This document shows positions 1-30,773 of a stretch of DNA of 30,773 nucleotides, in pieces. A model generated the notes under the pieces. The model ran no database searches. It was given only the letters and a program-made list of their open reading frames with translations, and was not told the DNA's origin. The position numbers and the translations under genes are program-made. The stretch is from a virus: the IMG/VR virus record IMGVR_UViG_3300042991_000725, positions 123,632 to 154,404 of that record; one strand, given 5' to 3'. The first letter of the stretch is position 1; each line of letters begins with the position of its first letter.

Positions 1-246
1 ATTCAGCTTACAAAACATTTGGCCACACACTTCGCCCCTAACATCAGAGTTAATTGTGTGATGCCCGGAGGCATATTAAACAATCAAAATAAAGAGTTTG
101 TATATGCGTATTCTGGTATGGTTCCTGCTGGTAGAATGATGGATGTCGAAGAGGTTTGTGGTATTGTCCAGTTTCTTGTATCGGACGATTCTTCGTACTG
201 TACTGGTGGGGTTTTCCCGATAGATGGCGGGTATACAATTTGGTAG
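1..246 (+). CDS. Short-chain dehydrogenase/reductase, C-terminal part (cut by window edge)
   Basis: The reading frame is open from base 1, so the 5' part lies outside the window and only the last 81 residues are seen. They carry C-terminal hallmarks of classical short-chain dehydrogenases: an RVNCVMPG segment (family RVNxVxPG), a helical stretch ending in VQFLVSDDSSYCTG, and the closing IDGGY motif. The Rossmann glycine motif and the YxxxK active site would be upstream and are not visible. Members reduce or oxidise hydroxyl/keto groups with NAD(P)H. Next to a NeuB-like synthase and glycosyltransferases, a role in making a sugar precursor is the natural inference. The substrate cannot be read from the sequence. 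Confidence 0.88.
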   Translation: MQLTKHLATHFAPNIRVNCVMPGGILNNQNKEFVYAYSGMVPAGRMMDVEEVCGIVQFLVSDDSSYCTGGVFPIDGGYTIW

Positions 247-340
247 TGTGGAAGTTTTACCGGAGTTGGTACTGAAGAGATTCAAATGGTCCAAACTTGA
301 GAATCGTGTTACATAAAACCTGCATGTAAAAGGAATGCAA

Positions 341-1201
341 ATGTTAAATTTTAGAAAATTAAAAAGACCTTATTTGATTGCAGAAATTGGCGTAAACCAT
401 CTGGGCGATTTACAGATCACCAAACGTTTGATTGATGCCGCTTATGCTGCTGGATGGAACTGTGTTAAGTTTCAGAAAAGGACTCCAGAATTGTGCGTTC
501 CTGAAGACCAGAAGCATAAAAAGAGAGAGACGCCATGGGGAATTATGGAGTACATAGAATACAGGAATATTGTCGAATTTAGCAAAAGGGAATATGATTA
601 TATAAGAAATTATTGTAGAGAGAAGCCAATAGCATGGACGGCGTCTGTTTGGGACATTGAAAGTTTGGAATTTTTATGTACATATAAGAACGAGATAGAG
701 TTTATAAAAATCCCGTCTGCCCACCTAACGAACGACGATCTTGTTGTTTTTGCGGCGCGTTCTGGAATCTCTGTTATTTTGTCTACTGGCATGAGTACCC
801 TAGAAGAAATCGACCACGCTGTTGATCTTTTGAAAAGCAATAGGGCAGAATTTGCTCTGATGCACTGCAATTCTTCATATCCTGCAGCCAATAATGAGCT
901 GAATCTCAGCTGTATAAGGTCGCTGACAGACAGGTATTCGTGTGTTGTTGGTTATAGTGGCCACGAGGTAGGACTGTCGCCAACAGAAATGTCCATTGCT
1001 TTTGGTGCTATTATAATTGAGAGGCACGTTACGTTAGATAAAAACAGTTGGGGCACGGATCAGAAAAATTCTATTATTCCAGAAGAGATGTGCGCCCTAA
1101 AGAAAAATGTCGATGAGGCGTTTGATTGTTTGGGGGATGGCAAAAAGAGGGTTTGTGATTCTGAGATACCTCATCGTGATAAAATGAGGGCAAAGAAATG
1201 A
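341..1201 (+). CDS. NeuB-family (sialic acid/nonulosonate synthase-like) protein
   Basis: NeuB-family enzymes condense phosphoenolpyruvate with a hexosamine-derived sugar to give nonulosonic acids such as sialic, legionaminic or pseudaminic acid. Visible family motifs in order are IAEIGVNHLGD near the N-terminus, VKFQKRTPE, ASVWDIES, KIPSAHLTN, LSTGMSTLEEI, MHCNSSYPA, GYSGHEVG and IERHVTLDK followed by WGTDQKNS. This is the TIM-barrel catalytic part. At about 286 residues the protein stops where the usual C-terminal antifreeze-like (SAF) domain of about 350-residue NeuB proteins would begin, so it is a short form. I chose the ATG at 341 over the one at 335 because AAGGA ends six bases before 341. 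Its stop overlaps the next start. No CMP-sugar synthetase partner is in the window, so the exact product is open. Confidence 0.87.
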   Translation: MLNFRKLKRPYLIAEIGVNHLGDLQITKRLIDAAYAAGWNCVKFQKRTPELCVPEDQKHKKRETPWGIMEYIEYRNIVEFSKREYDYIRNYCREKPIAWTASVWDIESLEFLCTYKNEIEFIKIPSAHLTNDDLVVFAARSGISVILSTGMSTLEEIDHAVDLLKSNRAEFALMHCNSSYPAANNELNLSCIRSLTDRYSCVVGYSGHEVGLSPTEMSIAFGAIIIERHVTLDKNSWGTDQKNSIIPEEMCALKKNVDEAFDCLGDGKKRVCDSEIPHRDKMRAKK

Positions 1202-2190
1202 AAAAGAGATTTTTGATTGTTTTCCCAATAGCCTCTCCATATAGCAAATTGGTGGTTGCAAAAAGAGCATGCCGTTCTATTATTGACAAATTTTCTTACG
1301 AAGAAGACGATGCATTCTATACCGGATTTGACTATAAGCTTGTTTTTTATGTAGATGAATCGGTCTGTAGTGGAGATATAGTAAATTTTGCAAAAGGGGA
1401 GGCTAGAAGTAATCCAAATATCGTATATAGAAAGCACATGGGTTCTTGGACTAAAGATGTAAATCAATCCATCATAGACTGTGTTGCAGAAAGATACGAC
1501 TATCTAGTTTTGTTTCATGATGACATTTTTGTGGAAACAGACGGATGGAATGTTTTGATTGATAATTTTGCAGGCAAAAGGGATGATGTTGGCGTCATAA
1601 CATTTACAGATACGGTATATAGGAAAATATGTAGCTGTATTATTCCAATGCGCGAGGGGTATCACATAGATTCGTTTAATGGCGCATGGTCTACTAATAC
1701 GCTATTTCAGTATCACAAATTTCAGCCTAAGTGGTCTATAGATAAAAAGTTTCAAAGGTGGGACAGTATTTTAGAATCGAAACTGGATTATCCGACCGCT
1801 CCAGTGAAGATGTTTGCTAGCTGGTCAATGGTTATGATTGTTCCATTGAATGTGCTTAATTCTGGAGTAAAGTTTGAAGATTGGACCCCGTGGACACTTT
1901 TAAATGAGGCCGACTTTAATATGCAGTGTATTGAGATGGGGTACAATAATTGTTATATGCCCAACATTTGTTACGAACACCACAGGGAGAACAACATACC
2001 CAAAACTAGGTCAATGGATCAGATTATTCAATATAGGAATGTTGCACATGCGGCGTTCAGAAACAAGTGGGGCTTTTCTCATGAGCCAGAGGTTGCAGAC
2101 AAAAAGAAGATTTTTGAGAGATTTAAGAATACTACTGCTGAATGTTTGTTAAACACAAATAGTTTTGATTGGCAATATTTCAATGAATAA
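1198..2190 (+). CDS. Putative GT-A-like glycosyltransferase, copy 1 of a tandem pair
   Basis: This 330-residue protein overlaps the NeuB-like gene by four bases (ATGA). It has an N-terminal alpha/beta part and a YLVLFHDDIF segment with an acidic pair at D108-D109, placed like the DxD metal and nucleotide-sugar site of GT-A enzymes. Further on are GVITFTDTVYRK, FQYHKF, LDYPTAPVK, WTPWTLLNEADFN and a C-terminal HAAFRNKWGFSH. All of these recur in the next gene, so the two are paralogues from a tandem duplication. I do not recognise the exact family. Glycosyltransferase is inferred from the HDD pattern and the neighbours. Other nucleotide-sugar-dependent activities remain possible. It has no signal peptide or membrane segment. 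Confidence 0.6.
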   Translation: MKKRFLIVFPIASPYSKLVVAKRACRSIIDKFSYEEDDAFYTGFDYKLVFYVDESVCSGDIVNFAKGEARSNPNIVYRKHMGSWTKDVNQSIIDCVAERYDYLVLFHDDIFVETDGWNVLIDNFAGKRDDVGVITFTDTVYRKICSCIIPMREGYHIDSFNGAWSTNTLFQYHKFQPKWSIDKKFQRWDSILESKLDYPTAPVKMFASWSMVMIVPLNVLNSGVKFEDWTPWTLLNEADFNMQCIEMGYNNCYMPNICYEHHRENNIPKTRSMDQIIQYRNVAHAAFRNKWGFSHEPEVADKKKIFERFKNTTAECLLNTNSFDWQYFNE

Positions 2191-3148
2191 ACTATTTATT
2201 TGTCAAGTCTTGGCATCTCCTGAAATTAGATTCCCTATTTTTAGGAAATCTTTTGAATCTATCTTTTATGCGACAGGACTTGATTATTCAGAATTCCAGC
2301 ACGTTGTTTTTGTGGATTGGAAAAAGATTCCTAAAACTGCGGAAATGTATTTGAAGTGGTTCTGTGGGATTCATAAGAATATTTCAGTATTTGATCATCG
2401 TGGAACGTGGGCTAACGATATTAATTGGAGTTTTCAAAAAGCGTGGCTTGACGATTTCAAATGGGTTGCGTGTTTTCATGACGATGTTTACAATGATACC
2501 GATGATTGGTTTGTAAAACTTGAGGCGGCTTATGAGGACAAACCCAACGTTGGCGTCATAACATCAACCGACATTATCTACAGAAAAACTGCAAGCTCAT
2601 ACCCTGTAGCTAGGCCCGGATACTATAAAGACGTTTATGAAAATAGCTGGGATGTTGGCAATATATTTCAGTTTAACAAATTTCGTGTTGATTGGAGGTA
2701 TGGTAAAATTTTTGATGAATGGAATGAAACCTTAGAGAATTATTTAGATTATCCGTCTGGTCCAGTAAAGACATTTTCGTCTTGGTCTTGTGTTATGGTT
2801 TTAAGGTCTGAACTTGCTAGAAAGCTACATGCTGAAAATTGGGTCCACTGGACCTTGCTGAATGAGCTCGATCTGAACATGCAGACGATGATGCTTGGCT
2901 ATTATAATTCATGGTTTCCGAAATGGGAGACTGAGCATCATAGAGACGACCCAAGCCATCCTGTGACTAGATCAAATTCATTAATAAAAGATTATAAAGA
3001 CGTGGCGCACAAGGCTTTTGAAAATAAGTGGGGGTTTAGCCATTTAGCGAAGAAGGAAGAGGTGGATCGTATAAGGAAACTTACAGAAGGGACGCTGCTC
3101 CGTGAGTTTATAGGCGAAAAATACACATACGATTGGGATTATTTATAA
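2183..3148 (+). CDS. Putative GT-A-like glycosyltransferase, copy 2 of a tandem pair
   Basis: Paralogue of the preceding gene. It shares the acidic pair in VACFHDDVY (D100-D101), GVITSTDIIYRK, FQFNKF, LDYPSGPVK, WVHWTLLNELDLN, an EHHRDD element, and HKAFENKWGFSH. Both proteins end in a similar aromatic tail (YDWDYL here, FDWQYF there). The start is the ATG at 2183, eight bases inside the upstream gene. No strong Shine-Dalgarno is seen, so translational coupling is likely. A reading from a TTG at 2165 is less likely. The two copies have diverged across most positions, so they probably act on different acceptors or donors rather than being a recent redundant copy. Function is inferred. Confidence 0.6.
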   Translation: MNKLFICQVLASPEIRFPIFRKSFESIFYATGLDYSEFQHVVFVDWKKIPKTAEMYLKWFCGIHKNISVFDHRGTWANDINWSFQKAWLDDFKWVACFHDDVYNDTDDWFVKLEAAYEDKPNVGVITSTDIIYRKTASSYPVARPGYYKDVYENSWDVGNIFQFNKFRVDWRYGKIFDEWNETLENYLDYPSGPVKTFSSWSCVMVLRSELARKLHAENWVHWTLLNELDLNMQTMMLGYYNSWFPKWETEHHRDDPSHPVTRSNSLIKDYKDVAHKAFENKWGFSHLAKKEEVDRIRKLTEGTLLREFIGEKYTYDWDYL

Positions 3149-3933
3149 TGGCCTTAATAAATGGCAGACAATCTATGACCGTTGTTATCACTGGTCGAAA
3201 TGATGGTTATTATGTCAAGCCGGACATTTACTACAAGATAAACAAGTACATTGAGAGTCTCAATAGGTCTTTTGGTCGCATAGAGAAAGATATAATATTT
3301 GTTGAATATAACAATCCAGAAAATGAACCTCATTTGTTTGAAAAGGTAAGGGGGAATAAGATTCGATGGATTGTTGTGCCACCGTCGTTTCATAAAACAG
3401 TAACCAATTTGGACTATATGTCGTTTTGTGAATTTTTTGCTAAAAACATAGGGATGAGAAGGACATCAGTAGATTGTGATTTTATTCTTGTTGGCAATCC
3501 CGACATTATTTTTAGAGATGGTTTTGCTAGAACACTTGAAAAAAGAAATTTATATCTTGGGGCTAAGTGGCATATGTTAAAGGGTATGAATGCGTGTCGT
3601 GATAAAAAGGACGCAAGTGTTCACGGTGCTCTTGGCGACTTTATGATTTTCGATAGAGAGTCGTGTTTCGAACTTAGGGGGTTTAGGCAAGCAGTAATAT
3701 GGGGAGGAATGGATACTAGATTTGCGTATGACTGGGTTGCAAGCAAAAGGAAGGTGATTGAAATGAGCAATTTTATTTTGCTCCATGAAGATCACGACAA
3801 AGATAGTCAATCACTTTTTGATCAGCGAAGGAAGAGAGAAGACAATAGAGCAAGAGGCGTTTTGGACAATCCGCCAGAAAACAGTCAAGATTGGGGATTC
3901 CCTCAAGTGGACTTTCAAGAGGTGATAGAATAA
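3148..3933 (+). CDS. Glycosyltransferase family 2-like protein
   Basis: The start is the ATG at 3148, overlapping the preceding TAA by one base. The N-terminal TVVITGRNDGYY stretch resembles the first beta strand and nucleotide-binding loop of GT-A/GT2-like proteins that begin with ITxRNDxY. Later come CDFILVGNPDIIFRDG, where an N-x-D could serve as the metal site, and GDFMIFDRESCFELRGF, typical of the region where GT2 enzymes position the acceptor. It has about 261 residues and no membrane segment, so it would be a soluble enzyme. It belongs to the same run as the tandem pair upstream but is not close to them in sequence. Donor and acceptor are unknown. Confidence 0.62.
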   Translation: MALINGRQSMTVVITGRNDGYYVKPDIYYKINKYIESLNRSFGRIEKDIIFVEYNNPENEPHLFEKVRGNKIRWIVVPPSFHKTVTNLDYMSFCEFFAKNIGMRRTSVDCDFILVGNPDIIFRDGFARTLEKRNLYLGAKWHMLKGMNACRDKKDASVHGALGDFMIFDRESCFELRGFRQAVIWGGMDTRFAYDWVASKRKVIEMSNFILLHEDHDKDSQSLFDQRRKREDNRARGVLDNPPENSQDWGFPQVDFQEVIE

Positions 3934-3934
3934 T

Positions 3935-4573
3935 ATGCCTATCGACAAAAATACTGTAGAGATGGTTCACGAATATTGGATGGACAACAAGACGTATGAA
4001 ATTTGGATACAGGACGAAGATTCTTCGTGTAATGGTGGCAATGGTGAATCTGGAATAACCAACACGTCTGCCATTAGGGTGATTAAGAATCTCAATATGC
4101 TCAAAGGCTATATGTCTAACGGCAATTTGGCGAGAGTCCATTTGTATAGTATAGGAGGAAGTGTTGAAGATGGGCTTGCAATTTATGATACCATTATGTC
4201 TATGCCTTACAAAGTCGTCATGTATTGCTATGCTTACGTTCCAAGTATGGCTTCTGTTGTTTTGCAGGCCGCAGACGAAAGAATCTTAATGCCATCAGCA
4301 TACTTGATGCTTCATCATGGTGAGATCAATGTTGGAGAAGGCAGTCAGGCGGCGTATGCTACTGTTGATTTTTGTAAGAAATTGGACAGTAAAATTCTTG
4401 ACATCTATGCTAATAGGGCGGTGCGTGGTCCAAAATTTAAAGGCAAGTCTGTTAGTTTTGTTAGAAAGAAATTTGACGAAGCGATGAACTCTAAGGGCAA
4501 TTTATATTTGAGTCCAGAAGAGGCTATTGAGTGGGGGTTGGCAGACTCTATAGTTAAAGGAAAATCTCTATGA
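3935..4573 (+). CDS. ClpP-fold serine protease (ClpP/SppA-like), possibly altered active site
   Basis: The 212-residue length and motif order fit the ClpP/crotonase fold. VHLYSIGGSVEDGLAIYD matches the INSPGG-like loop and following helix. Next is YVPSMASVVL with the expected nucleophile S104, then LMLHHGEI with the expected general base H127, and finally YLSPEEAIEWGLADSIV, the ClpP C-terminal signature. Aligned to that signature, the position normally held by the catalytic aspartate appears to be asparagine (GNLYLSPEEA), so activity may be reduced or use another acid. Phage ClpP-like proteases usually sit beside portal and capsid genes as prohead proteases. Here it lies inside a sugar cluster, and a separate prohead protease is encoded at 15919. 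Its target is unknown. It overlaps the next gene by ATGA. Confidence 0.75.
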   Translation: MPIDKNTVEMVHEYWMDNKTYEIWIQDEDSSCNGGNGESGITNTSAIRVIKNLNMLKGYMSNGNLARVHLYSIGGSVEDGLAIYDTIMSMPYKVVMYCYAYVPSMASVVLQAADERILMPSAYLMLHHGEINVGEGSQAAYATVDFCKKLDSKILDIYANRAVRGPKFKGKSVSFVRKKFDEAMNSKGNLYLSPEEAIEWGLADSIVKGKSL

Positions 4574-5334
4574 ACTATGTCGATATAATCAAAAACAATA
4601 AAGAGGCGTTTGTTTCTAATTTTTATCCCAATAAACTTGGCCGTTGGTCTGAAGTCATCTATACTTATGACGATAGCAAAGAGCCAAAGATTCACGAAAT
4701 AGATATTTATAATATAATGAAAAGAGTAGAAAATAGAGACTATGAAAGTATGGGATTTCCAGACTTGGCTCCTGTTTTCCACGAAACGGTCAAGCGGCTC
4801 ATGTCTGTATCGAACAAGCTTAATGTTGCAAATTTTGGAGCTCTTCTGGGTGCATGGACAGCTCCCTATTTGTTTTATGAGTCTTTAGACAATATAGATG
4901 TTTATGAGCTTAGGCCAACAAACATCGAGCATCCTAAAATCAACGTAATATATAAAGATATGACTATGGAGCCATTGGACAAAATACGTCCAAAGTACGA
5001 CGTAATCAGCTGTATAGATTCAATTAGCCATGCTGGACTTGGCAGATATTCTAGTCTTGTTAGTCCAAATGCAGACATTAATATGGGCAAAAGAGTTTGT
5101 GGTTTATTGCGTCCCGGCGGCTATCTTATTATTGCTATAACGTGTGTGCTCAATGAAAGTGATGGCGGTATTATATTTAATATTCAGCGCAACTATACTA
5201 AGCATAGAATATCACTCTTAACAGAGGGCTTGGAACTAATAGAATGTTTGACAGAAGATTCCAAGCTAAAGGTTTTGCGTTCGGACATCCCGTCTGTTCG
5301 TAGGATGTTTTTATTTAGGAAGAGTAAACAATGA
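4570..5334 (+). CDS. DUF268-like protein (putative methyltransferase fold)
   Basis: A 254-residue soluble protein. The central and C-terminal part matches the pattern I associate with DUF268: ISHAGLGRY (family EHxGLGRYGD), then an acidic segment, a long helix, LLRPGGYLIIAI, and IIFNIQRNYT followed by LLTEGLELIE (family FNxHRxY...). LRPGG-Y-L-I-I-A is the strand/turn pattern of class I methyltransferases, while the SAM-binding glycine motif is weak (NFGALLGAWT near residue 90). DUF268 proteins occur in polysaccharide gene clusters. The stop overlaps the start of the deacetylase gene, so the two are probably co-translated. The reaction is not established. Confidence 0.62.
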   Translation: MNYVDIIKNNKEAFVSNFYPNKLGRWSEVIYTYDDSKEPKIHEIDIYNIMKRVENRDYESMGFPDLAPVFHETVKRLMSVSNKLNVANFGALLGAWTAPYLFYESLDNIDVYELRPTNIEHPKINVIYKDMTMEPLDKIRPKYDVISCIDSISHAGLGRYSSLVSPNADINMGKRVCGLLRPGGYLIIAITCVLNESDGGIIFNIQRNYTKHRISLLTEGLELIECLTEDSKLKVLRSDIPSVRRMFLFRKSKQ

Positions 5335-5972
5335 ATGTTATAGCAATAGGTGCTCATATCGACGATATAGTTATCGGCTGTGGGGGAACACTATCAAAGT
5401 TTGTAGACAGAGGGGCGCGTGTTTTTGGTTTGACAATGACCAATTCGGAGACTCATTTTAACGAACGCGACATACATCGGACAAGCGAGGATGCTCATTG
5501 TGAAGAAAAAATGGCTTCTAAAATTATCGGCTATGATATTTACCAGTTTGATAATTTAGATATAAATGTTGGCGAGTTGTGCTACAGTGCTAGTTTGATG
5601 AAAAAGATAGAGTCTATACTTTTTGAAAATCATATAGATTATGTTTTTACTCATTGGCGCAACGATATAAATACGGACCATGCAGAGTGTTTTAAGATAG
5701 TAAGGACTGCGGCTAGGCATACAAAAAACGTATTGACATTTAGGACCAACTGGTATTGTGATGCAACAGCGCCAATTATCGAAAATGTTTATTCCAACAT
5801 AGATTCTACAATTTATCGAAAGGTAGACGCTTTGCATTGCTTTAAGACCGAGATAGACAATCGTGGAGAAATTTGGTTGCGTAGTTTCATCGATTATAAT
5901 GAGACATTGGGTTTTTGGCGTGGTGCTAAATTTGTTGAGGCTTTTGAGTGTGTTAAGATGGAGATGCCATAA
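5331..5972 (+). CDS. PIG-L/LmbE-family N-acetyl-sugar deacetylase
   Basis: The N-terminus has the zinc-binding AHIDD motif (H9, D11, D12) after a hydrophobic strand, then IVIGCGGTLSKF, the usual helix of PIG-L enzymes. A second motif, HWRNDINTDH (H108, D112, D116, H117), supplies the remaining metal and catalytic positions. The 213-residue length is normal for the family. These enzymes remove N-acetyl groups from GlcNAc-type residues on lipids, nucleotide sugars or small thiol precursors. In this cluster a glycan or sugar-nucleotide substrate is likely. Both starts and stops overlap neighbours (ATGA at 5331, TAATG at 5972), placing it firmly in the polycistronic unit. Confidence 0.88.
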   Translation: MNVIAIGAHIDDIVIGCGGTLSKFVDRGARVFGLTMTNSETHFNERDIHRTSEDAHCEEKMASKIIGYDIYQFDNLDINVGELCYSASLMKKIESILFENHIDYVFTHWRNDINTDHAECFKIVRTAARHTKNVLTFRTNWYCDATAPIIENVYSNIDSTIYRKVDALHCFKTEIDNRGEIWLRSFIDYNETLGFWRGAKFVEAFECVKMEMP

Positions 5973-6577
5973 TGGGACAACTTCAGAAGGGCAGACAATA
6001 TGACGAATTTTTGCTTGAATCGTTTGAATCTATTATTGAAAAATTTGAAATAAATAGTTATGTTGAGACTGGATTTCGCCATGCTATTTATATAGAAAAA
6101 TTACACAACAAATACAAGCATTTATTTGTTGGAGGTGCCGAAATAGACTCGGCGTGTTGTGAGTGCGCGTCTGGTTATTTAGGTAAAAGTAGTAGGTCGA
6201 TTTTAGAACAGTCAGATTCTGTAGTTTTTTTACGTAAACATATTGGAGGATTCCCCTCTCCTATATTGTTTTTTTTAGACGCAAATACTGAAGGTCAAGG
6301 AGCTAGGACTCCGGTTCAGGAAGAATTGAGATGTATCGCAGATGTATGCAGCAAATGTGTTGTTGTTATACACGATTTTAAGAATACACGAAACACGAAT
6401 CATAAAGGAACCATTTCATCCATAGAGTCTATTTCTTGGTTTTTAGAAGAAAAAAGACATACGGCATTGAGGTTCAATTACAATAGCACTTACGGTTGGG
6501 CAAATGTGCCCGTTGGAGCCGCATTTGTTTGGATTGGGTTTACACGAAAAGAAGTTGACAATTATCAGCCAAATTAG
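5972..6577 (+). CDS. Methyltransferase-like protein (class I fold, unclear subfamily)
   Basis: A 201-residue protein with a recognisable but weak class I methyltransferase layout. INSYVETGFRHAIYIEKL stands where a SAM-binding strand and turn (EtGxxxG) would be, and GGAEIDSACCECAS gives an acidic strand end that could bind ribose. ILFFLDANTEGQG resembles the FxLDAH strand found in TylF/CmcI-like and related enzymes, and VVVIHDFKNT resembles the later hydrophobic strand with an acidic end. The second glycine of the SAM loop is missing, so substrate or cofactor use is uncertain. It starts on the stop codon of the deacetylase gene. An AGGAGGG ribosome site for the next gene begins right after it. 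Confidence 0.5.
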   Translation: MGQLQKGRQYDEFLLESFESIIEKFEINSYVETGFRHAIYIEKLHNKYKHLFVGGAEIDSACCECASGYLGKSSRSILEQSDSVVFLRKHIGGFPSPILFFLDANTEGQGARTPVQEELRCIADVCSKCVVVIHDFKNTRNTNHKGTISSIESISWFLEEKRHTALRFNYNSTYGWANVPVGAAFVWIGFTRKEVDNYQPN

Positions 6578-6586
6578 GAGGGCAAA

Positions 6587-7519
6587 ATGAACGTTCTTAT
6601 TACTGGGATTCTTGGTGTTATAGGCAGTGCTTTGGAAAGAGAGTTTCGCAACAGAAATGTGAATGTTTTTGGTTGTGATTTGGAACATACCAGCAAAGAC
6701 CGCTATATGCGTGTAGACATTGCCGACTTTAGAGAAATGAGAAGGGTTATAAAAACATTTAAGCCCGACATTGTTTATAATGCGGCTGCAGAGTTTGGAA
6801 GGTGGAATGGCGAAGATTATTATGAGCAGCTATATAGAACTAATTTTATAGGAACAAAGAACATTATCAGGCTTTCTGAGGAATACGGATTCAAAATTGT
6901 CCATTTTAGCTCTAGTGAAATATATTGTGATTACGATGGAATTATGACGGAAGATGTTCCAGACAAGGTTGTTTTGATTCCATTTAATGATTATGCCGCA
7001 TCTAAAAGGCTTAATGAATATCAGTTGACGAATAGTAGAAAGGCGTATGATACGGACTATGTGATAGTGAGACCATTTAACCTGTATGGAGAAGAGCCAT
7101 ACACGCCATACAGAAGCGTTGCTTGTAGATTTTGCTATCACGCACTTACATCTGCACCAATAACCGTGCATCGTGGACACAAAAGGTCTTCTTTATATAT
7201 AGATGATGCAGTAAGAACTCTAGCGAATATTATATACAACTTTAAGCCGGGAGGTGTATACAATCTAGGAGACGCCACAAGAACACATACGATAGAGGAA
7301 CTTGCAGATATAATATGGCGTTGTACTGGAGCTGACCCGTGCTTGATTAAATATGCCGATCCAGAGCCGATGACAACATTAAGCAAGATTACAGATACAA
7401 AGCGCGCAGAGCAAGATCTGGGTCATGAGGTCACAGTTAGTCTTGAAGATGGCATAGAAAAAACTGTGTCTTGGATGGAGAAAAAATATGGACTTATTCG
7501 TCCGAGGAATAGCCGATGA
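6587..7519 (+). CDS. NAD-dependent epimerase/dehydratase (extended SDR)
   Basis: The N-terminal Rossmann motif TGILGVIGS has glycines at 7, 10 and 13. FKPDIVYNAAAEFG, VHFSSSEIY (catalytic serine region) and YAASK (Y136, K140) follow in the order of nucleotide-sugar epimerases and dehydratases, then VRPFNLYGEEP, which matches the RxxNxYGP segment. At 310 residues it has the usual size. Family members epimerise or dehydrate NDP-sugars. It is preceded by a strong AGGAGGG site eight bases before the ATG. It would supply a modified sugar to the flanking glycosyltransferases. The particular sugar cannot be assigned. Confidence 0.88.
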   Translation: MNVLITGILGVIGSALEREFRNRNVNVFGCDLEHTSKDRYMRVDIADFREMRRVIKTFKPDIVYNAAAEFGRWNGEDYYEQLYRTNFIGTKNIIRLSEEYGFKIVHFSSSEIYCDYDGIMTEDVPDKVVLIPFNDYAASKRLNEYQLTNSRKAYDTDYVIVRPFNLYGEEPYTPYRSVACRFCYHALTSAPITVHRGHKRSSLYIDDAVRTLANIIYNFKPGGVYNLGDATRTHTIEELADIIWRCTGADPCLIKYADPEPMTTLSKITDTKRAEQDLGHEVTVSLEDGIEKTVSWMEKKYGLIRPRNSR

Positions 7520-7620
7520 ACGGAGATCGTAGGTGTTTTGTTCCAAGTGTATACGAAAGAAGGGCCTATTCTAAGAATGGCGAAGATGGCATTCTTATGT
7601 ATATTTTAATCATAATTTAG
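7516..7620 (+). pseudogene. 34-codon remnant of a YSxxGEDGIL-type methyltransferase-like gene
   Basis: An ATG at 7516 overlaps the epimerase stop (ATGA) and opens a 34-residue frame ending in TAG at 7620. It contains the sequence YSKNGEDGILMYI, which resembles the N-terminal YSQxGEDGIxxxIF motif of a family of small SAM-dependent methyltransferase-like proteins in glycan clusters. The frame stops right after the motif, where about 200 more residues would be expected, and the next gene's ribosome site follows at once. I read it as the surviving 5' end of a deleted gene whose start may still couple translation. A functional micropeptide cannot be excluded. Confidence 0.5.
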
Positions 7621-7629
7621 GGAGGATGT

Positions 7630-8766
7630 ATGGATATTTTGTGGTGTGGCCCAGTTGCAGACTCTTCTGGTTATGGACATGCTTCTAGGCACTATTTGCA
7701 CTGGCTTCATAAAGAATACAAGGATGCCATAAATGTTCGCGTTGTGCAACGTAACTTTTTCAATGGCGAACTCATCCCTATTTCTAAGGATTACCCAGAG
7801 ATAACAGAAATGAGTGTGGCCCAACATGACTCGTATTCGTGTTATATTCAAAACTTGACTCCAAATACATTTGCATTAGATGATATTGCCAAATTTCACA
7901 TAGGGATGACAACTTTTGAAACAGACGGATTGCCACGCAATTGGGTTTCTAATATGCAAATGATGGACGCTATAATAACTTATACAGAATTTAATCGTAC
8001 CACATTTCAATCTTCTGGTGTAACTCGGCCGATTTATGTCGTTCCGCATGGAGTGGATACAGATGTTTTTAAGCCAAATGGCCCGTGTTTCCAAAAAATA
8101 AGGGAAACATTGGCCGGGTCCTATATATTCGGAAGCGTTTTTGACTGGACTGAGAGGAAAAACCCAGAACTGTTGCTTGAGGCATATTTTAAAGCGTTTG
8201 AAGGTAAATCTGACGTGGCCCTTATTCTAAAGTGTTTTTATCAGTTCCCTATAAGTCGGTCTAGAAAAATCATGATGGAAAAAATAGATGCTGTAAAGAG
8301 CAAGATGGGCACGTCAAAGTTGCCTCCTGTCTACATCATTAGCGACGTTCTTTCTGATATGCAAATGCCTATGTTTTATAATTCAATAGATGCATTAGTG
8401 AGCTGTTCGGGGGGGGAGGGGTGGGGTTTGTGTTTTAGCGAAGGTATGGCGTCTGGCCTTCCCGTTATTGCTACGAATTGGTCTGGCAATACAGAATTTA
8501 TGAATTCGGACAATAGTCTTTTGATCGATTGTACAATCAGAAATATTCCAGATAAATTCGTAGCCATACATCCGGATTACTCTGGACAAAAATGGGCATT
8601 CCCAGAATATAACGATCTTGTGGATAAGATGAGATTTTTATATCATAATAGGCAGAAGGGCGCAGAGCTAGGGGCTGTAGCCAGAAAAGACATTGAAGAG
8701 AAATGGACATGGAAACATGCGGTTGATAAGTTATCGTCGATATTAACTTCTATGTTTGGAGAATAA
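7630..8766 (+). CDS. Glycosyltransferase, GT4-like (GT-B fold)
   Basis: A 378-residue GT-B enzyme. The N-terminal domain starts with DILWCGPVADSSGYGHASRH, a glycine-rich acceptor-side loop. The linker has the classic VVPHGVDTDVFKP sequence. The C-terminal nucleotide-sugar domain has a FGSVFDWTERKNPELLLEAY strand/helix and the EX7E signature EGWGLCFSE (E263 and E271) followed by GMASGLPVIAT. The ribosome site is GGGAGG just before the ATG at 7630. A run of eight G falls in the codons just before the EX7E motif. The enzyme adds a sugar to an unknown acceptor, and its stop overlaps the ribosome site of the next gene. Confidence 0.9.
   Translation: MDILWCGPVADSSGYGHASRHYLHWLHKEYKDAINVRVVQRNFFNGELIPISKDYPEITEMSVAQHDSYSCYIQNLTPNTFALDDIAKFHIGMTTFETDGLPRNWVSNMQMMDAIITYTEFNRTTFQSSGVTRPIYVVPHGVDTDVFKPNGPCFQKIRETLAGSYIFGSVFDWTERKNPELLLEAYFKAFEGKSDVALILKCFYQFPISRSRKIMMEKIDAVKSKMGTSKLPPVYIISDVLSDMQMPMFYNSIDALVSCSGGEGWGLCFSEGMASGLPVIATNWSGNTEFMNSDNSLLIDCTIRNIPDKFVAIHPDYSGQKWAFPEYNDLVDKMRFLYHNRQKGAELGAVARKDIEEKWTWKHAVDKLSSILTSMFGE
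8409..8416 (+). repeat. Eight-G homopolymer in the GT4 gene
   Basis: Eight consecutive G encode part of C-S-G-G-E just before the catalytic EX7E motif. G-rich DNA continues after it (GGGG, T, GGGG). Such a tract could slip, but the encoded glycines belong to the conserved family motif, so the run may be fortuitous. Confidence 0.9.
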
Positions 8767-8767
8767 T

Positions 8768-9463
8768 ATGAAAGACTACATGTTTGATAAAGAATATTTT
8801 ACAAATAAAAATATTACATATTATGCCAAATTCAATATGGATTCATATATGGAAGTTTATAAAAGGCTGTTTGGTAGGATTATGACAATGCTGGATTATT
8901 ATAGACGAATCGGATTGGCTGATGGCACCATTAAAATTTTAGATTTAGGAAGTGGTTTAGGATATATGACAAAAGCCTTGGTTGATAACGATTTTGATGC
9001 TTACGGGATAGATATCTCGAACTATGCCAAAGAGAATGTGTGCTATAGTTTGATTAAGCACAAAACTATTGTTGGGGATATTAGGGAAATAGACAAGTAC
9101 TTTGATGACAATTTTTTTGATATAATAATTGGAACGCATGTTTTAGAATATTTTACAGAGCCTGAACTTAATTCTATAATGTCCAAATTAAGTGTTGTGT
9201 GCAAGAATGGAGCTAGGTGTTTGTTCACGATTTTTACAGACACAGACGACAAGGATATAAATAACAAGGTTGGATATATTGACAAATACAGAACGAAAGA
9301 TAAGTCGGTTGTTTTTTGGCGCAATTATTTTTCCAAGACAGATAATACAAACATGGAGCATGTTGGGCACTTAGTTAATGGTGCGGAAGAAATTATTTTT
9401 CAAATCAGTATGCATCGGGTCATTGGTCAAGAAAAAAAAGACTTATATTTGATTGAGGCATAA
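8768..9463 (+). CDS. Class I SAM-dependent methyltransferase
   Basis: The sequence ILDLGSGLGYMTKAL gives a textbook motif I (D59, G61, G63, G65), followed by DAYGIDIS, whose aspartate would bind the SAM ribose, then VGDIREID and FDIIIGTHVLEYF, the motif IV/post-IV region of Methyltransf_11/25-type enzymes. The protein has about 231 residues. The ATG at 8768 is preferred over an in-frame TTG at 8756 because GGAG at 8758-8761 sits seven bases upstream of it. It is the last gene of the glycan cluster and runs straight into the ERCC4 nuclease gene. A sugar or small-molecule substrate is likely from context. Confidence 0.85.
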   Translation: MKDYMFDKEYFTNKNITYYAKFNMDSYMEVYKRLFGRIMTMLDYYRRIGLADGTIKILDLGSGLGYMTKALVDNDFDAYGIDISNYAKENVCYSLIKHKTIVGDIREIDKYFDDNFFDIIIGTHVLEYFTEPELNSIMSKLSVVCKNGARCLFTIFTDTDDKDINNKVGYIDKYRTKDKSVVFWRNYFSKTDNTNMEHVGHLVNGAEEIIFQISMHRVIGQEKKDLYLIEA

Positions 9464-9958
9464 ATGGATAGAGTAATCAGGATAATAAAAGACACCAGAG
9501 AACCTAGCTCATTCACTTTCGCTGGTCTACAAAAAGTAGATGCTGTAGATATTTTGAAATTAGATTTTGGAGATTATACAACGGAGAAGCTTAAGAACCT
9601 TGTGGTCATTGAAAGAAAGGCTAAAGGGGACCTCTTCCATACATTGGGGAGCGACCATGAGAGATTCGCAAAAGAACTTGATAGGGCCAGAGCGGTTGGT
9701 GTAAAGTATTTTTTTATTGTTATAGAGGCGTCTTTGGAAGGTGTGTATGAGGGGAACTGGGTTTTTATAAAAGGCAAAGGCAGGACTATGACGTTCCCTT
9801 ATGGTAGTAGTGCGGTATCCCAGCTCATCAATTATTCACTAAAGGACGGGATGCGCATTATCCCGGTGTATGCTGACAATATAGGCACTTCTAGAAAAAT
9901 CATCCGCGATATTCTGATTAAGGCTGAAGAGATGTTGGAGAAAGGAGTTCTTAAATAA
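9464..9958 (+). CDS. ERCC4-type nuclease
   Basis: The 164-residue protein has the ERCC4/XPF nuclease pattern: IIKDTREP with D10, then LDFGDYTTE (GDY at 36-38), then VVIERKAKGDLFHTL (ERK at 50-52). These form the DxxE...GDxnxERKxxxD metal-dependent active site of the PD-(D/E)XK superfamily. No helix-hairpin-helix region is attached, so it is a stand-alone nuclease domain. It follows the methyltransferase directly, and its TAA overlaps the terminase ATG by one base (TAATG), so the two are translationally coupled. A role in processing branched or concatemeric DNA before packaging is reasonable, as for other phage resolving nucleases, but is inferred. Confidence 0.85.
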   Translation: MDRVIRIIKDTREPSSFTFAGLQKVDAVDILKLDFGDYTTEKLKNLVVIERKAKGDLFHTLGSDHERFAKELDRARAVGVKYFFIVIEASLEGVYEGNWVFIKGKGRTMTFPYGSSAVSQLINYSLKDGMRIIPVYADNIGTSRKIIRDILIKAEEMLEKGVLK

Positions 9959-12900
9959 TGTATTATACGTTTGATACTAAAAACCCATTTTACGATCTTA
10001 TAGTTTCAAAGCTGCCAATTGAAGAGCAGATCGTTCATGTTGCAATGAGAAATCCTGCGTTTGCATGTAAGTACATTTTCAATACTGAGATTTTTGCGTT
10101 CCAGAACCTGATGTTCAAAATTTTTGCAGAAAAACCGTTTCCTTTGCTGGTTGCAAACAGAGGCTATGGCAAATGTGTAACTGGTGATACTAATTTAGTC
10201 ACAAATTCTGGTTTTGTTAAAATATCCGAAATCGTGGGTGATTGTGATGTAATGGTTAAAAAGAAGCATGATAATTTATTGTTACATGGTGAAAACGGAT
10301 ACAAAAAAGTGAAATATTCGTGGAATAATGGAGTGTCTGACACGCTAAAGATTGTTACTAGAAGTGGGTTCCAGATTGAGGGGACATATAACCATCCTGT
10401 TCGTGTCGTTAGGAGTGGTAAATTAGAATGGATTGATTTAAAAGACGTTGTTGTCGGCGACAGACTTCCAATTATAAGGGACGACACTTGGTTTGATGAG
10501 ACCAACAAGCTTACTCAAGATGAAGCCTATTTATTTGGGTTGCTTGTGGGAGATGGTGGATATACTGTTCGTGGCAGCGTTTCTTTTACAAACAAGGATA
10601 CTTTCCTTGTTAGTGAAGCAATGCGCTTATCCAAGAAAGTTTTTGGCAAGAGTTTTGTAGATGTATCCTCTGCACCGTATGGTCACAAATTGTATGGGAC
10701 TGATATTTGGGATAGTTTGTTTAATAAATATGGATTTAATTCTTCTGTGTGTGGCGAAAAAGATTTTCCCACTTCGGTTTTGTCGGCCCCTAAGCGCTCG
10801 ATGATATCGTTTATTCAAGGGCTTTTTGATACGGACGGTTATGTTGGAGTGGCCGAGATTGGTATTACGATGAAGTCGGAAAATATAATACGTAGACTTC
10901 AATATATATTAACATTTTTTGGTATTATCTCCAATGTTAGGATTAGATACAACAAGAAATACGAAACAAGTTATTTTTGTTTATCTATGTTTGGTAAAAA
11001 TGCAAGACTGTTTTTAAGCAAGATAGGATTTAGATTAAAGCGCAAGCAGACTATTGGCGTATTGAGATTGTCTAAAAAAACCAATTCTAACACAGACACA
11101 ATACCTAATAATTTAATTAAAGATGTAGTTTTGAAAATAAGAAATAGGTATGCAGAGATTTGTCGGCACAAAATTAGATCTGCCGGGAATATAAAGGACT
11201 ACGAATGTACTTATGAATTTTTACAAAAAATTTTGAAAACCGCAATATCTTGCAATAAAAATAACGTTTGTAGTGATTCTGAAATAAAGTACATTCAGTC
11301 TATTATGCATAAACATTATTTTTATGATACGGTAAAAAAAATATCTGCTAGTAAAAACAAAACATACGACGTTAATATACCGAAAGACCATTCTTTTAAT
11401 AGTAACGGATTCATATCTCACAACAGCTTTGCTCTTGCCGTACATGCTGTATTAACCGCGCTATTCAATCAGGGATCTAAGACAATACTTGTGGCTAGAA
11501 ATTATAGACAGTGCGTTGACGGCAAGTCTCTATTATTTAGTGACAACGGCATTATTAGAATGAGAGACGTGTCGGTAGGATACGTTGTTGCCGATGGGGA
11601 TAGCGTTAACAAGGTGCGTCATCATTGGGAAGTTGCAGAACAGCAGACGACAACAATTACAACAAACAATGGGTATTTTATTCATGGTGCCGACAATCAC
11701 AAGGTTCTCAAGAATGGTTTTTGGTCTACATTGAGCCATACTGAGGTTGGAGATGCCGTTCAGATATTCTACGGACAGGATTTATTTTCTAAAAAAGACG
11801 TTGATCTGTTACCTATGGGTTTTAATCGCGTATCTGTCCAGGACAAGAGATTGCAGTTACCAAAAAGTGTCGACAAAGATCTTGCATGGATTTTGGGGAA
11901 GATATTCTCTAAGAGGGCGTCGGAGGATAATGGCACTATTCGTTTCAATATTAAAGATGCCACTACGAGAGACAGATATTATAGGAAAGTGTCTAGTATA
12001 TTCAACTACAAGGTTATTCGGGAGTATAAAAAGAAAAGGAGAAGTTTTTACGCCGGAAAGATCATAAACAAAAATATTTGCAATTTCCTTAGAGAGAATG
12101 GTATTGATTTAACTAGGCGAATGTTGCCGTCATGCATATTGATGTCCAAGAAGGAAACTGTTTGTTCTTTCATATCTTCGCTTATTGAAGAGTCGGTTTC
12201 AATTGATAGGTTACGGAAGTCTATAGTTTTTAGGCACTGGTCAAATCCTCTGCTTAAAGATGTCCAGATTGTTTTACTTAATTTTGGGATTATTTCTAAT
12301 AGGGCATATGATCGTATTGAAATCAAGGGTCTTTCAAATATTGCCAATTTTGCCAAAAACTTTACAATAAAAGGTCAAGAGAACAACAACAAGTTAAATA
12401 CAATTTTATCAAAGTCTGATGATAGAGTTGGGCATGACATACTCGTCTTTGATGATAGAATTCGGTTTATATTAACGCACAATAAGGTCAATGTTGATGA
12501 GTGGAGAGGTGAGGCCATCGACGGCTTTATTCCTGTCAAGAAGCTTAAGGATATCGCGGATAAGTATAATTTGTCGAGTGTGTTGGTAGACTATATTTTG
12601 CCAAATTGTTTTTGTGATAAGGTTATTTCTATAGAGAAGTCTCTTGGGATAACTTATGATGTCGAGATTGACGAGTCTTCAAGATATTTCGCCAATGGAT
12701 TTATTAATCACAATTCGCAGCTGGTGTTTGATTATATTACAACCATATACAATAAGTCCGAAATTTTACAGAATATAACGAATAAGCCTCCTACAAAGGC
12801 CACATCTTCTTGTTTATTCACTATTGGAGATTCTTACATAAAGGCTATTCCTCTTGGTGATGGTTCTGGCGTCCGTGGCGAACGTGCTACAAATATCCTT

Positions 12901-14166
12901 GTTGACGAGTATCCGTTTGTTCCAGAAGATGTTTTTCAGACGGTTATCCGTGGTTTTGCTGCAGTTTCTGGCGATCCAGTACAAAGGGTGCGGATGAAAG
13001 CAAGGATTAATGAATATATTAGAAAGGGACTTCCTGTTCCTAAGGAGCTTAGGTTGTCGAGTAACCAGATATTGTTGACCGGAACTGCGTATTATGAGGA
13101 TAACCATTTTACTAAGACTTATTATAAATACAGAAATCTTATTGATAATAAATACTGTGGTTCAGTTGGAGATGTAGACCAAAGTGTTGCCGGAAATGAA
13201 TATGTTGACTACAAGGATTATGCCGTACTTCATTTTGATTATACCATGCTCCCAGATGGTTATATGGAAGAAAAGCAGATTAGCCAAGCCAAGCTTACGA
13301 TGAGTGAGTCTGCATTCGCAATGGAATATATGAGTAAGTTCCAATCAAATTCTCAAGGTTTTTATAAGCATAGTGATGTCCAAAAATGTGAAAGTGCTGG
13401 TACAGACAGATATGTTGTTGAGGTGCGTGGGAATCCTGCGTGCCAGTATGTGCTTGGAATAGATCCATCAAGTGGCGGAGTAGCAGAATTCGGTGTATGT
13501 ATAATGAAAATTACTAATGAATTTAAGCCAGTCGTTTTTGCAAAAGGTATGGAAAAATATACATTTCCTGAAGCATTAGAAGAAATTAAAAGGTTGCTGC
13601 GTATGTTTAATATTGTCAAGATATGCATGGACTCCCAAGGTGGAGGTTTTACTGTAAGGGATTTGCTTAGAGATTCAAGGATTATGGGCAGTTATCCTTT
13701 GATATTTGAATCTGCATCTGAAAACAAAACTGCGACTGGAAGATATATATTAGAGTTGGTCAATCCAACATCTGCTTGGAACCTTAAGGCTAACCAGGAT
13801 ATGCAATCAGACCTTCATCATAGAAGGGTCTTATTTCCAGCATATGGTTATGTATCTAATGATCCAACTGAAATTAGAGAAGCCGAAGACGCTGAAGACG
13901 AAATGCGCAAAATGAGGATGCAGTTAGAGAGTATAGAGCTTTCGATGACAAAAAACGGCTTTTCTCATTTCGATGTTCCGTCTAGAAAAATATCGGAGGG
14001 TGATGCAAAAAGGATTATTAGAATGAGGAAAGACTTATTTTCGGCGTTGCTTTTGGCTAATTATGCTGCTAATCAGATGTTAACAACTCCTTTAACTCAA
14101 TCTATATATAGCAATCCAGACAATTTTGGTGGTTGGGCTTCAGAATTTACTGGTCGAAATGGGTAA
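9958..14166 (+). CDS. terL: Terminase large subunit with two inteins
   Basis: The packaging motor ATPase/nuclease. The 1402-residue precursor contains two in-frame inteins (residues 73-489 and 519-919). Removing them gives an extein protein of about 584 residues, a normal TerL size. Walker A, NRGYGK-S, is rebuilt only after the first intein leaves. The second intein leaves at RNYRQ-SQLVFDYI. Walker B is ILVDEY (D983, E984). The nuclease domain has LGIDPSSGG (D1169), KICMDSQGGG (D1225) and KDLFSALLLANYA (D1359), a plausible metal triad. A conserved LLTGTAYY stretch fits motif III. No small terminase subunit is visible upstream. Portal follows after about 50 bases. Confidence 0.95.
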   Translation: MYYTFDTKNPFYDLIVSKLPIEEQIVHVAMRNPAFACKYIFNTEIFAFQNLMFKIFAEKPFPLLVANRGYGKCVTGDTNLVTNSGFVKISEIVGDCDVMVKKKHDNLLLHGENGYKKVKYSWNNGVSDTLKIVTRSGFQIEGTYNHPVRVVRSGKLEWIDLKDVVVGDRLPIIRDDTWFDETNKLTQDEAYLFGLLVGDGGYTVRGSVSFTNKDTFLVSEAMRLSKKVFGKSFVDVSSAPYGHKLYGTDIWDSLFNKYGFNSSVCGEKDFPTSVLSAPKRSMISFIQGLFDTDGYVGVAEIGITMKSENIIRRLQYILTFFGIISNVRIRYNKKYETSYFCLSMFGKNARLFLSKIGFRLKRKQTIGVLRLSKKTNSNTDTIPNNLIKDVVLKIRNRYAEICRHKIRSAGNIKDYECTYEFLQKILKTAISCNKNNVCSDSEIKYIQSIMHKHYFYDTVKKISASKNKTYDVNIPKDHSFNSNGFISHNSFALAVHAVLTALFNQGSKTILVARNYRQCVDGKSLLFSDNGIIRMRDVSVGYVVADGDSVNKVRHHWEVAEQQTTTITTNNGYFIHGADNHKVLKNGFWSTLSHTEVGDAVQIFYGQDLFSKKDVDLLPMGFNRVSVQDKRLQLPKSVDKDLAWILGKIFSKRASEDNGTIRFNIKDATTRDRYYRKVSSIFNYKVIREYKKKRRSFYAGKIINKNICNFLRENGIDLTRRMLPSCILMSKKETVCSFISSLIEESVSIDRLRKSIVFRHWSNPLLKDVQIVLLNFGIISNRAYDRIEIKGLSNIANFAKNFTIKGQENNNKLNTILSKSDDRVGHDILVFDDRIRFILTHNKVNVDEWRGEAIDGFIPVKKLKDIADKYNLSSVLVDYILPNCFCDKVISIEKSLGITYDVEIDESSRYFANGFINHNSQLVFDYITTIYNKSEILQNITNKPPTKATSSCLFTIGDSYIKAIPLGDGSGVRGERATNILVDEYPFVPEDVFQTVIRGFAAVSGDPVQRVRMKARINEYIRKGLPVPKELRLSSNQILLTGTAYYEDNHFTKTYYKYRNLIDNKYCGSVGDVDQSVAGNEYVDYKDYAVLHFDYTMLPDGYMEEKQISQAKLTMSESAFAMEYMSKFQSNSQGFYKHSDVQKCESAGTDRYVVEVRGNPACQYVLGIDPSSGGVAEFGVCIMKITNEFKPVVFAKGMEKYTFPEALEEIKRLLRMFNIVKICMDSQGGGFTVRDLLRDSRIMGSYPLIFESASENKTATGRYILELVNPTSAWNLKANQDMQSDLHHRRVLFPAYGYVSNDPTEIREAEDAEDEMRKMRMQLESIELSMTKNGFSHFDVPSRKISEGDAKRIIRMRKDLFSALLLANYAANQMLTTPLTQSIYSNPDNFGGWASEFTGRNG
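10174..11424 (+). mobile_element. Intein 1 in Walker A, with intact-looking LAGLIDADG endonuclease
   Basis: 417 residues inserted between K72 and S490 of the Walker A motif. It starts with C73 in CVTGDTNLVTNSGF (block A) and has GTYNHPV with H146 (block B). It ends YDVNIPKDHSFNSNGFISHN followed by Ser, the block F/G and +1 residue of a standard cis-splicing intein. Between the splicing blocks are two LAGLIDADG motifs, FGLLVGDGG (D199) and QGLFDTDG (D293), with the acidic residues expected for cleavage. It therefore looks like a bifunctional, potentially mobile intein. Insertion in the P-loop means unspliced terminase cannot hydrolyse ATP. Confidence 0.95.
11512..12714 (+). mobile_element. Intein 2 after Walker A, with degenerate endonuclease
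   Basis: 401 residues inserted between Q518 and S920, only 29 extein residues after intein 1. It begins with C519 (CVDGKSLLFSDNG) and ends YDVEIDESSRYFANGFINHN before Ser, so the termini are intact. Block B reads GADNHKVL (H581 kept, the usual Thr replaced by Ala). The two regions where LAGLIDADG helices belong read LAWILGKIFSKRAS and FISSLIEESVSID: the GDG/DxDG acidic-glycine ends are lost. The endonuclease is probably inactive while splicing may persist. It seems an older insertion than intein 1. Confidence 0.9.
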
Positions 14167-14215
14167 ATTTATGGTGTATATATAATTAGGCAATTTTTCT
14201 TGGAGAATCCATTAA

Positions 14216-15910
14216 ATGGCAGAAGATAAAGTTGGTGGCATTACCGCTGTCTCCAAAGATACATTCTCACAATTTGACTATGCCATGGCCTCAAGGGCTG
14301 GGAAAACCAAGGCGAATTTAGAACGAGATACCCATACCAATGGCATTAATGATGGCGAATATACGCTAGCATATAAAAATGTCGATTCGTATCATGAATC
14401 AATGATACAGTCGTCATCCGAGTATTATGCCAAGGTTTCGTTGCTTAAGAATATTGTCGATATGCTTGGAGATTTTGCTTCTGAAGAGATTGTAATTACC
14501 CATAAGAATAAAACAGTCGACGATTTTTATAAACAGTGGGCCAAGAAGGTCCGCCTTCAGTCTCGTATAAACACATTCATGACAGAGTTTTATAAGAGCG
14601 GCAACGTGTTTGTTTGGAGAGTTAATGGCAAGCTTAGTCGAGTGGCAAACAGGGGCAACTCTGATATAGAAATACCTGTAGCGTATCGAGCTATTAATCC
14701 ACGAGCTATAAAAATAGAGGGGGATGAGTTTTTAGGCACTCGTAGATTTTTCTTGACAAACACGACATCTGCTGCCCCATCTACTATCAACGATGTTTCA
14801 GACAACGAATTTGGCAAAGATCGCGGCGTTAATAACAAATCTAGCAATGGTATCGAACTTGATGCAGATAGAATTTTTTCTATGCAATATAAGAAAAGTG
14901 ATTGGAATAAATGGGCTCAGCCTCTCATTTATGCTACTCTTGCAGACATTGATTTTAAATTGAAGTTACGTGAGATGGACAAGGCTGCAATGGATTCCAT
15001 TATTAATGTTATTACGTTGTTTAAAATAGGATCAGATGAATATCCGCCAACTCGTGCTTTATTTGAAAAGTTAGCCAGCATAGTCGAATCTAGTAATCCT
15101 TCGATGAATTTGTTGTGGGATAATAATCTTACAGTTGAGCAGAAACATCTTCCTGTTGATGAGATTCTTGGCAAGGAAAAATATGACCAAATAGACAATG
15201 ATATTTTGGCCGGTATTGGTGTTCCTAAAATCCTAATCAATGGTGATGGTGCAAATTTTGCCAACTCTTTTTTACAGGTTAAAACCACTGCTGAAAAAAT
15301 TAAGCTTGGCCAAGAATTTTCGATAGAGTTTGTCGAGAGAGAAACAGCTTATTTGGCCGATATGCTTGGATTCAGGACATATCCAGAGGTATCTATTGAG
15401 TCTTCGTCGTTGCGCGATGAGATTCAGGAGAAGAAGACCATTATCAGTGCTGTTGACCGTAGGCTTATCAGTAGAGAGACCGGAGTGCGTAAGCTTGGCG
15501 AGAATCCGAACATCGAGTTTGAGAAGATTAAGAATGAAGCTAAGCTTGAGGAATCTGGAGAATTACCAGCGTATATGTCTCCGTTCACTGGCAAAGACAT
15601 GAGCGGAGGCGAAGGGAAGCCACAAAATCCAACTGGGCCGAATGAGAAAGACAGAATCGTCCCCCCAAAGGGATTGGGCCTTGGGGTCGAAGGCGATGTT
15701 GACGATGACCAGCCTCTTGAAATTGATACTGAAATTCCGGACAATCAAACAGAGGCTCCTGCCAAACTTGATCGTTGTGTCGTCGATGTCAAAAGCAAAG
15801 AGATAGAGCGTTATAAAAAGCGTTACGGCAAAGATCCTGACAAAAAAGCTATGAAAAAAATAGAGCGTAAGGCGTGGGCGATTTGTCAATCCAGCATTAA
15901 TGGTAAATAG
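14216..15910 (+). CDS. Portal protein
   Basis: A 564-residue protein directly after terminase and before the prohead protease, the usual portal position. The sequence fits the large-phage portal type. An early SSSEYYAKVSLLKNIVDML segment is followed by FYKQWAKKV, FMTEFYKSGNVFVWRV and YRAINPRAIKI, resembling the wing and stem lead-in. A long alpha-helical part includes DQIDNDILAGIGVPKILING and KIKLGQEFSIEFVERETAYLAD in separate segments, typical of the portal clip and crown helices. The C-terminus is charged and proline-rich, then ends in a basic CVVDVKSKEIERYKKRYG tail. Twelve copies would form the DNA entry ring that docks the terminase. The start is supported by TTGGAG upstream. Confidence 0.85.
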   Translation: MAEDKVGGITAVSKDTFSQFDYAMASRAGKTKANLERDTHTNGINDGEYTLAYKNVDSYHESMIQSSSEYYAKVSLLKNIVDMLGDFASEEIVITHKNKTVDDFYKQWAKKVRLQSRINTFMTEFYKSGNVFVWRVNGKLSRVANRGNSDIEIPVAYRAINPRAIKIEGDEFLGTRRFFLTNTTSAAPSTINDVSDNEFGKDRGVNNKSSNGIELDADRIFSMQYKKSDWNKWAQPLIYATLADIDFKLKLREMDKAAMDSIINVITLFKIGSDEYPPTRALFEKLASIVESSNPSMNLLWDNNLTVEQKHLPVDEILGKEKYDQIDNDILAGIGVPKILINGDGANFANSFLQVKTTAEKIKLGQEFSIEFVERETAYLADMLGFRTYPEVSIESSSLRDEIQEKKTIISAVDRRLISRETGVRKLGENPNIEFEKIKNEAKLEESGELPAYMSPFTGKDMSGGEGKPQNPTGPNEKDRIVPPKGLGLGVEGDVDDDQPLEIDTEIPDNQTEAPAKLDRCVVDVKSKEIERYKKRYGKDPDKKAMKKIERKAWAICQSSINGK

Positions 15911-15918
15911 AGGGAGTT

Positions 15919-17799
15919 ATGGCAAACAAAATTCCTAAGTATATGACCTATGTAACTGCCAGTATCAAAAATGAGTCTCAGCTTGACGATGATAAAGCCA
16001 AGCAATTAGATAGTGTTCGCGCCAGCCTTGAAGATTTTATCCCACAACTTTATAGAGACAAGCAAGTAGATTTGGCGTATATTGACGCAATACAGGTGAG
16101 TGTTGGTGATAATACGAATGATGATGTTTTTGTTGGAGAAGAACTTTTTGCGGCTATTGACACTATCCCTCTTAAGCCTATTAATTCTGAACACAATAAA
16201 GAAAAGATTATTGGCGTCATGTATCGTAGCGATTTTGTAGATGCCGAATTCAAGATTAAGGCCAGAGAGGAAATCTCTGATGCTTTGGCCAATGACGAAA
16301 ATTATAAATTCCATATATTATCCAATGGAGTTTTATACAAATTTATCTACCCAGACGAAGTCGAAGAAATTGTTGCAGGCGCGAACGAGGGTAAGAAGTT
16401 TGTTTCAATGGAATGTTATTTCGATGGTTTCGATTATAAATATGGAGATGATATAGTCGATAGGAATGAACATACAGACTTTTTGTTCCCTTATTTGAGA
16501 GCTTTCGGTGGGAGTGGTGTTTTTAATGGGAAAACAGTGAAACGTGTTCTTCGAAAGATTATGTTCTCTGGCCAAGGGATCGTCGCCCACCCGGCCAATA
16601 AAGATAGCTTCATTCTAAGTATTGCTAGCGAACAGCTTCGGTACATAAAAATACAGAAGAAGCATTATCGTCCTGTCATAGTCAATGGAATGGTAGTTAG
16701 TTTGGCTTCTTATAAAGATAATATTTATAACGAAAAGGAAGAAATAGATACTGACAACGTTATTGTTTCTTATGACAATGAGTATTATAGGTATATTTTG
16801 ACCAAGTGTTTAGCGGCGTCTGACGTTGTAGCTTGGGTCGATGAGAAATTTCGTGTTGTAGATTTACTCCGTAGCAATATTGGTGGCAATAAGTTAATCT
16901 CTGATATGAAGGCTAAATATTTAATCAAAATAACAGACAGTATTGCTAGCGCTTGCGGCATTGGTGTTGGGGCCACTATCGACATAAACCCAGACGATAA
17001 TGCAATTTCTATGTGTTTAATTAAGGCAATAAACGGTGTATATAATAATAGTATAGCAAATTCTATTTTGACCGTTAAGGAGGAGAGCATGGATATTGAG
17101 ATGCTGAAAAAGGAAAATGAATCTTTGAAGGCCGAGCTTGAAAAGGCTTTTGCTGCCATTAAGCAGTTCGAAGGCCAGGAGGTGAACAAGAAGATTGAAG
17201 CCCTTTCTTCCGACATTAAGAGTCGCGACGAAAAGGTTTCTGCTCTTGAAAAGACCGTTGCTGAAATGACAGAAAAACAGACTTCTCTTGTTACCGAGCT
17301 TGAATCTAAGGGCAAGGAAATTGAGACGCTCAGCTCCAGCATTAAGGCCGAGATTGACAAGGTTGCCGAGATTGAGAAACAGAAGGCGGAGCTTGTTGCA
17401 CAGATTGAGAAGGTTGAAAGTGAGAAGATTATGGCTGCTAGGACGGCCGAGCTTTCCAAGTACGACCTTAGTGACAAGCAGCTTGAAGTTGTAAACGCCG
17501 AAGTTGCCGCAATCAACTACAAAGACGCAGACGCATTCACCAAATATGTTGGGAAACTTGCTCTGTTCACGAAGACGAAGGAGCAGAAGAATGCCGAAGC
17601 TGCCGCTAGCAATACAGAAACTGACGCTGCCAAGGCTGCAGCTGCTGCGCTGAAGGGCGCTCAGGCCGGAACGTCTAAGACCGACGAAGAGATTGCGAAA
17701 GAGACCGAAGCGAAGGCTGCCGAGTTGCGTACAGCTATCGTGAAAGATCTTCTTCCTCCTCCGGCTCAAAGGCGGGAAGACAAGAGCAAAAAGAGTTAA
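15919..17799 (+). CDS. Prohead protease fused to scaffold (626 aa)
   Basis: Three parts can be seen. Residues 1-200 resemble phage prohead serine proteases: PINSEHNKEKIIGVMY with catalytic candidate H92, and KKFVSMECYFDGFDY with nucleophile candidate S163. Residues about 200-390 form a separate globular region I do not recognise. From residue 391 the chain is a strongly predicted coiled coil (repeated E/K/L/A heptad-like stretches) with an Ala-rich then Pro-rich, basic tail, as expected of a scaffold. The protease would cut scaffold and capsid proteins during head maturation. An internal start at 17089 probably also gives free scaffold. The gene lies between portal and decoration protein, with AGGGAG upstream. 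Confidence 0.82.
   Translation: MANKIPKYMTYVTASIKNESQLDDDKAKQLDSVRASLEDFIPQLYRDKQVDLAYIDAIQVSVGDNTNDDVFVGEELFAAIDTIPLKPINSEHNKEKIIGVMYRSDFVDAEFKIKAREEISDALANDENYKFHILSNGVLYKFIYPDEVEEIVAGANEGKKFVSMECYFDGFDYKYGDDIVDRNEHTDFLFPYLRAFGGSGVFNGKTVKRVLRKIMFSGQGIVAHPANKDSFILSIASEQLRYIKIQKKHYRPVIVNGMVVSLASYKDNIYNEKEEIDTDNVIVSYDNEYYRYILTKCLAASDVVAWVDEKFRVVDLLRSNIGGNKLISDMKAKYLIKITDSIASACGIGVGATIDINPDDNAISMCLIKAINGVYNNSIANSILTVKEESMDIEMLKKENESLKAELEKAFAAIKQFEGQEVNKKIEALSSDIKSRDEKVSALEKTVAEMTEKQTSLVTELESKGKEIETLSSSIKAEIDKVAEIEKQKAELVAQIEKVESEKIMAARTAELSKYDLSDKQLEVVNAEVAAINYKDADAFTKYVGKLALFTKTKEQKNAEAAASNTETDAAKAAAAALKGAQAGTSKTDEEIAKETEAKAAELRTAIVKDLLPPPAQRREDKSKKS
17077..17083 (+). promoter_or_regulatory. 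Internal Shine-Dalgarno for nested scaffold start
   Basis: AAGGAGG, a near-perfect anti-16S match, lies five bases before an in-frame ATG at 17089 inside the protease-scaffold gene. It coincides with the boundary between the globular part and the coiled coil. Confidence 0.8.
17089..17799 (+). CDS. Nested scaffold protein (internal start, 236 aa)
   Basis: Same frame and stop as the 626-residue protein. Translation from the internal ATG would give a 236-residue acidic, highly helical protein: MDIEMLKKENESLKAELEKA at the start, long coiled coil to about residue 120, a LSKYDLSDKQLEVVNAEV segment, an Ala-rich linker and a C-terminal basic tail (RREDKSKKS). That is the shape of tailed-phage scaffolding proteins, whose basic end contacts the capsid protein. 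The arrangement is like lambda C/Nu3, where protease and scaffold share a C-terminus. The DNA also changes here to GC-richer codons (AAG, GAG, GCC, CTT), like the highly expressed capsid gene downstream. Confidence 0.75.
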   Translation: MDIEMLKKENESLKAELEKAFAAIKQFEGQEVNKKIEALSSDIKSRDEKVSALEKTVAEMTEKQTSLVTELESKGKEIETLSSSIKAEIDKVAEIEKQKAELVAQIEKVESEKIMAARTAELSKYDLSDKQLEVVNAEVAAINYKDADAFTKYVGKLALFTKTKEQKNAEAAASNTETDAAKAAAAALKGAQAGTSKTDEEIAKETEAKAAELRTAIVKDLLPPPAQRREDKSKKS

Positions 17800-17832
17800 T
17801 TATTCCGATTATAATTTTTAGGAGATTTAAAA

Positions 17833-18279
17833 ATGGGACTTAAAGGTGATATGGTTGGCGTTCTCTACGAGAACAAGTACGTTGCGAGCACAAATGACAT
17901 GGAAAAGGGTGGTATTGCTTGCGTGTCTACGGCTGGTTCGGGAAATAAGACGACTATTTCTTATCCCGGCAATCCTAGCGGAGCATATGCTGTAGGCGTT
18001 CTCATGGAAACGGTAGATAAGGATCTGGATTGGACGGATCGTCCTCGTTACACTGAGAAGGGCACTCTTGACGCTGGTGAACAGGTTCCGCTTCTTGTTA
18101 TCGGTCAGGTCAACACGAACATGATCGTAACTGGCGTTACTCCTTCTCCGGGCGAGACTGCGTATCTTGGCGCTTCTGGTAAAGTGACGAATGTCCTTGC
18201 TGATGGCGCTCCGACTATTGGCCAGTTTGCTACGATGAAGGACGCCAATGGCTATGTGTATCTTGACGTTCGTCTGTAA
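17833..18279 (+). CDS. Head decoration/stabilisation protein
   Basis: A 148-residue, Gly/Val/Thr-rich, beta-strand protein just before the major capsid gene, in the position of lambda gpD-like or DUF2190-like decoration proteins. Visible segments are VGVLYENKYVAS, GAYAVGVLMETVDKDLDWTD, LLVIGQVNTNMIVTG, and SPGETAYLGASGKVTNV, the last matching the paired beta-turns (gDxvYlgasGkvt) common in such proteins. It has no signal peptide and no Cys-rich region. An AGGAG site lies about nine bases before the ATG. It would bind capsid lattice sites after expansion. A different small head protein is possible. Confidence 0.7.
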   Translation: MGLKGDMVGVLYENKYVASTNDMEKGGIACVSTAGSGNKTTISYPGNPSGAYAVGVLMETVDKDLDWTDRPRYTEKGTLDAGEQVPLLVIGQVNTNMIVTGVTPSPGETAYLGASGKVTNVLADGAPTIGQFATMKDANGYVYLDVRL

Positions 18280-18300
18280 TAAATGGTGTTGTAAACCCTA

Positions 18301-18319
18301 GCGGGATATAATATCCTGC
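18301..18319 (+). promoter_or_regulatory. Intergenic hairpin just upstream of the capsid gene
   Basis: GCGGGATA-TAA-TATCCTGC can fold as an eight-base-pair stem (one G-T pair) with a three-base loop. It is not followed by a T-run, so it is not a classical terminator. It sits 8-25 bases before the GGAAAAGGAG ribosome site of the capsid gene, and the arms contain a TATAAT string, but no well-spaced -35 is seen. It could protect or process the capsid mRNA. Confidence 0.5.
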
Positions 18320-18342
18320 GTTTAGGAAAAGGAGAAACGAAA

Positions 18343-19350
18343 ATGCTTAAGGCTGATGTAAAAACAATTGATCTTGTGAAGCGCATTGGTAGTGCTGACA
18401 TCAACATTCACCGTGAAGCGATGCAGGCGTTGGCTGCTGAGATCAAAGAGCCTATTCAGCGCCTTGTGTTCGACGGCGATATCTCTGAGCAGATTTTCGT
18501 CGAAATTCCGGCCGCTGAGTACGGCGGAAGCGTTCCGTTCCCCAAGGATTTCATCACCGCTGGCAATGAAGATGATTTTGTTGCCTATAAGATGCCTAAG
18601 CAGGGTGGTGTTCCTGAGAGACAGGTTGAAGGCGATGAGATTTGGGTGCCGACTTACGAGATTGCCAACTCGGTTGACTGGAAGCTCTCGTATGCTCGCA
18701 ATAGCCGTATTGATGTTATCAGCCGTGGTTTGGCTGCTCTGACTGCCGGATTCGTCAAGAAGAACAATGACGATGGCTGGACAACTATTATCACTGCGGC
18801 GGCTCAGAAGGGCACTATGTATGCTGACTCGTCTGCTTCTGCTGGTGTGTTTACCCCTGCAGCCCTCAGCAGCATGAAGACTGGCGCAATGAGAGCTGGT
18901 GGAAATGCTACGTCGCTGTGGAAGTTCGCAATCACCGACGTGTTCATCAGCCCAGAGGCTCTTGAAGACATTCGTGGTTGGGATCTCACGACCGACAAGG
19001 TTGATGAATACACCATGCGCGAGATCTTTGTGAACGACGGACTTGCCAAGATTTACGGCACTCTCGTCCACGTTTACAAGGAGTTTGGTGAAGGTCAAGA
19101 GTATCAGACGATTTACGGCGACACTTCTGGTAAGACAAATATGGCCGCTGGCGACCAGGAAATTTTCATCGGCCTTGACCTTGATCCTCAGAAGCGTTCT
19201 AACACATTCGTTCGCCCTGTTAGCCTGCCTCTTCAGATTTTCGAAGACTCTGCGACTCTTCACCGCAAGCAGAAGGCCGGTTATTATGCATGGATGGAGC
19301 TGGGAAATGCAGTAAACGATACAAGGGCAACTTATATTGGCTCATTTTGA
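18343..19350 (+). CDS. Major capsid protein (HK97-fold expected)
   Basis: A 335-residue protein following portal, protease/scaffold and decoration genes. Order, size and high-expression codon use (GCC, CTT/CTC, AAG, CGT) point to the major capsid protein. The N-terminus is helical (DLVKRIGSADINIHREAMQ), consistent with a delta-domain-like lead. The middle has GDEIWVPTYEIANSVDWKLS, typical of the E-loop/spine-helix junction, then SRIDVISRGLAALTAGFVKK (long helix) and a series of P- and A-domain-like strands, ending in ATLHRKQKAGYYAWMELGNA, a good match to the closing A-loop region. A strong GGAAAAGGAG site precedes it and a terminator follows. The exact fold is inferred, not seen. Confidence 0.82.
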   Translation: MLKADVKTIDLVKRIGSADINIHREAMQALAAEIKEPIQRLVFDGDISEQIFVEIPAAEYGGSVPFPKDFITAGNEDDFVAYKMPKQGGVPERQVEGDEIWVPTYEIANSVDWKLSYARNSRIDVISRGLAALTAGFVKKNNDDGWTTIITAAAQKGTMYADSSASAGVFTPAALSSMKTGAMRAGGNATSLWKFAITDVFISPEALEDIRGWDLTTDKVDEYTMREIFVNDGLAKIYGTLVHVYKEFGEGQEYQTIYGDTSGKTNMAAGDQEIFIGLDLDPQKRSNTFVRPVSLPLQIFEDSATLHRKQKAGYYAWMELGNAVNDTRATYIGSF

Positions 19351-19376
19351 AATAGTTATCAAATAAGCACTTATGT

Positions 19377-19415
19377 AAAAATCCTCAATGAAAAATTGGG
19401 GATTTTTATTTTTCC
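19377..19415 (+). terminator. Rho-independent terminator after capsid gene
   Basis: AAAAATCCTCAA pairs with TTGGGGATTTTT (12 bp, one T-G pair) around a seven-base loop TGAAAAA, followed by more T (TTTATTTTT). It ends the head-gene transcript just downstream of the capsid gene. The A-rich left arm would allow some function in both directions. Confidence 0.85.
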
Positions 19416-19417
19416 CA

Positions 19418-19445
19418 TTGACAATTTGAACTTCTATAGTATACT
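19418..19445 (+). promoter_or_regulatory. Sigma70-type promoter for the HTH-array nuclease
   Basis: TTGACA (19418-19423), 16 bases, TATACT (19440-19445). It lies just after the capsid terminator and about 40 bases before the nuclease start. The near-consensus boxes suggest host RNA polymerase use. Confidence 0.75.
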
Positions 19446-19486
19446 GTCAATAGAGAAATAAAACATTAACCCATTGGAGAGATAAC

Positions 19487-21277
19487 ATGAGCAGGGTTTT
19501 TTGGACGAAACGTGACGAATATGTTTTGAGGAAGATGACAGAAATAGGATACTTTGCAAGTCAGATAGGGAATGTACTTGGTAAAAGTATTGGCGCTATT
19601 GACAGCAAGCGTTTTCATGATAATATAAAAAGTGGGGGAAGTGTTGATGTTGTAGATGACGAGGAGGTTAAGGCTATTTTAGCTGAAGCCGACGCCGCCA
19701 ATCCTCCTATTATCGCTGTTCAAAAGGCAAGATTCCAACACTGGACGCCAGAACAAGACAGCCAGCTTCGTGATCTTGTGGAAAAGAAATATAGAGACAT
19801 CGAGATTGCCAAGATATTTGGTACGACAAAAAAGTCTGTTGAATTTAGGCGCTATTATCTGGATATATCAAAGCGCAAGCGTTGCAAAAATTGGACAGAA
19901 GAGGAAAGGCAAGTTCTTAAATCTATGTATGAGGCTGGGAAGTCAGATGACGAAATCGCTGGAAAATTGGGTCGTCCATGGTCCTCTATAGAATTTACCA
20001 GAAAGCAGATGAAACTTATTAGAGAAGAACAGAGAAGGGCTAGAGTTGATAAATTGGCCAGTATGCGCGAAGCCGATATTCGAAAATACTTTGCTGAATA
20101 TGCCAGCCGAAAATTACCTAGCGAACTGGCCAAGGACTTAAATATTGGCCGGGAGCGTATTCTCAAACTTGGCAATGAGTACCATATTGATGTTTTTGTT
20201 TATGCGAAATCTTGTGTCATTGAAGATATTGAGCTTATCATCTGCAGGTTCGATGATGGAGAAGGTCTTGACGATATTGCCAGAGAGTACGAAATTGGCG
20301 ATAAACAGATGTCTGACATTTTCTATTCTTACTATGTCAAAGAAGTTAAGCGGGTCGATTGGGCAAAGTTGCCAGAAGACGACATTCGTGCTTATCTTAA
20401 AGAGACTATGGATTATGAAAAAGTGGCTGAGAAGTTTGGACTTACCGTACTTTGTCTGCAGAATCGCAACTATCATAACTGGCTGATTGATTGCCGATGT
20501 TACGAAATTGGTGAAGAATTGGCCGGTAAGATTAAGGCGGATTTAGAGGGTGGGTTGGGCTATGACGAAATAGCCGAAAAGTACGATGTGAGTTGTGACG
20601 CTATAGCTAGGAAAAATGTTACTTATTGGCACGTTAAACAAACTAATATTTTTGATTGGACTAACATTAACCATGAGGCCGTGAAGGAATTTCTTGAAAG
20701 TAGTGGAAGTTTGATTGAAACGGCAAAAAAGTTTAATATACCAAAAAACGCTTTATATTATTGGGCCAGAAAGAACAAGGTTTATGCTATTTATTGGACA
20801 CAAGAAGAATATGATTTGGTAAAGAAAACGCTTGAAGAGACTAGGGATTTTTACGAAACTTCGAAATTATGCGGTGTTGGTGTAAGGAGGATAGCAAGGC
20901 AGAACAGAAAGAATGGCAGATTTCCTTCTTTTTGCGTAGATATGCCTTGTGAATTCGGAAAACAAACCTTTGGCAAAGATGGCATTCTGTATCGCTCCAT
21001 ATTTGAAGCGTCCGTAGCCGACTATCTATTCGACGCCAAAATTCCTTATGAAGACCAAAAGCAGGTCTGTAAGGAAAGGTGTTGGCGTTGCGATTTTTAC
21101 CTGCCCAAGCAGAAATTATGGCTTGAAGTTGATGGGCTTGGAGACACTAGAAAAGAATATGATCGCACCTATCAAGTCTACCTAGATAAGATAAACTATT
21201 ACAAATCAAACAATTACAACTATTTTGTTTTGCCGCAATTCAAATGGCAGACTGTATTATTGTCTCTTATTTCTTGA
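19487..21277 (+). CDS. Free-standing nuclease: tandem HTH array plus PD-(D/E)XK-like domain
   Basis: A 596-residue protein with an unusual build. Residues 1-480 contain about nine helix-turn-helix/Myb-like modules of roughly 45-50 residues. The first ones begin with Trp (FWTKRDE at 5, HWTPEQD at 85, NWTEEER at 135) and later ones have DIAREYEI, VAEKFGL, EIAEKYDV and TAKKFNI recognition-type helices. A further WTQEEYD module starts near 437. Residues about 490-596 look like a nuclease: ILYRSIFEASVADYL with E507, RCDFYLP with D536, LEVDG with E547 and D549, and K568 downstream, fitting a Vsr/DUF559-type PD-(D/E)XK core. It probably cuts long sites like a homing endonuclease. It has its own promoter and GGAG site and lies just before the tmRNA. 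Confidence 0.78.
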   Translation: MSRVFWTKRDEYVLRKMTEIGYFASQIGNVLGKSIGAIDSKRFHDNIKSGGSVDVVDDEEVKAILAEADAANPPIIAVQKARFQHWTPEQDSQLRDLVEKKYRDIEIAKIFGTTKKSVEFRRYYLDISKRKRCKNWTEEERQVLKSMYEAGKSDDEIAGKLGRPWSSIEFTRKQMKLIREEQRRARVDKLASMREADIRKYFAEYASRKLPSELAKDLNIGRERILKLGNEYHIDVFVYAKSCVIEDIELIICRFDDGEGLDDIAREYEIGDKQMSDIFYSYYVKEVKRVDWAKLPEDDIRAYLKETMDYEKVAEKFGLTVLCLQNRNYHNWLIDCRCYEIGEELAGKIKADLEGGLGYDEIAEKYDVSCDAIARKNVTYWHVKQTNIFDWTNINHEAVKEFLESSGSLIETAKKFNIPKNALYYWARKNKVYAIYWTQEEYDLVKKTLEETRDFYETSKLCGVGVRRIARQNRKNGRFPSFCVDMPCEFGKQTFGKDGILYRSIFEASVADYLFDAKIPYEDQKQVCKERCWRCDFYLPKQKLWLEVDGLGDTRKEYDRTYQVYLDKINYYKSNNYNYFVLPQFKWQTVLLSLIS

Positions 21278-21284
21278 ATAGTAC

Positions 21285-21315
21285 TTGACAATATGGTAAT
21301 TGACTGTATTATATT
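21285..21315 (+). promoter_or_regulatory. Promoter for the tmRNA
   Basis: TTGACA (21285-21290) is followed by TATTAT (21307-21312, 16-base spacer) or TATATT (21310-21315, 19-base spacer). The tmRNA begins about 20 bases later, giving a short leader that RNase P would remove. The -35 matches that of the nuclease promoter at 19418. Confidence 0.65.
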
Positions 21316-21335
21316 GGTAGTTCTTTGATAATAAT

Positions 21336-21701
21336 GGGGATGACACAGATTCGATGCATATGCAATAATGTGACTGCATGACATGGGTGATGGGCCGGCC
21401 ATGTAAAAAGCCTATCAAAAAAAAGTGGCAACATCATGAAACTGGCTCCGGCCAGACTCGCTGCTTAAGGTGGCGACCGAAAGCGTGAGATATCCGTGGT
21501 AGCGTGAGTAGGACAGTACAACGGAATATGCTTGGTGATATTGGCAGACGGTTTTATCCCAAGGTGAAATTTAAATCGTCAAGACCTCCTATAGATGCTG
21601 GTTTCGTGCTTCAGGAGAAGATGTGAAGCGTTAGCCAGACAATCATGTAGACGCTACATTTGAGCGTACAGCACACGAGGGGGCAGTACCCTCCATCTCC
21701 A
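21336..21701 (+). ncRNA. ssrA: Phage-encoded tmRNA (transfer-messenger RNA)
   Basis: The ends form a seven-base-pair tRNA acceptor stem, GGGGATG with CATCTCC, including the G3-U70 pair that alanyl-tRNA synthetase reads, then a discriminator A. A T-stem GAGGG/CCCTC (21677-21681 with 21689-21693) encloses loop GGCAGTA. A long helix 2 pairs CTGCATGA (21374-21381) with TCATGTAG (21643-21650), extended by ATGT/ACAT. The 5' side has GATTCGAT and the conserved GTAAAAAGCC ... A-rich track before the tag, as in E. coli. The 366-base length is normal. The 3' CCA is not encoded. The T-loop lacks the usual TTC and A, which is odd. The RNA would rescue stalled ribosomes with SmpB. No smpB is seen here. 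Confidence 0.95.
21427..21468 (+). other. tmRNA tag-peptide reading frame
   Basis: Read from GGC at 21427 the frame gives GNIMKLAPARLAA then TAA. With the charged Ala this makes AGNIMKLAPARLAA. The ending LAA matches the hydrophobic degron recognised by ClpXP/ClpAP-type proteases. The resume codon is inferred from the A-rich upstream stretch and comparison with tags that start with a Gly codon (for example Bacillus). Confidence 0.75.
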
Positions 21702-21722
21702 AATTATATACTGTAGTTGTTG

Positions 21723-21753
21723 GCGGACGGTCTTAACGGCCGTTCGCTTTTTT
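21723..21753 (+). terminator. Rho-independent terminator after tmRNA
   Basis: GCGGACGGTC, loop TTAAC, GGCCGTTCGC gives a ten-base-pair stem (two wobble pairs), followed directly by TTTTTT. It lies about 20 bases after the tmRNA 3' end. Confidence 0.92.
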
Positions 21754-21779
21754 ATTTGTTGTCACCAAAGCGATTACGC

Positions 21780-21816
21780 TTGTCAACTTACATCTCAATT
21801 CGGTGTATATTATAGT
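21780..21816 (+). promoter_or_regulatory. Possible promoter for downstream virion genes
   Basis: TTGTCA (21780-21785) precedes TATATTATAGT (21806-21816). The spacing of about 20 bases to TATATT is long, so this is tentative. It would restart transcription after the tmRNA terminator for the structural genes from 21881 on. Confidence 0.4.
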
Positions 21817-21817
21817 A

Positions 21818-21850
21818 GGGACAGAGTATTGTCGTACTGTGCCCTTTTTT
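21818..21850 (+). terminator. Hairpin plus T-run in the leader of the 21881 gene
   Basis: GGGACAG and CTGTGCCC pair with one bulge around an interior loop (possible inner pairs GTA/TAC), followed by six T. It may terminate read-through, or act as a 5' leader attenuator if the promoter just upstream is real. Confidence 0.6.
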
Positions 21851-21880
21851 ACATAACAACTTTAATAACAGGAGTTAATA

Positions 21881-22222
21881 ATGCCTAATCTAGAAAAACA
21901 CGACTATACTCATGGAGTCACAACGGTCACGGATCAGAGCAATAGCGCGGCTTCTGTTACCGCCACTGTTGCTTCTGACTGGGTTAAGCAATATGGTCTT
22001 GTTGCGTTCTCTGGCGGTTCTACCGATCAGGCATACAAAGTTGAAGTGAAGATTGCCGGAGTAACAAAGATTACCCATTATGGCGCTGCAGGGACCACTG
22101 CTGGATTAAGTTTTGCTGCTCCGTATGTTCCTCATACCAGCTTCAATGAGGCCCTATCTGTTGTGACTACTCCAGATATCACCGGGAAGTGTGTTGCAAA
22201 CATGTCTTACATAGAGTATTAA
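21881..22222 (+). CDS. Small beta-rich protein, probable virion component
   Basis: 113 residues, rich in Thr, Ser, Ala, Gly and Val, predicted all-beta: SVTATVASDWVKQYGLVAFSGG, AYKVEVKIAGVTKITHYG, LSFAAPYVPHTSFNEALSVV in separate strands. No Cys cluster, signal peptide or membrane segment. I do not recognise a family. It starts the structural transcript after the tmRNA, with AGGAG seven bases before the ATG, and is followed 15 bases later by the large beta-solenoid-like gene, so it may be a small tail or decoration protein working with that product. Confidence 0.55.
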   Translation: MPNLEKHDYTHGVTTVTDQSNSAASVTATVASDWVKQYGLVAFSGGSTDQAYKVEVKIAGVTKITHYGAAGTTAGLSFAAPYVPHTSFNEALSVVTTPDITGKCVANMSYIEY

Positions 22223-22236
22223 TTTAGGAGTAGGCC

Positions 22237-24735
22237 ATGGCAAATGGATGGTGGAGGAATGCAGCGGCCGATAACAATTTAAATAATGCCGCAAACTGGT
22301 ATGATGCAGAGTCTGGTGGCAGTCTTTTGGGTCGTGTACCAACTACTGGCGACAATGCTTATTTTTCGGCGACTGCTTCTTCGGCCAACGCCACTGCTTC
22401 TGCTGTTTTTGCTTGCGATGCGATTGATTGCACTGCGGCAGGACATGGTGGCACTGGTGACTATGGCGGCACAATTGATTTTGCAACCTTTGGTCTTACG
22501 CTGACTGAAATTTCCCAGTTTGAGGATGTTGATTTTGGTTCTGGCACACACACAGTAGCTTTCATTTATTTCAAGGGTACTGTTGATTTTGCTTCTTGTA
22601 CGATAACTTTTTCTTCGGTCTGCAGTCTTAACGGTGCAACAAGCGTGACCAAGGGAACGAGTACATTAAAGTTCGCTGGTACTACCGATTTGATAGCAGG
22701 GAGTGGTTCTGGGAAGGACGACTTCTACAAAATAGAGGTTGTTTCTGGGACTTTGACACACTACGATTCTTACGATTGGACAATTTCGAATAACTTGAAG
22801 GTTGATGGAACACTTTCAATTCCAAATGGCAGGAAAGAAACTCTTACTGGAACAGCTACAGTCACAGGGTCAGGAACAATTAGTAATGCTTCTACAGGCA
22901 AGATTGTTTATGCATCTACTGCCACATATGATTTTGCAGGAACTCAATCTGCAATCGTAGAATTCAAGGAATCTTGCACAATAAATGCACATACTTACGG
23001 TGATGAGGTTCGAGTTTATAATGACGCCGGAACTGGAACTGTTACGATTACTCCGGGAGCTGGGACGCACACCTTCAACGGTGATATTAGCAATGAGGGA
23101 ATGGTGGCTGGAGGCACATGTATCTTTGCTCTCAATACAAACAATCCAACCTTTGATGTCAACGGTTCTGTGACATTCAGCGCTACCGATGGAACATTCA
23201 CTGTCAATTTTGGAACCTCTACTATAGATTGTTGTTGCAATGTTAATATCCAAGCCATAACTACCATTACCGGAACCCCCACTTGGAATCTCACCGGGGC
23301 AGGAGCGGGCACGCAAACAATTGAGTTCTTCTATATGAATGTAGGGAATATCGTAGTGAATGACGCCGGAGCCACAAAGCGATTTTCGTCTGACGGTTTC
23401 ATTTGCACCAATTTTACCTTGACTGCTGGAACGGTAGACAATTCTGCGAATAATCCGCCGATGACTATAAAAGGCGATGTTGTGATAGATGCTGGAGCTA
23501 CATACACTTATGGATCAGGGACAATCACTATAGCCGGGACGGTAGCGCAAGATATAGATTTTGGCGCGAAAAGAGTCGAGAATTTGGTAGTGACGAATAA
23601 CTCTGCGATTGTTACTTTCTCTAATGATTTTGATACTTATAACTTCTTGTGCACTGTTATAGGGGCACAATTAGTTTTCTATGCAAGTGGTCTTTTCAAT
23701 ATTATAGCCGGTGGTTTATTTACAGTGACCGGGAACAGTTCTACAGATACAGTAATTAATTCTGGTACTGTAACTAGTCCAGCTTATATTGATTTGCCAC
23801 TCAAGACAAATATTGCATATTGTGACATAAGGGACATCCATAATACGAGCATAACAACACAGGATGTTTCGTTCTGTGATGATTTGACTGGCAATAGCGG
23901 TTTGATTTTCGTAGAAGCGTATATTTGGAATGGGGGGGGGGGAGACGAATTGGCTACGACTGGGGCAAATTGGATTGGCGGTAGCGTTCCGGCAGCTGGC
24001 TATCCGCTTTATTTTGGATCGACAAGCCCGAAAAACTGCACATATGATCTTTCCGCAAATTATACAAATATGGATCTCGATATGGAGTATACAGGGACAG
24101 TTACCCTTGGAGCGAATTTAAACATATCTGCAAATTTGACAGTTAATAATGGAGTATTAGATTTCGGTAGTTCTAATTCTATTGAAATAGGCGGCACATT
24201 AACGTTGGCTTCTGGTGGTGGGTTTGTTTTGAATGATGCAAATGTTTACTGTCTTGGCGATGTTAGTTTGGACGGCGGTGCGTCTCTATCCCCAGGAAGC
24301 AGCATTATCCACATCAATGGAACGGTCGTGCAAGACGTTTCTATCAACAACTTGCCCATTTACGACATCAATTGTTCAAACACTACGTCGTTGATTACAT
24401 TCTCGACTGGCGTCATTGGGAATAGCTTTGTAATACAGCCGTCTGTTTATATTCAATTCCAAGATAACGAGACTTTTGTTTTTGATAGTCTGGATTGGCA
24501 AGGTAAAGGTACTGACCATATTTATCTAGAGAGTGTTTCTGGTGGAGCGTGGTATCTAGACGTAAGCGGCACCGCCATTGTTAACTATGTCGAAGTGTCA
24601 GATTCAGACGCGTCTGGTGGTATTGAAATAGAGACTACAAACTCTTTGGACAATGGCGATAATATCAACTGGGTTTTTGGTCCTACTGGTTTGCTGAAAG
24701 TTGGTAATCACCTTTTGCTTATGGGCGTTGGATAG
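22237..24735 (+). CDS. Large beta-solenoid-like virion surface/tail protein
   Basis: 832 residues, strongly enriched in Gly, Thr, Ser, Asn and Val, with many short repeats of the form xGTVTFxxxxTTLxGT, as in beta-helical or autotransporter-like adhesion proteins. It starts with ANGWWRNAAADNN...ANWYDAESGG...VPTTGDNAYF, and a second copy of that WNGG...ANWxGG...VP lead-in appears near residue 564. The molecule therefore seems to be two consecutive solenoid units of about 560 and 270 residues. The second begins at an 11-G tract. It resembles the 27048 product in style and composition. Tail fibre, baseplate-linked spike or head fibre are possible. No enzyme motif is seen. Confidence 0.6.
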   Translation: MANGWWRNAAADNNLNNAANWYDAESGGSLLGRVPTTGDNAYFSATASSANATASAVFACDAIDCTAAGHGGTGDYGGTIDFATFGLTLTEISQFEDVDFGSGTHTVAFIYFKGTVDFASCTITFSSVCSLNGATSVTKGTSTLKFAGTTDLIAGSGSGKDDFYKIEVVSGTLTHYDSYDWTISNNLKVDGTLSIPNGRKETLTGTATVTGSGTISNASTGKIVYASTATYDFAGTQSAIVEFKESCTINAHTYGDEVRVYNDAGTGTVTITPGAGTHTFNGDISNEGMVAGGTCIFALNTNNPTFDVNGSVTFSATDGTFTVNFGTSTIDCCCNVNIQAITTITGTPTWNLTGAGAGTQTIEFFYMNVGNIVVNDAGATKRFSSDGFICTNFTLTAGTVDNSANNPPMTIKGDVVIDAGATYTYGSGTITIAGTVAQDIDFGAKRVENLVVTNNSAIVTFSNDFDTYNFLCTVIGAQLVFYASGLFNIIAGGLFTVTGNSSTDTVINSGTVTSPAYIDLPLKTNIAYCDIRDIHNTSITTQDVSFCDDLTGNSGLIFVEAYIWNGGGGDELATTGANWIGGSVPAAGYPLYFGSTSPKNCTYDLSANYTNMDLDMEYTGTVTLGANLNISANLTVNNGVLDFGSSNSIEIGGTLTLASGGGFVLNDANVYCLGDVSLDGGASLSPGSSIIHINGTVVQDVSINNLPIYDINCSNTTSLITFSTGVIGNSFVIQPSVYIQFQDNETFVFDSLDWQGKGTDHIYLESVSGGAWYLDVSGTAIVNYVEVSDSDASGGIEIETTNSLDNGDNINWVFGPTGLLKVGNHLLLMGVG
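23932..23942 (+). repeat. Eleven-G homopolymer in the surface-protein gene
   Basis: Eleven consecutive G encode Gly566-Gly568 and part of Gly569, immediately before the second solenoid unit. A one-base slip would replace the last 270 residues with a short out-of-frame tail. One alternative frame stays open only to about 24121. Confidence 0.9.
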
Positions 24736-24743
24736 GGGGTAGT

Positions 24744-25022
24744 ATGTCACCTAGGAAAGATTTGTCAGATACTCAGATACTCACGGCCATATATGAAAAT
24801 GTCATAGAGACCAATGACAAGCTAAATAGCATACATGTTGAGTTTGTCCAACATATAAGCGACAAAAGTATACATTCTGCTCATGAAATATGCGAAAAAC
24901 TAAAGACCCATTTGATAGAAGCGCATGACGATAAGATACTGGGGATAAAAGCGAAAATTGCCTATGTAGTTGTAGTTTTCGGTGCTTTATTGACATTTAT
25001 TATTTCTAAGTTCTCTAAATAA
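24744..25022 (+). CDS. Small single-pass membrane protein (XhlA/holin-like build)
   Basis: 92 residues: a hydrophilic, probably coiled-coil N-terminal 65 residues (NVIETNDKLNSIHVEFVQHI, KLKTHLIEAHDDK) and one C-terminal membrane segment (AKIAYVVVVFGALLTFIISK, residues about 71-88). That layout is shared with XhlA-type lysis accessory proteins and with some tail-assembly or anchor proteins. There is no signal peptide. It is followed one base later by a second membrane protein, suggesting a pair. Assignment to lysis is a guess, since no endolysin is visible nearby. Confidence 0.55.
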   Translation: MSPRKDLSDTQILTAIYENVIETNDKLNSIHVEFVQHISDKSIHSAHEICEKLKTHLIEAHDDKILGIKAKIAYVVVVFGALLTFIISKFSK

Positions 25023-25023
25023 T

Positions 25024-25743
25024 ATGGGAAAAGACAAACTTACTCTAGAGCAAAAAGCCGAAATATATAAGACGGGCAGAGAGTATGTTATAGAAACAAA
25101 GAGTAAATTTGCTAAGGTTTGGGATTTTTTGAGTCGTAGCAACTGGTCGGTTCTTATTATAGTGATCGTTAGTTTCATGTCTTTATTATGGTTCCATAAC
25201 AATATTCTTAAGCCGTTCATGTTTAGGGTTATGGGGATACAGAAAACTGTAAATGGATATGTTGAGATTCAGCCAGAGTTCGAATTGTTTAGTGAGGCTC
25301 CGCCTACACGTGAATGTAGTACAAAGATCACATTAAAGGGTAAGGTTGAGGATGGGGGCAAGCTTGTAAAGAAAGACCTTTCTTGTTTTGTTGATAATAA
25401 GGGTCGAGTATATGCAAAACGTGAAGATGTTAGCAGTATTCACGTAGTAAATAAAGAAGCAAAGTTTGATTTCAGGTTCCAGCCGGGGATTGGCGTATTA
25501 TATTCTCCTATGACTGATGAGATCGAAGATATTATTAATGGTGCCATATTTGTCAGTCCATTGGAAATATATCGTAAAGTTGATGTTGATATTTATGCGA
25601 ATCATCTTCGTGCAGGAGGCGGATTGTCTATTAGATTGCCGTGGCGCATGTTGTCTAATACATTTGTAGGTGCTGGCATTGCTGTCCCATATGACAATCT
25701 TGTAATACGCGAAGGTGTTATTTATTGTAAGGTTAATTTCTAG
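25024..25743 (+). CDS. Membrane-anchored protein of unknown function
   Basis: 239 residues. After a charged N-terminal 40 residues there is one membrane segment (WSVLIIVIVSFMSLLWF, about 41-57), then a soluble C-terminal part of about 180 residues that would face the periplasm or exterior. Segments such as CSTKITLKGKVEDGG, CFVDNKGRVYAKRED, KFDFRFQPGIGVLYSP and GAGIAVPYDNLVIREG are beta-rich, with a Gly-rich end. I do not recognise the family. It starts one base after the stop of the previous small membrane protein, so they probably act together at the cell envelope, perhaps in lysis, superinfection exclusion or DNA entry. None of these is shown. Confidence 0.55.
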   Translation: MGKDKLTLEQKAEIYKTGREYVIETKSKFAKVWDFLSRSNWSVLIIVIVSFMSLLWFHNNILKPFMFRVMGIQKTVNGYVEIQPEFELFSEAPPTRECSTKITLKGKVEDGGKLVKKDLSCFVDNKGRVYAKREDVSSIHVVNKEAKFDFRFQPGIGVLYSPMTDEIEDIINGAIFVSPLEIYRKVDVDIYANHLRAGGGLSIRLPWRMLSNTFVGAGIAVPYDNLVIREGVIYCKVNF

Positions 25744-25752
25744 GAGCACAAA

Positions 25753-26214
25753 ATGTCAACAAATTCTTCACTTATAGGCTGGATTCGTTCAGATGTGGGC
25801 GACGACGCAACTACCCCCAAATATACTGATGCCAACATCAATACTTATATCGACAAGGCTGTCAATGTTATATTGCGCAGTAGGCTGGGCACAGATGACT
25901 TTAATTACACTTCGGCTAGTGGAGTCTTGGACCCAGATCCTTCTGGTGTTACTCATAAAGAGTGTGCTGTAAAAGAGCTTGTTGTTTTTACTGTTGAAGA
26001 CATTATTTATAAACGTGAATATAGGGATAGTACACGTAAGGGCATTAAAATTCAGGACGGAGACACGTCTGTTGATACAAGCGCCGCAATCGGCGGATAC
26101 AAGGATTTGATTTATGGAAAAGATGGATCAATTATAAAGTTAGAGAGAGCGATAAGAAGTTTTGTTCTTTGTTCCGGTGACGGGTCTGGAGGAGGCGCTT
26201 CGGCGTATTACTAA
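25753..26214 (+). CDS. Probable head-tail connector/adaptor protein
   Basis: 153 residues with the pattern of phage adaptor proteins of the gp6/HK97 kind. The opening SLIGWIRSDVGD...YTDANINTYIDKAVNVILR is a helix carrying the typical DxxIxxxIxxA spacing. Then KECAVKELVVFTVEDIIYKRE forms a long helix, with a KGIKIQDGDTSVDTSAA loop and a C-terminal helix ending in a Gly/Ser-rich tail. Such proteins sit as a ring below the portal. The preceding TTCTAGGAGCACAAA leader gives an AGGAG site. It lies some 10 kb past the portal, farther than usual, because the tmRNA island and surface genes intervene. Confidence 0.6.
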   Translation: MSTNSSLIGWIRSDVGDDATTPKYTDANINTYIDKAVNVILRSRLGTDDFNYTSASGVLDPDPSGVTHKECAVKELVVFTVEDIIYKREYRDSTRKGIKIQDGDTSVDTSAAIGGYKDLIYGKDGSIIKLERAIRSFVLCSGDGSGGGASAYY

Positions 26215-26292
26215 ATGCGTAATTTTGTTAAACCAAAGTTAAATGCCGATCAACAAAAAATGGTGTGTAAGCTGGTTATAGCCTATTATTAA
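26215..26292 (+). CDS. Possible 25-residue micro-ORF
   Basis: An ATG directly after the connector stop opens 25 codons (MRNFVKPKLNADQQKMVCKL and five more residues). The closest purine-rich ribosome site is 15-20 bases upstream inside the connector's Gly-rich codons, which is far. It fills the gap before the next gene but has no recognisable motif. It may only be spacer. Confidence 0.25.
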   Translation: MRNFVKPKLNADQQKMVCKLVIAYY

Positions 26293-26303
26293 GGCATAAA
26301 AAA

Positions 26304-26549
26304 ATGATTATTCCTCCATATGTAGAACTATGTTTGATGCCCCAAGAACTTTATTCAGAGATACCTTGCAACTTTGTACTGAAGAAGTTGGGTCGTCCTT
26401 GGATGGTTGGTAAGCGGGTTGGCGTTTTGTTTGATGACGTAGCCCAAGGGCGTAAGTGGTTGGTGTATTATTTTGAGCAGGAGCCTTCCAAAGGAACTTA
26501 TAATGGGTGGACTGCCCAAGAGTACGAGATAGAGGCATACAATGGCTAA
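26304..26549 (+). CDS. Small protein of unknown function
   Basis: 81 residues with an AAGG site in front. Mixed alpha/beta with Trp and Tyr: KKLGRPWMVGKRVGVLFDDV then GRKWLVYYFEQEP and WTAQEYEIEAYNG. The KR-V and W-LVYY pattern recurs in the next gene (GKRIVQTHS, FWILVYYMG), so the two may share a small beta-barrel fold, SH3-like in look. Its last eight bases overlap the next start, indicating coupling. No function can be given. Confidence 0.5.
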   Translation: MIIPPYVELCLMPQELYSEIPCNFVLKKLGRPWMVGKRVGVLFDDVAQGRKWLVYYFEQEPSKGTYNGWTAQEYEIEAYNG

Positions 26550-26859
26550 CCCCACCAAAGAAGAAGTTTTGGCTATGCCTCTGGTCGATTGGGTAGAGGA
26601 CGACTGCTCTTTCAAAATCGGCAATTCAGATACTCAGTGGCATGAGGGCAAAAGAATAGTACAAACCCATTCTACTGACAACAAGAAGTTCTGGATTTTG
26701 GTTTATTATATGGGCTTAGATGGTTTTACGAATCTTTATGGCACAAAGGTGAAAGTTAAGGAGGCAAAAACTAAGAGGTGTTTGAATTGCGATGGATTAG
26801 TAGAGGAAGACGGTAAATGTATTAAGGATTCAGATAGGAATAAGGTAAAGGATAAATAA
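26542..26859 (+). CDS. Small protein with Cys pair and basic tail
   Basis: 105 residues. The first 75 resemble the previous gene product in pattern (WHEGKRIVQTHSTDNKK, FWILVYYMGLDGF). The C-terminal part holds CLNCDGLVEEDGKC, a possible metal-binding or disulfide element with three Cys, then a highly charged KDSDRNKVKDK end. Function unknown. It overlaps the previous gene by eight bases, and its TAATG stop doubles as the start of the degraded GIY-YIG gene. Confidence 0.5.
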   Translation: MANPTKEEVLAMPLVDWVEDDCSFKIGNSDTQWHEGKRIVQTHSTDNKKFWILVYYMGLDGFTNLYGTKVKVKEAKTKRCLNCDGLVEEDGKCIKDSDRNKVKDK

Positions 26860-27018
26860 TGGCAACTAGAGAACAAAAAGACGTTACCTATATCTATGCC
26901 TTATGCGATCCGGATACGGAAACTGAGTGACGATAATGGATTAAGTAATGCAAATATTTATAAAGTTGTTTGTGGAAAATATAAACAATGCAATGGATGG
27001 AGTTTCATTTCTAAATAA
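26859..27018 (+). pseudogene. Internally deleted GIY-YIG homing endonuclease remnant
   Basis: An ATG at 26859 gives MATREQKDVTYIYALCDPDT and then quickly stops at 26928-26930. VTYIYALCDPDT is the usual opening of GIY-YIG nucleases (family YIYxLxDPxTgeiRYIGKT). In another frame, 26929-27018 reads DDNGLSNANIYKVVCGKYKQ then CNGWSFISK and a stop, resembling the C-terminal IENR1/NUMOD-type DNA-binding repeat of homing endonucleases. The central catalytic part (RYIGK, conserved Arg and Glu) is missing, so about 150 or more codons were lost. The two pieces are the ends of one former mobile nuclease gene. Confidence 0.7.
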
Positions 27019-27047
27019 CCTATAGAAAAAAAGAACGAGGTAGCATA

Positions 27048-28580
27048 ATGGCTGCAAGAACGTGGACAGGCGCGGTAGACGCGGATGGAAATAATAGCGG
27101 AAATTATTCCGGTGCTGGCGCATTGTTGACATCAGACGACTTGACTTGGAATGGTTCTGCTGTCGGCAATTGCACTTTCACTGGCGCTCTTTCTGTTAAA
27201 TCTTTGACCGTTAGTTCTGCGTATACGGGGGCGTGGTCAGATGGAGGTCAAACTTTAACTCTTGCTGGTGGTTTTAATTTTGATGATAGTGGTGCAGGGA
27301 TAATTGCGTTCACAGGAACGGTAAATGTAACAGCCACAGGAACTTGGGCAAGCACTCTCAGTTTGAATAATTTGACTACTACGGCAGGGACTTCTGCAGT
27401 TACAATATCTGGAACAGTTATCGTCGCAGGAACATATACTAATTCAAATACCGGAACAGTGTCGGTTTATACGGGGACACTTATTTTCCAGGGCAATATT
27501 GCCGGTGCTGGTACGGGGGTTTTTGGTGGAGGTTCAGGAAATGCGGATTTTCAATTTACTGGAACTGGCGATAAAACATTTACATATGTGGCCTCCACGT
27601 TTGGTGCAGGTAGTGGGACAATAACTATTAATAAAGCATCAGGGAGACTATCTCTCCAACAGAATTCTTCTTGGTTGGGGAATATTGCTATTTCCTCTGG
27701 AGAACTTAATTGTAATACAAAGACCTTTACTATGATCACAGCACTAAAAACATTGACTGTGGGGGGAGGTACATTTACGGGTAGTAGCGCTACAAACACT
27801 TTGCGTAGCGTCAATATGTCGAGTGGGGTATTTACTGCAACAAGCGGAACTGCTGCAGTGCAAGGAAATTTTGTTGTATCGGGAGGAACATTTACGCATA
27901 GCAATGGGACTGTCAATGTTGGATTAACGAGTACAACATGTACTGTTACTTGCGCTCAAGATTTTTATAATCTATCAGTGCCCAACGCGGCTTCTGCCGT
28001 TATGGAGTTTGGCTCAAATATTGCAGTGACCAATAATTTTGGTGGTTCTGCAGGCTCACAAACTGCCACTGTTGATACAAAAGGTTATAATTTGACGGTC
28101 ACTGGGACTTTAAATATAGGAATCTCAGGCATTGCAACTTTTAAAAATACAGGCGATGAAACAATTGCTTATGGAACATTGTCGTTGGGCTTATTGTCAA
28201 ATGTAATGTATACCGCCACTTCCGGAACTCGCAGTATTCGTAATTGGGCGTATGTGAGTCTTACAATCAATGGAGCTGGTGGGACATTTACTTGTGCTAC
28301 TGCGAAGATTTGTACTGGCACTTTGACAATGTCTGCCGGAACATTTGGCGATAGTGGTCAGTCTTTAACTGCGGAAAGTTTCGCTTGGACTGGCGGAACG
28401 TTGATTCGTCCTTTTGTGATTTTCACAACAGGTGGGACCGAATGGACCTTGCCTGCAGAGGCTGATGTTAAAAATGGAGATTCGGTTGGTATGGGCACGG
28501 GAACGTATATACCGAGTGGCGGTGGCGGTGGAGGTTCAATAATCGGCTCTAGTATTATAACAGTCCTGGAGGTAGTATGA
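27048..28580 (+). CDS. Second beta-solenoid-like virion surface/tail protein
   Basis: 510 residues of Gly/Thr/Ser/Asn-rich repeats, including many TGTVxVxxGTLxFxG and SGGTFTxSxGT turns (ISGTVIVAGTYTNSNTGTVS, VSGGTFTHSNGTVNVG), typical of parallel beta-helices. It starts RTWTGAVDADGNNSGNYSGAGALLT with the W-G...NYSGAG lead-in also used by the 22237 product, so the two are probably related. The C-terminal part ends in a Gly-rich linker (SGGGGGGSIIGSS). It follows the GIY-YIG relic and a GAACGAGGTAGC leader. It overlaps the tail-fibre gene by ATGA, which suggests the two proteins are made together and may form one structure. Confidence 0.58.
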   Translation: MAARTWTGAVDADGNNSGNYSGAGALLTSDDLTWNGSAVGNCTFTGALSVKSLTVSSAYTGAWSDGGQTLTLAGGFNFDDSGAGIIAFTGTVNVTATGTWASTLSLNNLTTTAGTSAVTISGTVIVAGTYTNSNTGTVSVYTGTLIFQGNIAGAGTGVFGGGSGNADFQFTGTGDKTFTYVASTFGAGSGTITINKASGRLSLQQNSSWLGNIAISSGELNCNTKTFTMITALKTLTVGGGTFTGSSATNTLRSVNMSSGVFTATSGTAAVQGNFVVSGGTFTHSNGTVNVGLTSTTCTVTCAQDFYNLSVPNAASAVMEFGSNIAVTNNFGGSAGSQTATVDTKGYNLTVTGTLNIGISGIATFKNTGDETIAYGTLSLGLLSNVMYTATSGTRSIRNWAYVSLTINGAGGTFTCATAKICTGTLTMSAGTFGDSGQSLTAESFAWTGGTLIRPFVIFTTGGTEWTLPAEADVKNGDSVGMGTGTYIPSGGGGGGSIIGSSIITVLEVV

Positions 28581-30773
28581 AACAGTATAAACTCGAACAG
28601 TTTTGGGAATTTGCATTTCAGACTCAAAATCCTAGTACTGGAGCAGCTGTTGATGCAGACAGTTTGCCTACATATAGGGTGTACGAGGAAAATAATAGCG
28701 TCGTTATTGGCACCGGCGACTGTTTGAAGCGTGACGACACAAATACTATTGGTTATTATTATGCTAGAGGATTGTGTGCTTCGGCTTCTGGATTTGAGAC
28801 GGGCAAGAATTATGATGTTAGAGTAGAAGCTACAGTTAGTGCTGCGTCTGGTGCCGGTTTGATTGGTAATTTCGAGGTTGTTCCTGTCACTGTTTGGGAC
28901 TCTATGTTTGGTGGTACGGACAATCTTGAAGTGGACGCTGTTCAGATTTCTGGTGATGGCACCGCCGCAGATAGTCTTGAGCTCCAGTTTGATGGGACTG
29001 GTGTGACAGGAGACACTTATCCGGCAAGGCAGGACCAAGTTGATACTATCGCTGTTACAGGATCTGCTATTAACGAACCGGCAGAATCGTTTACTCTTAC
29101 ATCTGGCGCACAAACTGGGACGTTTAGCGATACGGTAGCAAGAGACACCGACTACCACTTATTGCAGGATTTGGCTGCTGGCGGTATTATTGATGGCTAT
29201 TATCAGTTTGATGTTGGTGCCGATGGAGTCCCTGTTACTTGTCAAATATTTGGCAGGGCTAATGGTTTGAATGACCCAATAGGGATATATGGCTGGGATT
29301 GGACCGGCGTAGGTTCTTGGGTTCAGGTTTTTACCCTTCCTGGAACCAATTTAGCTACTGATATTTCTTACACCTTCGGTTTATATACCAATATGGTTGG
29401 CACTGGCGTCAATCTTGGGAAAGTAAGAATCCGCTTATATAACACCGGACTTTCTTCTCCAAGCACCCGTATTAATCAAATTTATGTTTCTTATGCGGTT
29501 GTTCGACGTACAATTGGATACGAAGGCGGAGCCATTTGGATTGATACGGTTAATGGCAATGCCGGGACTACTACTTTCACGAATGGCACCGCCGACAATC
29601 CAGTAAGCACTTTGGCTGATGCTTTGACTTTAGCTGCCGCTTTGAAAATTTATAAGTTGTATATAGCCAATGGCTCAAGCATAACCCTTGCAGCCTCTGC
29701 TGACAATTATGATTTCAATGGTCGTGGCTGGACTCTTGCGCTTGGTGGTCAGTCAATATCTGCCTCTGTTATCACTGGGGCAATCGTTACTGGCACGGCT
29801 ACTGGAGTAATCACGCCACACTTCTATGACTGCGATTTTGGGAATGGGTCTGCTGACCTTTCTCTACCAGCTCATATAGCAACTAATTGCAGAATGCATG
29901 TGACCGGATCTTATGCTGTTACGGTAGGCTCTGGAGTCACAATTTGGGAACGTTGTTGTTCTGCCGTAGCAGGGAATGTAACTCCTAGAATGATTTTCTC
30001 AACAGATACTGACTTTAATGTTCGTGGTTATTATGGTGGGCTGCAATTCGAATCCATGGGGGCGTCGAATTTGGCATCTTACGACTGTCCCGCAGGTCAA
30101 TTGAAATTGGCAGCATCTTGTACTGGGGGCATTATTCGTAGAGCAGGATTTCAGAGACTGACGGATAGTTCTGGTCTTGTCACGATTACAGATGGCTATG
30201 GCATGACGATAAGCACTGATGCTGATGAAAAAGTGACTCTTATATCCGCTTACGATGCGGCAAAAACAGCGGCTCAAGCTGGCGACGCAATGACGCTTAC
30301 CGTAGGTTATGACGCAGCAAAAACAGCCGCGCAAGCTGGCGACGCAATGACGCTTATTGCAGGTTATGACGCAGCAAAAACAGCCTCGCAAGTTGGCGAC
30401 GCAATGACGCTTACCGTAGGTTATGACGCAGCGAAAACAGCCTCGCAAGCTGGCGACGCAATGACGCTTACCGTAGGTTATGACGCAGCAAAAACAGCCT
30501 CGCAAGTTGGCGACGCAATGACGCTTACCGTAGGTTATGACGCAGCAAAAACAGCCGCGCAAGCTGGCGACGCAATGACGCTTACCGTAGGTTATGACGC
30601 AGCAAAAACAGCCGCGCAAGCTGGCGACGCAATGACGCTTATTGCGGGTTATGACGCAGCAAAAACAGCCGCGCAAGCTGGCGACGCAATGACGCTTATT
30701 GCAGGTTATGACGCAGCAAAAACAGCCGCGCAAGCTGGCGACGCAATGACGCTTATTGCAGGTTATGACGCAG
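28577..30773 (+). CDS. Large tail-fibre-like protein, 3' end beyond window
   Basis: Open from 28577 to the window end, at least 732 residues. The N-terminal 110 residues (LEQFWEFAFQTQNPSTGAAV, VYEENNSVVIGTGDC, GKNYDVRVEATV) match the beta-sandwich style of phage tail/baseplate N-domains. GGAIWIDTVNGNAG...NGTADNPVSTLADALTLAAA is a known beta-helix lead-in of phage fibres, followed by solenoid turns with alternating hydrophobic strands. From residue 559 begins a 19-residue tandem repeat, Y-D-A-A-K-T-A-[AS]-Q-[AV]-G-D-A-M-T-L-x-x-G, seen nine full times and cut by the window edge. The start has GGAGG seven bases upstream and overlaps the previous stop. A receptor-binding or fibre-shaft role is likely. 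Confidence 0.68.
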   Translation, partial: MKQYKLEQFWEFAFQTQNPSTGAAVDADSLPTYRVYEENNSVVIGTGDCLKRDDTNTIGYYYARGLCASASGFETGKNYDVRVEATVSAASGAGLIGNFEVVPVTVWDSMFGGTDNLEVDAVQISGDGTAADSLELQFDGTGVTGDTYPARQDQVDTIAVTGSAINEPAESFTLTSGAQTGTFSDTVARDTDYHLLQDLAAGGIIDGYYQFDVGADGVPVTCQIFGRANGLNDPIGIYGWDWTGVGSWVQVFTLPGTNLATDISYTFGLYTNMVGTGVNLGKVRIRLYNTGLSSPSTRINQIYVSYAVVRRTIGYEGGAIWIDTVNGNAGTTTFTNGTADNPVSTLADALTLAAALKIYKLYIANGSSITLAASADNYDFNGRGWTLALGGQSISASVITGAIVTGTATGVITPHFYDCDFGNGSADLSLPAHIATNCRMHVTGSYAVTVGSGVTIWERCCSAVAGNVTPRMIFSTDTDFNVRGYYGGLQFESMGASNLASYDCPAGQLKLAASCTGGIIRRAGFQRLTDSSGLVTITDGYGMTISTDADEKVTLISAYDAAKTAAQAGDAMTLTVGYDAAKTAAQAGDAMTLIAGYDAAKTASQVGDAMTLTVGYDAAKTASQAGDAMTLTVGYDAAKTASQVGDAMTLTVGYDAAKTAAQAGDAMTLTVGYDAAKTAAQAGDAMTLIAGYDAAKTAAQAGDAMTLIAGYDAAKTAAQAGDAMTLIAGYDA
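30251..30773 (+). repeat. 57-bp in-frame tandem repeat (nine units plus part)
   Basis: Unit starts at 30251, 30308, 30365, 30422, 30479, 30536, 30593, 30650, 30707 and 30764 (partial), spaced exactly 57 bases, 19 codons. Variation is limited to a few places: GCG/TCG (A/S), GCT/GTT (A/V) and ACC-GTA versus ATT-GCA/GCG (T-V or I-A). Near-identity at DNA level shows recent expansion or recombination. The first unit is the most diverged at the DNA level. Confidence 0.97.

Follow-up and report, generated by a model that had tools for sequence, protein, structure and literature searches.

RESULTS

Organization of the locus

The window (the whole stretch of DNA analysed, 30,773 nucleotides) comes from a tailed phage and is the right-hand end of a virus record of 154,404 bases. 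The neighbourhood comprises a terminase gene with an intein, the portal and capsid genes and further virion genes. The major capsid gene is separated from the next virion gene, which encodes a protein of 113 aa, by an insert of 2.3 kb. This insert contains a gene for a nuclease with an array of helix–turn–helix (HTH) modules, adjoined by a tmRNA gene. The features are itemized in Table 1.

Table 1. Features of the insert, its flanking genes and the modules of the nuclease (positions in the window)
Feature	Position	Strand	Evidence
Major capsid protein, left neighbour	18343..19350	+	phrog_2522 5.5e-9; 27 relatives
Probable terminator after capsid gene, left limit of insert	19386..19413	+	Inverted repeat and T run, read by eye
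Sigma-70-like promoter of nuclease, TTGACA-16-TATACT	19418..19445	+	11/12 match
HTH-array nuclease gene, 596 aa	19487..21277	+	ORF with ATG, stop-free inside; family and nuclease profile matches
HTH module 1, residues 1-50 (likely)	19487..19636	+	Leave-one-out: 26/500 shuffles reach score
HTH module 2, residues 80-132, Myb-like	19724..19882	+	0/500; Myb_DNA-bind_6 9e-4; AF2 three helices
HTH module 3, residues 131-186, sigma-4-like	19877..20044	+	0/500; Sigma70_r4 2e-6 (whole protein); AF2 three helices
HTH module 4, residues 187-241, divergent, 3-aa insertion (likely)	20045..20209	+	36/500
HTH module 5, residues 241-290, divergent, net charge -7 (likely)	20207..20356	+	136/500; CENP-B_N 0.017
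HTH module 6, residues 289-338	20351..20500	+	0/500
HTH module 7, residues 336-390	20492..20656	+	0/500
HTH module 8, residues 389-436	20651..20794	+	0/500; HTH_Tnp_1 1e-4
HTH module 9, residues 433-482	20783..20932	+	0/500
Vsr/DUF559-like PD-(D/E)XK nuclease domain, residues 482-596	20930..21274	+	E507, D536, E547, D549, K568; hhalign
Sigma-70-like promoter before tmRNA, TTGACA-16-TATTAT	21285..21312	+	11/12 match
tmRNA (ssrA) gene, full-length Rfam match	21336..21702	+	RF00023 47.4 bits, gathering 47
Intrinsic terminator closing insert	21722..21748	+	11-bp stem, T tail
Promoter-like box TGTATATTATAGTAGGGA of next virion gene, right limit of insert	21804..21821	+	Common to L002
113-aa gene, right neighbour	21881..22222	+	40% identity to L002 9243-9497

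The probable terminator at the left limit is not in the scan list, and has a counterpart after the capsid gene of the nearest relative (L002). The nuclease gene has its own promoter, and an RBS-like GGAG lies upstream of its ORF; a second promoter precedes the tmRNA gene. With up to three mismatches allowed, the box at the right limit would be expected by chance 0.07 times on average in the window. Its counterpart in L002, TGTATATAATAGTAGGGA, likewise stands before the 113-aa gene, and the form shared by the two is TGTATAT(T/A)ATAGTAGGGA, of which no second good copy was found in the window.

L002 is the closest of the 27 capsid relatives, with a capsid protein that is 58% identical. Its genes run from the capsid gene through a terminator-like hairpin and a promoter-like box to the 113-aa gene, with no insert. 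The next gene also follows close behind the capsid gene in 12 further relatives with listed ORFs, again with no insert, and a search for the nuclease in 25 relative records gave no match beyond single-HTH ORFs. The gene is thus intergenic, lies between conserved virion genes and is absent from the same place in the related phages examined, as is characteristic of a free-standing homing endonuclease. Because all the relatives have capsid identities of 58% or less, it is gene order, and not junctions at the base level, that defines the empty site, and they are too distant for the exact ends of the insert to be set.

The idea that the site holds a group I intron was rejected, the tmRNA being all that Rfam finds there. 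Nor is the stretch of 603 bp that follows the nuclease gene empty spacer, since it contains the tmRNA.

The HTH array

Residues 1-482 of the nuclease form nine tandem HTH modules, a number well above the usual, and residues 482-596 the nuclease domain. An earlier note, made from the sequence alone, had described a free-standing protein with about nine HTH modules joined to a Vsr/DUF559-like PD-(D/E)XK core with E507, D536, E547, D549 and K568. The position of the gene, the profile comparison and the structure prediction agree with that description: the array is firm for modules 2, 3 and 6-9 and likely but weaker for 1, 4 and 5, and the core is supported by profile comparison as well as by its sequence.

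The module boundaries (about 50 aa each) were set by eye. An HMM built from the nine modules places them at residues 2-49, 82-131, 132-181, 186-238, 239-288, 289-337, 337-386, 389-435 and 433-480; as it was built from the same modules, it gives their register and has no independent significance. Each module was scored against an HMM of the other eight and compared with 500 shuffles of itself, a leave-one-out test that the boundaries chosen by eye slightly favour. M2, M3, M6, M7, M8 and M9 score above all 500 shuffles. A count of nine is well supported for these six and likely for modules 1, 4 and 5. An acidic linker (residues 50-81) follows module 1.

Three Pfam families exceed the curated cut-off in the whole protein (Sigma70_r4, Sigma70_r4_2 and HTH_28), and HTH models of the Myb, CENP-B and transposase types match more weakly at several sites. 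Pfam HTH models could be placed on M2, M3, M5 (CENP-B_N) and M8. Aligned by MAFFT without guidance, M2M3, M4M5, M6M7 and M8M9 fall into register as a two-module unit. AF2 applied to this four-row alignment of internal repeats gives two tri-helical units with a mean pLDDT of 74.9, the helices comprising residues 9-20, 25-32 and 36-50 in the first and 59-70, 75-82 and 86-106 in the second. The whole protein predicted from its single sequence has a pLDDT of 34. A Foldseek search with the two-module model returned mostly DNA-binding HTH proteins as its top matches, none of them as good as E 0.001. The top PDB match, both by Foldseek and by sequence, is 2LVS, a tandem-HTH protein that binds CRISPR repeats.

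Modules 5-7 are net acidic (modules 6 and 7 have net charges of -1 and -3), so that some modules may be spacers. The third helix with its tail is net positive in every module, and slightly so in modules 5-7.

The nuclease domain

The residues expected of the Vsr/DUF559-like PD-(D/E)XK superfamily (an E on the first helix, a D on the second strand, an E-x-(D/K/Q) strand and a K further on) are all present, as E507, D536, E547-V-D549 and K568. Residues 482-596 were compared with a profile (A2) made from an alignment of ten phage nucleases that had been fetched by DNA pattern, from which the window protein was excluded. The hhalign probability is 96.9% (E 1.6e-10), against 0.1% for an unrelated capsid protein used as control. 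The best solved relative of A2 is the catalytic domain 3R3P (4.1e-9), which we take to be I-Bth0305I; the PDB file itself describes a mobile intron protein. Further structure matches of A2 are to the DUF559-like 3HRL, and then weakly to AbaSI and Vsr. The core also matches phrog_559 (7.8e-8). A single-sequence Pfam scan of the domain gave no match, so the domain is divergent, and no Pfam model for NUMOD, HNH or GIY-YIG appeared among matches up to E 10. The profile matches together with the intact residues thus identify a nuclease of the Vsr/DUF559-like PD-(D/E)XK type that stands close to the homing endonucleases of the EDxHD group.

Residues 490-579 (20954-21223) match the PADLOC candidate defence family PDC-S69 (4.1e-10), and this candidate family and the phage homing nucleases therefore share a core.

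Comparison with known proteins

The window protein resembles I-Bth0305I and the EDxHD group in construction. These too are phage-borne and have a long, multi-part DNA-binding region in front of a Vsr-like nuclease, and the dimer of I-Bth0305I spans nearly 60 bp (PMC3943268). Extended DNA-binding regions of several domains are thus nothing new in this nuclease lineage. The window protein differs in having nine HTH modules and in being free-standing, whereas I-Bth0305I is intron-borne. It also lacks the signature histidine of EDxHD, reading EVDGLGDTRK against E(V/I)DGDYWHANP.

This histidine is also missing from the protein with the nearest core, encoded by L043 (IMGVR_UViG_3300036859_000973, 3043-3855, + strand), which is 33% identical over the domain. 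There the core similarly lies behind repeated DNA-binding modules, but these are four Cys-rich zinc ribbons and not HTHs. Related proteins with about three ribbons occur in Microcystis phage MaeS (QJT70403) and Mycobacterium phage Malithi (gp54). PHROG 559, which matches the core of the window protein, also matches both ribbons and core of the L043 protein. This family is the closest to the L043 protein; its label is HNH endonuclease, but the core is of the PD-(D/E)XK-like kind. The presence of the same type of core behind arrays of zinc ribbons and behind nine HTHs suggests that DNA-reading modules are interchangeable parts from which phages put together site-specific nucleases.

Searches of 2.9 million viral contigs, 50,697 phages, 84,980 genomes and 72,556 plasmids, although of low sensitivity to distant relatives, brought up no full-length relative. 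Peptide patterns from the whole protein, the C-terminal domain, modules 3-5 and modules 6-9 confirmed no relative in IMG/VR, nor did patterns from the whole protein in GTDB genomes; these scans require an exact short peptide and would miss distant relatives. Searches by tblastn of phages and plasmids gave only partial matches to the HTHs or the core. The DNA pattern DFYxP-4-WxEVDG occurs at one viral locus and in no genomes. A wider pattern, CDFYxP...E(V/I)DG, gave 31 loci, mostly of EDxHD-like proteins with other N-termini and none with an HTH array. No nine-HTH array was found on a nuclease in the loci and databases searched, the closest layouts being this core behind three or four zinc ribbons and arrays of three or four HTHs that lack the core. 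A search of the same genome for further genes with an HTH array or for an HTH nuclease gave none. The earlier note knew of no family with exactly this layout, and none came to light in the databases and literature covered here. The nuclease fold and the type of module are both known; for their pairing and for the number of modules, searches of databases, largely by pattern, and of open-access papers brought up no precedent.

The HTH-array phage proteins that were found are built of three or four modules and lack a nuclease. Among these are the D5-like proteins (phrog_323), with tandem Myb/sigma-like HTHs, which are the best PHROG match of the window protein (7e-25 over three stretches). It might therefore be a D5-like transcription or DNA-organizing protein with an acquired nuclease, in which the array acts as an autorepressor or regulates phage genes and cutting is secondary or lost; T4 intron endonucleases do double as autorepressors (PMC2988022). 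We consider this improbable. The D5 protein of PM135 has 255 aa with about four modules and is without a nuclease, as are the other D5-like proteins examined, whereas the window protein retains all the catalytic residues. Relatives without the nuclease gene moreover indicate that it is not needed for late expression.

Tandem HTHs are also found in the archaeal CRISPR repeat-binding protein Cbp1, to which the PDB match 2LVS corresponds, and which arranges its HTHs one after another on a single repeat (PMC10883916). Cbp1 (NF040595) differs in having three modules and no nuclease, and the window protein scores 20.1 bits against that family's cut-off of 140.

The tmRNA gene

The tag frame of the tmRNA (21427-21468) reads GNIMKLAPARLAA followed by a stop, resembles known tags and ends in LAA. 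In the acceptor stem GGGGATG pairs with CATCTCC, giving a G3-U70 pair, which is the alanine identity pair for alanyl-tRNA synthetase. The fold is more stable than those of shuffled sequences (z -2.57). CCA is not encoded, and the T loop is unusual, not being of the TTCRA kind; it is probably because of these two properties that ARAGORN missed the gene. Among 26 records, only that of the window has a tmRNA above the cut-off. No SmpB was found in the virus record, so that the tmRNA would use that of the host. tmRNAs are already known in phages (PMC4131195, PMC7162821).

A structured RNA gene next to the nuclease gene raises the idea of an RNA-directed enzyme, the repeats of which would read RNA and which perhaps acts on the neighbouring tmRNA. 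Its model would be the FASTK/RAP proteins, in which tandem helical repeats are likewise followed by a Vsr-like PD-(D/E)XK-fold domain (PMC12687428). These are, however, eukaryotic and organellar proteins with RNA-binding repeats, while the modules of the window protein match tri-helical DNA-binding HTHs (sigma region 4, Myb and transposase) and not organellar helical-hairpin repeats. We regard an RNA-directed function as very improbable.

DISCUSSION

We think it likely that the gene is selfish and encodes a free-standing homing-type endonuclease near the phage EDxHD group, in which an array of nine HTHs replaces the usual N-terminal DNA-binding part. We infer DNA binding by the array, cleavage, homing and a benefit of the tmRNA, and these might be connected as follows. 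The nuclease gene would be transcribed from a host-type promoter of its own. Lying along the DNA, the array would bring the C-terminal nuclease to one site in those co-infecting relatives in which the insert is missing. The resulting break would then be repaired from the insert-bearing genome, so that the nuclease gene and the adjoining tmRNA gene would be inherited together, the latter as linked cargo. The cleavage sites of free-standing homing endonucleases may be hundreds or thousands of bp away (PMC2988022). Counting against homing is that no second copy of the nuclease gene was found in the sequence sets searched. The missing EDxHD histidine, the net acidic modules 5-7 and the definition of the vacant site by gene order also tell against this reading.

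There are parallels in T4, where segD is flanked by capsid genes 23 and 24 and segB sits amid the tRNA genes (PMC2988022), and where SegB favours the inheritance and amplification of the tRNA gene region (PMC13096335). The window nuclease is similarly placed beside a capsid gene and a gene of translation. The Seg proteins are, however, GIY-YIG nucleases with other DNA-binding parts and no sequence relation was seen; the parallel is one of function and not of descent. The link to a tmRNA would extend the carriage of translation genes by homing endonucleases, recently described for SegB and tRNAs, to ribosome rescue.

The match to PDC-S69 and the host-type promoter of the nuclease could also be expected of an enzyme directed against rival phages or other invading DNA, acting in inter-phage exclusion or defence. 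The array would then pick a conserved target, the tmRNA would be an unrelated neighbour and there would be no role in homing. This seems unlikely to us. PDC-S69 is only a candidate family, and nucleases of such a fold serve many roles. The phage hosts several homing-type elements, as seen from the terminase intein and a second Vsr-like nuclease, and these, with a site between virion genes, fit mobile elements better. Exclusion can also be a by-product of homing, and to that extent the two readings overlap.

The proposal of a homing-type endonuclease has a stronger form, which takes up the suggestion of the earlier note that so long an array could read a site of many tens of bases. In this form all nine modules would touch consecutive DNA in register. 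The protein would then recognize some 30-50 bp module by module and end in a nuclease, and the insert would be a homing cassette with the tmRNA as cargo. We hold this form to be unlikely. If true, the protein would do with HTHs what zinc-finger and TALE nucleases do with their own modules, and would be a naturally occurring modular reader of a very long site in DNA. With its nine modules, the array would make it possible to test directly whether such a long-site reader can be built by stringing HTHs together.

Other elements in the genome and in other phages

The large terminase gene contains a LAGLIDADG intein at about 10216-11424 (+ strand) of the window, inside the ORF 9958-14166, with Pfam matches to Intein_splicing (residues 87-489) and LAGLIDADG_3. 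The terminase of L002 is apparently without an intein at that place.

The second free-standing Vsr/EDxHD-like nuclease of the genome (G000:C1:61.5-62.6 kb; L086 3497-4558, - strand) has 353 aa. It has a zinc-finger-like N terminus and an EVQGDYWHA motif, and its layout is ordinary.

In three IMG/VR loci (L054, L058 and L069) the ORFs of EDxHD-like nucleases run on into apparent RecA/UvsX-type C-terminal sequences, which suggests in-frame insertions in recA-like genes.

Finally, a block of sugar genes at 335-8766 (+ strand) of the window encodes a NeuB family sialic-acid-type synthase, a DUF268 protein and a group 1 glycosyltransferase, and possibly functions in surface or glycan modification.
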